NCBI GenBank assembly: GCA_947448885.1
Contig: CANFPJ010000002.1
Coordinates: 1-64,000, forward strand
Source of the DNA: Comamonadaceae bacterium
Lineage (GTDB): Bacteria; Pseudomonadota; Gammaproteobacteria; Burkholderiales; Burkholderiaceae_C
DNA length: 64,000 bases
Direction: 5' to 3'
Positions 1 to 64,000 of this stretch are shown here, piece after piece. Each line of letters begins with the position of its first letter. Positions within the stretch are counted from its first letter, which is position 1. Made by a program: the position numbers and the translations under genes. The notes below the pieces were generated by a model, which worked only from the letters and a program-made list of their open reading frames with translations, did no database searches and was not told the origin of the DNA.

Positions 1-742
1 ACCATTCACGATCCATCATTTTGTTTGCAATGGCTTTGTCAGTCAGACCGTTAAGTTCTGGCGCCGCTGAAAAACACACGTCATTGGATGTGAGCTTCAA
101 GGTGTTTTGGCCATAAAGCATGGACGACCAATACGGGTTGGCATGGGAGTGAACCGTGCCTTTGGGACGGCCGGTCGAGCCCGATGAGTAAAGCCAAAAG
201 CCGGGGTCATCGGCCTGGGTGGCGGCCGCTTTGGCCATGGGTGGGTGGGCTTGCAAAAACGCTTCCAGTTCGATGTCTGCCGCTTGCAAGGGGGCTGCCG
301 GCTTGGACACGATCACCTGGGTCACTTCGTGGTCCGAGCGGGTCATGGCCGCTGTCAGGGTGGGCAGCAAAGCACCCGAAACCAACACCGCTTGGGCCCG
401 CGAGTGCGCCAGCATATAGGCGTAGTCATCGGCGGTCAGCAGGGTGTTCACGGCCACCGGCACCAGGCCGGCGTACAAGGCCCCCAAAAAACTGACAGGC
501 CAATCGTTGCAGTCTTGCATCAACAGCAACACCCGTTCCTCGCGGCGAATTCCCAAGCTGCGCAGCCCAGTGGCCATGCGGCGAACCCGTGTGGTCAATT
601 CGCCGTAGGTCAATGTGTGGTTGTCGTCGATGAAGGCCGGGCGATGGGCATGGTCTGCATTTCGCGTTAGCAAGAAGTCGGCAAAGTTGAATTGCTCGGG
701 GGGTGCAGGGACGTCTGCGGTTTCTTTTTGTTCGTGGCTCAT
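1..742 (-). CDS. bclA: Benzoate-CoA ligase, N-terminal part, broken near the window edge
   Basis: This reading frame enters from the left edge and is not in the ORF track because it has no stop inside the window. Hand translation from the ATG at 742, which has a strong GGAGGAGA ribosome site, gives an AMP-forming ligase start. It contains a conserved run ending in VNTLLTADDYAYML and the AMP-binding P-loop YSSGSTGRPKG. Family knowledge: it converts benzoate, ATP and CoA to benzoyl-CoA, the substrate of BoxAB. It lies 31 bp behind boxD and is probably cotranscribed with it. After the motif CFSAA (about base 67) family members continue KLFFAYGLGN, but here the sequence changes to PELNGLTDKAIANKMMD and becomes visibly A+T-richer. 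The gene is therefore either disrupted or joined to unrelated DNA here. Confidence 0.82.
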   Translation of the reverse strand, partial: MSHEQKETADVPAPPEQFNFADFLLTRNADHAHRPAFIDDNHTLTYGELTTRVRRMATGLRSLGIRREERVLLLMQDCNDWPVSFLGALYAGLVPVAVNTLLTADDYAYMLAHSRAQAVLVSGALLPTLTAAMTRSDHEVTQVIVSKPAAPLQAADIELEAFLQAHPPMAKAAATQADDPGFWLYSSGSTGRPKGTVHSHANPYWSSMLYGQNTLKLTSNDVCFSAAPELNGLTDKAIANKMMDREW

Positions 743-773
743 GTTGTCTCCTCCAATTCGATGCGGTTTGGTT

Positions 774-2336
774 TTATTTGAATGATGTCAACACAGCGGT
801 GCTGGCCTGTATCGCGGCCCGGCGGTGGTAGAAATTCAGGGCGCGCAAGCCGCCCAATTCTTCGCCGCCGCCGGCACGGCCGGGGCCACCATGCAGCGAT
901 TGCGGCATGACATTGCCGTGTCCCGTGTGCAGGGCGGCCACATCGGGGCTGATCACATGCACCCGTCCGTGGCTGTCGGTGAGTTGTAACGCGGCTTGGG
1001 CCAGTGCGGCATGGTCACTGCCGTAAACCGAGGCCACCAATGAGCCTTGGCCACGGCGGATGAGGTGCAGCGCGTGTGCCAGGTCGTTGCTGCGATACGG
1101 CACCAAAGTGGCCACGGGGCCGAACACCTCGGTGTCATGGACGCGGTCTGCTGCATCGCTGCCATTGGCGTCACCGGTGCCCAGCAGGGTGGGCCCCAGG
1201 CAGCAAGCCACGGCCGCATCGGCGTCCACCAGGGCGTGCACATTGCCATCGTGCAACACGGTGGTTTGGGTTTTCAAATGGGCCAAACCTTCTTGCACGG
1301 CATGGAACTGCGCTCGGTTCACCACCGCGCCCATGCGCACGCTCTCATGCCTTGGGTTGCCCACCGTGGTTTTGGCCAAGCGCGCTGACAAGCCTTGGGT
1401 CACAGGGTCATAAAGACTTTCCGGCACAAAAACACGGCGAATGGCCGTGCATTTTTGACCTGACTTGACCGTCATTTCGCGTGCCACTTCTTTGATCAGC
1501 AAATCAAAGGCCTCGCTGCCCGCGGCTTCGCTGGGCAACAGCCATGCGGAGTTGACACTGTCGGCCTCGATGTTCACGCGAACAGACTTGCGGGTCACCG
1601 CAGGGTGCGATCGAATGATGGCCGCTGTGTCGGCAGACCCTGTGAACGACACCACATCAAAGGGCTCGAGTTGGTCCATCAAACCTGCCGAGCTGCCGCA
1701 AATCACGGACAGGGCGCCGGCGGGGAAGATGCCTGCGTCCACCACGTCTTTGACCATGCGCTGGGTCAACCAAGCCGTGGTCGTTGCTGGCTTGACGATG
1801 ACCGGCACGCCCGATAACAGGGCCGGTGCGGCTTTTTCCCACAAACCCCACGACGGGAAATTAAAGGCGTTGATGAACAGCGCGACGCCGCGCGTGGGGG
1901 TGAGCACGTGTTGCGATTGGAACAAGGGGTCTTTGGCCAGTCGAGCGGGCTCGCCGTCGTGCAGAAAATGCACATCGCCCAAACCCTCGCCCATCTTGGC
2001 GTAGGTGCCCAAGGTGTAAATGCCGCCGTCCACGTCCACCGCGGTGTCGTTTTTCACGGTACCGCTGTTGGCGGTGGAGATGTCGTCGTACGCATCACGG
2101 TTGGCTTGCAGGACTTTCGCGGCTGCGCTCAACAAGGCGGCGCGTTGTCGGTAGGTGAGTGCGCGCAAGGCGGAGCCCCCCTGCTGGCGTGCAAAGGCGA
2201 ATGCGGCAGGCAAGTCAAGCCCAGTGGCATCCACCCGGACCAGTTCGGTGCCCAGCACGGGGTCGTGCAAAGCCGTGCCGGCACCTTTGCCAGCCCGCCA
2301 CTGTCCGCCGATGAAATTGGAGAGAAGTTCTGTCAT
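774..2336 (-). CDS. boxD: 3,4-dehydroadipyl-CoA semialdehyde dehydrogenase (NADP+)
   Basis: The product is a 520-residue aldehyde dehydrogenase of the BoxD/BoxZ type. It oxidises 3,4-dehydroadipyl-CoA semialdehyde, the product of BoxC, to the acid in the aerobic benzoyl-CoA pathway. Visible marks are the NAFNFPSWG substrate/cofactor segment at about residue 150, a glutamate in NIEADSVN, and the catalytic cysteine in SGQKCTAIRR near residue 290. The length is normal for the family. The gene is the first of a leftward boxD-bclA operon and diverges from boxR across a 190-bp intergenic region holding a BoxR-like site. The ATG at 2336 has no strong Shine-Dalgarno sequence, but the N-terminus MTELLSNFIGGQW matches the family start. 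Confidence 0.93.
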   Translation of the reverse strand: MTELLSNFIGGQWRAGKGAGTALHDPVLGTELVRVDATGLDLPAAFAFARQQGGSALRALTYRQRAALLSAAAKVLQANRDAYDDISTANSGTVKNDTAVDVDGGIYTLGTYAKMGEGLGDVHFLHDGEPARLAKDPLFQSQHVLTPTRGVALFINAFNFPSWGLWEKAAPALLSGVPVIVKPATTTAWLTQRMVKDVVDAGIFPAGALSVICGSSAGLMDQLEPFDVVSFTGSADTAAIIRSHPAVTRKSVRVNIEADSVNSAWLLPSEAAGSEAFDLLIKEVAREMTVKSGQKCTAIRRVFVPESLYDPVTQGLSARLAKTTVGNPRHESVRMGAVVNRAQFHAVQEGLAHLKTQTTVLHDGNVHALVDADAAVACCLGPTLLGTGDANGSDAADRVHDTEVFGPVATLVPYRSNDLAHALHLIRRGQGSLVASVYGSDHAALAQAALQLTDSHGRVHVISPDVAALHTGHGNVMPQSLHGGPGRAGGGEELGGLRALNFYHRRAAIQASTAVLTSFK

Positions 2337-2470
2337 GGTGCGCTTTCTGGGTGAAGACAGCCGAATGTGGTGTGCGCCAGGATGTCCTGGCGCACCTGGC
2401 TGCTTGTCATGGTCTCAAACATGAATTATTATGCTTGTCTGAAGATTAACACGCAATAAAAAGCATGGCA

Positions 2471-2484
2471 AGCAGTATATTGCA
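2471..2484. promoter_or_regulatory. Near-consensus BoxR operator between boxD and boxR
   Basis: The sequence AGCA-GTATAT-TGCA matches the TGCA-N6-TGCA operator pattern known for BoxR/BzdR regulators, with one mismatch in the left half. On the minus strand it contains TATACT, a plausible -10 hexamer for boxD. This would let BoxR repress the boxD-bclA operon and perhaps its own gene. Confidence 0.6.
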
Positions 2485-2485
2485 G

Positions 2486-2504
2486 ATTAGGGTTTGTCCC
2501 TAAT
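2486..2504. promoter_or_regulatory. Perfect palindrome ATTAGGG-N5-CCCTAAT in the boxD/boxR region
   Basis: A perfect 7-bp inverted repeat with a 5-nt spacer begins one base after the BoxR-like site and ends 22 bases before boxR. A related, imperfect half (TTTACCCTAAT) precedes the operators of boxC. The layout suggests a second operator, placed where the boxD -35 element would be. No regulator is assigned. Confidence 0.45.
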
Positions 2505-2526
2505 CGCTTTGATTTGAAAGTGACAA

Positions 2527-3408
2527 ATGGCAGAAGCAGTCGATGTGAAGAACCCATTTTTGGCCGCTCTGGGAGAGCGGGTGCGTGTATTGCGCGCTCG
2601 ACGCGGGATGACGCGCAAGGCGGTGGCCATGGCGGCCGGTGTGTCCGAAAGACATTTGGCCAGCCTTGAATATGGCGAAGGCAATGCTTCGATCTTGGTC
2701 TTGTTGCAAGTGGCCGGTGCTTTGCAGTGCACGCTGGCGGAGTTGTTGGGCGATGTCACCACCACCTCTCCTGAATGGTTGTTGCTGCGTGAAATGCTGG
2801 GCCCGCGCAGCGAGGCTGAATTGCGCCGCGTGCGCGTGAACATTGCAGAGATGTTTGGCGCCACCACCGACGCTGCGCGAACCCATCGAATCGCTTTGAT
2901 TGGCTTGAGGGGGGCGGGTAAATCCACTTTGGGTGCCCGCTTGGCCGCCGACTTGGGCTACGCGTTTGTCGAGCTGAGTCGCGAGATCGAGAGGTTTGCC
3001 GGCTGCAGCATTTCTGAAATCCACAACCTCTACGGCACCCATGCGTACCGCAGATACGAGCGGCGTGCATTGGAGGAGACGATTCAAGTCTATCCAGAGG
3101 TGGTGATTGCCACCCCAGGCGGTTTGGTGTCAGACACCGCGACCTTCAATGAAATGCTTTCCCACTGCTACACGGTGTGGTTGCAAGCCAAACCAGAGGA
3201 CCATTTGTCACGCGTTGCCGCCCAAGGCGATATGCGCCCCATGGCGGGCAGTGCGCAGGCCATTGAAGACCTGAAGATGATCTTGCAAGGTCGCTCAGAG
3301 TTTTATGCCAAAGCGGACATGGTGCTGGACACCAGCGCCCAAGCCCTGGAGGAAAGCTTCCAAATCTTGCGTTCACGTTTGAGGTCGGTCATGAAAATGC
3401 CCTTGTGA
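2527..3408 (+). CDS. boxR: BoxR transcriptional regulator (XRE HTH fused to shikimate-kinase-like domain)
   Basis: The 293-residue protein has an N-terminal XRE-type helix-turn-helix at about residues 17-70 and a C-terminal shikimate-kinase-like domain from about residue 118. The latter carries a Walker A motif GLRGAGKST. This two-domain build is diagnostic for BoxR/BzdR, which repress box genes and are released by benzoyl-CoA (established for Azoarcus). The gene sits between divergent boxD and downstream boxC, and TGCA-N6-TGCA sites flank both operons, consistent with a local repressor. The start at 2527 gives the expected short N-terminus before the HTH. Confidence 0.93.
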   Translation: MAEAVDVKNPFLAALGERVRVLRARRGMTRKAVAMAAGVSERHLASLEYGEGNASILVLLQVAGALQCTLAELLGDVTTTSPEWLLLREMLGPRSEAELRRVRVNIAEMFGATTDAARTHRIALIGLRGAGKSTLGARLAADLGYAFVELSREIERFAGCSISEIHNLYGTHAYRRYERRALEETIQVYPEVVIATPGGLVSDTATFNEMLSHCYTVWLQAKPEDHLSRVAAQGDMRPMAGSAQAIEDLKMILQGRSEFYAKADMVLDTSAQALEESFQILRSRLRSVMKMPL

Positions 3409-3450
3409 ACGGCGTACCTGTGAGGTCAATGGGGATAGTGTTTACCCTAA

Positions 3451-3464
3451 TGCATAAAAATGCA
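3451..3464. promoter_or_regulatory. BoxR operator 1 upstream of boxC
   Basis: The sequence TGCA-TAAAAA-TGCA is an exact match to the TGCA-N6-TGCA operator pattern of BoxR/BzdR. It lies about 95 bp before boxC, and its centre is 29 bp from the second operator. Confidence 0.75.
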
Positions 3465-3479
3465 TGTTTAAAATAAAAA

Positions 3480-3493
3480 TGCAGTATACTGCA
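3480..3493. promoter_or_regulatory. BoxR operator 2 overlapping the boxC -10 element
   Basis: TGCAGTATACTGCA is a perfect 14-bp palindrome fitting TGCA-N6-TGCA. It encloses TATACT, a good -10 hexamer for the boxCBA promoter. Occupancy would block RNA polymerase directly, the classical repressor arrangement. Confidence 0.78.
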
Positions 3494-3558
3494 ATCACGA
3501 GGTCGGAAACCTCTCCCCATTCAACCGCATGTGCCCCATTCAACCAGGAGACCGAGAC

Positions 3559-5226
3559 ATGAGCCCAAACACCAGCGTCAATTACATGATCGAGCCCAGC
3601 CAATACCAACATTGGTCGGTGAAATACGAGGGTGAGACCGCCACCTTGCAACTCAACATCAACGAAGACGGCGGCATTCGCCCTGGGTACAAACTCAAGC
3701 TCAACAGTTACGACCTGGGGGTGGATATTGAGTTGTACGACGCCTTGAACCGGATTCGCTTTGAGCACCCCGAAGTCAAAAGCGTGGTCGTGACCAGTTT
3801 GAAGGACCGCATCTTTTGTTCTGGTGCCAACATCTTCATGCTCGGGGTATCGACCCATGCTTGGAAGGTGAACTTCTGCAAATTCACCAACGAGACACGC
3901 AACGGCATCGAGGACAGCAGCCGCCACAGCGGTTTGAAGTTTGTCGCGGCCGTCAACGGTGCATGCGCGGGCGGGGGCTACGAATTGGCATTGGCGTGTG
4001 ACGAGATCGTGTTGGTGGACGACCGCTCATCGGCCGTGTCCTTGCCCGAGGTGCCGCTCCTGGGGGTGTTGCCCGGCACAGGTGGGTTGACCCGCGTGAC
4101 CGACAAGCGCAAAGTGCGCCACGATCATGCAGACATCTTCTGCACCAGTGTGGAAGGCGTGCGCGGCCAGCGTGCGGTGGATTGGCGCTTGGTCGATGAA
4201 GTCGCCAAGCCTGCACAGTTCCAAGCGGCGGTGATGGCCCGCGCCAACCAGCCAGCAGCCCACTGCAAGCGGCCCGGCTTATCAGCCGTGGGTCAAGGGG
4301 TGGCACTGACCCCGCTGCAACGGGTGATAGGAGCGGACAGCATCAACTATGAATACGTGAACGTGGCCATCGACCGCGCCAAACGCACCGCCACATTGAC
4401 CGTGCATGCCCCCAAAGCGGCATTGCCGCAAGACCTGAATGCCATCTTGGCCGCTGGTGCCCATTGGTACCCGCTGCAAATGGCGCGTGAATTGGATGAC
4501 GCCATTTTGAATTTGCGCACCAACGAGCTCGACATGGGCACTTGGCTGATCAAAACAGCCGGTGACGCCAATCTGGCTTTGCAAAGCGATGCCATCTTGG
4601 CCCAGCACCAAGACCACTGGTTTGTCAACGAAACCATTGGCATGTTGCGCCGCACGCTGGCGCGTGTGGATGTGACATCGCGCTCCCTGTTCGCCCTGAT
4701 CGATGAAGGTTCCTGCTTTGCAGGCACCTTGGCTGAGCTGGCATTGGCCGCAGACCGGGCCTACATGCTGGACTTGCCCGACAGCCCCGAAAAAGCACCG
4801 CATTTGGCATTGAGTGAAATGAACTTTGGCTTCTTCCCCATGGTCAACCACCAATCGCGTTTGCAACGCCGCTTCTACGAAGAGGTGGGGCCGCTTGAAA
4901 ATGCACGTGGCGTGATTGGTCAATCGCTGGATGCCACCAAAGCCTTGGCCTTGGGCTTGGTGACCGCTGCACCAGACGACATTGACTGGGCAGACGAAAT
5001 CCGTTTGGCCGTGGAAGAGCGAGCAGCGATGTCGCCCGACAGCTTGACGGGCTTGGAAGCCAACTTGCGTTTTGCCCAAAAAGAAAGCATGGAGACACGC
5101 ATCTTTGGGCGCTTGTCCGCTTGGCAAAACTGGATCTTCAACCGCCCCAATGCGGTTGGTGAAAAAGGTGCTTTGAAGGTTTATGGCAAAGGCGAAAAAG
5201 CCGCTTTCGACATGAACCGCGTTTGA
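3559..5226 (+). CDS. boxC: Benzoyl-CoA-dihydrodiol lyase / 2,3-epoxybenzoyl-CoA dihydrolase
   Basis: The product (555 residues from the ATG at 3559, preceded by AGGAGA) is a double enoyl-CoA-hydratase-fold protein typical of BoxC. BoxC hydrolytically opens 2,3-epoxybenzoyl-CoA to 3,4-dehydroadipyl-CoA semialdehyde and formate. The N-terminal crotonase half shows CSGANIFMLG and an oxyanion-hole segment NGACAGGGYELALACDE. The C-terminal half carries SCFAGTLAELALAADRAY. The length equals the family norm. The ORF-track start at 3529 lies upstream of the ribosome site and is less likely. It is the first gene of boxC-boxB-boxA, directly behind two BoxR operators. Confidence 0.95.
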   Translation: MSPNTSVNYMIEPSQYQHWSVKYEGETATLQLNINEDGGIRPGYKLKLNSYDLGVDIELYDALNRIRFEHPEVKSVVVTSLKDRIFCSGANIFMLGVSTHAWKVNFCKFTNETRNGIEDSSRHSGLKFVAAVNGACAGGGYELALACDEIVLVDDRSSAVSLPEVPLLGVLPGTGGLTRVTDKRKVRHDHADIFCTSVEGVRGQRAVDWRLVDEVAKPAQFQAAVMARANQPAAHCKRPGLSAVGQGVALTPLQRVIGADSINYEYVNVAIDRAKRTATLTVHAPKAALPQDLNAILAAGAHWYPLQMARELDDAILNLRTNELDMGTWLIKTAGDANLALQSDAILAQHQDHWFVNETIGMLRRTLARVDVTSRSLFALIDEGSCFAGTLAELALAADRAYMLDLPDSPEKAPHLALSEMNFGFFPMVNHQSRLQRRFYEEVGPLENARGVIGQSLDATKALALGLVTAAPDDIDWADEIRLAVEERAAMSPDSLTGLEANLRFAQKESMETRIFGRLSAWQNWIFNRPNAVGEKGALKVYGKGEKAAFDMNRV

Positions 5227-5313
5227 TGTTTTGCGTTGTGCGGAAGGCTTCCCGGTGGTGCCTGCTGCAACCGAAATATTCCCCCACCGTTGCGTCAATT
5301 TCTGGAGAACCGC

Positions 5314-6741
5314 ATGTCTGCCATCAACTACAGCGAAAAAATACCCAACAACGTCAACCTGGCCGAAGACCGCACGCTGCAACGCGCGCTCGAACAATGG
5401 CAGCCCAACTTCATCAACTGGTGGGACGACATGGGCCCCGAAGGCTCCACTGACATGGACGTTTACCTGCGCACCGCCATCAGCGTCGACCCGCAAGGCT
5501 GGGCCCAGTTTGGCCACGTCAAGATGCGCGACTACCGCTGGGGCGTGTTTTTGAACCCAGGCGAGCAAGACCGCAAGATCCACTTCGGTGACCACATCGG
5601 TGAAAAGGCCTGGCAAGACGTGCCTGGCGAGCACCGCGCCAACCTGCGCCGCATCATCGTGACGCAAGGCGACACCGAGCCGGCATCGGTCGAGCAGCAG
5701 CGCCACCTGGGCCTCACCGCCCCCAGCATGTACGACCTGCGCAACCTGTTCCAAATCAATGTGGAAGAAGGCCGTCACCTGTGGGCCATGGTCTATCTGT
5801 TGCACAAATACTTCGGCAAAGATGGCCGCGAAGAAGCCGATGCCTTGCTCCAGCGCAACAGCGGCAATGAAGACAATCCGCGCATCTTGCAGGCGTTCAA
5901 TGAGAAGACTCCCGACTGGTTGAGCTTCTTCATGTTCACCTACTTCACCGACCGAGACGGCAAGTTCCAGTTGTGTTCCTTGGCCGAGTCCGCTTTTGAC
6001 CCCTTGGCGCGCACCACCAAGTTCATGTTGACCGAAGAGGCGCACCACATGTTTGTGGGCGAGTCGGGCGTGAGCCGCACCATCCAGCGCACCGTGGAAG
6101 TGATGAACCAGCTCAAAACCGACGACGTGGCCAAGTTGCGCGCCGCTGGTGTGATCGATTTGCCCACCATCCAGCGCTACATCAACTTCCATTTCTCGGT
6201 GACCATCGACTTGTTCGGTGCCGACCAATCGTCCAACGCCGCCACCTTCTACAGCTCGGGTCTGAAAGGCCGCTACGAAGAAAGCAAGCGTGGAGATGAC
6301 CACGTCTTGAAGGGCAACAGCTACAAAATTTTGTCGGTGGAAGACGGCAAGCTGGTCGAAAAAGAAGTGCCGATGCTCAACGCGCTGAACGAAGTGCTGC
6401 GCGACGACTACATCACCGACTCCGTCAGTGGCATTGACCGCTGGAACCGCGTGATCACCAAGGCGGGCATCCCCTTCACATTGAAGGCGCCGCACAAAGC
6501 GTTTCACCGCAACATCGGTTCTTTGTCGGGCTCCAACATCACGCCCGATGGCCAAGTGGTCACCAAAGCCGAGTGGATGGCCCAAGTCGGCGAGTGGTTG
6601 CCCAGCAACGAAGACCGCGCTTTTGTCGCCAGCCTGATGGGCCGTGTGGTAGAACCCGGAAAATTCGCCAATTGGATTGCGCCGCCCGTCATGGGCATCA
6701 ACCGCCAGCCCGTGAATTTTGACTATGTTCGTTTCAACTGA
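5314..6741 (+). CDS. boxB: Benzoyl-CoA 2,3-epoxidase, di-iron oxygenase subunit
   Basis: This 475-residue protein is BoxB, the class I di-iron oxygenase. With BoxA it inserts one oxygen atom from O2 into benzoyl-CoA, giving the 2,3-epoxide. Iron-ligand motifs are visible as NVEEGRHLW near residue 150 and TEEAHHMF near residue 240. The ATG at 5314 follows TGGAGAACC and gives the family N-terminus MSAINYSEKIPNNVNL. The upstream start in the ORF track (5236) overlaps the intergenic region and is rejected. The gene follows boxC by 87 bp. Confidence 0.95.
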   Translation: MSAINYSEKIPNNVNLAEDRTLQRALEQWQPNFINWWDDMGPEGSTDMDVYLRTAISVDPQGWAQFGHVKMRDYRWGVFLNPGEQDRKIHFGDHIGEKAWQDVPGEHRANLRRIIVTQGDTEPASVEQQRHLGLTAPSMYDLRNLFQINVEEGRHLWAMVYLLHKYFGKDGREEADALLQRNSGNEDNPRILQAFNEKTPDWLSFFMFTYFTDRDGKFQLCSLAESAFDPLARTTKFMLTEEAHHMFVGESGVSRTIQRTVEVMNQLKTDDVAKLRAAGVIDLPTIQRYINFHFSVTIDLFGADQSSNAATFYSSGLKGRYEESKRGDDHVLKGNSYKILSVEDGKLVEKEVPMLNALNEVLRDDYITDSVSGIDRWNRVITKAGIPFTLKAPHKAFHRNIGSLSGSNITPDGQVVTKAEWMAQVGEWLPSNEDRAFVASLMGRVVEPGKFANWIAPPVMGINRQPVNFDYVRFN

Positions 6742-6763
6742 ACCCCGATAAGGCGCCTTGGCC

Positions 6764-8035
6764 ATGAATGCACCTGCCGAACTGTTCAACCAGCATTTGA
6801 TTGACCCGGAAATATGCATCCGGTGCAACACCTGCGAGGCCACGTGTCCGGTGGGTGCCATCACGCATGACAGCCGCAACTACGTGGTGATGGCCGATAA
6901 GTGCAATTTCTGCATGGCCTGTGTGCCACCGTGCCCCACCGGCTCGATTGACAACTGGCACATGCGGCCCAAATCTTCGGCGTACACCCTGGAGGAACAA
7001 TTCTCTTGGGACGATTTGCCCCCTGTGCTGTCGGAGACCGAGTTGTTGGCCATGGGTGCAGATGCGTCTGCGGTCGCCACAGTGTCGGCAGAAGTGAGCG
7101 CCCAAAGCGCCGCATCCACCAGCCCCAGCGAGGTGTTCCATTCGGCCGCCTATGGTGCCACTGTGCCGCCTTGGTCTGCCGCCCATCCGTACACCAACTT
7201 GCATGGTCCCAAGGCGCCGATCAGCGCCACCGTGGTGGGCAATGTGCAAGTGAACGAAGCGGGCACAACCAACGAAACCCACCACATCGTCTTGGACTTT
7301 GGCCCCATGCCCTTCCCCGCCTTGGAAGGCCAATCCATTGGCATCGTGCCCCCAGGTGTCGATGCGCAAGGCAAGCCGCACCATGCGCGCCAGTATTCAA
7401 TTGCCAGCCCGCGCAATGGCGAGCGACCCGGCTACAACAACCTGTCGATCACGGTGAAACGGGTGGTGGAGGACCACGCGGGCCAGCCGGTCAAGGGCGT
7501 GGCATCCAATTATTTGTGCGACCTCCAAACAGGCGATTCTGTTCAGGTGATTGGCCCCTTTGGCAGCAGCTTCTTGATGCCCAATCACCCCAAGTCCCAC
7601 ATCGTGATGATTTGCACAGGCACCGGCAGCGCGCCCATGCGTGCGATGACCGAGTGGCGTCGGCGCTTGCGCCAAAGCGGCAAGTTTGAAGGCGGAAAAC
7701 TCATGCTCTTCTTTGGCGCGCGCACCCCAAAAGAGTTGCCTTACTTTGGCCCCTTGCAAAAGCTGCCCAAAGACTTCATTGACATCAACTTCGCGTTCTC
7801 GCGCGAAGCGGGCCAAACCAAACGCTATGTGCAAGACCTGATGCGCGAACGCAGTGCCGACTTGGTGGCCTTGCTCAAAGATCCCAACACCTACATCTAT
7901 GTCTGCGGCTTGAAGAGCATGGAAGAAGGCGTGGTGCTGGCCTTGCGGGATGTGGTCACCCAAGCGGGCCTGAATTGGGAAAGCCTGGGGTCATCCCTCA
8001 AGCAAGAAGGCCGCTTGCACTTGGAAACCTATTGA
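6764..8035 (+). CDS. boxA: Benzoyl-CoA epoxidase reductase subunit (ferredoxin-FNR fusion)
   Basis: The 423-residue BoxA passes electrons from NADPH to BoxB. Two 4Fe-4S cluster motifs stand near the N-terminus, [12 protein letters not shown] (about residues 18-29) and [12 protein letters not shown] (about 46-57). An FAD-binding segment RQYSIASPR and a ferredoxin-NADP reductase domain with [10 protein letters not shown] follow. The ATG at 6764 is preferred over the TTG at 6758 because AAGG lies at a suitable distance. It starts 22 bp after boxB. Apart from a quinone reductase, this is the only flavin-dependent electron-transfer reductase I found in the window. Confidence 0.95.
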
Positions 8036-8113
8036 TGCGGTGGCACCGCTGACCCAAAAGCCCGCTTTATGATGCCTGGACAAGTCCAAGGGGCGGCTTG
8101 TCAGCGAAAGGCC

Positions 8114-9301
8114 ATGATGAAAAATTCAGTGTTGGTGGCGGGCGTGGGCATGGTGCCCTTTGCCAAGCCCAGTGCGGCGCAGCCGTATCCGGTGATGGCT
8201 TCTGAGGCGGTGCGCTTGGCCTTGCACGATGCCGGCTTGGGCTACGCCGATGTGCAACAGGCCTATGTGGGTTATGTGTACGGCGACTCCACCGCCGGCC
8301 AGCGCGCTTTGTACGAGGTGGGCATGACGGGCATTCCCATCGTCAATGTCAACAACAACTGCTCCACAGGGTCTACGGCCCTGTATTTGGCCCGCCAAGC
8401 CGTGGCGTCGGGGGCCGTGGAATGCGCCTTGGCCTTGGGCTTTGAGCAAATGACCCCTGGTGCCTTGGGCGTGCAGTTCCCGGACCGTGCGAGCCCATTT
8501 GATCGGTTTGACGAAGCCACCCAAGCCCTGGTGGGGCATGCCGAAATTCCCTTGGCGCTGCGCTACTTTGGCGGGGCAGGTTTGGCCCACATGAATGAAT
8601 TTGGCACGCCGCTGGAGACCTTTGCCAAGATCCGCGCCAAGGCCAGCCGCCATGCCGCGAACAACCCCTTGGCTCTGTTCCGCGATGAGGTGACGACCGA
8701 ACAGGTGATGGCCTCGCCCATGTTGTGGCCCGGGGTGATGACCCGCTTGATGGCCTGCCCGCCCACCTGCGGCGCGGCGGCTGCCCTTGTGTGCAGCCCA
8801 GCGTTTGCCCAACAACATGGGCTGGCCCCCAGCGTGCGCATCCGCGCCCAGGCCATGACCACCGACCGCGCCCGCACCTTTGAAGCCCAGGACATGCGCG
8901 AAGTGGTGGGCTTTGGCATGGCCCAAGCAGCGGCCACGGCGGTGTACGAAGCGGCTGGCGTGGGCCCAAAAGACATCGACGTGGTGGAGCTGCACGACTG
9001 CTTTGCCCAAAACGAATTGCTGTCATACGAAGCGCTGGGTTTGTGCCCACGCGGCGGGGCGCAACAATTTGTCGACGATGGCGACAACACCTACGGCGGC
9101 CAGGTGGTGACCAACCCCTCGGGCGGTTTGCTCAGCAAAGGCCATCCCTTGGGGGCCACCGGCTTGGCGCAATGCACAGAATTGGTCCAGCAGTTGCGCG
9201 GCACCGCAGGGCGCCGCCAGGTGGCCGGGGCTCGACTGGCCTTGCAACACAACCTCGGTCTGGGCGGGGCCTGTGTGGTCACGATGTACGAACGGGTTTG
9301 A
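8114..9301 (+). CDS. SCP-x-type thiolase (lipid-transfer-protein/thiolase family)
   Basis: The 395-residue product is a thiolase-superfamily enzyme of the SCP-x group. The nucleophilic cysteine is present in NNNCSTGS, the active-site histidine in LHDCF and the C-terminal loop in GHPLGATG, so it should be catalytically competent. It lies 78 bp behind boxA on the same strand. A role in the thiolytic end of beta-oxidation after the box pathway is plausible but not proven. The beta-ketoadipyl-CoA thiolase PcaF/PaaJ belongs to a different thiolase branch. The start at 8114 (two ATG codons in tandem) follows a GAAAGG stretch; the ORF-track start at 8069 would add 15 unconserved residues. Confidence 0.85.
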   Translation: MMKNSVLVAGVGMVPFAKPSAAQPYPVMASEAVRLALHDAGLGYADVQQAYVGYVYGDSTAGQRALYEVGMTGIPIVNVNNNCSTGSTALYLARQAVASGAVECALALGFEQMTPGALGVQFPDRASPFDRFDEATQALVGHAEIPLALRYFGGAGLAHMNEFGTPLETFAKIRAKASRHAANNPLALFRDEVTTEQVMASPMLWPGVMTRLMACPPTCGAAAALVCSPAFAQQHGLAPSVRIRAQAMTTDRARTFEAQDMREVVGFGMAQAAATAVYEAAGVGPKDIDVVELHDCFAQNELLSYEALGLCPRGGAQQFVDDGDNTYGGQVVTNPSGGLLSKGHPLGATGLAQCTELVQQLRGTAGRRQVAGARLALQHNLGLGGACVVTMYERV

Positions 9302-9309
9302 CGGCCTTT

Positions 9310-9852
9310 TCAGCGCCGCACTTTGGCGCGGCAGGCCGCTTGCATGTCGCGGTCTTTGATGAAGCCACACTGACCTGCACCGCCGCCGGTTTCGGCCCGG
9401 CACAGGGCTTGCAAGTCCAGGTTGCGGATAAACCCACATTGGCCGGGCCCGCCACCGGTGGTGGCGCGGCAATGCGCTTGTTGGTCTGCGTCTTGAATGA
9501 ACCCGCATTGGCTGCTCGATGACCCCGCCGCTGGCCGTTGGCTTTGCAAGCTGGCGCGGCAAGCGGCCTGGGCGTCTTTGTCGCGGATGAAGCCGCATTG
9601 GGCGGCACCACCACCGCTTTCGGCGCGGCAGCGCGCTTGCAAATCGCTGTCGCGGATAAAACCGCATTGCGCTTCACTGCCACCATTGACCGCGCGGCAA
9701 TAGGCTTGGCGTTCGGGGTCTTTGATGAAGCCGCATTCGCTGGGCTGGGCCAGCGCCCAGGGCATGGCGCACACCAGGGCGCAGATCCAGATGGCGCGGA
9801 AAAAAGCCTGTGCCCCAGAGCGGGATTCGGTGGAATGAAATTCTGCGCGCAT
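9310..9852 (-). CDS. Secreted protein with six cysteine-pair modules
   Basis: No function is recognised. The 180-residue product has a hydrophobic segment at residues 18-35 ending ALA-QP, a likely Sec signal peptide. Six modules of the form CGFI(K/R/Q)D..-QA.CRA follow. Each has a cysteine pair spaced by 11 residues (Cys 40/52, 63/75, 86/98, 116/128, 139/151, 162/174), joined by Gly/Ser-rich linkers. Twelve cysteines in a predicted exported protein suggest disulfides or metal/heme binding. The gene starts 32 bp after the MFS gene stop and is probably cotranscribed with it. An in-frame ATG at 9867 is an alternative start; neither has a strong ribosome site. The long ORF-track version (308 aa) overlaps the MFS gene and is rejected. 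Confidence 0.72.
   Translation of the reverse strand: MRAEFHSTESRSGAQAFFRAIWICALVCAMPWALAQPSECGFIKDPERQAYCRAVNGGSEAQCGFIRDSDLQARCRAESGGGAAQCGFIRDKDAQAACRASLQSQRPAAGSSSSQCGFIQDADQQAHCRATTGGGPGQCGFIRNLDLQALCRAETGGGAGQCGFIKDRDMQAACRAKVRR
9325..9735 (-). repeat. Six tandem 23-residue cysteine modules
   Basis: Within the secreted protein, the module starts recur every 23 residues. The exception is between modules 3 and 4, where a seven-residue longer linker (QSQRPAAGSSSS region) gives a 30-residue step. All modules keep both cysteines, the GFI motif, QA and CRA. This implies recent internal duplication under purifying selection. Confidence 0.85.
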
Positions 9853-9884
9853 GGCCCATCTTGCCATGGTGAGCTTTGGCGGAC

Positions 9885-11084
9885 TCAAAAAAACTTCAGC
9901 CAATAGCGCCGGGTCAGCGCCAGAGCCACCATGCCTTGCACCGCCATGGCCAGCGTGGCCATGGAAGGGCTCAGGGCATCGGCCAACACACCGATGTAGA
10001 AAAACCCAATCGGGCCTACCCCAATGCAGGCGGTCAGCACCCCCAGCAAGCGTGCGCGCAGCGCCACGGGTGAGTCGCGGTAAATCAAGGTGGTTTGCAT
10101 CACCGCAAACCCCACTGCGCCCAGGCCATTGAGCAACAGCAGCAGCGCGGCCAAGGTCACGCTGTGGGCATGCGCGAAACCCACAGCGGTCGTGAAATAC
10201 ATGACCACGGCCCCCACATAAATGCGCCCATACCACTGGGTTTTGGCAAAGCTGGCGAACAAAATAGCGCCCACCAAGCCACCCACGCCCTCACAACTGG
10301 CCAGCAAGCCCACCTCCTGGTTGCCCAAGTGCAAGGCGTCGCTGGCCAAGACCGGGATCATGCTGGTGAAGGGCCAGCCAAACACATTGAAGATGGCGGT
10401 GATCGACAAAATGCCGATCAAGCGGTCGTCTTGGCGGGCCATGGCGAAACCCTCGCGCATCGGCCCCAACAGTGACAAAGGATGAATCACAGGGCGTTTT
10501 TTGCCTGGGGCCAGGTGCCAGACCACCCATAAACTGAAACCGTGCAGCACCAGACCCAGCCAAAACACCCCGGCAATGTCAAACTGGGCCAGCAGCAAAC
10601 CGGCCAACATGGGCCCAATGACCCGGCTCACATTGTTCATGCCCACGTCCACCGACAAGGCCGGTCCGACCCGCTGCGCACCCACCGCTTCGCCAATCAT
10701 CATGCGCCGCACGGGGTTGTCCGCCGCCCAGCAAATGCCGTTGACAAAGCTGCCCACGCCCAGGTGCCAAATGCTCAACCACCCCATGCTGGCCAGCACG
10801 GCCAAAACCGCGCTGGTCAGCAGTGAGGTGCCGACCATCCACACCAAAGACAAGCGGGTATCAAAGCGCTCTGCCAGTGCGCCCATCAAGGCCCCAAACA
10901 AAGCCATCGGTAGCAACCGAGCCATGCTCAGCAAGGCCACGATGAAGGCCGATTCAGTGACCCGGTAGGCGAATAAGCCCATGGCCAGCATCTCCAACCA
11001 GCGCACGGTGGAAAACACAAAGCCTGAAAACAGCAAGCGCCAAATGGCTTGCAAGGCTTGCCAGCGACCGGTGGGTGTGCTCAA
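9885..11084 (-). CDS. MFS transporter
   Basis: The hydrophobic protein (399 residues from a TTG at 11084) has about twelve predicted membrane helices and the MFS layout. The cytoplasmic loop after helix 2 reads ALAERFDTR, in place of the usual motif A. Family resemblance is to drug- or siderophore-type exporters; the substrate is unknown. The ORF-track start at 11264 overlaps the divergent HAD gene and adds a non-hydrophobic, unconserved leader, so a start near 11084 is more likely although weakly supported. It is followed at once by the cysteine-module secreted protein. The 167-bp region to the HAD gene must hold both divergent promoters. Confidence 0.8.
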   Translation of the reverse strand: MSTPTGRWQALQAIWRLLFSGFVFSTVRWLEMLAMGLFAYRVTESAFIVALLSMARLLPMALFGALMGALAERFDTRLSLVWMVGTSLLTSAVLAVLASMGWLSIWHLGVGSFVNGICWAADNPVRRMMIGEAVGAQRVGPALSVDVGMNNVSRVIGPMLAGLLLAQFDIAGVFWLGLVLHGFSLWVVWHLAPGKKRPVIHPLSLLGPMREGFAMARQDDRLIGILSITAIFNVFGWPFTSMIPVLASDALHLGNQEVGLLASCEGVGGLVGAILFASFAKTQWYGRIYVGAVVMYFTTAVGFAHAHSVTLAALLLLLNGLGAVGFAVMQTTLIYRDSPVALRARLLGVLTACIGVGPIGFFYIGVLADALSPSMATLAMAVQGMVALALTRRYWLKFF

Positions 11085-11251
11085 GGGTGCTGGCCTGGCG
11101 GCCTGTAAAAGGACAAAGGGGTGGCGGGCATGTCTCTTTATATATAGTGTCCCCGTTGACTTGGCTGTGGCACGGGGCTTTGGGAAATCATGCCACAGTA
11201 TGGGTTCTGACTTGGGTCGCTGGGGCGACCTCTTTTTTGTAAAGGCACGCC

Positions 11252-11983
11252 ATGCAACCTGCACCCTTGATCTTGGCCTTTGATGTGTTCGGCACGGTGG
11301 TCGATTGGCATGGCTCGATCAGCCGCGAAGTCACTGCACTCATCCCGGGTGAAGACGGCAACGCCTTTGCCACCGCTTGGCGCGCGGGCTACAAACCGGC
11401 CATGGCCGAGGTGCGCTCGGGCCAGCTGGGCTGGACCAAGATCGATGACTTGCACCGGCGCATCTTGGACCAGGTGCTGAAGGCCCGGGGCCATGACTTG
11501 GGCGAGGGCCAGCGCCAACACCTCAATCGCGCTTGGCATCGCTTGGCACCGTGGCCAGACACCATCGCGGGCATGCAGCGGTTGAAGGCGCACTTCACCT
11601 TGTGCACCTTGTCCAACGGCAACCTGGGCTTGCTGGCCAACATGGCCAAGCACGCTGGCTTGCCTTGGGACTTGATTTTGTCGGCCGAGGTGTTTCGCCA
11701 TTACAAGCCCGACCCTGAAACCTATTTGGGCGTGGCCGAGGTGTTTGATGTGCGCCCCGCGCAAGTGATGTTGGTGGCCAGCCATGAGGACGATTTGGAC
11801 GCGGCCGCAGCGTGTGGTTTGCAAACCGCCTATGTGTCTCGCCCCCTGGAGCACGGCCCTGGCGTCACCATTCGGCAAGGCGATTTGTCGCGCTTCACGG
11901 TGGCGGCGCACGACTTCAACGACTTGGCCGATCGATTGGCAGATCTCGGGGGGGCTGGACGCACCACACCCGGTCAATCATGA
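11252..11983 (+). CDS. HAD hydrolase, (S)-2-haloacid dehalogenase type II family
   Basis: The 243-residue protein begins with the HAD nucleophile motif FDVFGTVVDW. It shows TLSNGN (motif II), the lysine region HYKPDPETY (motif III) and SHEDDLDAA (motif IV). These identify the type II haloacid dehalogenase / aspartyl-nucleophile subfamily. Members dehalogenate 2-haloacids or act on phosphate esters; the substrate here is unknown. Its stop overlaps the start of the next gene (ATGA), so it is translationally coupled to an enolase-superfamily protein and an ornithine-cyclodeaminase homologue. The three probably serve one pathway. Confidence 0.85.
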   Translation: MQPAPLILAFDVFGTVVDWHGSISREVTALIPGEDGNAFATAWRAGYKPAMAEVRSGQLGWTKIDDLHRRILDQVLKARGHDLGEGQRQHLNRAWHRLAPWPDTIAGMQRLKAHFTLCTLSNGNLGLLANMAKHAGLPWDLILSAEVFRHYKPDPETYLGVAEVFDVRPAQVMLVASHEDDLDAAAACGLQTAYVSRPLEHGPGVTIRQGDLSRFTVAAHDFNDLADRLADLGGAGRTTPGQS

Positions 11984-13140
11984 CCACCATCACCCGCGTC
12001 GACAGCCATGTGTTGCACGTCTCGCCCAAAACCAATTGGTGGTTTTTATCGGTGACCGACAGCAGCGGTGCCGTGGGCTGGGGCGAGGGCTCGTTGAACG
12101 GTTGGGAGCCGATGCTCGACACCGTCTGCCAGCAATGGCGCAGCGATTGGCTGGGTCTGAACTTGGACCAAGCCCAGCAACAGGTGCGCGCGGCCCCGGC
12201 GTCGCCGGGTGGCTTGGTGGGCAACACCGTGGTCAGCGCTTTCTTGCAAGCCGTGTTGGGCTTGCAAGCCCAACACGCGGGTTGCGCACCCCACAGCATA
12301 TGGGGCCCGGTGCAGCGCCAGGTGGTGCCGCTGTACGCCAACATCAACCGCGCCACCACCGATCGCAGCCCCCAAGGGTTTGTGGACACCGCTTTGCGCG
12401 CCCAAGCGCTGGGCTTCGAGCGTTTCAAAGCCGCCCCCTTTGACGGGCTCACGCCGGCCTTGTGTGGCACGGCCCAGGGCCAAGCCAAAATTCACCATGG
12501 TGTGGACTGCATGCGGGCTTTGCGCGATGCCTTGGGCCCGCAGGCCCTGCTGATGGTCGATTGCCATTGGCGCTTTGACGAGGCCCGTGCGCTGCAAACC
12601 TTGCGCGACTTGGCGCCCGCCAACTTGCACTGGTTTGAATGCCCCTTGGCCGAGACCCATGCCCATTGGCCCGCCATGCGCCGACTGCGCCAAGCCGCCA
12701 ATGACCAAGGGGTTTTGCTCGCAGCCGCAGAAACCCAGGTGGGCATGGCCTCTTTTCAAACCTTGTTTGACGAAGCCTTGTACGACGTGGTCATGCCCGA
12801 TGTGAAGTACTGCGGTGGTCCATCAGAAATGCTGCGCATTGCCCAGCGTGCCGCAGCGCATGGGGTGGCTTTTTCACCGCACAACCCCTCCGGGCCGGTG
12901 TGCACCTGGCACAGCTGGCAAGTGGCATTGGCGGCACCCGAATGCGCCATGCTCGAGCTGCAATTTGACGAAAGCCCGATGTACGACAGCCTGACGCAGG
13001 GCGTGGACTTGCAGCCCCAGCGCGGCGCTTTGGGCGTGCCGCAGCCTGGACAATATCAACTGGGCTTGAACCTGGATTTGTTGCAAGCCCATCCCTATCA
13101 AGCGGTGCCCCCGGGCATTGAAACCCTGCTCAACCGATGA
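11980..13140 (+). CDS. Mandelate racemase / muconate lactonizing enzyme family protein
   Basis: The 386-residue product has the enolase-superfamily two-domain build. A lysine in ERFKAAPFDG, metal-ligand acids in MVDCHWRF, WFECPLAE and AAETQVG, and the barrel end segment FSPHNPSGPV match the mandelate racemase / MLE group. These enzymes abstract an alpha-proton of a carboxylate to racemise, dehydrate or cycloisomerise it. Substrate unknown. The ATG at 11980 overlaps the HAD stop by four bases and its own stop overlaps the next start. The earlier ORF-track start (11812) lies inside the HAD gene and is rejected. Confidence 0.85.
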   Translation: MTTITRVDSHVLHVSPKTNWWFLSVTDSSGAVGWGEGSLNGWEPMLDTVCQQWRSDWLGLNLDQAQQQVRAAPASPGGLVGNTVVSAFLQAVLGLQAQHAGCAPHSIWGPVQRQVVPLYANINRATTDRSPQGFVDTALRAQALGFERFKAAPFDGLTPALCGTAQGQAKIHHGVDCMRALRDALGPQALLMVDCHWRFDEARALQTLRDLAPANLHWFECPLAETHAHWPAMRRLRQAANDQGVLLAAAETQVGMASFQTLFDEALYDVVMPDVKYCGGPSEMLRIAQRAAAHGVAFSPHNPSGPVCTWHSWQVALAAPECAMLELQFDESPMYDSLTQGVDLQPQRGALGVPQPGQYQLGLNLDLLQAHPYQAVPPGIETLLNR

Positions 13141-14078
13141 AACCCCGCTCCAACGCGATTTGGGACGCCCAAGCCACAGCGGCGGCCCTGCCTTTTTCGG
13201 CGCTGGCCTCGGCCATCGAAGCCGTGTTGCTGGACCCCAGCGTGGCGGTGCCGCCGCGCATGGTGTTGCCTGTGGGCCAGGGCAACAGTTTGTTTGTGAT
13301 GCCGGCGCACGATGCCCGCATCGCCATCACCAAAATCATCACCGTGTTGCCCAGCAACCGACAGCGCGGTTTGCCCCCGGTGCAAGGCGACATTTTGGTC
13401 TTCGACACCCAAACCGGTCAGCGTGTGGCACTGCTCGATGGCCCCACGGTGACGGCGCGGCGCACCGCGGCGGTGTCTTTGTTGGCAGCCCAAAAGCTGT
13501 CTCCCAGCCTGCGTGGACCCATGCTCATTGTGGGTGCGGGCGACCAAGGCCGCGCCCATTTGGAGGCCTTTCATGCCGGCATGGGTGTGCAACAGGTGAT
13601 GGTGCATTCGCGCAGCCCGGCCAGTGCACAGGCCTTGGTGCAGCACGCGCTTAGCTTGGGCATGCAAGCGCAGACGGTGTCAGACCCCAACACCGTGGTG
13701 GGCGACTGCGCTTGGGTGATGACCACCACACCGGCCTTGGCCGTGGTGATGACCACCGCACCGCCCCCGGGCGCGTTTGTGTCGGCGGTGGGCGCATTCA
13801 CCCCCCAGATGGCCGAATGGTCCATACCCGTGTGCCAAGCGCTGGCGCAGGACGCGCGCTTGGTGGTCGACACCCGCGACGCCGACCACGAAGCGGGCGA
13901 TTTGTTGCAAGCCGGCATCGATGTGCGCGCACTGCCCACGTTGGGCGATGTGGTGCGCCACAGCCCGCCAAACAGCAGGGGCGCGACAGCGGGGTCAACC
14001 GTGTTTTTCAAAAACTGCGGATGGGCGGGGTGGGATTTGGCCGCGGCGCGTTGTGCGGTGGCAGGGTTGTTGGCATAA
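13137..14078 (+). CDS. Ornithine cyclodeaminase / mu-crystallin family protein
   Basis: The 313-residue protein has the family's dimerisation half followed by a Rossmann NAD(P)-binding half with IVGAGDQGRAHLEA. Conserved segments include LDGPTVTARRTAAVS and VSAVGAFTPQMAEW. Known members are ornithine cyclodeaminase, alanine dehydrogenase (archaeal), ketimine reductase and delta1-pyrroline-2-carboxylate reductase, so an imine or amino-acid substrate is likely. The exact reaction is not determined. It is the third gene of the coupled HAD/enolase/OCD set. Confidence 0.85.
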   Translation: MKPRSNAIWDAQATAAALPFSALASAIEAVLLDPSVAVPPRMVLPVGQGNSLFVMPAHDARIAITKIITVLPSNRQRGLPPVQGDILVFDTQTGQRVALLDGPTVTARRTAAVSLLAAQKLSPSLRGPMLIVGAGDQGRAHLEAFHAGMGVQQVMVHSRSPASAQALVQHALSLGMQAQTVSDPNTVVGDCAWVMTTTPALAVVMTTAPPPGAFVSAVGAFTPQMAEWSIPVCQALAQDARLVVDTRDADHEAGDLLQAGIDVRALPTLGDVVRHSPPNSRGATAGSTVFFKNCGWAGWDLAAARCAVAGLLA

Positions 14079-14088
14079 GGTGCTGCCC

Positions 14089-15039
14089 ATGGACGCATCC
14101 CTTGGCGGCACCGCCCCTCGGTTTTTCACCGCATCGTTTTACAAGTTTGTCGCTTTGCCCGACCATGCCGCTTTGCAAGCGCCCTTGCAGGCGCTGTGTC
14201 TGGCCCACCGCGTCAAGGGCTTGGTGTTGCTGGCCCCTGAGGGCATCAATGGGGGCTTGTCGGGTGCCGCCGCCGATGTGCAATCGGTGATCGACCACCT
14301 GCGTCAAGACCCGCGCTTGGCCGACTTGACGCCCCAAATGGCATGGGCCAAGCAGCCGCCGTTTCACCGCATGAAGGTGCGCTTGAAAAAAGAAATCGTC
14401 ACCATGGGGGTGCCCGGCATTGACCCGGCCCAGATGGCGGGGACCTATGTGGCCCCCAAAGATTGGAACGCGTTGATCGCCGACCCGGATGTGGTGCTGA
14501 TCGACACCCGCAACGACTACGAGGTGGCGCTGGGCACGTTTGCAGGGGCGATCAACCCCGAGATCGACAATTTTTCTCAACTGCCCGCTTGGTTGTCTGA
14601 GACCCCGGCGTTGCGACCCGCCGGCGGCGCCCCACCCAAGGTGGCGATGTTTTGCACCGGCGGCATTCGTTGCGAAAAATCCACCGCCTTGCTGCGCCAG
14701 ATGGGCTTTGCCGAGGTGTTCCATTTGCAAGGCGGCATTTTGGAATATTTGGCCCAAACACCGGTTGAACAAAGCCGTTGGCAGGGCGAGTGCTTTGTGT
14801 TTGATGAACGCGTTTCTGTGGGCCATGGGTTGCAGCCCGGTGGGCTGGGCTTGTGCCGAAATTGCCGCCAAACCTTGAACGAAGAAGACCAAAAGTCACC
14901 CTGGTTTGAACTGGGGGTGAGCTGTGCGCATTGCCACGCCAGCACCTCTGAGGACAGAAAACGCAACGCCCGCGAGCGCCAACGCCAATGGGCGCTGCAG
15001 CAGTGGCGAGCCCCCCTGTTGTTGGCGGGCCCGGCGTGA
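14089..15039 (+). CDS. trhO: tRNA uridine(34) hydroxylase, rhodanese domain
   Basis: The 316-residue protein matches TrhO (YceA), which hydroxylates U34 of tRNAs in the O2-dependent route to 5-methoxy/carboxymethoxyuridine. It has the N-terminal ferredoxin-like domain (LLAPEGINGGLSG) and a central rhodanese domain with IDTRNDYEVALGTF and the persulfide cysteine loop CTGGIRCEKS. A C-terminal cysteine-rich tail (CRNC, CAHC) follows. The length is normal. The ATG at 14089 starts 10 bp after the cyclodeaminase gene; the ORF-track start overlaps that gene and is rejected. Confidence 0.93.
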   Translation: MDASLGGTAPRFFTASFYKFVALPDHAALQAPLQALCLAHRVKGLVLLAPEGINGGLSGAAADVQSVIDHLRQDPRLADLTPQMAWAKQPPFHRMKVRLKKEIVTMGVPGIDPAQMAGTYVAPKDWNALIADPDVVLIDTRNDYEVALGTFAGAINPEIDNFSQLPAWLSETPALRPAGGAPPKVAMFCTGGIRCEKSTALLRQMGFAEVFHLQGGILEYLAQTPVEQSRWQGECFVFDERVSVGHGLQPGGLGLCRNCRQTLNEEDQKSPWFELGVSCAHCHASTSEDRKRNARERQRQWALQQWRAPLLLAGPA

Positions 15040-15055
15040 TGGGGCTTGTCGGTCT

Positions 15056-15991
15056 TTAAAAAACGATCACCAAGCGACCCCGGGTCCCACCGGCTTCGAG
15101 GCGGCGATGGGCCTCGCTGGCTTGCGCAGGCGCATAGGTGTCGGCCACGCGCAAGGTGATCACCCCGTCATGGACACATTGGCGCAATGGGCGCAACAAA
15201 TCAGCGCGGTGGTTGTATTGGCGCACCCAGGTGGCATGGCACACGATGCCGCGCTGCGCCATGGACCAGCCACGCACCGAGGCATAACCACCGCCGTCGC
15301 GCACCGCGCCCAGCGTCAACTCACATTGGAAAGAGCCATCGGCCAAGGCATCAACCCCGTTGGGCACCACTTGGCGGATTTGCGCCGCGATGTCCTTGCC
15401 GCGTGGCACCACGGTATCGGCTCCGAAAGAGCGCACCAGCGCCACATCTGCGGGGCTGGCGTCGGCAATCACATGCAGGCCCGCTTGCTTGGCCAGTTGA
15501 ATCACATAGCCGCCATAACAACCGGCCGCCCCCGTGACCGCCAAGGTCTGCCCCGGTTGCAGCGCCAATTGGTCGAGCGTTTGGCGCGCGGTGAGCCCAT
15601 TCATGGGCAATGTGGCGGCCTCGATCAGGCTGACGCCGTCGGGAATGCGCGCCACCGCATCGGCCGACAAGACAATGCTTTCGCGATAACCGCCGTGGCT
15701 GCCTTGGTTGTCCACCATGGCCATCACTTTGTCGCCAATGGCCAGATCGGTGGGGTTGTCAGGGCCCACGGCGTCGATCACGCCCGCCACATCCATGCCC
15801 GGCACATGGGGCGGCGGGATGGCGCGCAAGGCCTGGGCGCGCGAGCCGTTGCGCAGCAAGGTGTCGGTCGGGTTCACGGTGGCGGCATGGACGCGAATCC
15901 GCACCTGGCCCGGCCCGGGTTGGCCTTCAGGCAGGTCGAGCAGTTGCAAAACTTCGGGTCCACCGAATTCAAAAAATCCTACGGCGCGCAT
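15056..15991 (-). CDS. NADPH:quinone reductase, zinc-independent MDR family
   Basis: The 311-residue protein belongs to the medium-chain reductase family of quinone oxidoreductases. It shows PGMDVAGVIDAVG, the catalytic-domain sequence AATLPMNGLTA and the nucleotide-binding motif VTGAAGCYGGYVIQLAK (an AxxGxxG type). No structural zinc cysteine cluster is seen. It probably reduces quinones or enones with NADPH in the cytoplasm. The ATG at 15991 follows CCAGGAGCAAG, a good ribosome site; the ORF-track start 40 residues upstream is unconserved. It lies convergent to trhO with a gap of only 16 bp. Confidence 0.86.
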   Translation of the reverse strand: MRAVGFFEFGGPEVLQLLDLPEGQPGPGQVRIRVHAATVNPTDTLLRNGSRAQALRAIPPPHVPGMDVAGVIDAVGPDNPTDLAIGDKVMAMVDNQGSHGGYRESIVLSADAVARIPDGVSLIEAATLPMNGLTARQTLDQLALQPGQTLAVTGAAGCYGGYVIQLAKQAGLHVIADASPADVALVRSFGADTVVPRGKDIAAQIRQVVPNGVDALADGSFQCELTLGAVRDGGGYASVRGWSMAQRGIVCHATWVRQYNHRADLLRPLRQCVHDGVITLRVADTYAPAQASEAHRRLEAGGTRGRLVIVF

Positions 15992-16037
15992 GGCTTGCTC
16001 CTGGTGTGTGGCATCAATCGATGGGGGTGGTGAGGGC

Positions 16038-16994
16038 TCAGTCGGCGCGGATGTTGCGCTCGCTGGCGAGTTTTTTCCAGCGCGCCACATCGACGTTGAC
16101 ACGTTGGGCAAATGCTTCGGGCGTGCCCGGTGCGGGGTCGCATGCCAGGGTGGCCAAACGCGCTTTCACATCGGCTTGCTCCAGCGCTTGGTTGATCACG
16201 GCATTCATGCGATCCACCACCGCTTTGGGCGTGGCCGCTGGCGCCAGCACCCCAAACCAGGCCACGGTTTCAAAACCGGGCAAAGCCTCGGCCAAGGCGG
16301 GCACGTCAGGCAAACTGTGGTGGCGCTTGGCCGTGGTCACGGCCAGGGCTTGCACCTTGCCGGCTTTGATCTGTGTCGACCAAGGGGGTAAATTGCCAAT
16401 CATCAATTGCGATTCGTCCGCCAACAAAGCGGCCACCGCGGGCGACGAACCTTTGTAAGGGATGTGGGTGATGTCGGTGCCGGTCAGGCTTTTGAACAAC
16501 TCCGCCGACAAATGGGCCGAACTGCCCACGCCGCCCGAGGCATAGTTGAACTTGCCGGGGTTGGCCTTGGCCAGGGCGATGAATTCGGCCACGGTTTTGA
16601 CCTTGGTGTGGGGGCTGACCACCATCACATTCGGGGTGGTGCAGATCATGGCGACCGGCACAAAATCTTTGACCACATCGTAGGGCAGCTTGCTGTAGAT
16701 GCCGGCATTGACGCCATGCGAGCCGGCATTGCCGACGATCATCGTGTAGCCGTCGGCGGCTGACTTGGCCACCGCGTCTGAGCCCAGCACGCCGCCCGCG
16801 CCGGGCTTGTTGTCGATGACCACGGCTTGGCCCAGTTCGCGCGAAATTTTGTCGGCGATCAGTCGCCCGGTCACGTCCGAGCCGTCGCCGGGCGTGCTCG
16901 GCACCACCCAGCGGATCGGTTTGGTGGGATAGGTTTGGGCCCAGGCGCTGGCGCCAAACAGGGCCAAGGCGGTGAGGGTGCAAAGCATGCGCAT
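16038..16994 (-). CDS. Tripartite tricarboxylate transporter substrate-binding protein (Bug family) 1
   Basis: The 318-residue protein is a TctC/Bug periplasmic binding protein. It has a signal peptide (MRMLCTLTALALFGASAWA), YPTKPIRWVVPSTPGDGSD, NKPGAGGVLGSD and THIPYKGSSPAV. It would capture a small carboxylate for a TctAB permease; no tctA or tctB is in the window, so the permease must be elsewhere. The ATG at 16994 has a GGAAGA site. It is 46 bp behind the quinone reductase start on the same strand. It is clearly less similar to the two other TctC proteins in the window than they are to each other. Confidence 0.9.
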   Translation of the reverse strand: MRMLCTLTALALFGASAWAQTYPTKPIRWVVPSTPGDGSDVTGRLIADKISRELGQAVVIDNKPGAGGVLGSDAVAKSAADGYTMIVGNAGSHGVNAGIYSKLPYDVVKDFVPVAMICTTPNVMVVSPHTKVKTVAEFIALAKANPGKFNYASGGVGSSAHLSAELFKSLTGTDITHIPYKGSSPAVAALLADESQLMIGNLPPWSTQIKAGKVQALAVTTAKRHHSLPDVPALAEALPGFETVAWFGVLAPAATPKAVVDRMNAVINQALEQADVKARLATLACDPAPGTPEAFAQRVNVDVARWKKLASERNIRAD

Positions 16995-17093
16995 GGGGGT
17001 CTTCCAAAAGGGTGCGCCAAGTTCGCCATCCAGGGCGGCGCTGGCGGCGCAGGGCGGGGTGGGCATCATTCTGGCACGCACCACCCCCGACCC

Positions 17094-17420
17094 TCAGGCT
17101 TGCCACACCCCAAAGCCGGCTTCACGCAAACGAATGGCCAGATCGACCTCCATGAACTGTGCATCGGCGTGAGGCATGGGGTTGAGCGCTTGGTAAATGG
17201 CTGGCAGCAATCGCAAACCATATTGGTGGGCAAAGCGGTTGGACTTGATGTTGGCCTTGTGTTGGTCAAACCGGGTGTCGGGGTCGAGGCCGGTCATGCC
17301 CACATAGACACACGGCTTACCGGGTTGCGGCGCGTAGTCGGGGTTGGCGCGGCGAAATTTGGGCTCGCGCCACACATCGGGGTCCAACTCGATCACATAC
17401 ACATGGTGGCGCGCGCGCAT
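17094..17420 (-). CDS. GIY-YIG-like small protein
   Basis: The 108-residue product has a VYVIEL segment near the N-terminus and CVYVGMTGLDPDTRFDQH about 30 residues later. This resembles the GIY and YIG beta-strands and the following arginine of the GIY-YIG nuclease fold. The spacing between the two halves is longer than in classical members, and I cannot confirm the catalytic glutamate. The function is unknown; DNA repair or structure-specific cleavage is only a guess. It lies between the TctC gene and the methyltransferase on the same strand. Confidence 0.6.
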   Translation of the reverse strand: MRARHHVYVIELDPDVWREPKFRRANPDYAPQPGKPCVYVGMTGLDPDTRFDQHKANIKSNRFAHQYGLRLLPAIYQALNPMPHADAQFMEVDLAIRLREAGFGVWQA

Positions 17421-17435
17421 GGTGGGCGTTGCGGT

Positions 17436-18277
17436 TCAGTCTTTGGCCGCCACGACCCAGGCGCCCGACAGAACACCGCTTTGGTACAAGCCCACGAAAT
17501 GGGCGTAAGCCGCGTCATAGCGGTCAAAATGCGCCTGCCCCAAGCGGGCCACGGTGGCGTCCTTCAACGACCGGTACATGGCGTGGCGGTCGACCAAAAT
17601 GCGCGTCCACTCCGCGCTCAAATCGATGGCGCGCACCCAGCGCATGCCCACCTGCTCAAACCATTGTTGGTAGTCGGCCAAGGTGGCGATTTCTGAAAAA
17701 CGCATGCCGTCGTACAGCTGCTGGGCGTCTGGTGCGGACAGGGTTTGGTGGCTCATGATGTCTGAAAACACCATGCGCCCTCCCGGTTTCAACACCCGGG
17801 CGCACTCGGCGATGAGCTGGCTTTTGTGGGGGATGTGGGCATAGGCTTCTTGGCCGATGACACAAAAAACTGCGCTGGTGCAAAAGGCATCGCCAGCGCA
17901 TTGCCGTGCACAAAATCGACCTGCGCGGCCAATCGGGCGGCTTCGGTCAAGGCCTGGGCACCGGCCACCCGTGAGGCGGTCAAATCCAAGCCAGTCACCC
18001 GGCAACCGGTTTTCCAAGCGATGTAGCGCGCGGGCCCGCCCATGCCGGCGCACACATCGAGCACATGGTCATCGGCGGTGATGGCCGCTAGACCGAGCAA
18101 TCGATCCACCGCATCGGTGCCGCCGTAATGGTCTTGGTCATGCGCGCTCAGCACGGCTTGGGTGATGTCCTCACGGGCAATTTGACGGGCTGCCACCGCT
18201 TGGAATATTTGATCCGCGCTGATCGGGTGGAAGTCGTAGAAGTGCTCAACGGCTTGCAGGGGTGATGGGTTCATCAT
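17436..18277 (-). pseudogene. Class I SAM-dependent methyltransferase, frameshifted
   Basis: Two ORF-track frames encode adjoining parts of one methyltransferase. The upstream part starts at 18277 and contains HDQDHYGGTDAVDRLL, the SAM motif LDVCAGMGGPARY and GLDLTASRV. The downstream part begins with CVIGQEAYAHIPHK and runs through ARVLKPGGRMVFSD to the C-terminus at 17436. The frame changes at a run of six T residues (minus strand) at about 17866-17871. One additional T would restore a continuous protein of about 280 residues. Either a real frameshift mutation inactivated it or the base is missing by sequencing or assembly error. The substrate is unknown. Confidence 0.8.
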
Positions 18278-18404
18278 GGGTCTGGCCTGGTCAACGGGGT
18301 GGGCTTCATATTAGCCGCCTGACCGTTGCGCCCCAGGGACATGGCGCTGGGGTTAAGCTCAGGCTTGACCCAGCCACAGTGGGGGTCTAGATGGAGCACA
18401 CACA

Positions 18405-18809
18405 ATGGCGATTTCATGGATGGCCGCCCTCAAGGTGGTGCCTTGGGGCAAGGTGATGGAGCACGCCCCCCAGGTGTTGGAAAAGGCGCGCGGTTTGATT
18501 GACAAACACCGTCCCGGCGCGACGGTGGCAGAAGCCAATACCCCAGCACCCAGCGCCGAGACCGGTGAGGTGCCCAGCCTGGGTGAATTGAAAAATCGCT
18601 GCCTGGCGCTGCAGGTGCAAGCTGAGCAACTGCGCCAAACCCAACAGCAAATGGCCCAAACCATGGCCGACTTGGCCGAACAAAACGCCAGCCTGATGGG
18701 GGTGGTTGATCGCTTGCAATCGCGGCTGCGTTGGTTGGGGTGGGGATTGGGGCTGACGGTGCTGGCCAGTGTGGCGCTGGCGCTGTGGTTGGCGCGCAGT
18801 GGGCCCTGA
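18405..18809 (+). CDS. Small tail-anchored coiled-coil membrane protein
   Basis: The function is unknown. The 134-residue product has an N-terminal basic/hydrophobic segment, a Pro/Ala-rich stretch at residues 40-55 and a glutamine-rich predicted coiled coil at about 62-108 (QVQAEQLRQTQQQMAQ). It ends in one membrane helix (WLGWGLGLTVLASVALALWLA), giving a tail-anchored topology. Similar short proteins of unknown role are common in Burkholderiales. It begins on the right-hand strand, 128 bp from the divergent methyltransferase pseudogene. Confidence 0.6.
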   Translation: MAISWMAALKVVPWGKVMEHAPQVLEKARGLIDKHRPGATVAEANTPAPSAETGEVPSLGELKNRCLALQVQAEQLRQTQQQMAQTMADLAEQNASLMGVVDRLQSRLRWLGWGLGLTVLASVALALWLARSGP

Positions 18810-18895
18810 TCGATTCGATCAGCTTGGTCTTTGGCTTTAAAGTGCGACCCTTGGCTGAGGCCATTCAACCGCTGAACACCCCTAGAAAGTTCGCC

Positions 18896-19903
18896 ATGCA
18901 TTGCTTGCCATGCTTCAAATTCATCCAACCCTGGTGGCTGCGGTGCGCTTCAGCCATGGTTTTTCTGGTGGCTGCAGCCACGGCCTCACAAGCCCAAACG
19001 CCAGAGTGGGCGCCCACAAAGCCGGTGCGCATCATCGTGCCCATTGTGGGCAGCACCAATGATGTGTTGGCGCGCTTGCTGGCGCCCAAGCTGTCAGAGG
19101 CCTTGGGGCAACCCGTGCTGGTCGATAACAAACCGGGTGCCGGTGGCAATTTGGGCGCCGACATGGTGGCCAAGGCCACGCCCGATGGCCACACCCTGTT
19201 GATTGGCTACAACGGCCCCATGGCCATCAATGTGTCGCTGTTTGACAAGATGCCTTACGACCCGATCAAAGACTTGGCGCCCATCACCTTGGCGGTCAAG
19301 TCGCCCCAGTACCTGGTGGCCCATCCGGGCTCGGGCTTGCAGTCGGTGCAAGACCTGGTTTCCCAGGCACGGGCCAACCCGGCCAAGTTTTCCTATGGCT
19401 CGGTGGCCGTGGGCAGCGCCTCGCACCTGACCATGGAAATGCTCAAAATGGCGGCGGGGGTGCAAATCACCCATGTGCCCTACAAGGGTGCCGGCCCAGC
19501 GGTGACCGACCTGATCGCGGGCAACATCCAAGTGGCTTTTTTTGTGCCGGGCAATGTGCAACAGTTTGCCAAAGATGGCCGGCTCAAACTGCTGGCGGTG
19601 AGTGGCACCAAGCGCTTCAAAAGCACCCCCCAGGTACCCACCTTGATCGAGGCCGGCTTCAAAGACTTTGAGGCCACGTCGTGGATTGGCCTGCTGACCA
19701 CCGGCGGCACCCCCAAACCCATCATTGAGCGCTACCACCGCGAATTGGTGAAAATTTTGCAGTCCCCCGAGATCCGGCAAAAGCTGGAGGAAATGGAGTT
19801 CGAGGTGATAGCCTCCAACCCCGATCAGTTTGCCGCCTGGATCGCCACCGAAATTCCACGCTGGGGCAAGGTGATCAAAGCCACCGGTGCCAAGGCCGAC
19901 TGA
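18896..19903 (+). CDS. Tripartite tricarboxylate transporter substrate-binding protein (Bug family) 2
   Basis: The 335-residue periplasmic binding protein has a signal peptide ending near ASQAQ. It carries family motifs KPVRIIVPIVGSTND, NKPGAGGNLGAD and THVPYKGAGPAVTD. Its C-terminal half is strikingly similar to that of the TctC protein at 21267 (AFFVPGNVQQFAK, GFKDFEAT, KATGxKAD in both). These two flank a phthalate-type Rieske oxygenase, which suggests a related aromatic carboxylate as ligand. No TctA/TctB is nearby. The ATG at 18896 gives the normal length; the ORF-track start at 18731 lies inside the preceding gene. Confidence 0.9.
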   Translation: MHCLPCFKFIQPWWLRCASAMVFLVAAATASQAQTPEWAPTKPVRIIVPIVGSTNDVLARLLAPKLSEALGQPVLVDNKPGAGGNLGADMVAKATPDGHTLLIGYNGPMAINVSLFDKMPYDPIKDLAPITLAVKSPQYLVAHPGSGLQSVQDLVSQARANPAKFSYGSVAVGSASHLTMEMLKMAAGVQITHVPYKGAGPAVTDLIAGNIQVAFFVPGNVQQFAKDGRLKLLAVSGTKRFKSTPQVPTLIEAGFKDFEATSWIGLLTTGGTPKPIIERYHRELVKILQSPEIRQKLEEMEFEVIASNPDQFAAWIATEIPRWGKVIKATGAKAD

Positions 19904-19931
19904 GGTTTTTGCACCCAGCGCCGCCCATTTG

Positions 19932-19990
19932 GTCGGCTCGCGCCGACAATAGCGCCCATGGCCCTGCGGGGCTTGTTTTATTCAGAGGAG
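19932..19990 (+). other. Two-hairpin leader before the Rieske oxygenase gene
   Basis: GTCGGC-TCGC-GCCGAC (19932-19947) is a perfect 6-bp hairpin. Further on, GCCC-TGCG-GGGC (19961-19972) is followed by TTGTTTTATT and then the ribosome site GAGGAG. The second element looks like a short intrinsic terminator, so the leader could attenuate transcription from the upstream tctC gene. This is seen only as sequence; folding was not computed. Confidence 0.35.
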
Positions 19991-19995
19991 TTTGT

Positions 19996-21270
19996 ATGAG
20001 TCCCGAAATGTCCCAAACCTTGACCCAGACCGGCGCTGGCACGCCCATGGGCAATTTGATGCGCCGCTATTGGGTGCCGGTGGTCATGTCCAGTGAAATC
20101 GCCGAAGCCGATGGCCCGCAGGTGCGGGTGCAAATCATGGGCGAGAAGTTGCTGGCTTTCCGCGACTCCGATGGCTTGCCCGGTTTGATCAGCGAGTTTT
20201 GCTCGCACCGCGGCGTGTCGCTGTTTTTTGGCCGCAACGAAGAAAAGGGCATCCGCTGCGCGTACCACGGCGTCAAATTCGACCGCCTGGGCAACTGCGT
20301 GGATGTGCCCTCTGCGCCGCAGATGTGCGAGAAGATGAAGATCGTGGGCTACCCCTGCATCGAGCGGGGCGGCGTGGTCTGGGCTTACATGGGGCCCGCT
20401 GAGCATCGACCCGCCGAGCCCGAGGTGGAGTGGTGCACGCTGCCACCCAGCCATGTGTTTGTGTCCAAGCGCTGGCAGCGCTCCAATTACCTGCAGGCCA
20501 TGGAGGGCGGCATTGACACCGCCCACGTGTCGTATGTGCACAGCATGGACGTGACCACCGACCCCATGCACCGGGGTGTCAAGGCGCTGGACTACATCAA
20601 GGCCGACGGCAACGTGGTGTTCAACATCGAAAAAACCGAATTTGGCATGACCTTGTTGGGCCGCCGAATGGGTGAGCCCGACAGCTACTATTGGCGCATC
20701 ACGCAGTGGTTGTTCCCCTGGTACACCTTGATCCCACCGTTTGGCGACCATGCCTTGGGCGGCCATGTGTGGGTGCCCATCGATGACCACAATTGCTGGG
20801 CCTGGAGCATCAATTACCGGCCTGAAGCCCCGCTGGGCGAAGAGGAGTTGCACCACATGCATGCAGGTCGTGGCATCCACAACGAATACGAAGCCCCGGG
20901 CAGCTTTATTCCCAAGGCCAATTCAGACAACGATTACCTGATCGACCGCAAAGCCCAAAAAGAGCGGCGCTTGTACAGTGGCGTGGCCGGCATCGCGGCG
21001 CAAGACTACTCATTGCAAGAAAGCATGGGCCCGATCCAAAACCACGCCGAAGAAAAGATCCTGCCCACCGACCGCGGCATTGTGATGGCGCGGCGCATGC
21101 TCTACGAGGCGGCCACCGATCTGGCCAAAGGGGTCGCGCCCCCCGCGCTCAATGCCACCGCGCAACGGGTGCGCGCCGCTGGCGTATTGCTGGACAAAGC
21201 CCAAGACCCGGTGACCTGGGCCAAGGACCATTTGGCCAATGACTTGACCCAACCGGTCTACACCCTGTGA
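19996..21270 (+). CDS. Rieske 2Fe-2S oxygenase, phthalate 4,5-dioxygenase-like
   Basis: The 424-residue single-subunit oxygenase has the Rieske motif CSHRG...CAYHG (about residues 64-86). It also has a mononuclear-iron region GGIDTAHVSYVH typical of the phthalate/vanillate oxygenase group. Such enzymes hydroxylate or O-demethylate aromatic carboxylates using electrons from a separate 2Fe-2S/FMN reductase, which is not encoded nearby. The ATG at 19996 follows GAGGAG at the right distance. It lies between two related TctC binding proteins, overlaps the second by GTGA, and an SDR follows. Together these suggest one small aromatic-acid uptake-and-oxidation unit. The exact substrate is unknown. 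Confidence 0.88.
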   Translation: MSPEMSQTLTQTGAGTPMGNLMRRYWVPVVMSSEIAEADGPQVRVQIMGEKLLAFRDSDGLPGLISEFCSHRGVSLFFGRNEEKGIRCAYHGVKFDRLGNCVDVPSAPQMCEKMKIVGYPCIERGGVVWAYMGPAEHRPAEPEVEWCTLPPSHVFVSKRWQRSNYLQAMEGGIDTAHVSYVHSMDVTTDPMHRGVKALDYIKADGNVVFNIEKTEFGMTLLGRRMGEPDSYYWRITQWLFPWYTLIPPFGDHALGGHVWVPIDDHNCWAWSINYRPEAPLGEEELHHMHAGRGIHNEYEAPGSFIPKANSDNDYLIDRKAQKERRLYSGVAGIAAQDYSLQESMGPIQNHAEEKILPTDRGIVMARRMLYEAATDLAKGVAPPALNATAQRVRAAGVLLDKAQDPVTWAKDHLANDLTQPVYTL

Positions 21271-22253
21271 CACGCCGCCTCCGCTCGTTGAGCGCGGGCA
21301 TGCGTTGGGTTTGGCTGGTCTGTGGGTTGGCCGGCCATGCTTTTGCCGTGGCCCAAGACTGGTCGCCCAGCAAAACCGTGCGCATCGTGGTGCCCATTGC
21401 GGGCACCACCAACGACACCCTGGCGCGTTTGGTGGCACCCAAGTTGGCCGAGGCGCTGGGGCAAGCCGTGATGGTGGAAAACCGACCGGGTGCTGGCGGC
21501 AACATCGGGTCTGTCTTTGTGTCCAAGGCCGAGCCCGATGGCCATACCTTGCTGGTGGGCTACAACGGGCCGATGGCCATCAACCCCACCTTGATGAAGA
21601 ACGCGCTCGACCCGGTCAAGGACTTGACCCCCGTCACCCTGGCCATGAAGGGTGCGCAGTACCTGGTGGTCAACCCGGCAGCGGGGTTTGCCAATGTGCA
21701 AGAGTTGGTGCAAAGCGCCAAGAAAAATCCCAACAAATGGTCGTATGCCTCGGTGGCAGTGGGCAGTGGCTCGCACCTGACCATGGAAATGCTGAAGATG
21801 GCGGCCGATATCAACCTCACCCATGTCCCCTACAAAGGCGGCGGAGAAGCGATTGGTGCTTTGGTCGCCGGGGACGTGCAAGCGGCCTTTTTTGTGCCTG
21901 GCAATGTGCAGCAATTCGCCAAGGAAGGGCGCTTGCGTTTGCTGGCTTCAACTGGACGAAAGCGCTATGCCAGCACACCCGAAGTGCCGACCATGATCGA
22001 GCTGGGCTTCAAAGACTTTGAGGCCACCGTGTGGGCCGGTTTTCTGTTGCCGGCCAAAACCCCCAAGCCCATCGTCGATCGCTATCACCGCGAGCTGATC
22101 AAGGTGCTGCAAAGCCCAGAGGTGGCTGACAAGTTGCGCCAAATGGAGTATGACGTGGTGACCTGCACGCCCGATGAGTTTTCGGCCTGGATCAAAACCG
22201 AAATTCAACGCTGGGGCCAGATCATCAAAGCCACTGGTTCCAAGGCGGATTGA
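21267..22253 (+). CDS. Tripartite tricarboxylate transporter substrate-binding protein (Bug family) 3
   Basis: The 328-residue TctC/Bug protein starts with GTG at 21267, overlapping the oxygenase stop (GTGA). It has a signal peptide (LVCGLAGHAFAVAQ) and the motifs KTVRIVVPIAGTTND, NRPGAGGNIGS and THVPYKGGGEAI. It closely resembles the TctC protein at 18896 over its whole length and probably arose by duplication. The shared AFFVPGNVQQFAK segment suggests similar ligands. It is translationally coupled to the Rieske oxygenase. Confidence 0.9.
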   Translation: MTRRLRSLSAGMRWVWLVCGLAGHAFAVAQDWSPSKTVRIVVPIAGTTNDTLARLVAPKLAEALGQAVMVENRPGAGGNIGSVFVSKAEPDGHTLLVGYNGPMAINPTLMKNALDPVKDLTPVTLAMKGAQYLVVNPAAGFANVQELVQSAKKNPNKWSYASVAVGSGSHLTMEMLKMAADINLTHVPYKGGGEAIGALVAGDVQAAFFVPGNVQQFAKEGRLRLLASTGRKRYASTPEVPTMIELGFKDFEATVWAGFLLPAKTPKPIVDRYHRELIKVLQSPEVADKLRQMEYDVVTCTPDEFSAWIKTEIQRWGQIIKATGSKAD

Positions 22254-22255
22254 CC

Positions 22256-23029
22256 ATGGATCGCTTGAAAAACAAAGCGGCATTGATCACCGGTGCGGGT
22301 GCGGGCATTGGCGCGGCCACGGCGCGCTTGTTTTGTGCCCAGGGCGCGCGCGTGTGTTTGCTGGACGCCAACCCCCAGGCCTTGCGCGACACCCAAGCCA
22401 AACTGCTGGCCGAATTTCCCCAGGCCAGCGTGCAAACGGCCCAAGCCGACATCGCCGATGAAGGGCAAGCGCAGGCGGCCGTGCAGACGGCTGTGGCCGC
22501 GCTGGGTGGTTTGGATGTGTTGGTCAACAACGCGGCCATGCGCAATTACTCGGCCTTGGCCGATGCCACCCCTGCCGAGTGGCAGGCGATGGTGGGCGTG
22601 AACTTGGTGGGCACGGCCACCATGAGCCGCTGGGCCTTGCCGCATTTGCGTGCCAGTGGGCGCGGCAGCATCGTCAATGTGTCATCGGCCCATGCGCTGA
22701 TCGGGCGCAAGGGCATGGGCTTGTACGACAGCACCAAGGCCGGGATGCTGGCCATGACCCGCACCCTGGCCTTTGAAGAGGTGCAGCACGGTGTGCGTGT
22801 GAATGCGGTGTGTCCGGGTTCGACCTTCACCGACTTTCACATTGGCCGCGCCGTGGCGGCCGGCAAATCGCCCGAACAACTCAAAACCGAGCGCGCTGGC
22901 AATTCCTTGATGGGCCGCTGGGCCGAACCCCAAGAAATGGCCTGGCCGATTGTGTGGCTGGCCTCGGACGAGGCGTCCTTCATCACCGGCGCCACCTTGA
23001 TGGCCGATGGCGGCTTGTCCATCATGTGA
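22256..23029 (+). CDS. Short-chain dehydrogenase/reductase
   Basis: The 257-residue classical SDR shows the NAD(P)-binding motif ALITGAGAGIGAA, NNAAM (variant of NNAG), catalytic VSSAHALIG and YDSTK (Y-x-x-x-K), and a C-terminal FITGATLMADGG. It could oxidise a cis-dihydrodiol or hydroxy acid made by the neighbouring Rieske oxygenase, but the substrate is unknown. The ATG at 22256 follows the TctC stop by 2 bp. The ORF-track start (TTG, 22250) overlaps and is less likely. Confidence 0.88.
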   Translation: MDRLKNKAALITGAGAGIGAATARLFCAQGARVCLLDANPQALRDTQAKLLAEFPQASVQTAQADIADEGQAQAAVQTAVAALGGLDVLVNNAAMRNYSALADATPAEWQAMVGVNLVGTATMSRWALPHLRASGRGSIVNVSSAHALIGRKGMGLYDSTKAGMLAMTRTLAFEEVQHGVRVNAVCPGSTFTDFHIGRAVAAGKSPEQLKTERAGNSLMGRWAEPQEMAWPIVWLASDEASFITGATLMADGGLSIM

Positions 23030-23196
23030 GACCGCACCCTTGGGCGTGGTTTGAACCAACCCCAGACGGCGCGACCTGAGGTGGCCACCCCCTGCCGCTT
23101 CGATGGGTGATCGGTGTCTGCGGGTCATCCGCCAGCAGCCCTTTGTCAGCCAGGTTTGGCACAATGGTCTGGCACCACCGCATTCCAGGAGGCCCC

Positions 23197-23670
23197 ATGG
23201 CGCACCGCAACTTCTATTCAGGCTTGGCCCTTTGGGGCTGCGTGCTGTCCTCGGCGGCTTGGGGCCAAGAGATGGCGCGGGTGGTTTCCACCACGCCAGT
23301 GATCCAAACGGTGACGGTCACCGAGCCCAGTTGCAGCAGTGTGGGCAACGCACCGGCCCAGTGTGGGCAAGTCACCCAGTTGCAAAACCGCATCACCCAT
23401 TACCAAGTGGTTTATGAGTACGGCGGCAAAACCTACAGCGCGGCGTTGGCCCAAGACCCAGGTCCCTGGCTGCCCATCCAGGTGACCCCCGTGGTCGAGT
23501 CCAGCCCACCCACGGCGCCTGCCCCCACCTGGGTGGCAGCAGCGCCGCCCGTGCCGGCACCGGTGGTGGTGGCTCCCTACCCCTACGTGTACGCGCCGGT
23601 GTATCGCCCCCATCCCTTTTCGGTTCATTTTGGGTTTTATGGGGGACGCGGTTACCGCCATTGGCGTTGA
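23197..23670 (+). CDS. Exported hypothetical protein with proline-rich tail
   Basis: The function is unknown. The 157-residue product has a signal peptide (FYSGLALWGCVLSSAAWGQ), a short domain with two cysteines (EPSCSSVGNAPAQCGQ) and the sequence ITHYQVVYEYGGKTYSA. A Pro/Ala-rich linker and a Tyr/His/Gly-rich end follow. The middle segment resembles the short beta-rich exported proteins common in Burkholderiales that may bind the cell envelope. The start at 23197 has a perfect AGGAGG site. It is a monocistronic unit flanked by 167- and 163-bp gaps in which I see nothing specific. Confidence 0.7.
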   Translation: MAHRNFYSGLALWGCVLSSAAWGQEMARVVSTTPVIQTVTVTEPSCSSVGNAPAQCGQVTQLQNRITHYQVVYEYGGKTYSAALAQDPGPWLPIQVTPVVESSPPTAPAPTWVAAAPPVPAPVVVAPYPYVYAPVYRPHPFSVHFGFYGGRGYRHWR

Positions 23671-23833
23671 AGCCGCCAACCCCGTGTCGCGTGCGCGGTT
23701 GACCCGCCTGGAGGGCTTGGCGATACTGCGCACCTCCCCAATGGTCGATGTGGCGGTCCACACCGCCACCCCCTGAAACCCCATGTCGGGGCAGTGCGCT
23801 GCCCCAGGCGATGCCGTCTGACCCCCGGACCGC

Positions 23834-25093
23834 ATGGCTGGAAAGTGTTTTTTGCCCAAAATTTTTCATGGATGGCGCATCGCTGGCGCGGCCAGCTCAT
23901 TGCAGTTCATGCAATCGGCGCTGCTGACCCAATCCTTTGGCGCTTATGTGGCCTTGCTGGCCGAGGAGCGCGGTTGGAGCAAAACATCGTTGGCCGGTGC
24001 GGCGGCCATGCAGTCGCTGGAGGCCGCCATTTTGGGCCCTTTGCTGGGCTGGGTGATGGACCGTTTTGGCCCGCAAGCCATGATCCGTTGGGGCATCGTG
24101 GCTTTTGCCCTGGGCTTTGTGGCGCTGTCCCAAATCGAATCCATTTCTGGGTTTTATGTCAGTGCCCTGATCTTGGCGGTGGGGGCCAGCTTGTGCGGCT
24201 ACTTTCCGCTCACCGTGGCCATCATCCATTGGTTTGAGCGCCACCGCGCGCGCGCCTTGTCGGTGCTGAGTTTGGGCCTGGCCCTGGGCGGCCTGGCCGT
24301 GCCGTTGGTGGCTTGGTCGATGCACAGCTTTGGCTGGCGCACCACGGCCATGGCCTCGGCGGTGGTGGCCTTGTTGGTCGGCATTCCGCTGGCCTCGGTC
24401 ATCCGCGGGCGGCCCGAAGACATGGGGTTGACGGTGGATGGCGGGCCCCCATCCCAGCCCATGACCGCCCAAGACGCGGCTCACGGGGGCAGCACCGGGG
24501 TGGAGTTCACCGCCCGCCAAGCCTTGCGCACCCAAGCCTTTTGGTTGTTGGGCCTGGGTCACGGCGTGGCGTTGTTGGTGGTCACCGCGGTCAACGTTCA
24601 CGCCATCACCCACATGAAAGAAGGCCTGGGCTATACCGTGGGCGAGGCCGCCTGGTTCATTCTGCTGATGACGGTGGGCCAAGTTTTTGGGGTGCTGTCG
24701 GGCGCCTGGATGGGCGACAAGTACGACAAGCGGCGGGTGGCGGCCGCCTGCATGTTGATGCACGGCAGCGGCTTGTTGCTGCTGACCTATGCCACCCATT
24801 CGGCCGAGTTGGTGGCCTTTGCGTTGTTGCATGGCATCGCTTGGGGTTTGCGGGGGCCGTTCATGCAAGCGCTGCGTGCCGATTACTTTGGCCGCAATGC
24901 GATTGGCATGATTTTGGGTTTGTCGGCGGTGATCATTGCCCTGGGGCAAGTGGCCGGTCCGTTGGTGGCCGGTTTTTTTGCCGATCTGACGGGCAATTAC
25001 CGCTTGGGTTTCACCGTCCTGGCCTTGATGGCCTGCGCCGGGTCGGTGTTGTTTTTGATGGCCAAACCGCCGCGCTTGCCAACGACGGATTGA
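23834..25093 (+). CDS. MFS transporter, monocarboxylate/oxalate-formate type
   Basis: The 419-residue protein has twelve predicted helices, with GWVMDRFGPQAMIRWG as motif A in the N-terminal half and GDKYDKRRVAAAC in the C-terminal half. It resembles the MCT/OFA group that carries small carboxylates, and an uptake role for the substrate of the following leuCD/amidase operon is plausible. That operon starts 138 bp downstream on the same strand. The ATG at 23834 gives the normal short cytoplasmic N-terminus. Confidence 0.82.
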   Translation: MAGKCFLPKIFHGWRIAGAASSLQFMQSALLTQSFGAYVALLAEERGWSKTSLAGAAAMQSLEAAILGPLLGWVMDRFGPQAMIRWGIVAFALGFVALSQIESISGFYVSALILAVGASLCGYFPLTVAIIHWFERHRARALSVLSLGLALGGLAVPLVAWSMHSFGWRTTAMASAVVALLVGIPLASVIRGRPEDMGLTVDGGPPSQPMTAQDAAHGGSTGVEFTARQALRTQAFWLLGLGHGVALLVVTAVNVHAITHMKEGLGYTVGEAAWFILLMTVGQVFGVLSGAWMGDKYDKRRVAAACMLMHGSGLLLLTYATHSAELVAFALLHGIAWGLRGPFMQALRADYFGRNAIGMILGLSAVIIALGQVAGPLVAGFFADLTGNYRLGFTVLALMACAGSVLFLMAKPPRLPTTD

Positions 25094-25231
25094 ACCAAAG
25101 CTTGGCAAATTGGGCAAGGAACCGGTCCCCACCCATGGATTAAGATGGTGTGCAAGGTCAGGGATGGTCTGAGCCAGCCCCGCACTGTCAGTCGCGCAGC
25201 GACGTTTGAAACCCACACGAGCCAACACACC

Positions 25232-26629
25232 ATGGGCCTGACCCTGTACGAAAAAATTTGGAACGCACACCGCGTGCTCGATGGCGACGACGGCCAAAGC
25301 CTGTTGCATGTGGCGCGCCATTTGGTGCACGACGGCTCGGTCCACGCCTTTCAATTTCTGAAGGAAAAAGGCCTGGCCGTGCGCGCCCCCGATCAGGTGG
25401 TGGCCACCCCTGACCACGGCATTTCCACCCGCAGCCATGTGATGGCGGCGATCACCGATGCCGAGCAGCGCCGGGTGGTCGAGCGGCTGGTCGAAAACAC
25501 CCAAGCCCATGGCATCTTGCATTTCCCCCTGGGTGACCCGCGCCAAGGCATCGTGCACGTGGTGGGGCCCGAACAAGGCTTGACCCAGCCCGGCATGGTG
25601 TTGGTGTGTGGCGACTCCCACACCTCCACCCATGGCGCCTTGGGTGCTTTGGCTTTTGGTGCGGGCGCGAGTGAAATCACCCATGTGCTGGCGACCCAGT
25701 CCACTTGGCAGCGGCGCTCCAAGACCCTGCGTGTGCGGGTGGAAGGCGAGCGCGGCGCGCACGTCAGCGCCAAAGACGTGATCTTGGCCATCATTGCCAA
25801 ACTGGGCTCCAACGGCGCGGTGGGGCATGTGATTGAGTATGCGGGCTCTGTCATCCGCGCCATGAGCATTGAGGAGCGCTTGACGGTGTGCAATATGTCC
25901 ATCGAGGCCGGTGCCCGCGCGGGCATGGTGGCGCCCGATGACACCACCTTTGCGTATTTGCATGGCCGCGCGTATGCGCCCAAAGGGGCTTTGTGGGAGC
26001 AGGCCTTGGACCATTGGCGCAGCTTGCCCTCGGACGTGGATGCGCGCTTTGACATCGACATCGCGCTCGATGCCCATGCGCTGCAACCCATGGTCACTTG
26101 GGGCAACAGCCCGCAAGACGGCTTGCCCATCACCGCCCGTGTGCCCAACCCCCAAGACGAGCCCGACAGCGAAAAGCGCGCCGGCATGGAACGCGCATTG
26201 GCCTACATGGGCTTGCAAGCCGGCATGGCGCTGCAAGACATTGCGGTCGATCAGGTGTTCATTGGTTCGTGCACCAATGGCCGCATCGAAGACCTGCGCG
26301 CTGCGGCCGCGGTGGCGCGGTTGGGGCAGGCCAAAGTGCCGGTGCTGGTGTCGCCCGGCTCGACCCAGGTCAAGCGCGAAGCCGAACGCGAAGGCTTGGA
26401 CCAGATCTTCAAACAGGCTGGGTTTGAGTGGCGCGAATCGGGCTGCTCCATGTGCGTGGGCATGAACGGTGACTTGGTGGCTTCTGGCAAGCGCTGTGCG
26501 TCCACCTCCAACCGCAATTTTGTCGGTCGCCAAGGGCCCGGCAGCCGCACCCATTTGATGGGCCCGGCGATGGCCGCTGCGGCGGCCTTGACCGGCCGAT
26601 TGACCGATGTTCGCAGCCTGGTGAAATGA
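25232..26629 (+). CDS. leuC: LeuC-family hydratase, large subunit (isopropylmalate dehydratase-like; possible maleate hydratase)
   Basis: The 465-residue protein is an aconitase-superfamily large subunit of LeuC length. 4Fe-4S ligands are visible in GSCTNGRIEDLRA and CSMCVGMN, and the substrate loop in VCGDSHTSTHG. LeuC dehydrates/hydrates 2- and 3-isopropylmalate. Maleate and dimethylmaleate hydratases belong to the same family. This copy is not next to leuB but heads an operon with leuD, an isochorismatase-family amidase and two deacetylases, so a catabolic hydratase (for example of maleate or a substituted maleate) is at least as likely as leucine synthesis. The ATG at 25232 gives the family N-terminus; the ORF-track extension to 25145 is unconserved. 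Confidence 0.85.
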   Translation: MGLTLYEKIWNAHRVLDGDDGQSLLHVARHLVHDGSVHAFQFLKEKGLAVRAPDQVVATPDHGISTRSHVMAAITDAEQRRVVERLVENTQAHGILHFPLGDPRQGIVHVVGPEQGLTQPGMVLVCGDSHTSTHGALGALAFGAGASEITHVLATQSTWQRRSKTLRVRVEGERGAHVSAKDVILAIIAKLGSNGAVGHVIEYAGSVIRAMSIEERLTVCNMSIEAGARAGMVAPDDTTFAYLHGRAYAPKGALWEQALDHWRSLPSDVDARFDIDIALDAHALQPMVTWGNSPQDGLPITARVPNPQDEPDSEKRAGMERALAYMGLQAGMALQDIAVDQVFIGSCTNGRIEDLRAAAAVARLGQAKVPVLVSPGSTQVKREAEREGLDQIFKQAGFEWRESGCSMCVGMNGDLVASGKRCASTSNRNFVGRQGPGSRTHLMGPAMAAAAALTGRLTDVRSLVK

Positions 26630-26630
26630 C

Positions 26631-27245
26631 ATGAAAGCATTTGTGGTGGAAGACGGCGTGGCCGTTCCGTTTGATCAAGCCGATGTGGACACCGATCAAA
26701 TTTTGCCGGCGCGCTATCTGCGCCGCCCGCGCCAAGGTGGCTACGGTCAGTTCTTGTTTCGTGACGTGCGCTTCAACGACGACGACAGCGAGCGCCCCGA
26801 CTTCATCCTGAACCAAGCCCCTTACCGCAGCGCCACCATCATGGTGGCGGACCGCAACTTTGGCTGTGGCTCCAGCCGCGAGCAAGCACCTTGGGGCTTG
26901 GTGGATCACGGCATCCGCTGTGTGATCGCCGCTGACTTTGGCGATATTTTTTACCTCAACTCGCTCAAAACAGGTTTGCTGCCCGTGCAGTTGGACATTG
27001 CCGTGTGCGTGCGCTTGCGTGAGCAACTGCACGCCCAGCCGGGTGCCCACGTGCGGGTGGACTTGCCCGCCCAAACCGTGACCGGACCGGATGGCCAGGT
27101 CCACGCTTTTCAGATGGACGCCTTTCGCAAAAAATGCTTGGTCGAGGGACTCGATGAGATTGGGGTCACCTTGCAGCACGCCGCCGCCCTCAAGGCTTTT
27201 GAGGTGCAATACCGCCAAGCCCACCCTTGGCTTTTTAACCTTTGA
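26631..27245 (+). CDS. leuD: LeuD-family hydratase, small subunit
   Basis: The 204-residue small subunit pairs with the LeuC-like protein one base upstream. It shows the swivel-domain features VDTDQILPARYL, NFGCGSSREQAPW and GDIFYLNSLKTG, and the length fits LeuD. The two subunits form one [4Fe-4S] hydro-lyase. The substrate depends on the large subunit and context; see leuC. The stop codon is only 5 bp from the next gene. Confidence 0.86.
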   Translation: MKAFVVEDGVAVPFDQADVDTDQILPARYLRRPRQGGYGQFLFRDVRFNDDDSERPDFILNQAPYRSATIMVADRNFGCGSSREQAPWGLVDHGIRCVIAADFGDIFYLNSLKTGLLPVQLDIAVCVRLREQLHAQPGAHVRVDLPAQTVTGPDGQVHAFQMDAFRKKCLVEGLDEIGVTLQHAAALKAFEVQYRQAHPWLFNL

Positions 27246-27250
27246 ATCGC

Positions 27251-27919
27251 ATGGAACACTCCAACAAAACCGCGCGCCAATTGTTTGAAGACATCAAGGC
27301 CAACCCGACCCGCCGCCGTTTTGGCTTTGGCAAACGCCCGGCCATCATCAACATCGACTTGCAAAAAGCCTACACCTGCGTGGGTGAGTTCGCCACCGCC
27401 TATGAAACCGATCCGCAGCAACTGGCCTATGTGAACCAAATCTCCAATGCCTTGCGCGCCAAGGGCGGGCCGGTGGTGTGGACCTATGTGGCTTACATGG
27501 AATCGGGCGAGGACTGTGGCATTTGGGGCACCCGCACCAACACCCCCGACTCTTTGCAAAACATCAAGGTCGGCTCGCGCCGCTCCGAGTTCGATGACCG
27601 CTTGCAGATTGATCACCAACGCGATGTGGTCATCAACAAGCGCATGGCCTCGGCCTTCCATGAAACCCACCTCAATTCGGTGTTCAATTTCCACGGCATC
27701 GACACGGTGATCGTCACCGGCGGCTCGACCTCGGGTTGCGTGCGGGCCACGGTGGTCGACAGTTTGTCGCGCAGTTTTCGCACCATCGTTCCCGAAGAAT
27801 GTGTGGCCGACAAGCACGAAAGCCCGCACTTTGCCAATTTGTACGACATGGCCATCAAATACGCCGACGTCATGCCGGTCAAGGAGGTCTTGGCCTATCT
27901 CGAGGGCTTGCCGTCATGA
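27251..27919 (+). CDS. Isochorismatase-family amidohydrolase (carbamoylsarcosine/maleamate amidase-like)
   Basis: The 222-residue cysteine hydrolase shows the triad in order: aspartate in INIDLQKAY, lysine in INKRMASAF and cysteine in TSGCVRATVVDS. These fit the N-carbamoylsarcosine amidase / maleamate amidohydrolase (NicF) branch, which hydrolyses C-N bonds of small amides. Beside a LeuCD-like hydratase, a maleamate to maleate to D-malate route is an attractive inference but unproven. The ATG at 27251 is preferred over the TTG at 27242. Its stop overlaps the next start (ATGA). Confidence 0.82.
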   Translation: MEHSNKTARQLFEDIKANPTRRRFGFGKRPAIINIDLQKAYTCVGEFATAYETDPQQLAYVNQISNALRAKGGPVVWTYVAYMESGEDCGIWGTRTNTPDSLQNIKVGSRRSEFDDRLQIDHQRDVVINKRMASAFHETHLNSVFNFHGIDTVIVTGGSTSGCVRATVVDSLSRSFRTIVPEECVADKHESPHFANLYDMAIKYADVMPVKEVLAYLEGLPS

Positions 27920-28830
27920 AACGCGATCCGGGCTTTTACGACTTTTTGCCCTACCAAGATCGCCCGCCCATCCGCTGGCCCAATGGGGCGCAGTTGGCGT
28001 TTTGGGTGGCGCCCAACATCGAGTTTTATGAACTCGAGCCCCCGCCCAACCCCAAGCGCACCCCATGGCCCAGGCCCATCCCCGATGTGCAGGCCTACTC
28101 GTACCGCGACTACGGCAACCGGGTCGGCATGTGGCGCATGATGGAGGCCATGGACCGATGCGGCGTGCGGGGCAGCGTGTCGCTCAACGTGGCTTTGTGT
28201 GAACACCACCCCGAGATCATCGCCGCCTGCGTCGAGCGCGGTTGGGAGTTTTACTCCCACGGCACCTACAACACCCGCTACGTGTTTGACATGACGCCGG
28301 ACCAAGAGCGCGAACTCATCCGCGACTCGATCGACACCATCAAAAAACACACGGGTCAAAAACTCGACGGTTGGCTCTCGCCTGCGCTGTCGTACACCGA
28401 CCAGACCTTGAACCTGGTGGCCGAGGCCGGTTTGACCTATGTCTGCGATTTGTTCCATGACGACCAACCTGGCCCGGTCAAGGTGCCGCATGGGCGCTTG
28501 GTCAGCATGCCGTACTCGCTGGAGATGAATGACGCCATCGCCTTCAGCGTCAATTGGGTCACACCGCACCGTTACGGTGAAATGATCAAGCGCCAATTTG
28601 ACCGTTTGTATGCCGAGGGTGAGCAATCCGGCACGGTGATGTGCATTCCATTGCACCCGTATTTGATTGGTCAGCCCTATCGCATGAAAGCCTTTGAAGA
28701 AGCCTTGGCCTACATCACCGGGCACGACAAGGTGTGGTTGGCCACCGGGCGCGAAATCGCCCAACACTTTTTGGACCACGATTACCGTGCGTTTGAGCAA
28801 GCCTCAATGCCTGTGGGAGAAGCCCCATGA
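27916..28830 (+). CDS. Polysaccharide-deacetylase-family hydrolase (PuuE/allantoinase-like) 1
   Basis: The 304-residue protein belongs to the NodB-fold deacetylase family, in the branch related to PuuE allantoinase. It has YRDYGNRVGMWRMMEAMD, EFYSHGTYNTRY, GWLSPALSYTDQT and PLHPYLIGQPYR. The classical metal-binding TFDDG motif of chitin deacetylases is absent, as in PuuE. It likely hydrolyses a cyclic or linear amide/ureide in the cytoplasm (no signal peptide). It is translationally coupled to the isochorismatase-like amidase upstream and to a paralogue downstream. The ORF-track start at 27736 is inside the amidase gene. Confidence 0.82.
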   Translation: MKRDPGFYDFLPYQDRPPIRWPNGAQLAFWVAPNIEFYELEPPPNPKRTPWPRPIPDVQAYSYRDYGNRVGMWRMMEAMDRCGVRGSVSLNVALCEHHPEIIAACVERGWEFYSHGTYNTRYVFDMTPDQERELIRDSIDTIKKHTGQKLDGWLSPALSYTDQTLNLVAEAGLTYVCDLFHDDQPGPVKVPHGRLVSMPYSLEMNDAIAFSVNWVTPHRYGEMIKRQFDRLYAEGEQSGTVMCIPLHPYLIGQPYRMKAFEEALAYITGHDKVWLATGREIAQHFLDHDYRAFEQASMPVGEAP

Positions 28831-29744
28831 TCGCCCAAGACTATCTGCGCTACCCCAAACGCCAATACGGCATGGACCACGACCGTTACGACTGGTCGAT
28901 GTTGCCCGACCGCCCTGCGGTGCAATGGCCCGGCGGCGCCCGAGTGGCCCTGTGGGTCACGGCGTCTTTGCAGTGGTTTCCCCTGAACCAAAAGGGCGTG
29001 CCCTTCAAGCCGGTGGGCTCGTTGCAAACCGCGTATCCTGATTTGCGCCACTACACCTTGCGCGATTACGGCAACCGGGTGGGCATTTACCGCATCATGA
29101 AGGAGCTGCGCGCGCGCAACATCCCGGCCAGCGTGCCCATCAATGCGGCGGTGGCGGCGCGCTATCCTGCCTTGGCCCAAGCCTGTGTCGATCTGGGTTG
29201 GGAGCTGATGGGCCACGGCTTGGACATGGACCATGTGCACCACACCGGCATGGCTGACGAAGCGCAAATCATCGAGCGCAGTTTGGACATCGTGCGCCGC
29301 TTTGCACCGGTGCGCGGCTGGTTGTCGCCAGCGCGCAGCGAGTCCCACGACACCCTGGACTTGCTGGCGTCGGCTGGCATCGACTATGTGTGCGACTGGG
29401 TCAACGACGACATGCCTTACCCCATCCGCGCCGGTGGGCGCGAGATGGTGGCCATGCCCTTGTGTGCCGACATTGAGGACGCGGGCTTGCTGATCGCGTG
29501 GCACCAAGACGAAGATGACTTGCGCCAACAGTGGATCGACCAGTTCGATTACCTGTATGCCGAAAGCGAGCGCCAAGGCCCGCGCGTCATGGCCTTGCCC
29601 TTGCATGCCTGGGCGATTGGCCAGCCTTACCGCATAGGGGTGCTGGCCGATGTGCTCGACCACATGCTGTCCAAGCCTGGTGTGTGGGCGGCCACGGGTG
29701 GGCAGATCATGGACGCCTGGAAGGCCTGTCAAACCCCGGCTTGA
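28827..29744 (+). CDS. Polysaccharide-deacetylase-family hydrolase (PuuE/allantoinase-like) 2
   Basis: This 305-residue paralogue overlaps the previous gene by four bases. It keeps the same landmarks: YTLRDYGNRVGIYRIM, ELMGHGLDMDHVHHTG, GWLSPARSESHDT and PLHAWAIGQPYR. The two copies differ at the SHG/GHG metal-site segment and around the substrate loops, so they may act on different amides or form a hetero-oligomer. It is the last gene of the leuCD operon and converges with the marR gene 57 bp away. Confidence 0.82.
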   Translation: MIAQDYLRYPKRQYGMDHDRYDWSMLPDRPAVQWPGGARVALWVTASLQWFPLNQKGVPFKPVGSLQTAYPDLRHYTLRDYGNRVGIYRIMKELRARNIPASVPINAAVAARYPALAQACVDLGWELMGHGLDMDHVHHTGMADEAQIIERSLDIVRRFAPVRGWLSPARSESHDTLDLLASAGIDYVCDWVNDDMPYPIRAGGREMVAMPLCADIEDAGLLIAWHQDEDDLRQQWIDQFDYLYAESERQGPRVMALPLHAWAIGQPYRIGVLADVLDHMLSKPGVWAATGGQIMDAWKACQTPA

Positions 29745-29752
29745 AGCCCTTG

Positions 29753-29786
29753 GCCTGGGGGCCGCACAGAAGGGCCAGCCCCAGGC
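29753..29786. terminator. Possible bidirectional hairpin between convergent genes
   Basis: GCCTGGGG (29753-29760) and CCCCAGGC (29779-29786) form a perfect 8-bp stem with an 18-nt loop between the deacetylase stop and the marR stop. There is no T-run, so a rho-independent function is uncertain. Confidence 0.3.
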
Positions 29787-29801
29787 GCCGCGTGTTGGGA
29801 T

Positions 29802-30263
29802 TCAGGCCGATGGGTGGCGCTGGGCAATGATTTGGCGCAAACTGTGTTTCAAGGCCTCGGCCTGCGCCAGCCCAAAGGGCTCGAGGATTTTTTCTTCGTG
29901 CGCTTTGGCCTGTTTGATCAGCGATTTGACAATCTTCTGACCCTGCGGGGTGATGCTCACATGCGTCACCCGCCGGTCTTTGGTTTGCGGCGTGCGCCGC
30001 ACATGGCCCAAGGCCTCCATGCGGTCGAGCAAACGGGTCACGGTGGGTTGTTTGGTCAACGAAATGCTGGCCAAGTGGCCAATGCTCATGCCCTTGCTGC
30101 CAAACAAACTGGCCAGCACCCGCCATTCGGCCACCGAAAAACCATGCGAGCGCACGACTTGGTGAAATTCGGCGGAAATCATTTGACTGGCTTGGCCCAG
30201 CAAGGCGGCCAAATAGCCATCCACAAACGGCAGCAGTTGGGGGGGCTTCAAGGGGGGGTGCAT
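29802..30263 (-). CDS. MarR-family transcriptional regulator
   Basis: The 153-residue protein has the MarR winged-helix core: FSVAEWRVLASLF, HLASISLTKQPTVTRLLDRMEALGHV and the wing DRRVTHVSITPQG. MarR proteins are usually repressors of divergent catabolic operons, released by an aromatic or CoA ligand. The gene diverges from the long operon beginning at 30418 across a 154-bp gap holding a TTGACA element, so it is the best candidate for that operon's regulator. Confidence 0.88.
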   Translation of the reverse strand: MHPPLKPPQLLPFVDGYLAALLGQASQMISAEFHQVVRSHGFSVAEWRVLASLFGSKGMSIGHLASISLTKQPTVTRLLDRMEALGHVRRTPQTKDRRVTHVSITPQGQKIVKSLIKQAKAHEEKILEPFGLAQAEALKHSLRQIIAQRHPSA

Positions 30264-30350
30264 ATGGGGTGGTGGTGTTCAAGCGGTGATTAAAAAGTTT
30301 CGATCATGCCGTCACCCGGACCCAGAGGATTAACCCTGATGGTTTTTTGA

Positions 30351-30379
30351 TTGACAGAAAAACATTTCCAAAGTAATGT
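30351..30379 (+). promoter_or_regulatory. Candidate sigma70 promoter of the large catabolic operon
   Basis: A perfect -35 hexamer TTGACA (30351-30356) is followed after 17 bp by TAATGT (30374-30379), a weak -10. The first gene starts 38 bp further on. The position between marR and the operon supports it. The weak -10 suggests dependence on regulation. Confidence 0.45.
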
Positions 30380-30417
30380 ATCTCGCAGGGGAATGGCCCC
30401 AATTTTGGAAAGACGCC

Positions 30418-31497
30418 ATGAAAATTGCTGTGCTGGGAGGGGGTCATGGGGCATACGCTGCCGCCGCAGATTTAACCCTGTCTGGGCACGAAGTGCGTTT
30501 GTGGCGGCGCGATGGCGCGGCGCTGGCACCCTTGTTGGCCCATGGTGGCATTCGCCTCAAAGACAGCGCAGGTGAGCGCGATGTACCCATCCACAGCGTC
30601 AGCGCCGACATCGGCGTGGCCTTGCGCGGCGCTGAGCTGATTGTGCTGCCCACCCCGGCCACGGCCCAAGACGACATCGCCCAAGCCATGGCCCCGCATT
30701 TGCAAGACGGCCAGGTTGTTTTTTTGGCCCCCGGCACCTTTGGCAGTTTCGCCATGGCCCGGCGTGTGCGCGCCCTGGGTTGCCAAGCCGATGTGCGTTG
30801 GGCCGAGACCGGCACCTTGCCGTACCTGGCGCGCAAGCACGGCCCACGCGAAGTCAACCTCACCATCCGTGCGGTGCACCTGCCCACGGGTGTGTACCCG
30901 GCCATCCATGCCGACGCGGCCTTGGCCGTCATCCGTCGGGCCTACCCCAGCGTGCACGCTTGTGGCGACGCCTTGTCAGGGGCATTGATGAACGCCGGCC
31001 CCATCATTCACCCGCCCTTGATCGTCATGAATGCCGCGCCGTTGCAGCACTTTGAGCGTTGGGACATCCACAACGAAGGCACCCAAGCCAGTGTGCGCGC
31101 CGTCACCAACCAACTCGATCTGGAGCGCATCGCCGTGCGCGAGGCCGTGGGTTGGGGTGCGCCGCATTACCCCTTGCGCGACCATTACGAAAACGACCGC
31201 TGGATGTATGGCGATGCGCACCAAAAATTGGTCAAGTCCGGCGACTGGCGCGAACACATCGACTTGCACCACCACCGCTATGTCAGCGAAGACATTGAGT
31301 TGGGCTTGGCCTTTTTGTGTTCTGTCGCGCGCTGGGCGGGTGTGGATGCACCCATCGCCCATGGCTTGTTGGCCATCACCGGCGGCTATTTGGGCCGTGA
31401 CTTGCGCCAGGGGCCGCGGACCTTGGAGACCTTGGGCTTGCGCCAGCACAGCCTGGCGCAATTGAAAGAAATCCTCCAGACCGGAGAGGGCGCTTGA
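30418..31497 (+). CDS. NAD/NADP octopine/nopaline dehydrogenase family protein
   Basis: The 359-residue protein has an N-terminal Rossmann motif (VLGGGHGAYAAAADL) and a C-terminal octopine/nopaline dehydrogenase domain with GALMNAGPIIHPP and an HNEGT segment. Family members reduce imines from a 2-oxoacid and an amino acid (opines) or oxidise them. Many catabolic homologues have unknown substrates. It is the first gene of the MarR-linked operon. The ATG at 30418 gives the nucleotide-binding motif right at the N-terminus; the ORF-track start at 30376 lies in the promoter. Its stop overlaps the next start. Confidence 0.82.
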   Translation: MKIAVLGGGHGAYAAAADLTLSGHEVRLWRRDGAALAPLLAHGGIRLKDSAGERDVPIHSVSADIGVALRGAELIVLPTPATAQDDIAQAMAPHLQDGQVVFLAPGTFGSFAMARRVRALGCQADVRWAETGTLPYLARKHGPREVNLTIRAVHLPTGVYPAIHADAALAVIRRAYPSVHACGDALSGALMNAGPIIHPPLIVMNAAPLQHFERWDIHNEGTQASVRAVTNQLDLERIAVREAVGWGAPHYPLRDHYENDRWMYGDAHQKLVKSGDWREHIDLHHHRYVSEDIELGLAFLCSVARWAGVDAPIAHGLLAITGGYLGRDLRQGPRTLETLGLRQHSLAQLKEILQTGEGA

Positions 31498-32486
31498 GCG
31501 CAGCGCGCTTTGTCGCTGTGGGCGCAGGCCGCATGGGGCGCAGCATCGCCACGGCCTTTGCGTATGCCGGGCATCGGGTCGCGGTGGTCGATTTGCGTTC
31601 GCGCACGCCCGACCAATGGCAGGCTTTGCAGCAAGAGGCCTCGGATGAGGTGCGGGGCAGCTTGAACAGCTTGGCTGAGTTGGGGGCTTTTGACCCGGCG
31701 CTGGTCGCGTCCATGGTGGCGCGCGTGTCGTGGGTCAATGAAGCGGGTGCCGATGCCGCATTGGCCCAAGCCGAGATGGTGTTTGAGGGTGTGCCGGAAA
31801 CCATGGCCGCCAAGCAAAGCGCCATGGCGCGCATCGGCGCGGCCTGCCGCAGCGATGCCATCATCACCTCCACCACCAGCAGCATTTTGGTCACCGATTT
31901 GGTGCCTTGGGTGCTGGGTCCGGAGCGGTTTTTGAACATCCATTGGCTCAACCCAGCATATTTGATCCCGGTGGTCGAGTTGAGCACCCATCCCCGCCTG
32001 GACCCGGCGGTGCTGGCGCGCGCCAAAGCCTTGATGAGCGCCATAGGCAAGTTGCCGGTGGTGTGTGGCCCCACACCGGGTTACATCGTCCCGCGCTTGC
32101 AAGCCCTGGTGATGAACGAGGCGGCGCGCATGGTTCAAGAGGGCGCAGCGACCGCCGAAGAAATCGACCTGGCCACCCGCTACGGCATGGGTTTGCGCTT
32201 TGCGGCGTTGGGCGTCATTGAGTTCATCGATGTGGGGGGCAACGACATTTTGTTTCACGCCAGCCGTGAAATGGCCGCCAGCATCGACCCGCACCGCTAT
32301 GCCACCCCGACCATCGTGGCCGACAAAATGGCCCAAGGCCAGCTCGGCTTGAAAACCGGCGCTGGTTTTTACGATTACGATGGTCGCGATATCGCGGCTT
32401 ATCGCCGAGACATCCTGTCTCGAACCCTGGCCATGCTCCAGCATGCCGGGCATTGGCATCCCCCCGCAACCACCACCCACGACTGA
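31494..32486 (+). CDS. 3-hydroxyacyl-CoA dehydrogenase family protein
   Basis: The 330-residue protein shows the NAD-binding motif VGAGRMGRSIATAFA, the catalytic-region segment NIHWLNPAYLIPVVEL (histidine of the HFxxP region) and GPTPGYIVPRLQ, followed by the helical C-terminal domain. It is a single-function dehydrogenase, probably oxidising a 3-hydroxyacyl or related hydroxy-acid intermediate. The only suitable start is TTG at 31494, overlapping the previous stop and preceded by GGAGAGG. The unusual start and coupling imply modest, linked expression. Confidence 0.85.
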   Translation: MSAARFVAVGAGRMGRSIATAFAYAGHRVAVVDLRSRTPDQWQALQQEASDEVRGSLNSLAELGAFDPALVASMVARVSWVNEAGADAALAQAEMVFEGVPETMAAKQSAMARIGAACRSDAIITSTTSSILVTDLVPWVLGPERFLNIHWLNPAYLIPVVELSTHPRLDPAVLARAKALMSAIGKLPVVCGPTPGYIVPRLQALVMNEAARMVQEGAATAEEIDLATRYGMGLRFAALGVIEFIDVGGNDILFHASREMAASIDPHRYATPTIVADKMAQGQLGLKTGAGFYDYDGRDIAAYRRDILSRTLAMLQHAGHWHPPATTTHD

Positions 32487-32497
32487 AGGAGTTCACC

Positions 32498-33484
32498 ATG
32501 TCACCGAATCGTTTCAAACGCCACACCCTCTTGGGTTTGTGCATGGCCGCCGCCGCTTTGGCCGCGCCCTTGGCCGTGCAGGCCCAGGAGATCACCCTCA
32601 AGGCGGTGAACGCTTTCCAAGAGGGCACGTATTACGCCCGCAACTTTGAACGCTTCGTGAAAAAGGTCAATGACGAGGGCAAGGGCCTGATCCAAATCAA
32701 TTACATCGGTGGCCCCAAGGCCATCCCCACCTTTGAGCAAGGCAACGCCCTGCGCAGTGGCGTGGTCGACATGTCCAACACCACCACCTCGTTTGTGGCG
32801 GGCATCGTGCCCGAAGGCCTGGCCATCAACTACACCAACCAGACCATGGCCGAGATGCGCAAAAACGGCGCCATCGACTACCTGAACAAAATCATGATGG
32901 AAAAAGGCCTGTATTACTACGCCCGCACCGGCGAAGGCGTGCAGTACTACATCTACAGCAACAAGCGCATCGACAAGGCCGACCTCACTGGCTTGAAGTT
33001 GCGCATTGCGCCGATTTACCGCGACTTCTTTCAAAAGCTGGGTGCCAATGTGGTGCAAATTGCCCCCGGTGAGGTTTACACCGCGCTCGAGCGTGGCGTG
33101 GTCGACGGCTATGGCTGGCCCCTGCTGGGCATTTTCGACTTGGGCTGGCAAGAAAAAACCAAGTACCGCGTCGAGCCGGGCTTTTACGCCATTGAGTTGG
33201 GGGTGATTTTCAGCGCCAACACCTGGCGCAAGCTCAACCCTGCGCAACGTGCCTTCTTGGAAAAGCAAGCCGTGTGGTTGGAGAGCCTGAACGTGGAGAT
33301 GTCGGCCAAAGACGCCCCTGCCGAGATCAAAAAACAGCAAGACGCGGGCTTGCAGGTCATCAAATTGGACGCCGAGCAATCGCGCATTTTGCAAAAAACC
33401 GCCTACGAAGCCGCCTGGGATGCGGTGGTCAAGTCCAGCCCAGCCCACGGCGCCAAGCTGCGCGAAATGCTCGAACCCAAGTGA
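32498..33484 (+). CDS. dctP: TRAP transporter substrate-binding protein, DctP family
   Basis: The 328-residue periplasmic protein has a signal peptide (LLGLCMAAAALAAPLAVQAQ). It shows DctP features including the conserved arginine segment LKLRIAPIYRDFF and PGEVYTALERGVVDGYGWP. It delivers a carboxylate, here possibly an aromatic or keto acid, to DctQM. The ATG at 32498 follows GAAGGAG. It is in one run with dctQ and dctM (gaps 9 and 18 bp). Confidence 0.92.
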   Translation: MSPNRFKRHTLLGLCMAAAALAAPLAVQAQEITLKAVNAFQEGTYYARNFERFVKKVNDEGKGLIQINYIGGPKAIPTFEQGNALRSGVVDMSNTTTSFVAGIVPEGLAINYTNQTMAEMRKNGAIDYLNKIMMEKGLYYYARTGEGVQYYIYSNKRIDKADLTGLKLRIAPIYRDFFQKLGANVVQIAPGEVYTALERGVVDGYGWPLLGIFDLGWQEKTKYRVEPGFYAIELGVIFSANTWRKLNPAQRAFLEKQAVWLESLNVEMSAKDAPAEIKKQQDAGLQVIKLDAEQSRILQKTAYEAAWDAVVKSSPAHGAKLREMLEPK

Positions 33485-33493
33485 GGTGTTGAC

Positions 33494-34024
33494 ATGATGA
33501 ACCGTTGGTCCCGTGCTTTGGGCCAGGTCTACGAAGTCCTGGCTTGGATGGCTTGCGCCATGTTGTTTGCCCTGATGCTGGTGATTTGCGCCGATGTGTT
33601 TTTGCGCAACGTCCCCCTCATCCCAGGGTTGCGCGGCATGCCGGCGACCAACGATTTGTCCGAGGCTTTTTTGTACCTCATCACCTTGTTCGCCGGGCCG
33701 TGGTTGCTGCGATTGGGCCAGCACATCCGGGTCGATATTTTGTTGCGCGCCATCCCGCCGGTGTGGGCGTGGTATTGCGAATGGGCCGTGGATGTGTTGG
33801 GCCTGTTGTGCTCTTTGGTGATCGCTTGGTATGGGCTGACCACCACTTGGGACAGCTTGCAAACCGGCGAGATGTTCATCAAGGCCTTGACCACGCCGGT
33901 GTGGTGGTGGCTGGCATTTTTGCCGCTCACTTTTGGCTTGCTGGCCGTGGAGTTTGTGTTTCGCATGCACCGCTTGATGCATGGCGAGCGCGCGCCGCGT
34001 GAAGAAGCGGTCTCAGCCGCCTAA
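33494..34024 (+). CDS. dctQ: TRAP transporter small permease, DctQ family
   Basis: The 176-residue protein has four predicted membrane helices and the DctQ-type first-loop pattern ADVFLRNV. The segment LAGPWLL-like FAGPWLLRLGQHIRVDIL is typical of the small TRAP permease. It is placed between dctP and dctM in the usual order and has normal length. Confidence 0.88.
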   Translation: MMNRWSRALGQVYEVLAWMACAMLFALMLVICADVFLRNVPLIPGLRGMPATNDLSEAFLYLITLFAGPWLLRLGQHIRVDILLRAIPPVWAWYCEWAVDVLGLLCSLVIAWYGLTTTWDSLQTGEMFIKALTTPVWWWLAFLPLTFGLLAVEFVFRMHRLMHGERAPREEAVSAA

Positions 34025-34042
34025 ACCCCTCAAAGGATTTTC

Positions 34043-35356
34043 ATGAGTTGGCAATTGGCGTCTTGGTTGTTGTTGGGTGGCTCCACTGTGTTGCTCTTTT
34101 TGGGCTTGCCGGTGGTGTTTTCTTTTTTGGTCATCAACGTGCTGGGCGCTTGGCTGATCTTGGGCGGCGAGGCGGGCATTGCGCAAATGGTGCGCAATTG
34201 CGTGGGCTCGGTGGCCAGTTTTTCTCTCACCCCCATTCCCTTGTTTGTGCTCATGGGCGAGGTGTTGTTCCACACCGGCTTGGCGGTCAAGGTGATCGAT
34301 GGCATTGAGCGCTTGATCAAAAACCTGCCGGGTCGTTTGGCCGTGGTGGCCATTGTGGCCGGCACGGTGTTTTCCGCCATCTCGGGCTCGACCATCGCCA
34401 CCACTGCGATGTTGGGCGGCTTGATGGTGCCGCTGATGCTGCAACGCGGCTACCACCCCACCATGGCGACGGGTCCGGTGATGGCCATTGGCGCGGTGGA
34501 CATGCTGATCCCGCCCTCGGCGTTGACGGTGTTGCTGGGTTCACTGTCGGGCATCTCGATCAGCAAACTGCTCATCGGTGGTGTGGTGCCGGGTTTGATT
34601 TTGAGCGTGGTGTTTGTGGCCTACATCGTCATCCGGGTGAAAATTCAGCCGCACCTGGCACCCAAAACCGAATTCACCGAGCACAAGGGATGGGACATGT
34701 TCCAACCCTTTGTGAAATATGTGTTGCCCCTGGTGTCGATTTTTGCGGTGGTCGTGGGCGTGATGATCGCGGGCATTGCCACCCCCACGGAATCGGCGGC
34801 GATTGGCGCTTTCACCACGGTGTTGTTTGCCATGGCCTACCGCGCTTTGACGGTCAAGAACATGCTCGAAAGCCTGCGCGCCACGGTGACCATCTCCGGC
34901 ATGATTTTGTTCATCATCATTGGCGCGACCACCTTCGCCCAAATCTTGTCCTTCTCCGGCGTGAGCAACGGCGTGGTCCAGGTCATCACCGGCGCCAACT
35001 TGTCCACCAATGCCATCATTTTGGGCATGCTGCTGATTTTGATTTTCTTGGGCGTGTTTGTGGACCAGGTGAGCATGATGCTCATCACTTTGCCCATCTT
35101 CATGCCCATCGTGCAGCAGTTGGGTGTGGACCAAGTTTGGTTTGGCATCATGTTTTTGATTTGCATGCAACTGGGCTTGCTGCTGCCGCCGCACGGCTTG
35201 TTGCTCATGACCATGCGCGGCGTGGCCCCCAAGGAAGTCACCATGATGCACATCTTCCAAGCCGTGATGCCCTATTTGGCCTTCAGTTTTGTGGTGCTGG
35301 CCCTGGTGTTCTTTTGGCCCCCGGTGGCCACCTGGTTGCCCAACTTGTTGGGTTGA
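34043..35356 (+). CDS. dctM: TRAP transporter large permease, DctM family
   Basis: The 437-residue integral membrane protein has about twelve helices with DctM hallmarks: PLFVLMGEVLFHTGLA, FSAISGSTIATTAMLGG and MLIPPSALTVLLG. It forms the sodium-coupled transport channel with DctQ. The start at 34043 follows AAAGGATTTTC. A Rieske oxygenase alpha gene begins 16 bp after its stop, linking uptake to ring oxidation. Confidence 0.92.
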   Translation: MSWQLASWLLLGGSTVLLFLGLPVVFSFLVINVLGAWLILGGEAGIAQMVRNCVGSVASFSLTPIPLFVLMGEVLFHTGLAVKVIDGIERLIKNLPGRLAVVAIVAGTVFSAISGSTIATTAMLGGLMVPLMLQRGYHPTMATGPVMAIGAVDMLIPPSALTVLLGSLSGISISKLLIGGVVPGLILSVVFVAYIVIRVKIQPHLAPKTEFTEHKGWDMFQPFVKYVLPLVSIFAVVVGVMIAGIATPTESAAIGAFTTVLFAMAYRALTVKNMLESLRATVTISGMILFIIIGATTFAQILSFSGVSNGVVQVITGANLSTNAIILGMLLILIFLGVFVDQVSMMLITLPIFMPIVQQLGVDQVWFGIMFLICMQLGLLLPPHGLLLMTMRGVAPKEVTMMHIFQAVMPYLAFSFVVLALVFFWPPVATWLPNLLG

Positions 35357-35372
35357 TGCCCCAGTCCCCACC

Positions 35373-36698
35373 ATGAGCGCTGTGTCGCCCGACTTGCCCC
35401 GGCACCCTTTGGTGCACGACGATCGTGTGCACCGCGACTTGTACACCGACCCCGCTTTGTTTGCGCAAGAGCGCCAGCGGTTTTTTGGCCGCGCTTGGTT
35501 GTTCGCCGGACACGGCAGCCAAATGCCCCAGGTGGGTGACTATGTGACCCTGGAGCTGTCGGGCCAACCCATTTTGTTGCTGCGCGAGGCGCCAGACCGC
35601 ATCCAGGCCTTCTTCAACCGCTGTGCGCACAAAGGTGCGCAGCTGTACACCCAGGCCCACGGGAATGTGGGCAAGATGATGCGTTGCCCCTATCACGCGT
35701 GGTCATACCGCTTGGACGGTCAGCCCTTGGCCAGGCCGTTGAAAGAGGGTTATGTGGGCACGGCGCTGGATGCCAGCCCCAACGGTCAGGGTCTCACCCG
35801 TTTGCCGGGCGTTCACGTCTACCGCGATTTTGTGTTTGTGCGCCTGAGCCCGGAGGGTTTGGACTTTGAAGCTTATTGGGGTGACGCTTTGCAGGCCATC
35901 GACAACATGGTGGACCGCTCGCCGGTGGGTCGCCTGGAAGTGACCGGTGGGGTGTTGCGCAACACCATGGCTTGCAACTGGAAGATGTACCTGGAGAACA
36001 TCAATGACACCGTGCACCCGGTGTCAGCACACGAGTCGGCCAGCAGCGTGGCGCGCCAACTTTGGCAAGGCCAGCCGAATGACGCGCCCATGCCGATGGC
36101 CATGGCGCAAATCCTGCCCTTTGCCAATGGCTACGATTATTTCGACCGCATGGGGGCGCGCATTTACCCGCAAGGGCACAGCCTGTTGGGGGTGAATTTC
36201 AGCATCCACTCGGCCTATGCGGAATTGCCCGAATACCAAGCCGCGCTGGAAGCGGCCTGGGGTGTTGAGCGCACCCAAGCGGTGCTGCAGCGCTCACCGC
36301 AAAACGCGGTGCTCTACCCCAGCATCGCTTTGAAGGGCTCGCCGTTGTCGATGCGCGTCATCCGCCCCCTGGCCGTTGATCGCACCTTGGTGGAGGCCTG
36401 GAGTTTCCGGGCGGTGGGCGCGCCAGACGTGTTGCTCGAGCGGGCCATGACCTACAACCGTTTGGTGTTTTCACCGATGTCGGTGGTCGCCCATGACGAC
36501 GTGCATTTGTTTGAAAGCATTCAACAAGGCTTGCACGCCCAAGGACAGCCTTGGGTGAGTTTGCACCGCAATCACCAAGCCGGCGAAAGTGAGCACACCC
36601 GCGCCGACACCAACAGCGCCAACGAATGGCTGATGCGCAACCAATACCGTGCATGGGCGCAGGCCATGGCCCAACCACTGGCTTCGGAGTTGGCATGA
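35373..36698 (+). CDS. Aromatic-ring-hydroxylating dioxygenase alpha subunit 1
   Basis: The 441-residue large subunit has the Rieske motif CAHKG...CPYHAW (17-residue spacer) at about residues 86-110. The mononuclear iron site is NDTVHPVSAHES, with D-x-x-H and a following histidine. Length and the small neighbouring beta subunit place it with benzoate/cumate/terephthalate-type two-component dioxygenases. It probably adds O2 across a ring bond of an aromatic acid. No ferredoxin or reductase partner is adjacent. The ATG at 35373 is chosen because it lies just past dctM. It is closely related to alpha subunit 2 at 40959. Confidence 0.9.
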   Translation: MSAVSPDLPRHPLVHDDRVHRDLYTDPALFAQERQRFFGRAWLFAGHGSQMPQVGDYVTLELSGQPILLLREAPDRIQAFFNRCAHKGAQLYTQAHGNVGKMMRCPYHAWSYRLDGQPLARPLKEGYVGTALDASPNGQGLTRLPGVHVYRDFVFVRLSPEGLDFEAYWGDALQAIDNMVDRSPVGRLEVTGGVLRNTMACNWKMYLENINDTVHPVSAHESASSVARQLWQGQPNDAPMPMAMAQILPFANGYDYFDRMGARIYPQGHSLLGVNFSIHSAYAELPEYQAALEAAWGVERTQAVLQRSPQNAVLYPSIALKGSPLSMRVIRPLAVDRTLVEAWSFRAVGAPDVLLERAMTYNRLVFSPMSVVAHDDVHLFESIQQGLHAQGQPWVSLHRNHQAGESEHTRADTNSANEWLMRNQYRAWAQAMAQPLASELA

Positions 36699-37174
36699 GC
36701 GCCGCAGATGTCCAAGCCGTGCAAGACTTTGTCCTGGCCGAAGCGCGTTTGCTCAACCATGGGCTTTACCGTGAATGGTTGGCCTTGTTCGCGCATGATG
36801 GCCGCTATTGGGTGCCCTTGGGCGGCATCGATCAAAACGAATCTGACATCCACAATGCCTTGGCCGACGAGGACCGCTTGCTGCTCAGCCTGCGTGTCGA
36901 GCGCTTGCTGGCGGGGCGTGCCCATTCGCAGCAACCCGCGAGCCGCAGCGCCCATGTGCTGCAAGTCCCGCAAGTCGACTTTTGTGACGGCCAGCGGGCC
37001 GAGGTGTACACACCGTTCACCTACGTCGAGAGCCGGGGCGAGCAACAAATGTGGTTGGCCGGACAGTGGTGCCATCGCCTGTGTCGCGAAGATGGCGCTT
37101 GGCGCATGGCCCTCAAGCGGGTCAACCTGGTCAACGCGGGCGCAGCCCACTGGGCGATACAACTGTTTCCCTGA
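36695..37174 (+). CDS. Aromatic-ring-hydroxylating dioxygenase beta subunit 1
   Basis: The 159-residue small subunit of the NTF2-like fold overlaps the alpha stop (ATGA). Conserved beta-subunit residues are seen in YREWLALFAHDGRYWVPL and RSAHVLQV, with TYVESRGEQQMWLAG near the end. It has a structural role in the alpha3beta3 hexamer. It pairs with alpha subunit 1. Confidence 0.87.
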   Translation: MSAADVQAVQDFVLAEARLLNHGLYREWLALFAHDGRYWVPLGGIDQNESDIHNALADEDRLLLSLRVERLLAGRAHSQQPASRSAHVLQVPQVDFCDGQRAEVYTPFTYVESRGEQQMWLAGQWCHRLCREDGAWRMALKRVNLVNAGAAHWAIQLFP

Positions 37175-37221
37175 TACTTTCATGCACCCCCTGATATTCA
37201 TCACTTTTGGAGAGCGCCACC

Positions 37222-39417
37222 ATGGCTGAACGTTCCTTTGTCCAAGAGGTGCAAAAACTGCGCTTGGGTGCCGGCGATGAATTCGTCGGTGAGGGCATTT
37301 TGGCGGTCACCAAGGCCTTGCTCGAGTCGGGCGTGTCGTATGTGGCGGGCTACCAAGGCGCGCCCATTTCGCACCTGATGGACGTGTTGGCCGACGCCCA
37401 AGACATCTTGCAAGAGCATGGCATCCGCTTTGAAAACAGCGCCAGCGAAGCCACCGCCGCCGCCACCTTGGCCGCCTCGGTCAATTACCCCTTGCGCGGC
37501 GCGGTGACCTTCAAGGCCACGGTGGGCACCAATGTCGCCTCCGACGCCTTGGCCAATTTGGCCTCGGGCGGGGTGACGGGTGGGGCTTTGATCGTGGTCG
37601 GTGAGGACTACGGCGAAGGCTCTTCCATCATGCAAGAGCGCAGCCACGCATTCGCCATGAAGTCGCAAATTTGGTTGCTCGACCCCCGCCCCAATTTGCC
37701 CAGCATGGTCAAGGCGGTGAAGATGGGCTTTGAGCTGTCCGAGGCCAGCCACACCCCGGTGATGTTGCAATTGCGCATCCGCGCCTGCCATGTGCATGGG
37801 CGCTTCATGGCCAGTGACAACCTGCGCGCGCCCTTTGCCCTGCATGAAGCCATGGAGCAACCAAAGCGCGACGTCAGCCGAATCGTGTTGCCCCCCGCGA
37901 GCTTTGTCCACGAGCAAGAAAAACTCCAACAGCGGTGGCCGGCAGCGGTGGCCTTCATTGAAAAGCACCAGCTGAATGAATTTTTCGAGGGCGATCTCCA
38001 AGACGTGGGCATCTTGGTGCAAGGCGGCAATTACAACGCCTTGGTGCGGGTGCTGGAGCGCATGGGTTTGGCCGATGTGTATGGCCGCAGCCGGGTGCCC
38101 TTGTATGTGATGAACGTGGCCTACCCTGTGGTCGATGCCGAGGTCTTGCGCTTTTGCGAAGGCAAGCGGGCGGTCTTGCTGGTCGAAGAAGGCCAGCCCA
38201 ATTTCGTGGAGCAAAACGTCGCCACCGTGTTGCGCCATGCGGGTTGCACTGCCGTGCTGCACGGCAAAGACCTGTTGCCACCGGCGGGTGAATACACCTT
38301 GCACGAGGTGCTCAAAGGCGTGCAGGCCTTTGCCCAGTTGTATGGCTTGCTGGATTCGGTGCAAGCGCCCAGTGCATCGGGTTTGCCCACATCCACCAGC
38401 GTGGTGCCGAGCTTGGCGCCCGCCCCAGCCAAAGTACACAAAGTGATTGCGCTCCAGCCCTTGCAGCAAGTGGTGCAAGCGCGCCCACCCGGCTTTTGCA
38501 CCGGTTGTCCCGAACGTCCGATTTTTGCAGCCATGAAGTTGGTCGAAAAAGACTTGGGCCCCCACCATGTCAGCGCCGACATTGGCTGCCACTTGTTTTC
38601 CATCCTGCCGCCGTTTCACATCGGCAACACCACCATGGGTTACGGTTTGGGCACCGCTGGCGCTTCGGCCATGAATGTGCCAGCGGGCAAGAAGGCCATT
38701 TCCATCATGGGCGATGGTGGCTTTTGGCACAACGGCCTGACCAGTGGCATTGCCAACGCGGTGTTCAACCGCAGCAACAACCTGACCATCGTGGTCGACA
38801 ACAGCTACACCTCGGCCACCGGTGGGCAAGATGTGCTGTCGTCCAAAGCCACCAACCCGACCCGCAGCACTGGCCACTTGATTGAGAAGGCGGTGCGTGG
38901 CGTGGGCGTGGAATGGGTGCGCACCTTCAAGCGCACCTACGACGTGGCCGGCATGCGCGACGCTTTGAAAGAAGCCTTGACCAGCCCCCACGCAGGCCCC
39001 AAGGTGTTGGTGGCCCAGTCGGAGTGCATGCTCAACCGGCAGCGGCGCGAAAAACCCCAGGTGCGTGCACGTTTGGCGGCGGGCCAGCGCGTGGTGCGCG
39101 AGCGCTTTGGCGTGGATGCCGACACCTGCACCGGCGACCGGGCCTGCATCCGCATCTCGGGTTGCCCATCCTTGTCGATCAAAGCCAACCCCGACCCGTT
39201 GCGCACCGACCCGGTGACCACGGTGCTTGACAGCTGCGTGGGTTGCGGCATGTGTGGCGAGGTCTCGCACGCCGCCGTGCTCTGCCCGTCGTTTTACAAA
39301 GCCCAAATCGTCAGCCACCCTTCGGCCTGGGAGCGCTGGTGGAACGGCTTGCGCTCGCGCATCGTGGCCGGCTTGCAGCGCCGCCGCGCCCAACAATTGG
39401 CGCAATGGGCTTTCTGA
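37222..39417 (+). CDS. iorA: Indolepyruvate ferredoxin oxidoreductase alpha subunit (TPP and 2x4Fe-4S)
   Basis: The 731-residue protein carries an N-terminal pyrimidine-binding domain (GYQGAPISHLMD). The central TPP domain has GDGGFWHNGLTSGIANAVFN...DNSYTSATGG at about residues 490-545. The C-terminal ferredoxin domain has CTGDRACIRISGCP and CVGCGMCG...CP. This is the IorA type: oxidative decarboxylation of arylpyruvates to arylacetyl-CoA with reduced ferredoxin. The ATG at 37222 follows TTTTGGAGAG. It is flanked by two Rieske oxygenase pairs, which is unusual. The actual 2-oxoacid is unknown. Confidence 0.9.
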   Translation: MAERSFVQEVQKLRLGAGDEFVGEGILAVTKALLESGVSYVAGYQGAPISHLMDVLADAQDILQEHGIRFENSASEATAAATLAASVNYPLRGAVTFKATVGTNVASDALANLASGGVTGGALIVVGEDYGEGSSIMQERSHAFAMKSQIWLLDPRPNLPSMVKAVKMGFELSEASHTPVMLQLRIRACHVHGRFMASDNLRAPFALHEAMEQPKRDVSRIVLPPASFVHEQEKLQQRWPAAVAFIEKHQLNEFFEGDLQDVGILVQGGNYNALVRVLERMGLADVYGRSRVPLYVMNVAYPVVDAEVLRFCEGKRAVLLVEEGQPNFVEQNVATVLRHAGCTAVLHGKDLLPPAGEYTLHEVLKGVQAFAQLYGLLDSVQAPSASGLPTSTSVVPSLAPAPAKVHKVIALQPLQQVVQARPPGFCTGCPERPIFAAMKLVEKDLGPHHVSADIGCHLFSILPPFHIGNTTMGYGLGTAGASAMNVPAGKKAISIMGDGGFWHNGLTSGIANAVFNRSNNLTIVVDNSYTSATGGQDVLSSKATNPTRSTGHLIEKAVRGVGVEWVRTFKRTYDVAGMRDALKEALTSPHAGPKVLVAQSECMLNRQRREKPQVRARLAAGQRVVRERFGVDADTCTGDRACIRISGCPSLSIKANPDPLRTDPVTTVLDSCVGCGMCGEVSHAAVLCPSFYKAQIVSHPSAWERWWNGLRSRIVAGLQRRRAQQLAQWAF

Positions 39418-40940
39418 TGGCCATGAACCCATCACCCCAACCCATCAAGATCGCCATCCTCGCCATGGGCGGCGAGGGCGGCGGCGTGCTGGCCGACTGG
39501 ATTGTCGATTTGGCCGAGCACGCCGGCCATTGGGCGCAAACCACCTCGGTGCCGGGCGTGGCCCAGCGCACCGGCGCGACCATTTACTACGTCGAGTTGT
39601 TTCCCAAAGCCGTGGCGGGTGCCCCCAGCTTGGAGCCGGTGTTGGCCTTGATGCCCTTGCCAGGTGACGTGGACATCGTGTTGGCCTCCGAGCTGATGGA
39701 AGCCGGCCGCGCGGTGCAGCGCGGCTTGGTCACCCGCGACAGAACCACCCTGATTGCCTCCACCCACCGGGTGTATTCCATCACCGAAAAATCGGCACTG
39801 GGCGATGGCCGTGTGGATCCCGAGCAACTGTTGGCCCATGCCCAGGCCGCTGCCCAACGCCTGGTGAGTTTTGACATGGCCGCCTTGGCCGAGCAAGAGG
39901 GCAGTGTCATCAGCGCGGTGTTGTTCGGTGCGCTGGCAGGTGTGGGTTTGCTGCCTTTTACCCGTGATCTATTTGAAGCCACCATCGAGCGTGCGGGTTT
40001 GGGCGTGAAAAGCAGTTTGCGCGCCTTTGCCCAGGGTCTGAGCCATGCCCAAGCCCCATCGACCAGTGCTGATGCCCATGCGCTCACCCCGGCGCTGGCG
40101 CCCATGCCGGTGCCCACGCCACGCCACCCGGTGCTGCGCGCCTGTGTCGACGAGGTGGCGGCGATGTTCGCCGAGCCCGCGCGTGGCCTGGCCATCGAGG
40201 GGGTGCGGCGCATGGTCGACTACCAAGATCCGGCCTATGCGCGTTTGTATGTCGACCGTTTGCAATCGGTGCATGCCTTGCTGCCGAATGCCCCCGTGGC
40301 GCTGATGGCCGACCTGGCGCGCCACTTGGCGCTGTGGATGTCCTACGAGGACACGGTGCGGGTGGCCGACCTCAAAACCCGTGGCACCCGGTTTGAGCGG
40401 GTGCGCCAAGAGGTGGGTGCACAGCCCGCCCAGTTGCTGCACATCAACGAATACATGCACCCGCGCTTTCAAGAGGTGTGCGAAACCCTGCCTGCCGCTT
40501 TGGGCACTTGGCTGATGGGCCAAGCCACCGTGCGCCGCTGGGGCGAGCGCTTGCTCAGCCATGGCCGCGTGGTGCACACCAATGGCTTGGGTGGCTTTTT
40601 GCTGTTGTATGCGGTGTCAGCCCTCAAACCCTGGCGGCGTGGCACCTTGCGCTACCAACAAGAAAACCAACGCATCGAACAGTGGTTGGCCTTGGTGCGC
40701 CAGTGGCTGCCGACGCAGACAGACTTGGCCCATGAACTGGTTTTGTGCCAGCGCCTGGTCAAGGGCTACAGCGACACCCATGCCCGTGGCCACCAGCACC
40801 TGGACCGCATCTTGGGCTTGTTGGTGCAGCACGGTTCGCGCTGGCAAGCCGCCCCCTTGCGTGCGCTGCGCGAAGCGGCGTTGGCCGACGATCAAGGCAA
40901 GGCTTTTCATGCCACCTTGGCCAGCCAGGGTTGGCTCTGA
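39417..40940 (+). CDS. iorB: Indolepyruvate oxidoreductase beta-type subunit with C-terminal DUF6537-like region
   Basis: The 507-residue protein has an N-terminal POR gamma/IorB domain (ILAMGGEGGGVLADW, TTSVPGVAQRTGATIYY). A C-terminal helical region of about 300 residues, of the kind fused to aerobic proteobacterial IOR beta subunits, follows. It completes the IorA complex by binding CoA/substrate. The stop of iorA and the start overlap (TGATG). ATG codons at 39405 and 39423 are alternatives. Confidence 0.85.
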   Translation: MAMNPSPQPIKIAILAMGGEGGGVLADWIVDLAEHAGHWAQTTSVPGVAQRTGATIYYVELFPKAVAGAPSLEPVLALMPLPGDVDIVLASELMEAGRAVQRGLVTRDRTTLIASTHRVYSITEKSALGDGRVDPEQLLAHAQAAAQRLVSFDMAALAEQEGSVISAVLFGALAGVGLLPFTRDLFEATIERAGLGVKSSLRAFAQGLSHAQAPSTSADAHALTPALAPMPVPTPRHPVLRACVDEVAAMFAEPARGLAIEGVRRMVDYQDPAYARLYVDRLQSVHALLPNAPVALMADLARHLALWMSYEDTVRVADLKTRGTRFERVRQEVGAQPAQLLHINEYMHPRFQEVCETLPAALGTWLMGQATVRRWGERLLSHGRVVHTNGLGGFLLLYAVSALKPWRRGTLRYQQENQRIEQWLALVRQWLPTQTDLAHELVLCQRLVKGYSDTHARGHQHLDRILGLLVQHGSRWQAAPLRALREAALADDQGKAFHATLASQGWL

Positions 40941-40958
40941 TTGCTTGGAGGATTGGAC

Positions 40959-42281
40959 ATGCCCAACGCCCTGACAGAAACATCCCGCTGGCCCTTGTGG
41001 CGCGAGCGTGAAGTGCACCGCGACGCCTTCATCGACCCCGAGGTGTTTGCGCTGGAGATGCAAACCGTGTTCACCCACACCTGGGTGTTTGTGGGGCATG
41101 CCAGCCAAATTCCCCAACCGGGTGACTACGCCACCACCACGGTGGGCGATCAGCCAGTGGTGATGGTGCGCCAATGGGACGGGGGCATCAGCGTTTTGCA
41201 CAACCGCTGCGCCCACAAAGGGGTCAAGGTGGCCGGTCGCGAGCAAGGCAATACGGGCAAATTTTTCCGCTGCCCCTACCACGCCTGGACCTTCAAGTTG
41301 GATGGCTCGGTGTTGGCCATTCCCTTGAAAACCGGCTACGACCGCAATGGTTTCGAAGGCACCGAGGCGGCACTGGGCATGGCCCCGGTGGGCGCGGTGC
41401 AGGTGTACCGCGATTTTGTGTTTTGCCGCTTGGCGCGCCAGGGCGAATCGTTTGCGGATTTTTTTGGCGAATCGCTCTCCACCATCGACAACATGGTCGA
41501 TCGATCCCCCGAAGGCAAGCTCGAAGTGGCCGGTGGGGTGTTGCGCTACATGCACCGCTGCAACTGGAAGATGTTGGTCGACAACCAAACCGATACCTGC
41601 CACCCCATGGTGGCGCATGAATCCTCCGCCGGCACGGCTGTTAAGGTGTGGAAGGCGGCCCCCGAGGGCACCCCCAAGCCCATGGCGGTCGAGCTGTTTG
41701 CGCCCTTCGTCAGCCCTTACGAGTTTTTCGAGGGCATGGGCATCCGCAGTTGGCCCAATGGCCATGGCCACACCGGCACGGCCGACTCCATCCACGCCGC
41801 CTATTCGCCGGTGCCCGGTTATTGGGACCAAATGAAGGCGGCTTATGGCGAGCCACGGGCGCAAAAAATCTTGGGTGAGGTGCGGCACAACACGATTTTC
41901 TTCCCCAACATCATGGTCAAGGGGCCGATCCAAACCCTGCGCGTCTTCAAGCCCTTGGCGGCCGATCGCACCTTGGTCGAGTCGTGGACGTTTCGCTTGG
42001 TGGGCGCACCCGATTTGTTGCTCGAGCGCACCCTGATGTACAACCGCTTGATCAACGCACCGACCTCGGTGGTGGGCCATGATGACCTGGAGGTGTATGA
42101 GCGATCCCAGCAGGCCTTGCATTCGCGGGGACGCGAGTGGGTCAATGTGGGCCGCTTGTACGACAGCGCCGAGACGGCGACGCCGACCCAAGTGGTGAAT
42201 GGCACCAGCGAGCTGCAAATGCGCAACCAATACCGCGCCTGGGCCAAGTACCTGGCCATGGGGCCAGAGGTGCAGCCATGA
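40959..42281 (+). CDS. Aromatic-ring-hydroxylating dioxygenase alpha subunit 2
   Basis: The 440-residue Rieske oxygenase large subunit shows CAHKG...CPYHAW and an iron site QTDTCHPMVAHES. It shares long blocks with alpha subunit 1 (IDNMVDRSP-GKLEV-GGVLR; VGAPDxLLER; MRNQYRAWA), showing the two arose by duplication. Substrate-pocket segments differ, so the specificity may differ. The ATG at 40959 follows TTGGAGGA. It lies 18 bp after iorB. Confidence 0.9.
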   Translation: MPNALTETSRWPLWREREVHRDAFIDPEVFALEMQTVFTHTWVFVGHASQIPQPGDYATTTVGDQPVVMVRQWDGGISVLHNRCAHKGVKVAGREQGNTGKFFRCPYHAWTFKLDGSVLAIPLKTGYDRNGFEGTEAALGMAPVGAVQVYRDFVFCRLARQGESFADFFGESLSTIDNMVDRSPEGKLEVAGGVLRYMHRCNWKMLVDNQTDTCHPMVAHESSAGTAVKVWKAAPEGTPKPMAVELFAPFVSPYEFFEGMGIRSWPNGHGHTGTADSIHAAYSPVPGYWDQMKAAYGEPRAQKILGEVRHNTIFFPNIMVKGPIQTLRVFKPLAADRTLVESWTFRLVGAPDLLLERTLMYNRLINAPTSVVGHDDLEVYERSQQALHSRGREWVNVGRLYDSAETATPTQVVNGTSELQMRNQYRAWAKYLAMGPEVQP

Positions 42282-42760
42282 ACTTGTCGACCCACCAAAC
42301 CCTGGTGGATGTGGTCTACCACGAGGCGCGTTGCATCGATGAGCAGCGCTGGGACGAGTGGCTGGCGCTGTACACCGAAGATGCGCATTACTGGATGCCC
42401 TTGACCCACGGCCAGACCGACCCTTTGTTGCAAGGCTCTTTGATGTACGAGGACAAGATGCTGTTGGGCATCCGGGTCGAGCGGCTCAAGGGCCGGCGCA
42501 CCTTTTCCCAAGAGCCCATCAGCCGCTGCCACCATTTGCTGCAAGCCCCCAGCGTTGAGATGCTCGATGCGGGCTTGGGCCAGGCGCGCTTGCGCACCGC
42601 ATTCCACTATGTCGAAACCCGTGGCGACGAACAACAGCTGTACGCTGGTTGGGCCAGCCATGACTTGCGTTGGCAAGGGACAGATTGGCGCATCGTGCTC
42701 AAACGGGTCGACCTGGTCAATTGCGATGCGGCATTTGGCAACATCCAACTTTTCATGTGA
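42278..42760 (+). CDS. Aromatic-ring-hydroxylating dioxygenase beta subunit 2
   Basis: The 160-residue small subunit overlaps the alpha 2 stop (ATGA). It has the beta landmarks RWDEWLALYTEDAHYWMPL and SRCHHLLQAP, with HYVETRGDEQQLYAGW, parallel to beta subunit 1. It completes the second dioxygenase. An AMP-forming ligase starts 10 bp downstream. Confidence 0.88.
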   Translation: MNLSTHQTLVDVVYHEARCIDEQRWDEWLALYTEDAHYWMPLTHGQTDPLLQGSLMYEDKMLLGIRVERLKGRRTFSQEPISRCHHLLQAPSVEMLDAGLGQARLRTAFHYVETRGDEQQLYAGWASHDLRWQGTDWRIVLKRVDLVNCDAAFGNIQLFM

Positions 42761-42770
42761 AAGCCCCGCC

Positions 42771-44429
42771 ATGCTGTTGACCGATTTGGACACCCGCGCT
42801 GCCGACTGCACTGTGCATGCGGTGCTGCAAGCCGTGGCGCTGCGCCAACCGCAGGCCGATCTGCTGTTCACCGAAGATGTGACCGCTGCCCAATACGGCA
42901 TCGCCCCCGGCACCGTGTCCTACGGGCAGGCCTTGGCCACCGTGGCGCAATGGCGCCAAGCCTATCAAGCGGCGGGCTACGGCCACGGCCACCGGGTGGG
43001 CTTGCTGCTGGACAACCGACCCGACTTTTTGTACCACTGGTGGGCACTCAATGCCTTGGGCGTGTCGGTGGTGCCCATCCATTCGGACATGCGCTCCGCC
43101 GAGTTGCAATACCTGATCGACCACAGCGAAATCGTGTTGGCGGTGGTGCTGCCGAACCGGGTGGCCGATGTGAGCCAAGCTGCCCAAGCGGTGGCTAGCG
43201 ATGCTGCGGTGTGGGCCCATGGCAGCGATGCACCGTTGCCCCCTGCCGCACGGCTGGCCCCCAGTGCTTCACAAGCGCCCGGGCGCGACAGCGAATGTGC
43301 CTTGCTCTACACCTCGGGCACCACCGGTCGGCCCAAGGGCTGCCGCTTGCTCAATGGTTATTTTTTGGCGGCAGGCCAGTGGTATGCCGACCTGGGTGGG
43401 GCCTGTGTGATGCGCTCTGCACAAGAGCGGGTCATCACCCCCTTGCCCTTGAACCACATGAATGCCATGGCCTTCTCCACCATGGTGGTGTTGCTCACCG
43501 GCGGCTGCTTGGTGCAACTCGACCGCTTTCACCCGCAAACCTGGTGGCAAAGCGTGGCCCAAAGCCGCGCCACCGTGGTTCATTACTTGGGCGTCATGCC
43601 CGCCATGCTGTTGTCGGCCCCTGCTCAGCCCAGCGACCGTGCGCACGCGGTGCGTTTTGGGTTTGGGGCCGGTGTGGACCAGCGCAACCACGCGCCGTTT
43701 GAAGCGCGCTTTGGCTTTCCCTTGGTGGAGGCCTGGGCCATGACCGAAACCGGTGCCGCGGCTTGCGTGATGGCCAATGATGAACCGCGCCATGTGGGCA
43801 CCCGCTGCTTTGGCAAACCGCCCCCCGAGATGGCCTACTGCCTGGTCGACGACCAAGGCGTGGAGGTGGGCGTGGGCGTGCCGGGTGAATTGTGGGTGCG
43901 TGCCCAAGGCCCGAATCCGCGCCAAGACTTTTTTGCCGGTTACCTCAAAGACGCGCAGGCCACCGACGAGGCCTGGGCCGGTGGTTGGTTTCACACCGGC
44001 GATTTGGTGCAGCGCGATGCCAAGGGCTTGTTGTATTTTGTCGATCGCAAAAAGAACGTGATCCGCCGCAGTGGCGAAAACATCTCGGCGGTGGAGGTGG
44101 AGAGCGTGTTGGCCCAACACCCCGCGGTCAAGGCCTGCGCCATTGCTGCCACCCCAGATGCGGTGCGCGGCGACGAGGTCTTGGCCTGTGTGGTGACCCG
44201 CGAGGCCTTGCCCGCAGCGCAGCGTGCCGCTTTGGCCCAGGATTTGGTGCGCCACTGTTTGGACCAATTGGCCTATTACAAGGCCCCGGGTTATGTGGCC
44301 TTTGTGGATGCCCTGCCGGTGACCTTGTCGCAAAAAGTCCAGCGTGGGCAATTGCGCGATGTCGCGCGTGAATTGCCTGGGCAAGCGCATTGCATCGACG
44401 TGCGCGCCCTGAAAAAGCGGCAAGCATGA
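42771..44429 (+). CDS. AMP-forming acyl-CoA synthetase (ANL superfamily)
   Basis: The 552-residue protein has the adenylate P-loop YTSGTTGRPKG, the motif AMTETGAA, the hinge region WFHTGDLVQRDAKGLLYFVDRKK and the C-terminal catalytic lysine area SQKVQRGQLRD. It should activate a carboxylate to its CoA thioester with ATP. The overall form is like CaiC/FadK-type ligases, not benzoate-CoA ligase. Situated between a dioxygenase and a thiolase-like gene, it likely loads a ring-derived acid for CoA-dependent cleavage. The ATG at 42771 is chosen because the ORF-track start lies inside the beta subunit gene. The stop overlaps the next start. Confidence 0.87.
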   Translation: MLLTDLDTRAADCTVHAVLQAVALRQPQADLLFTEDVTAAQYGIAPGTVSYGQALATVAQWRQAYQAAGYGHGHRVGLLLDNRPDFLYHWWALNALGVSVVPIHSDMRSAELQYLIDHSEIVLAVVLPNRVADVSQAAQAVASDAAVWAHGSDAPLPPAARLAPSASQAPGRDSECALLYTSGTTGRPKGCRLLNGYFLAAGQWYADLGGACVMRSAQERVITPLPLNHMNAMAFSTMVVLLTGGCLVQLDRFHPQTWWQSVAQSRATVVHYLGVMPAMLLSAPAQPSDRAHAVRFGFGAGVDQRNHAPFEARFGFPLVEAWAMTETGAAACVMANDEPRHVGTRCFGKPPPEMAYCLVDDQGVEVGVGVPGELWVRAQGPNPRQDFFAGYLKDAQATDEAWAGGWFHTGDLVQRDAKGLLYFVDRKKNVIRRSGENISAVEVESVLAQHPAVKACAIAATPDAVRGDEVLACVVTREALPAAQRAALAQDLVRHCLDQLAYYKAPGYVAFVDALPVTLSQKVQRGQLRDVARELPGQAHCIDVRALKKRQA

Positions 44430-45598
44430 GCAGTCGGCGTCAATCCTATGCAGGGGTGGCGGTGGCGGTGCCCATCACCGTGCCCTACCAACGCTACAGC
44501 ACCCAAGGAGCGCATTGGTTTGTCGGCCAGGCGCTGCAGGCCTTGATCCAAGCCTCGGGCATTGGCAAAGACGACATCGATGGCCTGTGCCTGAGCAGTT
44601 TTTCCCTCAACCCGGACACGGCGGTGGGCCTGACCCAACACCTGGGTTTGTCGCCGCGTTGGCTGGACCACATTCCCACTGGCGGGGCTTCGGGCGTGAT
44701 GGCCTTGCGCCGCGCGGCCCGGGCGGTGCAGGCCGGTGACGCCGATGTGGTGGCGTGCATTGGGGCCGACACCAACCACGTTGATTCATTTCGCCAAACC
44801 TTGGGCAGCTTCAGCCACTTTGCGCGCGACGCCAGTTACCCCTACGGCTCGGGTGGACCGAACTCGGTGTTTGCCTTCATCACCGCCAACTACATGCGCA
44901 CCTATGGCGCTCAGCGCGAAGACTTTGGCCGCATCGCGGTGGCCCAACGCCGCAATGCTTTGAAAAACCCCAACGCCTTGTTCAAAAAAGCCTTGAGCTT
45001 GGACGAGTACATGGCGGGGCGGCCGATTTCCGACCCGATCCACCTGTTTGATTGCGTCATGCCTTGTGCGGGGGCGGATGCGTTTTTGGTCATGGGCGAA
45101 CAGCGCGCCCGCGACCTGGGCCTGCCCCACGCCATCATCCGTGGCGCGATTGAACGGCACAATGCTTTTGCCAGCGACCCCATCATGGTGCAAGGCGGTT
45201 GGCGGCGTGACCTGGCCGATTTGTACGCCCAAGCCGATGCCACAGCGGCGCAGGTGGATTTTGTGCAAACCTATGACGACTACCCGGTGATCGTGATGAT
45301 GCAATTCGAAGACTTGGGTTTTTGTGCCAAGGGCGAAGGCCCGCAGTTTGTGCGCGACCACAGCTTGACCCACGATGGCAGCTTTCCCAACAACACCAGC
45401 GGGGGTCAACTGTCGGTGGGCCAGGCCGGTGCGGCAGGCGGCTTCATTGGCATGGTCGAGGCGCTGCGCCAACTGTGCGACTCGGCTGGCGAACGCCAAG
45501 TGACCAACGCGCAACTGGGCTTGGTGTCGGGTTTTGGCATGGTCACCTACGACCGCTGTTTGTGCACCGGCGCGGTGTTGTTGGGGCGACCCGCATGA
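44426..45598 (+). CDS. Thiolase-like protein lacking the catalytic cysteine (Ltp2-type candidate aldolase)
   Basis: The 390-residue protein has the thiolase fold of the SCP-x/Ltp branch, but key catalytic residues are replaced. The nucleophilic cysteine position reads TGGASG (Gly87), the HDCF histidine position reads YDDYP, and the GHPxGATG loop reads GGQLSVGQAG. LEDLGFC-like EDLGFCAKGEGPQF is retained. Such Cys-less homologues pair with DUF35/OB-fold zinc-ribbon proteins; Ltp2-ChsH2 in steroid side-chain degradation is a CoA-thioester retro-aldolase of this type. The next gene encodes just such a zinc ribbon. An aldolase rather than thiolase role is inferred. Confidence 0.82.
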   Translation: MSSRRQSYAGVAVAVPITVPYQRYSTQGAHWFVGQALQALIQASGIGKDDIDGLCLSSFSLNPDTAVGLTQHLGLSPRWLDHIPTGGASGVMALRRAARAVQAGDADVVACIGADTNHVDSFRQTLGSFSHFARDASYPYGSGGPNSVFAFITANYMRTYGAQREDFGRIAVAQRRNALKNPNALFKKALSLDEYMAGRPISDPIHLFDCVMPCAGADAFLVMGEQRARDLGLPHAIIRGAIERHNAFASDPIMVQGGWRRDLADLYAQADATAAQVDFVQTYDDYPVIVMMQFEDLGFCAKGEGPQFVRDHSLTHDGSFPNNTSGGQLSVGQAGAAGGFIGMVEALRQLCDSAGERQVTNAQLGLVSGFGMVTYDRCLCTGAVLLGRPA

Positions 45599-46848
45599 CC
45601 ATGCCGCTGATGCGCCCAGCGCGCAAAAACCCGGTTTTGCGCACCCCGCAAATGAACCTGCCGCCATCGGCGCGCAGCCGTGTGGCCTTGGGACTGACCG
45701 CTGCCGCCGCTGAAGGCCGTTTTGAATTGCAGGTGTGCCAAGACTGCGCCAGCGTGCAGTACCCGCCGCGCGAGGCCTGTGTGCACTGTGTGTCACCGCA
45801 CCTGAAGTGGCGCGCGCAATCGGGCTGGGGCCAGTTGTTGGCCAGCACCACCTTGCACCACAGCAATGATTTGTTTTTTCGCGAGCGCTTGCCCTGGCGC
45901 TTGGGCATGGTGGCGCTGGACGCGGGGCCTTCGGTGATGGTGCACTTGCACAGCGAAGTCACCGAGGCCCCCTGCCGGGTTCGGGTGGGTGCGCGTTTGG
46001 ACCGTGCGGGCCAAGCGGTGTTGATAGGTTTTCCAGAGAAAGAGAGCGAGCACATGGTCGACGACAAAATGCTGCGCGAAATGGGCAGCGACCCCAAGTT
46101 CCGCAAGGCCCTGGTCACCGATGGCAAAACCCCGGTGGGCCAAGCCTTGGTGCGGGCCTTGGTCAAAGCGGGTGCGGACATTGTGTGGGTGGGCCATGCC
46201 GAACCGTGGAAGAAGTTGCCTGGCTTGGCCGAGTTGGCCGAGATCCCACAGGTGACCATGCTGCCACTCGACCTGAGCAATGAGCGCTCGGTCACCACCT
46301 TGGCCGGCGAGATCGGCGGCAAGGTGGACATCGTCATCAACAACGCCGAGGTGCACCGCAGCCACGGCATTGGCAACCGCACCGGCACCGATGTGGCGCG
46401 CATGGAAATGGAGATCAACTACCTGGGCTTGCTGCGCTTGTCCCAGGCCTTGGGCCCGGCTTTGCAAGGGCGCGCCGCCGATGGGGTGACCCACGCCTGC
46501 GCGTGGGTGAACTTGCTGTCAATTTACGCCTTGTCCAATTTCCCCTCTCACGGCACCTACTCGGCGTCCAAGGCCGCAGCTTATTCTTTGTCGCAATGTT
46601 TGCGCGCCGAGATGCGGCCATCGGGCATTCGCGTGGTCCATGTGTTTCCCGGACCGATTGACGATGAATGGAACCAAAACATGCCACCACCCAAATTGGC
46701 GCCCGACACCTTGGCCCAAGCGGTGATCAAAGCCTTGCGCGATGGCACCGAAGACGTGTACCCCGGTGACGTGGCCCAAGAGTGGTTGCAGCGCTGGCGC
46801 GACAACCCCAAGGTGTTGGAGCGAGAAATCGCCGCAGGGGGCACATGA
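45595..46848 (+). CDS. Zn-ribbon/OB-fold (DUF35) domain fused to a degenerate SDR domain
   Basis: The 417-residue protein begins with a rubredoxin-like zinc ribbon (C48-x2-C51 and C62-x2-C65, CQDC...CVHC) and an OB-fold (about residues 66-145). It continues into an SDR domain from about residue 160. The SDR has an altered nucleotide loop (VTDGKTPVGQA), NNAE for NNAG, and YSASK with the catalytic tyrosine and lysine. DUF35 proteins bind CoA substrates and associate with thiolase-like partners; the gene overlaps such a partner. The fusion suggests C-C cleavage coupled to reduction or oxidation of the product. I know of no characterised protein with this architecture. The start 45595 is set by the overlap with the previous stop. 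Confidence 0.8.
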   Translation: MTMPLMRPARKNPVLRTPQMNLPPSARSRVALGLTAAAAEGRFELQVCQDCASVQYPPREACVHCVSPHLKWRAQSGWGQLLASTTLHHSNDLFFRERLPWRLGMVALDAGPSVMVHLHSEVTEAPCRVRVGARLDRAGQAVLIGFPEKESEHMVDDKMLREMGSDPKFRKALVTDGKTPVGQALVRALVKAGADIVWVGHAEPWKKLPGLAELAEIPQVTMLPLDLSNERSVTTLAGEIGGKVDIVINNAEVHRSHGIGNRTGTDVARMEMEINYLGLLRLSQALGPALQGRAADGVTHACAWVNLLSIYALSNFPSHGTYSASKAAAYSLSQCLRAEMRPSGIRVVHVFPGPIDDEWNQNMPPPKLAPDTLAQAVIKALRDGTEDVYPGDVAQEWLQRWRDNPKVLEREIAAGGT

Positions 46849-47645
46849 GCATGGCCACCACTGCCCCCTTGTTGAATGCCTTGGTCGAGGCCATGCGCAC
46901 GCGGCGCATTGAAGTCATCGACCTGACCCAAACCCTGACCCCTGACTTTCCGCAAATTGCCCTGCCGCCCGAGATGGGCCAGTGCTGGCCGTTTCGCATC
47001 GAAGAGGCATCGCATTACGATGCGCGCGGCCCGGGTTGGTACTGGAACAACTTTTCCTGTGGCGAGCACACCGGCACCCACTTCGACGCGCCCATCCATT
47101 GGATCTCTGGGCGCGACCTGCCGAACAATGCCGTTGACACCATTCCGGTGCAGCACTTTGTGGCCCCGGCTTGCGTGGTCGATTGCTCGGCCCAGGTGGC
47201 ACAAAACCCCGACTACCTGTTGACGGTGGACGATTTGTTGGCCTTTGAGGCCCAGCATGGCCGCATCCCCGCCGGTGCTTGGTTGCTCATGCGCACCGAT
47301 TGGTCGCAGCGCAGCGACCCCGAGGCCTACCAAAATTTTGACGAAACCGGCCAGCACACCCCCGGCCCCAGCACCGAAGCCGTGCGCTTTTTGGTCGATC
47401 AGCGCGACGTCTTGGGTTTTGGTTCCGAGGCCATTGGCACCGATGCCGGTCAGGGCTATCACCTGCGTCCCCCTTATCCCTGCCACTACTACATGCACGG
47501 TGCGGGCCGCTATGGCTTGCAGTGCTTGGCCAATTTGGACCGATTGCCCCCCACAGGCGCGGTGATTTTGAGCCCGCCCTTGAAGATTCAAAAAGGCAGT
47601 GGCAGCCCCTTGCGGGTGTTGGCCTTGGTGGAGCACGCCGCGTGA
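46845..47645 (+). CDS. Cyclase-family metal-dependent hydrolase (kynurenine formamidase / isatin hydrolase fold)
   Basis: The 266-residue protein belongs to the PF04199 cyclase family. It has IDLTQTLTPDFP at the start and the metal-binding motif GEHTGTHFDAPIHW (H-x-G-T-H-x-D-x-P-x-H) at about residues 68-80. Relatives hydrolyse amides or lactams of aromatic compounds, such as N-formylkynurenine and isatin, or act as mandelamidases. It overlaps both neighbours (ATGA, GTGA) and is therefore an integral step in the pathway. The specific substrate is not determined. Confidence 0.85.
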   Translation: MSMATTAPLLNALVEAMRTRRIEVIDLTQTLTPDFPQIALPPEMGQCWPFRIEEASHYDARGPGWYWNNFSCGEHTGTHFDAPIHWISGRDLPNNAVDTIPVQHFVAPACVVDCSAQVAQNPDYLLTVDDLLAFEAQHGRIPAGAWLLMRTDWSQRSDPEAYQNFDETGQHTPGPSTEAVRFLVDQRDVLGFGSEAIGTDAGQGYHLRPPYPCHYYMHGAGRYGLQCLANLDRLPPTGAVILSPPLKIQKGSGSPLRVLALVEHAA

Positions 47646-48391
47646 GCCACGCCCCGGCACCGGGTTGGCGACAGGTGGCCTTGGTCAGTGGCGGCAGCGC
47701 CGGCATTGGGCGCGCCGTGTGCGAACAGCTGTTGGCGCAAGGCTGCGAGGTGGTGTCGCTGGACATCCAAGCCCCAGGCTGGCAGCACCCCCACTTGCAT
47801 GCGGTGCAGGTGGATTTGCTGGACCGCGAAGCCACCGCGCAAGCCCTGCAGCAAGTGGTGCAGGCGTGGCCCATCAACACCGTGGTGCACAACGCGGGGT
47901 TGATCCGCGCCGCCTTGCTGCCCGATGTGCGCCTGAGCGACTTGGACGATTTGACCCAACTGCACTTGGCCTGCGCCATCCAAATGGTGCAAGCGGCCTT
48001 GCCCACCATGCAGGCACAACAATTTGGCCGGGTGGTGCTGTTGTCATCGCGCGCGGCGGTGGGCCTGGCCACCCGCAGTGCCTATTCGGCCACCAAGGCC
48101 GGTCTGATGGGCATGGCCCGCACCTGGGCATTGGAGTTGGGCCCACAGGGCATCACTGTGAATGTGATTGCGCCTGGCCCCATCCGCAGCACAGCCATGT
48201 TCCACGATGTGGTGCCTGCGGGCAGCGACAAAGAGGCGCAATTGGCCGCGTCCTTGCCCGTGCGCCGCTTGGGAGAGCCCGCCGATGTGGCCCGTACCGC
48301 CGGTTTTTTTGCCCAGCCCGACAGCGGCTTCATCACCGGCCAGGTTTTGTACGTTTGTGGGGGTGCCAGCGTGGGGAGTTTGAATTTGTGA
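47642..48391 (+). CDS. Short-chain dehydrogenase/reductase
   Basis: The 249-residue SDR has the cofactor motif ALVSGGSAGIGRA, HNAG in place of NNAG, LLSSRAAVG and YSATK, and FITGQVLYVCGG at the end. It starts with GTG at 47642, overlapping the cyclase stop. It is the last gene before the 142-bp leader of the ABC transporter and may be the final dehydrogenase of the pathway. The substrate is unknown. Confidence 0.86.
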   Translation: MSHAPAPGWRQVALVSGGSAGIGRAVCEQLLAQGCEVVSLDIQAPGWQHPHLHAVQVDLLDREATAQALQQVVQAWPINTVVHNAGLIRAALLPDVRLSDLDDLTQLHLACAIQMVQAALPTMQAQQFGRVVLLSSRAAVGLATRSAYSATKAGLMGMARTWALELGPQGITVNVIAPGPIRSTAMFHDVVPAGSDKEAQLAASLPVRRLGEPADVARTAGFFAQPDSGFITGQVLYVCGGASVGSLNL

Positions 48392-48428
48392 TGGGTTGGC
48401 TGGGCGCCTCATGGATGAAAAAGCGCAC

Positions 48429-48468
48429 AGGGGGAATCCCTGAGGGTTTCCCTCGTCGCTCAAGCGAC
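48429..48468. promoter_or_regulatory. Cluster of three palindromes upstream of the ABC binding-protein gene
   Basis: Three adjoining inverted repeats occur. One is GGGA-A-TCCC (inside 48429-48441, with outer AGGG/CCCT). The second is GAGGG-TTT-CCCTC (48442-48454, perfect). The third is GTCGCT-CA-AGCGAC (48455-48468, perfect). They sit 65-105 bp before the liv binding-protein start, in the only sizeable gap of this region. They could be operators, or hairpins acting as an attenuator or processing site after the SDR gene. Confidence 0.5.
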
Positions 48469-48533
48469 AATGTGGGGTTTTGGATATTTGCCGGTTCTTC
48501 AGGGATCGGCCTTGTTGTTTTAAAGGAGTGATC

Positions 48534-49721
48534 ATGCGCACATCAAAATCGGGCCGTTTGCTGGCCTTGTCTTTGGCCAGCTTGCTGGCCGCTTCCCTGG
48601 TACAGGCCGCTGACAAGGTCAAGGTCGGGTTTGTCAGCACCTTGTCGGGCCCCAATGGCGCATTGGGCGCAGAGATTCGCGATGCCTTCAACTTGGCGGT
48701 CAAGCTCAATGGCGGCAAGCTCGGGGGTTTGCCCGCCGAGGTGTTGATTGGCGACGACCAGTTCAAGCCCGATGTGGGCAAGCAACTGTTTGAGCGCTAT
48801 GTCAAGCGTGACAAGGTCGACTTCATGACCGGTGTGGTGTTCTCCAACATCATGTTGGCGGGTTTGCCCGAGGCCGTGGGCGAAAAAACCTTTTACCTGA
48901 GCCCCAACGCCGCACCATCGCCCATCGCCGGCAAAGAGTGCACCCCTTATTTCTTTGCCGTGTCTTGGCCCAATGATGCCTATCACGAGGCCGCTGGTCA
49001 GTACGCCACCACCAAAGGCTTCAAGTCGGCTTATTTGGTCGCCCCCAATTACCAAGCGGGCAAAGACTCCTTGGCCGGTTTCAAGCGTTACTACAAAGGC
49101 AAGGTGGCCGCTGAGGTCTACACCAAGCTGGGCCAATTGGATTACTCGGCAGAGTTGGCCGAAATCCGCGCCGCCAAACCCGACGTGCTGTATTTCTTCT
49201 TGCCCGGGGGCATGGGCATCAACTTCATCAAGCAGTTTGTCGCCGCCGGTTTGAACAAAGACACCAAGCTGGTGTTGCCTGGCTTTGGCTCTGACCAAGA
49301 CATCATCCGCAGCGTGGGTGACGAAATGCTGGGCATCAACGACACCGCCCACTGGGGCTTGGACTTGAACAACGCGGCCAACAAAAAGTTTGTGGCCGAG
49401 TTTGAAAAAGAATACAAGCGCTTGCCCACCGTCTACGCCGCCCAAGGCTATGACACGGCTTTGTTGATCGATGCAGCCGTGCGTGGTGCCAAAGGCAACT
49501 TGGAAGACAAAGAAGCCCTGCGCCGCCACATCAAAGAGGCCAAGTTTGAATCGGTGCGCGGTGCCTTCAAGTTCAACACCAACCAGTACCCGATCCAAAA
49601 CTACTATTTGCGCGAAGTGCAAAAAGACGCGCAGGGTCGCTTGGTCAACAAGATCGTTTCGCAAACCCCCGTGTTGGCCAACCATGGCGACGCTTACGTG
49701 CAAGATTGCCCCATGAAATAA
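48534..49721 (+). CDS. Branched-chain-type ABC transporter substrate-binding protein
   Basis: The 395-residue periplasmic protein has a signal peptide (LLALSLASLLAASLVQAADK) and a Peripla_BP_6 fold start KVGFVSTLSGPNGALGAEI. It also shows LDYSAELAEIRAAKPD and VYAAQGYDTALLID. Proteins of this type in aromatic clusters bind aromatic acids as well as amino acids. The ATG at 48534 follows AAAGGAGTG. A strong terminator directly downstream suggests it is made in excess over the permease. Confidence 0.9.
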   Translation: MRTSKSGRLLALSLASLLAASLVQAADKVKVGFVSTLSGPNGALGAEIRDAFNLAVKLNGGKLGGLPAEVLIGDDQFKPDVGKQLFERYVKRDKVDFMTGVVFSNIMLAGLPEAVGEKTFYLSPNAAPSPIAGKECTPYFFAVSWPNDAYHEAAGQYATTKGFKSAYLVAPNYQAGKDSLAGFKRYYKGKVAAEVYTKLGQLDYSAELAEIRAAKPDVLYFFLPGGMGINFIKQFVAAGLNKDTKLVLPGFGSDQDIIRSVGDEMLGINDTAHWGLDLNNAANKKFVAEFEKEYKRLPTVYAAQGYDTALLIDAAVRGAKGNLEDKEALRRHIKEAKFESVRGAFKFNTNQYPIQNYYLREVQKDAQGRLVNKIVSQTPVLANHGDAYVQDCPMK

Positions 49722-49745
49722 GCGCTGGGGCGCTGCCACCCAGAA

Positions 49746-49780
49746 GCCCCGCCACACCGTGGTGGGGCATTTTTTGTTTT
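49746..49780 (+). terminator. Rho-independent terminator after the binding-protein gene
   Basis: GCCCCGCCAC (49746-49755), loop ACC and GTGGTGGGGC (59-68) form a 10-bp stem with one G-T wobble, followed by ATTTTTTGTTTT. The position between the binding-protein and livH genes fits partial termination, which lowers permease relative to binding protein. Confidence 0.85.
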
Positions 49781-49798
49781 TGACCGGTACGCGCGTGC

Positions 49799-50716
49799 AT
49801 GACCTGGATTTTGTTTCTTGAACAAAGCCTCAACGGGCTGCAGTTTGGTTTGATGTTGTTTTTGCTGGCCTCGGGCTTGACCCTGGTGTTTGGCATCATG
49901 GACATGATCAACTTGGCCCATGGTGCTTTGTACATGGTGGGTGCCTTTTTGGCCGCCTGGTTGGTGGACTTGACGCATTCATTTTTATGGGGCGTCTTGC
50001 TGGCCGTGCCCCTGACGGCGGCGTTTGGCATGGTGCTCGAATCCACGCTGCTGCGCAGCCTGTACCGGCGCGATCACATGTCGCAGGTGCTGGCCACCTT
50101 TGCCCTGATTCTGATCATCAACGAAGCGGTGCGCATGATTTGGGGCAGCGATTTGGCCTTGTCAGCACCCGCGGCTTTGTCGGGCCCGGTGGAGCTGTTG
50201 CCCGGCTTGAAATACCCCAGCTACCGCTTGGTCATCATTGGCGTGGGCTTGGCCTTGGCCTTGTTTTTGTACCTGGTGGTGACCCAAACCCGCATGGGCG
50301 CTTGGGTGCGTGCGGGGGCCTCCAACCGCGACATGGCCATGGCCATGGGCATCAACATCCAGCGCTTGTTCACCCTGGTGTTTGGTTTGGGCGCGGCCAT
50401 GTGCGCGGTCGCCGGCGCCATGCTCGGGCCTTTGTTGGCGGTCCAAGTGGGCATGGGTGAGAGCATTTTGATCTTGGCTTTTGTGGTCATTGTGATTGGC
50501 GGAATTGGGTCCATTTGGGGGGCTTTTGTGGGCTCTTTGTTGGTCGGTTTTGTCGACACCTTTGGCCGCACCTTGTTGCCGCACCTGTTTCGCGAAATCT
50601 TTCCGCCGCAAGTCGCGGCCACCGCTGGTCCGGCAGCCGCATCGATCATGGTTTACCTGTTGATGGCGGTGGTGTTGTTCATCCGCCCCCAGGGCTTGTT
50701 CTCGCGCAAATCATGA
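49799..50716 (+). CDS. livH: Branched-chain-type ABC transporter permease LivH
   Basis: The 305-residue permease has about eight helices and the LivH pattern LASGLTLVFGIMDMINLAHGALYM at the N-terminus, with GGIGSIWGAFVGSLLVGFVDTFG near the C-terminus. It forms the channel with LivM. The start at 49799 is 19 bp after the terminator. The stop overlaps livM (ATGA). Confidence 0.92.
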   Translation: MTWILFLEQSLNGLQFGLMLFLLASGLTLVFGIMDMINLAHGALYMVGAFLAAWLVDLTHSFLWGVLLAVPLTAAFGMVLESTLLRSLYRRDHMSQVLATFALILIINEAVRMIWGSDLALSAPAALSGPVELLPGLKYPSYRLVIIGVGLALALFLYLVVTQTRMGAWVRAGASNRDMAMAMGINIQRLFTLVFGLGAAMCAVAGAMLGPLLAVQVGMGESILILAFVVIVIGGIGSIWGAFVGSLLVGFVDTFGRTLLPHLFREIFPPQVAATAGPAAASIMVYLLMAVVLFIRPQGLFSRKS

Positions 50717-51687
50717 GCGCCCACACCATGACGTCGACCCGCTCCACCCCGGCCTGGGCTTGGTGGGTGCTCATCGCATTGGCCGTGGGTTTGGGCTGGG
50801 TGATGCAAGCGCAAGGCCAAAGTTTTTACTTGTCCATGCTCAGCCGCATGATGATTTACGGCCTGGCCGCTTGCAGCTTGAACCTGATCTTGGGCTATGG
50901 CGGCTTGGTGTCGTTTGGTCACGCCGCATTTGTGGGCATCGGCGCCTACACCGTGGGCATCTTGATCACCGAGGGGGTGCCCAGTGGCTGGATTGGTTTT
51001 CCGGCTGCGATGTTGGTCTCGGCCCTGTTTGCGGCCTTGATCGGGGCCATTTCGCTGCGCACCCGGGGCGTTTACTTCATCATGATCACCTTGGCCTTTG
51101 CGCAAATGGTGTATTACCTGGTCAACTCGATCAAGGCCTATGGTGGCGACGAGGGATTGAACATCCGCATGCGCTCCGATTTCGGCTTTGGGCTGAACTT
51201 GAAAAATGACTTGGCTTTTTATTACCTGGTGCTGCTGTGCCTGGTGCTCAGCCTGTGGTTCATGCACCGCTTGATGCATTCACGTTTTGGTCGGGTGGTG
51301 TTGGCCCAGCGCGATGACGATGTGCGCACCGAGGCATTGGGTTTTGCGGTCTACCGCTACCAAATGGTTTTGTTTGTGCTCGCTGGCGCCCTGGGCGGTT
51401 TGTCGGGGGCGTTGATGGTCAATCAGCAAAACTACGTCAACCCGAATTTGATGCACTGGACCCAGTCGGGTGTGCTGATGGTGATGGTCATCTTGGGCGG
51501 CGTGGGAACATTGGCCGGTGGTTTGTGGGGGGCATTGTTGTTGCTGACCTTGGAAGACGTGTTCGCCGAATACACCGTGCATTGGCAGTTTTATGTGGGT
51601 TGGATTTTGCTGGCCGTGGTGCTGATGGCGCCGCAAGGTCTGGCCGGTTTGTTCCAGCGCCGCCACAAGGGGGTGGGTCATGGCTGA
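50713..51687 (+). CDS. livM: Branched-chain-type ABC transporter permease LivM
   Basis: The 324-residue second permease shows LNLILGYGGLVSFGHAAFVGIGAYT, the cytoplasmic EAA-like loop segment RTEALGFAVYRYQMVLFV and GGVGTLAGGLWGALLL, all LivM features. The chosen ATG at 50713 overlaps the livH stop. The ORF-track start lies within livH and is rejected. Its 3' end overlaps livG by eight bases. Confidence 0.92.
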   Translation: MSAHTMTSTRSTPAWAWWVLIALAVGLGWVMQAQGQSFYLSMLSRMMIYGLAACSLNLILGYGGLVSFGHAAFVGIGAYTVGILITEGVPSGWIGFPAAMLVSALFAALIGAISLRTRGVYFIMITLAFAQMVYYLVNSIKAYGGDEGLNIRMRSDFGFGLNLKNDLAFYYLVLLCLVLSLWFMHRLMHSRFGRVVLAQRDDDVRTEALGFAVYRYQMVLFVLAGALGGLSGALMVNQQNYVNPNLMHWTQSGVLMVMVILGGVGTLAGGLWGALLLLTLEDVFAEYTVHWQFYVGWILLAVVLMAPQGLAGLFQRRHKGVGHG

Positions 51688-52435
51688 GCCGGTGTTGCAG
51701 GTCAAATCTTTGGTCAAGCACTTCGGCGCTCTGTGCGCCACCGACCATGTCAGCCTGGATGTGCGGGCGGGTGAAATCCATGCCCTGATCGGTCCCAACG
51801 GAGCGGGCAAAACCAGTTTGGTGGCGCAACTCTCGGGCTTGCTCGCCAGCGACTCGGGCCAAGTGGTGTTCATGAACCAAGACATCACCGCGTTGAGCGC
51901 CCATCAGCGGGTGCGCCGGGGCTTGGTGCGTTCGTTCCAAATCACCCGCTTGTTCAAGTCGTTCACCGTGCGCGACAACGTCGCTTTGGCGGTGCAAGCG
52001 CGCACCGGCAACCCCTTCTCATTTTGGAAGCCGGTGGCGGCCGAACGGGCCCTGCACGATGAAGCCCAGGCCATCTTGCAGGAGATTGGTTTGGCCGAGC
52101 GTGCCGACGAACTGGCCCAGAACTTGTCGCATGGTGAGCAGCGGGTGCTGGAGGTGGGGTTGGCCATGGCCACCGCCCCCCAATTGCTGCTGCTCGACGA
52201 GCCCATGGCCGGCACCGGCCCCGAAGAGTCCCAGCGCATCGTGGATTTGATCGCGGGCTTGAAAAGCCGCGTGGCGATTTTGCTGGTCGAGCACGACATG
52301 GACGCGGTGTTTCGTTTGGCCGATCGCATCTCGGTGTTGGTCAATGGGGCGGTGATTGCCTGTGGCGAGCCCCAGGCGATCCGACATGACCCGACGGTGA
52401 TCGCCGCGTATTTGGGTGAGGAGCACAGCGCATGA
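51680..52435 (+). CDS. livG: ABC transporter ATP-binding protein LivG
   Basis: The 251-residue ATPase has Walker A GPNGAGKTS, a signature LSHGEQRVLE, Walker B LLLLDEPMAG and the C-terminal LivG tail VIAAYLG. It powers uptake with LivF. The start overlaps livM and its stop overlaps livF. The signature SHGEQ differs slightly from LSGGQ, as is usual for LivG. Confidence 0.93.
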   Translation: MAEPVLQVKSLVKHFGALCATDHVSLDVRAGEIHALIGPNGAGKTSLVAQLSGLLASDSGQVVFMNQDITALSAHQRVRRGLVRSFQITRLFKSFTVRDNVALAVQARTGNPFSFWKPVAAERALHDEAQAILQEIGLAERADELAQNLSHGEQRVLEVGLAMATAPQLLLLDEPMAGTGPEESQRIVDLIAGLKSRVAILLVEHDMDAVFRLADRISVLVNGAVIACGEPQAIRHDPTVIAAYLGEEHSA

Positions 52436-53145
52436 GTGCGGTTTTGTTGCAAGCCCAAGGTTTGCGTGCGGCTTATGGCGCCAGCCAGGTGTTGTTTGGC
52501 ATCGACTTTGAAATCCGTGCCGGTGAGGTCATGGGCTTGCTCGGGCGCAATGGCATGGGCAAAACCACCTTGATCCGCAACTTGCTGGGGATGAAAAGCC
52601 CGCAAGCGGGCAGCGTGCGTTTTGAAGGCACGGAGATCACCGGCCACAGCAGCGACCGGATTGCCCGTTTGGGCTTGGCCGTGGTGCCCGAGGGCCGCCA
52701 GGTGTTCCCCAACTTGAGCGTGGACGAGCACTTGACCGCCTTTGCCGCACGGCGCAATGGCGCCGCGCAGCCGTGGACGCCCGCGTCGGTGTATGCCTTG
52801 TTCCCGCGCTTGGCCGAGCGCAAAAAGAACATGGGCAACCAACTCTCAGGCGGCGAGCAGCAAATGCTGGCGATTGGCCGTGCACTGGTGACCAACCCCA
52901 AGCTGTTGATCTTGGACGAGGCCACCGAAGGCCTGGCCCCGCTGATCCGCGAGGAAATTTGGCAATGCCTGACGCGCTTGCGCCAAGCCGGTCAAACCTT
53001 GGTGGTGGTGGACAAGTACGTCAACCGCTTGGTGCAAATCGCCGATCGCCATTTGATTTTGGAGCGCGGCAGCGTGGCTTGGCAAGGCAGCTCGGCCGAG
53101 CTCGACCAAGACCGCAGCCTGTGGCACCGTTACCTCGGCGTGTGA
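52432..53145 (+). CDS. livF: ABC transporter ATP-binding protein LivF
   Basis: The 237-residue ATPase shows Walker A GRNGMGKTT, signature LSGGEQQMLA, Walker B LLILDEATEG and the LivF C-terminus HRYLGV. It is the last gene of the transporter operon and converges with the lysR gene; the gap is 54 bp. Confidence 0.93.
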   Translation: MSAVLLQAQGLRAAYGASQVLFGIDFEIRAGEVMGLLGRNGMGKTTLIRNLLGMKSPQAGSVRFEGTEITGHSSDRIARLGLAVVPEGRQVFPNLSVDEHLTAFAARRNGAAQPWTPASVYALFPRLAERKKNMGNQLSGGEQQMLAIGRALVTNPKLLILDEATEGLAPLIREEIWQCLTRLRQAGQTLVVVDKYVNRLVQIADRHLILERGSVAWQGSSAELDQDRSLWHRYLGV

Positions 53146-53199
53146 GTCGGGGCTGACGCGCCCGTTGGTCGACCCCCCCTGGCACCGACGGTCTGCGCC

Positions 53200-54105
53200 T
53201 CAAGCAAAGTGGCGTTGCGCCACCGCTTTCAATTGCGTTTGCAGGCTCAGGCCAGCCGCACTGCGTGAACCACTTCGCCGGCGGGTGATGCCCACCCGGC
53301 GCGCCCAATCGGTACCGGCCACGGGCAAGGCCATGAGCTGGCCAGCTTGCGCCTCCCAGTGGATCAGCTCTTGGGGGATGAAGGTCAAGGCATCGCTTTG
53401 CATCACCAGGGCCTTCATCAAGGCGGTGGAGGTGGTTTCAATGCGCGCGCTGGGCGGGGTGAGGTCGTGGGCCAAGAAAAAATCTTCAAACGCCAAGCGT
53501 TCAAGCTCACGCTGTCGTGGCAATATCCAGGTTTGGTGGGTCAGCTCGCTGGCCCCGACTTGGCGCCGCTGAGCCAAGGGGTGGCCGGTTCGGGCCACCA
53601 CCACCGCGGTTTCGGTGAACAAGGTTTCGTGCACCAAGTCCGCATCGCTGGCGCGTGCCGGCACCGATGACAAGGCGAAATCAACCTCGCCGTTTTTGAC
53701 CCAGGGCATCAGCGATTCGTTCAGGCCATACAACACCGTCACTTTGAGCTCGGGGTGGTTTTGTTGCCAAGCCATCAAGGCCTGGGGCAGCAAGCGGTTG
53801 GCTTCGGTGGGGCCGCAGCCAACGATCACATGGCCGCGCTGCGAACCCTTGAGTGCGTCAATTTCGCCGAGCGCATGGCGCAACTCGGCCTCGACCACTT
53901 GGCCATGCTGCATCAAGGCTTGCCCGTAAGGGGTGGGGCTGACCCCAAAGCGGCCGCGCTCGAGCAAGGGCACGCCCAGCGACTTTTCCAGCGCCTTGAT
54001 GCTTTTGGACAGCGCGGGTTGCGACACCTCCAGCTCGGCGGCGGCCTCGGTCAGGCTGCCGCAGCGCACGGCAGCGAGGAAAAACTGCACTTTTCGATAA
54101 TCCAT
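53200..54105 (-). CDS. LysR-family transcriptional regulator
   Basis: The 301-residue protein has the LysR helix-turn-helix at residues 1-60 (FFLAAVRCGSLTEAAAELEVSQPALSKSIKALEKSLG) and a periplasmic-binding-like effector domain. It should activate the divergent Rieske alpha/beta genes in response to an aromatic acid. The start at 54105 gives the standard MDYRKVQFF N-terminus; the ORF-track start at 54609 lies inside the divergent oxygenase gene. A T-N11-A motif lies at its start. Confidence 0.9.
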   Translation of the reverse strand: MDYRKVQFFLAAVRCGSLTEAAAELEVSQPALSKSIKALEKSLGVPLLERGRFGVSPTPYGQALMQHGQVVEAELRHALGEIDALKGSQRGHVIVGCGPTEANRLLPQALMAWQQNHPELKVTVLYGLNESLMPWVKNGEVDFALSSVPARASDADLVHETLFTETAVVVARTGHPLAQRRQVGASELTHQTWILPRQRELERLAFEDFFLAHDLTPPSARIETTSTALMKALVMQSDALTFIPQELIHWEAQAGQLMALPVAGTDWARRVGITRRRSGSRSAAGLSLQTQLKAVAQRHFA

Positions 54106-54117
54106 AACCAATGGTAA
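54105..54117. promoter_or_regulatory. Candidate LysR T-N11-A box
   Basis: TAACCAATGGTAA contains the dyad ACCA-A-TGGT within a T-N11-A frame. It lies in the 102-bp divergent region, just before lysR and about 90 bp before the oxygenase gene, where a LysR activator usually binds. Confidence 0.45.
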
Positions 54118-54207
54118 TGTAAAAAGCATGGAAAGTTGTAGGTGCTGCGCGCTGGCTTTGCTACCTTCGCGTTTGCTATCAACCCTTGCGTTCTTTTCGG
54201 AGATGCC

Positions 54208-55533
54208 ATGACCGCTATTGACCTGGACCACTTGGTCCAACCCGACCGTGTGCACCGCAGCGTGTACACCGACCAGGCCTTGTTTGACCTGGAGATGGAA
54301 CACATGTTTGAAAAGACGTGGGTCTACTGTGGCCACGAGTCCCAGGTCAAGGCGATGGGCGATTACCACACGCTGCACATTGGGCGCCAGCCCATGGTGA
54401 TGGTGCGCGACCGCGATCAATCCATCCGCGTGCTCTACAACCGCTGCCCGCACCGGGGCGTGCAACTGTGCGGCACCCACAGCGGCAACACCGGTTCGGG
54501 CTTCGTTTGTCCCTACCATGCTTGGAGTTTCCATCTCAACGGACAAGTGCGAGCCATTCCCCTGGCCAAAGGTTATGACGGCACCCGCTTGAAACTGGAC
54601 GACCCGCAAGCCAGCATGGTGCCGGCTGCCCGCGTCGACAGTTACCGGGGCTTTGTGTTTGCCAGCCTGAGCGCTGAAGGCCCGAGCTTGCTGGAATTTT
54701 TGGGCGAGGCCAAGGTGGCGTTTGATGACATGTGCGACCGCTCACCGGTGGGCGAGGTCGAGGTGGTGCCGGTGTGCCACCGGGTGGTGCAGCACTCCAA
54801 CTGGAAGTTCTTCATGGAGAACCAGTTGGACGCCTTGCACCCCTCGGTCACCCACCAGTCCACCGGCGTGTCGGCGCGGCGCATTGAAGAGCGGGTCAAA
54901 AAGAGCCAAGGCTCGGCCCCGCTGTATTTCCATTACCTGTCGACATTTGCTTCGAGCTTTGACCAGTGGGATTCGGTGCAAACCGTCAATTTCCCCTACG
55001 GGCACGGCATTTTGAAGGCCTACATGGGCCTGCGCCCCACCGACCCCGACACCGTGGAATACGAGGGTTTGCTGAAGAAAGCCTATGGTGAAGAAAAGGC
55101 CGAGGAATACCTCTCGCGCAGCATTCACCATGTGCTCATCTACCCCTACCTGTCGGTGCAGTCGCCCTTGCAGCAATTGCGCTGCTTGCGCCCCATCGGT
55201 CCGGACAAAACCTTGTCAGAGATTTGGCACTTTCGGCTCAAGGGCGCGCCCGAGGCGATTTACCGCCGCGCCTTGTGGTACTTCAACCTGGTCAATTCAC
55301 CCGCCACCATGATCAATGCCGATGACTTGGAAAACTGGACCCGTGGCCAATGGGGCTTGCAGTCCAAGGGCGGCGAGTGGGTGAGCTTTCACCGCAACAT
55401 GGGCGGCGACACCGAGACCAACGGCGTGTCTTACTCCAACAACGGCACCTCTGAGGTCGTGATGCGCAACCAGTTCAAAGCCTGGCAGGCCTATATCCGT
55501 CCCGCGGTGCAAGCCGCGGTCAGCATTGCTTGA
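54208..55533 (+). CDS. Aromatic-ring-hydroxylating dioxygenase alpha subunit 3
   Basis: The 441-residue Rieske large subunit has CPHRG...CPYHAW and an iron-site segment QLDALHPSVTHQS. It is more distant from alpha subunits 1 and 2 than they are from each other (shared ends such as MRNQFKAWQAY). It forms a unit with the following beta subunit under the divergent LysR. Substrate unknown, probably an aromatic acid. The start at 54208 follows CGGAGATGCC. Again no reductase gene is adjacent. Confidence 0.9.
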   Translation: MTAIDLDHLVQPDRVHRSVYTDQALFDLEMEHMFEKTWVYCGHESQVKAMGDYHTLHIGRQPMVMVRDRDQSIRVLYNRCPHRGVQLCGTHSGNTGSGFVCPYHAWSFHLNGQVRAIPLAKGYDGTRLKLDDPQASMVPAARVDSYRGFVFASLSAEGPSLLEFLGEAKVAFDDMCDRSPVGEVEVVPVCHRVVQHSNWKFFMENQLDALHPSVTHQSTGVSARRIEERVKKSQGSAPLYFHYLSTFASSFDQWDSVQTVNFPYGHGILKAYMGLRPTDPDTVEYEGLLKKAYGEEKAEEYLSRSIHHVLIYPYLSVQSPLQQLRCLRPIGPDKTLSEIWHFRLKGAPEAIYRRALWYFNLVNSPATMINADDLENWTRGQWGLQSKGGEWVSFHRNMGGDTETNGVSYSNNGTSEVVMRNQFKAWQAYIRPAVQAAVSIA

Positions 55534-55546
55534 GGGAGCACACCAC

Positions 55547-56182
55547 ATGAGCCAAACCAACATCACCACCCAGAAAGCCCTGGGCAGCGGCGTCATCATC
55601 GAGGCGGTGCATTCCATGACCGGTGCCGAATCGATCGCGCCCGACCACATGGGCCGCGCCCGCGTGCCGGCGCAAGGCTATGTACCGCAATCGGTGGCCC
55701 AGATCGACCCAGCCGTGATGCACCAGGTGCAAACGCTGTTGTTTCGCCAAGCCGCCATGCTCGACGCCAAATGCTGGGCCGATTGGATCGCCTTGTTCAG
55801 CGATGACGGCGTGTATTGGATGCCGTCCAACCCCGATCAGACCGATTGGGCCAGCCAGCCGTCCATCTTTGCCGAAGACCCTTTGCTGATGGAAGTGCGC
55901 ATGGGCCGTTTGCAACACCCCAATGCCTGGTCGCAAGCAGCCAATTGGTCGACCAACCACATCGTGGGCAATGTGATGATCGAGCATACCGATAAAGACA
56001 CGCTCGAGGTGTATTCACGCTTTCACATGCTGGAGTTGCGCCGCGACAATGTGCGCCACTTTGCCGGCAGTTACCGCCACAGCTTGGTGCGCGTGGGCAG
56101 CGACTGGAAGATCAAGTTGCAGCGCGTCGACATGGCCAACGCCCAGGGCGCTTACGACTACGTGATCCAAGCCTGGGTGTGA
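55547..56182 (+). CDS. Aromatic-ring-hydroxylating dioxygenase beta subunit 3
   Basis: The 211-residue small subunit has an N-terminal extension of about 50 residues compared with beta 1 and 2. The NTF2-like core then shows CWADWIALFSDDGVYWMPS and WSTNHIVGNVMI, ending with the conserved KIKLQRVDMANAQG. The ATG at 55547 follows GAGGGAG. It lies 13 bp after alpha 3. Confidence 0.87.
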   Translation: MSQTNITTQKALGSGVIIEAVHSMTGAESIAPDHMGRARVPAQGYVPQSVAQIDPAVMHQVQTLLFRQAAMLDAKCWADWIALFSDDGVYWMPSNPDQTDWASQPSIFAEDPLLMEVRMGRLQHPNAWSQAANWSTNHIVGNVMIEHTDKDTLEVYSRFHMLELRRDNVRHFAGSYRHSLVRVGSDWKIKLQRVDMANAQGAYDYVIQAWV

Positions 56183-56192
56183 AGCCATTCAG

Positions 56193-56214
56193 GACCGCTT
56201 GAAATCCAGCGGTC
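56193..56214. terminator. Hairpin between convergent dioxygenase and folB genes
   Basis: GACCGCT (56193-56199) and AGCGGTC (56208-56214) form a perfect 7-bp stem with an 8-nt loop, 10 bp after the dioxygenase beta stop. There is no T-run on either side, so function as terminator is uncertain. Confidence 0.35.
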
Positions 56215-56277
56215 TCTGGCGGACCCAGGTGCTGCACGCCTGGCGTGGACAGGCGGATGCAGGCCTGGTTCAGCGCT

Positions 56278-56646
56278 TCACCACTGACCGGTTTCCATGT
56301 GGATGGCGACCTCGCAGTCGTCAAAGATGGCCAATTTGGCGATCTTCACCCGCACCCCCAGCACACCGGGCAAACCCATCAGGCGCGAGGCCAGTTTGCC
56401 GATCAGGCTCTCGAGCAAATTGACATGCTCGGCGGTGCATTCGGCAATGATGATGCTGCGCACCTTGCGGTAGTCCAGCACATGGGTGATGTCGTCGTCG
56501 CTGGGCATCAGCGGTTGTGAACCCAAGTTCAGTTCGGCGTCGACTTGTATCGGTTGGGGCGCATGTTGCTCTTGCGGCAATATCCCCAAATTGGCGTCAA
56601 AGCGCAGCCCCGTGAGGCTCAGGGTTTGGGTGCCTTTGCTGGCCAT
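56278..56646 (-). CDS. folB: Dihydroneopterin aldolase-family protein 1
   Basis: The 122-residue protein has the FolB/tunnelling fold: LSLTGLRFDANLGIL with the conserved start, DYRKVRSIIIAECTAEHVNLLESLIGKLA and the end VKIAKLAIFDDCEVAI. FolB converts dihydroneopterin to 6-hydroxymethyldihydropterin in folate synthesis. A second family member is adjacent, so one of the two may instead be FolX (dihydroneopterin triphosphate epimerase). It is the last gene of a three-gene leftward operon. Confidence 0.8.
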   Translation of the reverse strand: MASKGTQTLSLTGLRFDANLGILPQEQHAPQPIQVDAELNLGSQPLMPSDDDITHVLDYRKVRSIIIAECTAEHVNLLESLIGKLASRLMGLPGVLGVRVKIAKLAIFDDCEVAIHMETGQW

Positions 56647-56655
56647 GTCAGTGCC

Positions 56656-57045
56656 TCACCACACGCCGGGCTTGGCGCGAAAAATTTCCACGCCGACCGC
56701 ATCGCAGTCGGGGTACACATCGGGCTTGCGGGTGGACACCTGTGCCGCCTGCACGCCGGGGTGGGCCAGCAAGGCGGTCATGATGTCATCGCACAAGGTC
56801 TCTTGCAAACCAATGTGGCCTTGGGCCACACGTTGCTGCACCACCTGGCGCACAAAGTCGTAATCCACCACTTCATTCAATTGGTCGTTCCTGACCTGGG
56901 TGTCGGCCAAGGACACATACAAATCGACGTCAATGATCAAACGCTGCGGCGCTTGCTGTTCGAAATCATGGATGCCAATGCGCGCTTGCACTTGCAGGCC
57001 GCGCAAAAAAAGCCGTCGATGGTGTTGCAACAAAAAGGGTGTCAT
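56656..57045 (-). CDS. Dihydroneopterin aldolase/epimerase-family protein 2
   Basis: The 129-residue protein is a second FolB/FolX-fold protein. It has LFLRGLQVQARIGIHDFEQ at the start, NEVVDYDFVRQVVQQ in the middle and STRKPDVYPDCDAVGVEI with the KPD motif of the catalytic lysine. It may be the aldolase or the FolX-type epimerase; sequence alone does not decide. The ATG at 57045 overlaps the stop of the upstream SDR gene, and nine bases separate it from the other copy. Confidence 0.78.
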   Translation of the reverse strand: MTPFLLQHHRRLFLRGLQVQARIGIHDFEQQAPQRLIIDVDLYVSLADTQVRNDQLNEVVDYDFVRQVVQQRVAQGHIGLQETLCDDIMTALLAHPGVQAAQVSTRKPDVYPDCDAVGVEIFRAKPGVW

Positions 57046-57827
57046 GGTTGGGATGAGAGCATGTCGTCGACCACAAACAGCACGTCGCGTGCCAGCGGCA
57101 CCAAATGCTGGCCGTTGTCCACTTGGATGCACGTGCCGGTGATGGACGCGGTGTGGGCCAAAAACACCGCTGCTTGCGCCACATCTGTGGGGTCGATCGG
57201 TCGGCGCAGCAAATTCACCTGGGCGGCCTGGTCAAAGTTGGCCTGGGTTTGGGGCCCACTGAGGTACATCAAGCCGGGGGCCACGGCATTCACCCGAACC
57301 TGGGGGGCCAGGCTTTGGGCTTGCAAGCGCACGGCGCGCTCCAAGCCCAGCTTGGACAAGGTGTAGGAAAAATAATCGGGGTTGAGGTTGAACACCTTTT
57401 GGTCCAGCACATGCACCACGCTGGCCTGCCCCGCTGGGCTGTGGGCATGCAAGCGGGCCAAGTGCTGGCCCATGTGCATGGGCGCGAGCAGGTTCACCCG
57501 CAGTTGTTGCAGCGCCAAATCGTCACTGAAGTCACGCCCGGTGTCGGGCTCAAACAAGGAGGCGTTGTTGACAATGCAGCGCAAGCTGGGCCCGGCATGG
57601 GCTTGTGCCTGTTCAAACACCTGGGCCACTGATTCGCCGGTGTCGAGTGCACCCCCCACCGCTGCCGCCGACACGCCAAAGCTTTGCAACTCGCCCACCA
57701 GCGCATGGGCGGCCGATTCAGAGCGCTGGTAATGGCACACCACGCCCCAGCCGCTGCGCGCAAAAGCCAGGGCGATTTCACGACCCAGTCGGTGGGCCGC
57801 ACCGGTGACCAAAACCCAATCGTGCAT
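57042..57827 (-). CDS. folM: Pteridine/dihydromonapterin reductase-like SDR
   Basis: The 261-residue SDR has the start WVLVTGAAHRLGREIAL, NNASLFEPD and the catalytic segment YFSYTLSKLGLERA. This resembles FolM/PTR1-type pteridine reductases, where NNASxF is characteristic. With two FolB/FolX-fold genes downstream it suggests tetrahydropterin or tetrahydromonapterin formation, for example as hydroxylase cofactor. The start at 57827 gives the nucleotide-binding motif near the N-terminus; the ORF-track start at 57911 overlaps the divergent gene. Confidence 0.8.
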   Translation of the reverse strand: MHDWVLVTGAAHRLGREIALAFARSGWGVVCHYQRSESAAHALVGELQSFGVSAAAVGGALDTGESVAQVFEQAQAHAGPSLRCIVNNASLFEPDTGRDFSDDLALQQLRVNLLAPMHMGQHLARLHAHSPAGQASVVHVLDQKVFNLNPDYFSYTLSKLGLERAVRLQAQSLAPQVRVNAVAPGLMYLSGPQTQANFDQAAQVNLLRRPIDPTDVAQAAVFLAHTASITGTCIQVDNGQHLVPLARDVLFVVDDMLSSQP

Positions 57828-57883
57828 GTGAAAAAAACGTTGGCCCCTGCGAGACAGTGGCAACAAGGTAGGATGAAGAGGCC

Positions 57884-59005
57884 ATGAATGTACCGCCTTT
57901 TTCGCCACCATCTGCCCCGCCGCTGCAGCGCTTGATCGAGCGCGCCATGGCCAGTGCTGGCGGCTGGTTGGGCTTTGACCGTTTCATGGCCCTGGCCTTG
58001 TATGCCCCTGGCCTGGGCTATTACAGCCGACAAGACCGCTTCATTGGGCCAGACCCGGCGCAAAGCGACTTTGTCACCGCACCCACTTTGGGCCCGTGGT
58101 TTGGCCGCACCCTGGTCCACCCGGTGCGCCAAGCCCTGGCCCACACCGGCACCGACTGCATTTGGGAGTTTGGCGCCGGTACCGGGGATTTGGCGCTGCA
58201 ACTGCTGGCGGGTTTGGGCGATGCCGTGCAGCGCTACACCATCATCGAGCTGTCGGGCGCCTTGCGCGAGCACCAACAAGCCACCTTGCGTGACCACGCC
58301 CACCAAGTGCAGTGGTTGAGCGAATGGCCTGAAGCGATCGACGGCGTGGTGCTGGGCAACGAGGTCATGGACGCCATGCCGGTTCAGTTGTTGCAGCGCA
58401 GCCAAGGCCAATGGCATGAGCGCGGTGTGGTGGCCGCAGCGCCCGGCGAAGCACGCGTTTGGGCTTGGCAAGACCGCCCCAGCAGCGCCCGCCCGCCCAT
58501 TGACATCGACGGCGAGCACGACTACCTGACCGAGGTCCATCCCCAGGCCGAGGCCTTTGTGCGCAGCTTGGCCGAGCGCTTGCAGCGCAGCCACCGGCCC
58601 GGGGTGGTGATCTTGCTGGACTATGGTTTCCCTGAAAGCGAGTACTACCACCCGCAGCGCCACATGGGCACCGTGATGTGCCACCGCGCCCACCGCGCTG
58701 ACAGCGATCCGCTGGCCGATGTGGGCCTCAAAGACATCACCGCCCATGTCAATTTCACCGGCTTGGCCTTGGCCGCGCAAGACGCGGGCTTGCAGGTGTT
58801 GGGTTACACCTCGCAAGCCAATTACTTGCTCAACTGTGGCATCTTGCCTTTGCTCGAGGGCTTGCCCATCGCGCAGCGCCACACCGCCTTGACCTTGATC
58901 CATGAGCATGAAATGGGCGAGTTGTTCAAGGTGCTGGTGTTGGGCAGTGGCCCGCCGTGGAACCCCATGGGCTTTGAGCACGGAGACCGCACCCATGCCC
59001 TTTGA
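57884..59005 (+). CDS. SAM-dependent methyltransferase, MidA/NDUFAF7 family
   Basis: The 373-residue protein matches the MidA (DUF185) family. It has WLGFDRFMALALYAPGLGYYS, SDFVTAPTLGPWFGR, the SAM motif WEFGAGTGDLALQLL, NEVMDAMPVQ and LLDYGFPESEYYHPQR. The mitochondrial member NDUFAF7 methylates an arginine of complex I; the bacterial role is not well established. The start at 57884 is 57 bp from the divergent folM-like gene. Confidence 0.9.
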   Translation: MNVPPFSPPSAPPLQRLIERAMASAGGWLGFDRFMALALYAPGLGYYSRQDRFIGPDPAQSDFVTAPTLGPWFGRTLVHPVRQALAHTGTDCIWEFGAGTGDLALQLLAGLGDAVQRYTIIELSGALREHQQATLRDHAHQVQWLSEWPEAIDGVVLGNEVMDAMPVQLLQRSQGQWHERGVVAAAPGEARVWAWQDRPSSARPPIDIDGEHDYLTEVHPQAEAFVRSLAERLQRSHRPGVVILLDYGFPESEYYHPQRHMGTVMCHRAHRADSDPLADVGLKDITAHVNFTGLALAAQDAGLQVLGYTSQANYLLNCGILPLLEGLPIAQRHTALTLIHEHEMGELFKVLVLGSGPPWNPMGFEHGDRTHAL

Positions 59006-59086
59006 AACAGGTGTGCTTCGCGCACCTTCTCTGGGGCCAGGCCCAGCCACTGGCCGCAAGCCGGCCCACACCCTGGGGGTGCCCTG

Positions 59087-59281
59087 ATGTGGCGCTGGTT
59101 GGTGGTGGTGTTTTTGGCCTTGATTTTGTTCAATGGCCTGATGCCGTGGTTGCGCAAAATGGGTTTTGGCCGCTTGCCCGGGGATTTTCAGTTTCGCCTC
59201 TTTGGGCGCGATTGGTACATCCCCATCACCACCACCTTGGTGCTGAGCATCGTGGCCGCCGGGGTCTCTCGGCTGATTTGA
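59087..59281 (+). CDS. DUF2905-family small membrane protein
   Basis: The 64-residue protein has two membrane helices joined by a short basic loop GFGRLPGDFQFRLFGRDW, which matches the DUF2905 family. The length is standard. Function is unknown. It lies 81 bp after midA on the same strand; no ribosome site stands out. Confidence 0.82.
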   Translation: MWRWLVVVFLALILFNGLMPWLRKMGFGRLPGDFQFRLFGRDWYIPITTTLVLSIVAAGVSRLI

Positions 59282-59378
59282 CGGTTGATCTGGGTGACCC
59301 CACAGGCCCGGCAGCGGGGGTCTGCTGGCTTCATGTCCACTGGTTAAGATCGGGCGCCATCACCCCCATTTGCCCACC

Positions 59379-60890
59379 ATGCCTATGTCACCTTTGACCC
59401 CCCAGCGCAGCGCCCGAAAAACGGGGCGTGCTGTTGCCTGGGTCGTGCTCGCGCTGGCCTTGGCTGGTGCAGGGACTTGGTACGTTTATGGGCGTCCCAC
59501 GGCCGCCGACATGGCGGGTGAGGCCAAGGGCGAGGGCAAAGGGGGCAGCGCCAAGGGCGGGGGAGGGCGCTTTGGGGGTGGGCGCAACCAAGCCGTCAGC
59601 GCGGCCGAGGTGCAGCGCATGGACGTGCGCCAAACCATTCAAGCCATTGGCACCTTGACGGCCTTGAACACGGCGGTGGTGCGCGCCAAGATCGATGGCG
59701 AACTCAAAGCCCTGCGGTTTTCTGAAGGGCAAATGGTGCGCGCGGGTGATGTGCTGGCCGAGATCGATGACCGCAACGCCCAAGCCCAACTGGCCCAGGC
59801 CGAAGGCCAACTGGCGCGCGATGTGGCGCAACTGCGCAATGCGCAACTTGATTTGCAACGCTACCAAGGCCTGTTGGAAAAAGACGCGATAGCACGCCAG
59901 CAAGTGGAGTCGCAGCAAGCCTTGGTGCGCCAGTTGCAAGGCACGGTGCAGTCCGACCAGGCCCAATTGGATGCGGCCAAACTGCAACTCACCCACACCC
60001 GGGTGGTGGCCCCCATCTCTGGCCGTTTAGGCCTCAAGCAAACCGAGCTGGGCAGCTTGGTGCGCGCGGGCGACGCCAATGGCATTGTCAGCATCACCCA
60101 AACCGACCCGATGGCGGTGTTGTTTGCGGTGCCCGAAATCCATGTGCCCCTGATCCAGCGCAAACTGCGCTCGGGCCAGGTGTTGCCGGTGCAGGTGTGG
60201 GACCGTGAGGCCAAACAGATGTTGGCCCAGGGTCGGGTGAGCAGCACCGACAACGCCATCGACCTGGCCACCGGCACCTTGCGCTTGAAAGCCACTTTTC
60301 CGAATGCCGATGGCAGTTTGTTCCCGAACCAATTTGCCAACATCCGCTTGGAGTTGGACACCCTCAAAGACAGCCTGGCTGTGCCCAGTGCGGCGATTCA
60401 GCGCGGTGCCGCTGGCACGTTTGTGTACGTGGTGCAAGCCGACAACTCGGTGCTGACCAAAGTGGTGCAACTCGATGCCCAAGACGGCGATTGGCAAGCC
60501 ATTCGCGGACCGATCCAAGCGGGTGACAAAGTGGTCACCGATGGCGCCGACCGTTTGCGCGATGGCAGCAAGGTGGAGGTGGTCAAGTCGGCCCCACCAC
60601 GGGCGGCGGCGGTGGACGCTGCCAAAGATTCAAAACCCACCGCGCCTGGCATGCCGCCTGCGGGCGCAGCCAAACCGCCTGCGGGGGCCAGCCCACCTGC
60701 GGCTGCGGCCGCGCCCACAACCCCCCCTGCGGCCGCGCCCGAAGGCCCACCCGGTGGCGGTTCGGGGCGTCCCCCTTGGATGGACCGTTTGCCCCCCGAA
60801 GTGCAAGAGCGGGTGAAAAACATGTCGCCCGAAGAGCGCCGCGCTTTCTTCCAGCGCATGCGCGAGCGCCGCCAATCCCAGGAGCCCTGA
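59379..60890 (+). CDS. mdtA: RND efflux periplasmic adaptor, MdtA-like
   Basis: The 503-residue membrane-fusion protein has one N-terminal membrane anchor ([17 protein letters not shown]) and a glycine-rich stretch. The lipoyl/hairpin parts follow ([19 protein letters not shown]; coiled-coil region 150-220; [18 protein letters not shown]). A Pro/Ala tail ends in [17 protein letters not shown]. The tail of about 90 residues is longer than in E. coli MdtA and may be a separate functional addition. It delivers substrate to the adjacent RND pump. The ATG at 59379 is preferred over the TTG at 59370. Confidence 0.86.
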
Positions 60891-60942
60891 TGCGCGCCGT
60901 GGTGTGCCCGCAGCGGCTTGCTGCGACACCTGGGGAGCGGTG

Positions 60943-63900
60943 GTGAACCTCTCGCGCCTGTTCATCCTGCGCCCGGTGGCCACCTCTTTGTTGATGGTGG
61001 CCATGCTGATCGCCGGCGCTTTGGCTTACCGGTGGTTGCCCATCGCCGCCTTGCCGCAGGTGGATTACCCCACCATCCAAGTCTCCACCCTGTACCCAGG
61101 GGCCAGCCCCGAGGTGGTCACCTCGGCCATCACCGCCCCTTTGGAGCGCCAGTTCGGCCAGATGCCAGGCCTGGACTTGATGAGCTCGGTCAGCTCGGGT
61201 GGCGCGTCCATCATCACCTTGCGCTTTTCGCTCGACCTGGCGCTGGACGTGGCCGAGCAACAGGTGCAGGCCGCGATCAACGCGGGCGCCAATTTGTTGC
61301 CCACCGATTTGCCCATGCCGCCGCTCTACAGCAAGGTCAACCCGGCCGATGCGCCCATTTTGAGCCTGGCCCTGAGTTCGCCCTCTCGCCCCATCACCCA
61401 GGTCAGCGACATGGTGGAAAACCGCATCGCCCAGCGGTTGTCACAAGTCTCGGGTGTGGGTTTGGTCAGCATTGCTGGGGGTCAGCGGCCCTCGGTGCGG
61501 GTGCAGGTCAACCCGGTGGCTTTGGCGGCGGCAGGGTTTTCGCTGGAAGATGTGCGCACGGCCATCAACCAAGCCAATGTCAACCAAGCCAAGGGCAGCT
61601 TGGATGGGCCCAACCGGGCGTCCACCATCGATGCCAATGACCAACTTCGCTCGGCCCAGGAATATGGCCAATTGGTGCTGGCTTACCGCAATGGCAACCC
61701 GTTGCGGCTGCGCGATGTGGCCACCATCGTCGAGGCGCCCGAGAACAGCCGCTTGGCCGCCTGGGCCAACCAAACCCCTGCCGTGGTGTTGCACATTCGG
61801 CGCCAGCCCGGCGCCAATGTGATTGAAACCGTCGATCGCATCCAGGCCTTGTTGCCGCGCCTGCGCGCCGAACTCCCCGACTCGGTGGACTTGCAGGTGA
61901 TGAGCGACCGCACGGTGACCATCCGCGCATCGGTGCGCGATGTGCAGTTTGAATTGATGCTGGCCGTGGCCTTGGTGGTGATGGTGATCTTTTTGTTTTT
62001 GCGCAACGCCGCCGCCACCTTGATCCCCAGTGTGGCCGTGCCGCTGTCGCTGGTGGGCACCTTTGGGGTGATGTACCTGGCGGGTTTTTCGATCAACAAC
62101 CTGACCTTGATGGCCTTGACCATCTCCAGCGGCTTTGTGGTCGATGACGCCATCGTGATGATCGAAAACATTGCCCGCCACTTGGAGCAGCGCGCCAAAG
62201 ACGGCGATGCACTGGAGGGCGATTGGCGCGCGGCCGCTTTGGCCGCTGCCCTGAGTGGATCGCGCCAAATTGGGTTCACCATCATCTCGCTGACTTTTTC
62301 GTTGATTGCCGTGCTCATCCCGTTGTTGTTCATGGCCGATGTGGTGGGGCGTTTGTTTCACGAGTTCGCCATCACCTTGGCGGTGTCGATTTTGATTTCT
62401 GCCGTGGTCTCGCTGACCCTGACCCCCATGATGTGCGCCCGTTTGCTGCGGCCCCACTCGGCGCAAAACAGCAGCGCTTGGTCGCTGGCCCTGGGCCGAA
62501 GCATCGATGCCTGGATCGAGCGCTATGGCCGCAGCTTGGGGCGCGTGCTGGACAACCCAGCCCGTGTGTGGGCGCTGTTCGGTTTGAGCTTGGCCAGCAC
62601 CGTGGCCTTGTACCTGTGGGTGCCCAAAGGTTTTTTCCCCTTGCAAGACACCGGCAGTTTGCAAGTCATCACCGAGGCCACCCAGTCGACATCGTTTGAC
62701 GCCATGGCACAGCGCCAGCAAGCCCTGGCCGAAGTGCTGCTGCGCGATCCAGCGGTGCACAGCCTGACCTCGTTCATTGGCGTGGACGGCACCAACACCA
62801 GCCTCAACACCGGGCGCATGACGCTGCAACTGGTGCCCAAAGCCGAGCGCGATGCGCCCTTGACAGCCGTGGTCGAGCGCCTGACCCGGCTGAGCGACCA
62901 AGTCAGCGGCATGCGCATCTTTGTGCAACCGGTGCAGGACTTGAGCATTGAGGACCGGGTGGCGCGCACCCAATACCAGTTCATGCTCAGCGGGCCTGAT
63001 CTGCAGGCTTTGGGGCTTTGGTCGCAACGCTTGATCGAGCGCATGCGCGCCATGGCCGAGCTGTCGGACCCGGCCAGCGATTACCAAGACCAGGGCTTGC
63101 AGGCCTATGTGCAAATCGACCGAGAGGCCGCTGCCCGCTTGGGGGTGAGTGTGTCGGCCATCGATTTGGCTTTGTACAACGCGTTTGGCCAGCGCTTGAT
63201 CTCCACCATCTTCACCCAAAGCAACCAGTACCGCGTGGTGCTGGAAGTGGCCAGCGCCCAGCGCCTGGGCCCTGCGGCATTGCAGCGCTTGTATGTGCCC
63301 GCCACCGCCGGCGCGCAAGTGCCTTTGTCGTCATTGGCCCAGGTGGTGGAAAAACCCGCCTTGCTCAGCATCACCCATGTGGCCCAGTACCCGGCGGTCA
63401 CCTTGTCGTTCAACCCGGCGCCGGGTTTTGCGCTGGGCCAGGCGGTGCGCGCCATTGAGTCGGCCCGCGCTGAGATGTTGGATGAAGGCATGCCGGTGTC
63501 GATCGAAACCCGCTTCCAGGGGGCGGCCTTGGCGTTTCAAGCCTCGCTGGTCAATACCTTGTGGCTGATCTTGGCCGCGGTGGTGACCATGTACATCGTG
63601 CTGGGCATTTTGTATGAGAGTTACATCCACCCCATCACCATTTTGTCCACCTTGCCGTCGGCTGGGGTGGGGGCCTTGCTGGCGCTGATGCTGGCAGGCA
63701 TGGACCTGGGGATGATTGCGGTGATTGGCATTGTGTTGCTGATCGGCATTGTCAAGAAAAACGCCATCATGATGATTGACTTTGCGCTCGACGCCGAGCG
63801 CGAACAAGGACTGGCCCCGCGTGAGGCCATTCACCAAGCGTGCTTGCAGCGCTTTCGCCCAATTTTGATGACCACCTTGTGCGCCTTGCTCAGTGCCTTG

Positions 63901-64000
63901 CCCTTGATGCTCGGCAGCGGCGTGGGCAGCGAGTTGCGCCAACCCTTGGGCGTGACCATGGTCGGCGGCTTGATCGTCAGTCAGTGGCTGACCTTGTACA
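60943..64000 (+). CDS. mdtB: RND multidrug efflux permease, MdtB-like, 3' end outside the window
   Basis: This frame is absent from the ORF track because it runs off the right edge. Hand translation from a GTG at 60943, preceded by GGGGAGCG, gives the HAE1-RND N-terminus [24 protein letters not shown]. The periplasmic porter segments follow, and then the transmembrane proton-relay motif [16 protein letters not shown]. About 1019 codons are present; the usual length is near 1040. With MdtA it forms a proton-driven exporter, often with a second RND subunit (MdtC) downstream. No outer-membrane channel gene is inside the window. Confidence 0.88.

Follow-up and report, generated by a model that had tools for sequence, protein, structure and literature searches.

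A proposed retro-aldolase in the iad auxin-degradation locus, a cysteine-less thiolase homologue paired with a DUF35/pseudo-SDR fusion protein

Two thiolase-fold retro-aldolases have been described in complex with a DUF35 domain: the bile-acid retro-aldolase Sal-Shy (9myr; PMC12329534, PMC11321319) and the steroid retro-aldolase Ltp2-ChsH2 (6ok1). In both, the Tyr of a YDxF/Y motif is the catalytic base, and in Sal a Gly at the position of the thiolase nucleophilic Cys excludes thiolysis (PMC12329534). Mutation of Sal C304 to A, S or H leaves the enzyme dead. Shy binds Sal via its DUF35 domain, and Sal needs no more of Shy than this domain to be active (PMC11321319). In ChsH2 the domain joined to DUF35 is a MaoC domain without catalytic residues.

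The iad locus is known from another setting: with it, root bacteria clear auxin and bring root growth back, and other strains have been engineered to carry it (PMC12633357). IorA and IorB are its exclusive markers, MarR_73 is the IAA-binding repressor of the Variovorax paradoxus locus, and V. paradoxus cultures have been shown to contain both isatin and isatinate (PMC9613470). Deletion of iadF, iadG, iadH or iadI in V. paradoxus raised C10H9NO4 and lowered anthranilate; the roles published for IadF-I were taken from annotation, which makes IadG a ketothiolase, IadH an alcohol dehydrogenase and IadI a kynurenine formamidase or broad amidase (PMC12633357). The middle steps of the pathway have so far been assigned from annotation alone.

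We analysed 64,000 nucleotides of DNA from a Comamonadaceae bacterium (GCA_947448885.1, contig CANFPJ010000002.1, positions 1-64,000, forward strand; hereafter the window). Judged by gene content and order, the surroundings of its IadG/IadH pair are an iad auxin-degradation locus (Table 1). The genes and the pathway are already known, and the step concerned belongs to aerobic IAA degradation; an earlier sequence-only reading of this DNA had not recognised the auxin locus. As in the loci of Variovorax, Bradyrhizobium and Ruegeria (PMC9613470, PMC12633357), IorAB, IadDE, IadF-J and an IadR-like repressor are all present, and the gene order is that of V. paradoxus iadD-E-F-G-H-I-J, which is conserved between loci. 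The IorA and IorB genes adjoin iadDE. The repressor finds its best match in 7kki/7kfo (E 5e-52, both ends of the match equally long), and its Ser30 and Arg48 align with S28 and R46 of MarR_73, which contact the IAA carboxylate (PMC9613470). The iadG and iadH reading frames are both complete and overlap by ATGA. Unlike the published loci, the window has no reductase gene iadC beside iadDE, the nearest homologues (40% and 37% identity) lying on other contigs, and IadG, IadH and IadI are here assigned differently. In V. paradoxus CL014, iadC is dispensable for IAA degradation. An ABC transporter follows IadJ, and an ABC binding protein gene at the expected iadK2 position (48480-49721) is a candidate for that gene.

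Table 1. Genes, domains and motifs of the window's iad locus, with coordinates given in window positions.
Feature	Position	Strand	Remarks
IadR-like MarR repressor	29802..30263	-	Nearest structures 7kki/7kfo (V. paradoxus MarR_73 with auxins)
IadA/IorA-like TPP-dependent 2-oxoacid:ferredoxin oxidoreductase, alpha subunit	37207..39417	+	
IadB/IorB-like beta subunit	39396..40940	+	
IadD, Rieske oxygenase alpha subunit	40941..42281	+	Nearest solved structure 9o71 (V. paradoxus IadD)
IadE, Rieske oxygenase beta subunit	42275..42760	+	
IadF, acyl-CoA ligase, predicted maker of the CoA thioester substrate	42771..44429	+	
IadG, Cys-less thiolase-fold protein, proposed dioxindole-3-acetyl-CoA retro-aldolase	44426..45598	+	390 aa
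IadG codons G86-G87-A88	44681..44689	+	Gly87 at the thiolase nucleophilic Cys position
IadG YDDY motif (Y283-D284-D285-Y286)	45272..45283	+	Replaces thiolase HDCF, Sal YDCY, Ltp2 YDHF; without variation in the family
IadH, DUF35 zinc ribbon/OB domain fused to a degenerate SDR domain	45595..46848	+	417 aa
IadH DUF35 part	45700..46002	+	zf-ChsH2 aa 36-65 (C48/C51/C62/C65); OB_ChsH2_C aa 72-136
IadH SDR part	46105..46680	+	Pfam adh_short aa 171-362; catalytic and cofactor positions unconserved
IadH degenerate cofactor loop TDGKTPVGQ	46117..46143	+	Asp176 (46120-46122) at the first Gly of TGxxxGxG
IadH YSASK (Y322, K326)	46558..46572	+	Phe for Tyr in most betaproteobacterial copies; Lys lost in 16/16 alphaproteobacterial
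IadI, isatin hydrolase (cyclase family), proposed next step	46842..47645	+	
IadJ, ordinary SDR	47642..48391	+	Intact SGGSAGIG, HNAG, YSATK; in-operon control

IadG carries the Pfam domains Thiolase_N and Thiolase_C_1, both above curated cut-offs. Alignment to the Cys-containing thiolase 7yvy nevertheless agrees with what the sequence-only reading had seen, namely the loss of the nucleophilic Cys, of the HDCF His and of the GHP loop: the Cys aligns with Gly87, the His of HD-F with Tyr283, and GHP with GQA (332-334). The Gly and the Tyr of YDxF/Y are kept across the aligned orthologues, the exception at Gly being an apparently broken Azospirillum copy, and the residue following YD is Asp in every orthologue aligned.

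The solved structure nearest to IadG by sequence is Sal (9myr, E 8e-47), followed by 4u4e and Ltp2 (6ok1). A confident predicted model (pLDDT 83.5, pTM 0.88) likewise retrieved Sal (TM 0.88) and Ltp2 (0.82) as its best two fold matches, with true thiolases behind by E-value. The earlier proposal of a retro-aldolase of the Ltp2 kind working with a DUF35 partner is therefore supported by these neighbours and by the DUF35 half of IadH; its kinship with Ltp2 stands, but IadG is nearer to Sal, the best match by both sequence and fold. In the phylogeny that the same reading had called for, IadG orthologues cluster tightly at the end of a long stem, with a YDDF group next to them and then Sal, the deep forks being moderately supported and the deep branches long. 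Simple orthology to Ltp2 was rejected on motif and tree. At two loci of the YDDF group, the gene has as neighbours genes for an enoyl-CoA hydratase and for a stand-alone OB-fold protein, a setting that would suit a hydratase-aldolase pair.

IadG shares with Sal the Gly at the nucleophilic Cys, the Tyr base of YDxY, a GQxG loop and an adjacent DUF35 partner gene, and would likewise release acetyl-CoA from a beta-hydroxyacyl-CoA. The two are only ~29% identical, and the third motif residue is Asp in IadG versus the essential Cys304 in the YDCY of Sal; the proposed substrate is an oxindole rather than a steroid, and the second domain of the partner is a pseudo-SDR rather than a MaoC hydratase. 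With Ltp2, IadG has in common the Cys-less thiolase fold, the Tyr base of YDxF, a DUF35 partner and, as proposed, cleavage at a tertiary alcohol. Unlike Ltp2, it lacks His296 (YDHF) and the second catalytic Tyr344, having YDDY and GQA there, and it belongs to a separate clade. Because neither Sal Cys304 nor Ltp2 His296/Tyr344 is present, Asp285 of YDDY is a candidate proton donor, although an Asp in place of Sal Cys304 is unproven as a competent residue and weighs against our reading. IadG thus appears to be a third kind of DUF35-associated retro-aldolase, apparently new within the open literature searched.

Its partner, IadH, matches zf-ChsH2, OB_ChsH2_C and adh_short, all over curated cut-offs, and the four Cys of the zinc ribbon (C48/C51/C62/C65) are present and invariant, in keeping with the fusion of a DUF35 zinc ribbon to an SDR that had been read from the letters. 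By sequence, the DUF35 half is nearest to ChsH2-DUF35 and Shy-DUF35; its identity rests on this comparison, since a fold search with the IadH model, predicted with moderate confidence (pLDDT 69.7), gave SDRs only among the matches listed. The best of these is an NADP-bound SDR with 34% identity, and the SDR ancestor of IadH was probably an ordinary enzyme. Sulfitobacter THAF37 has a second IadG-like gene, a paralogue, next to a stand-alone DUF35 gene without an SDR; this points to DUF35 as the indispensable half and to the pseudo-SDR as a scaffold added to it. For a partner domain that does no catalysis there is a precedent, the MaoC domain of ChsH2 being devoid of catalytic residues.

The sequence-only reading had described a degraded glycine loop, NNAE and a retained YxxxK in the SDR half, and all three are found (TDGKTPVG, NNAE, and S309 with Y322-x3-K326), so that the window copy has a full N-S-Y-K tetrad (N275, S309, Y322, K326). 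A catalytic SDR was taken seriously on account of this tetrad. We compared the SDR half across 97 IadH orthologues, 81 betaproteobacterial and 16 alphaproteobacterial, the window copy included. Only four, the window copy among them, keep both Tyr and Lys of YxxxK; the remaining 93 have lost one or both. At the first Gly of the cofactor loop, 94 copies have Asp and three have Asn. N275, S309 and K326 are kept in all 81 betaproteobacterial copies, in which Tyr322 is replaced by Phe in 77, including all 35 from loci titled Variovorax (the sequence of strain CL014 itself is not among the loci identified by name). The alphaproteobacterial copies have all lost the Lys and many the Tyr as well (YSASQ, HSASC, FSASN, AAASA and others). 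Ruegeria pomeroyi, a tested IAA degrader that carries an iad locus, has Thr and Ala at the Tyr and Lys positions; IAA loss itself needs IadDE only. The tree requires at least 10 changes at position 322 and at least seven at position 326, and the window copy sits among Phe322 copies. IadJ, the other SDR of the operon, has its motifs intact.

The SDR half is nonetheless as conserved as the DUF35 half (78 versus 74-76% among betaproteobacteria; 50 versus 44-56% between beta- and alphaproteobacteria), which argues that it is retained rather than decaying. With the residues lost yet the fold conserved, it would be kept for something besides dehydrogenase chemistry. To the question left by the earlier reading, whether this SDR is catalytic or structural, the orthologue alignment gives a family-wide answer: the SDR half is best read as structural across the family, although the window copy itself keeps YxxxK. 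We therefore dropped a catalytic SDR for the family and regard IadH as, most likely, a scaffold subunit built of DUF35 and a pseudo-SDR.

In the CoA ester of dioxindole-3-acetate (DOAA), the beta carbon (C3) bears a tertiary alcohol. Since no oxidation can turn it into a beta-ketone, thiolysis is closed to this ester, while retro-aldol cleavage of dioxindole-3-acetyl-CoA yields isatin and acetyl-CoA directly. In the mechanism that we propose, IadF would activate DOAA to this tertiary beta-hydroxyacyl-CoA and IadG would cut its C3-CH2 bond by retro-aldol without a nucleophilic Cys, Tyr283 accepting the proton of the C3 hydroxyl and Asp285 of YDDY, as a candidate, protonating the acetyl-CoA enolate. 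Isatin and acetyl-CoA would form without the help of a redox cofactor. IadH would attach to IadG through its DUF35 half, in the manner of Sal-Shy and Ltp2-ChsH2, with the SDR half a pseudo-enzyme retained for structure (oligomerisation, stability or docking), and IadI would then hydrolyse isatin, pulling the reversible aldol equilibrium forward. From sequence, structure prediction and genetic work by others we infer what reaction takes place, that a Tyr-Asp dyad carries it out, that the two proteins form a complex and that IadH acts as a scaffold.

Window IadI is nearest to isatin hydrolases (E 2e-113), matching LaIHA/RsIHA (5nna, 5nmp; PMC6117287) over nearly its whole length, the HTGTHFDAP metal motif included. 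LaIHA comes from Labrenzia (now Roseibium) aggregata and has a published structure and activity (PMC6117287), and the gene directly 3' of iadH in Roseibium aggregatum is 96% identical to it. By homology, IadI is an isatin hydrolase, as opposed to the kynurenine formamidase/broad amidase of the iad preprint. An isatin hydrolase gene adjoins the IadG/IadH pair in nearly all loci whose contigs extend there.

Dioxindole, which is reduced isatin, has the formula C8H7NO2. The preprint reported C8H7NO2 in the iadI mutant and proposed a reductive removal step (PMC12633357). This observation bears on the possibility that the SDR half is active, with IadG freeing isatin, IadH reducing it to dioxindole on the same complex and IadI or another enzyme opening dioxindole. 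Such a scheme combines the idea of the sequence-only reading, that the fused SDR could act on the freed carbonyl, with the alcohol dehydrogenase of the preprint. It could draw on the build-up of C8H7NO2 in both the iadI mutant and the iadCDEFGH_JK2 strain, on the tetrad of the window copy and on the N275, S309 and K326 common to betaproteobacteria, but Phe322 prevails in that class, Variovorax included, the Lys is missing from every alphaproteobacterial copy, and the first loop Gly is replaced in 97/97. The next enzyme, encoded next door, is moreover an isatin hydrolase, which would make reduction a detour. We consider an active SDR unlikely, and the processing of the carbonyl by IadH is not borne out. 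On the redox-neutral reading, we assume that C8H7NO2 in the iadI mutant is isatin reduced off-pathway by other cell reductases; this is the weakest link of that reading. The build-up of C10H9NO4 in the same mutant fits a reversible aldol step drawn on by IadI.

The ketothiolase (EC 2.3.1.16) annotated in the preprint is very improbable for IadG: its thiolase superfamily domains and the automatic annotation speak for it, but the three catalytic elements of a thiolase are all absent, and established chemistry offers no route from the C3 tertiary alcohol of DOAA to the ketone that thiolysis requires. We rejected it on active-site residues and substrate chemistry together. It is marginally less plausible than an active SDR, though well ahead of a ketothiolase, that the retro-aldolase IadG-IadH acts on a different beta-hydroxyacyl-CoA, or on a further one, in a window locus that may degrade a relative of IAA. 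The window holds three Rieske alpha/beta pairs, and its IadD is only ~55% identical to that of Variovorax, as compared with ~80% for IadG and IadH, but the repressor keeps the Ser and Arg that contact IAA, and isatin hydrolase genes accompany the pair in nearly all loci with contigs long enough to show them. We thus regard it as likely that IadG-IadH carries out a redox-neutral retro-aldol cleavage of DOAA-CoA to isatin and acetyl-CoA, with IadH as a pseudo-SDR subunit and IadI acting next, and that the published thiolase and dehydrogenase labels for these iad steps are probably wrong.

A retro-aldol step to isatin agrees with the chemistry, with the isatin hydrolase encoded alongside and with the lack of a functional dehydrogenase. 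The broader proposition, of a thiolase-fold retro-aldolase outside steroid degradation, in a defined pathway, with a Tyr-Asp pair and a DUF35 plus pseudo-SDR subunit, in which the published reductive step is really redox-neutral, seems to us somewhat more probable than its opposite. It would extend DUF35-aldolase complexes past steroids and offer a case of a catalytically dead enzyme domain reused as part of a complex; if true, the family-wide loss of SDR catalysis together with the conserved fold makes IadH a new type of aldolase scaffold. Our search of the open literature, subscription papers not covered, found nothing on DUF35-SDR fusions or on an aldolase role for IadG, and within it the reading of the IadH SDR half as a pseudo-enzyme and the revised step to isatin appear to be new.

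Conservation of the IadG/IadH pair speaks against a chance arrangement: together with the neighbouring genes it recurs in Burkholderiales and, less similar in sequence, in Alphaproteobacteria, with identities over both of 57-93% for IadG and 40-94% for IadH. A search of other genomes for the fusion, suggested by the earlier reading, found it in 23 of 301 genomes of the window's family, spread over 16 genera, as well as in other Burkholderiales and in Alphaproteobacteria. In a phylum sample of 399 genomes, the eight with an IadG of at least 59% identity are exactly the eight with a fused IadH, which indicates that fusion and IadG go together. Besides its occurrence in many Burkholderiales, the fusion is found on plasmids of Roseibium, Sulfitobacter, Ruegeria, Sagittula, Novosphingobium and others; where annotated, these plasmid-borne copies are named SDR oxidoreductase only.

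The window locus carries three separate Rieske oxygenase alpha/beta pairs, of which only pair 2 holds the position of IadDE, the oxygenase subunits of the iad auxin-degradation locus; pairs 1 and 3 may act on related aromatics or anthranilate. On a contig of the same genome other than that of the window, we identified a reductase displaying 40% identity to a Roseibium IadC-like reductase, which is possibly the missing electron donor.

Features of the window and of compared loci
Feature	Location	Coordinates
Rieske alpha/beta pair 1	window	35394-37174
Rieske alpha/beta pair 2 (IadDE position)	window	40941-42760
Rieske alpha/beta pair 3	window	54208-56182
MarR gene and adjoining reductase	G000 (window's genome), contig C7	23291-24721
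Second IadG-like gene, then stand-alone DUF35 gene	L130, Sulfitobacter sp. THAF37 plasmid	8749-10349
SDR gene with DUF35-half homology	L125, Agrobacterium pusense plasmid	6001-7254

The window's own genome also harbours three more stand-alone DUF35 genes (loci L001, L002 and L003), each adjoining a thiolase-like protein; these neighbours bear YDNF, YDSF and YDCF motifs, and are therefore possibly additional aldolase-type enzymes. The second IadG-like protein of Sulfitobacter sp. THAF37 is 61% identical, with a YDDY motif, and its locus contains a fused IadH as well as the stand-alone DUF35 gene. Proteins with a YDDF motif (loci L139, L140 and L151) form a sister group to IadG, and are probably unnamed retro-aldolases acting on another substrate. 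In L139 and L140, the YDDF gene adjoins genes for an enoyl-CoA hydratase and a stand-alone OB-fold protein, the latter lacking most zinc-binding Cys.

In A. pusense, the SDR gene is annotated from 6376, whilst DUF35-half homology already begins at 6001, reflecting either a mis-annotated start or a damaged gene.
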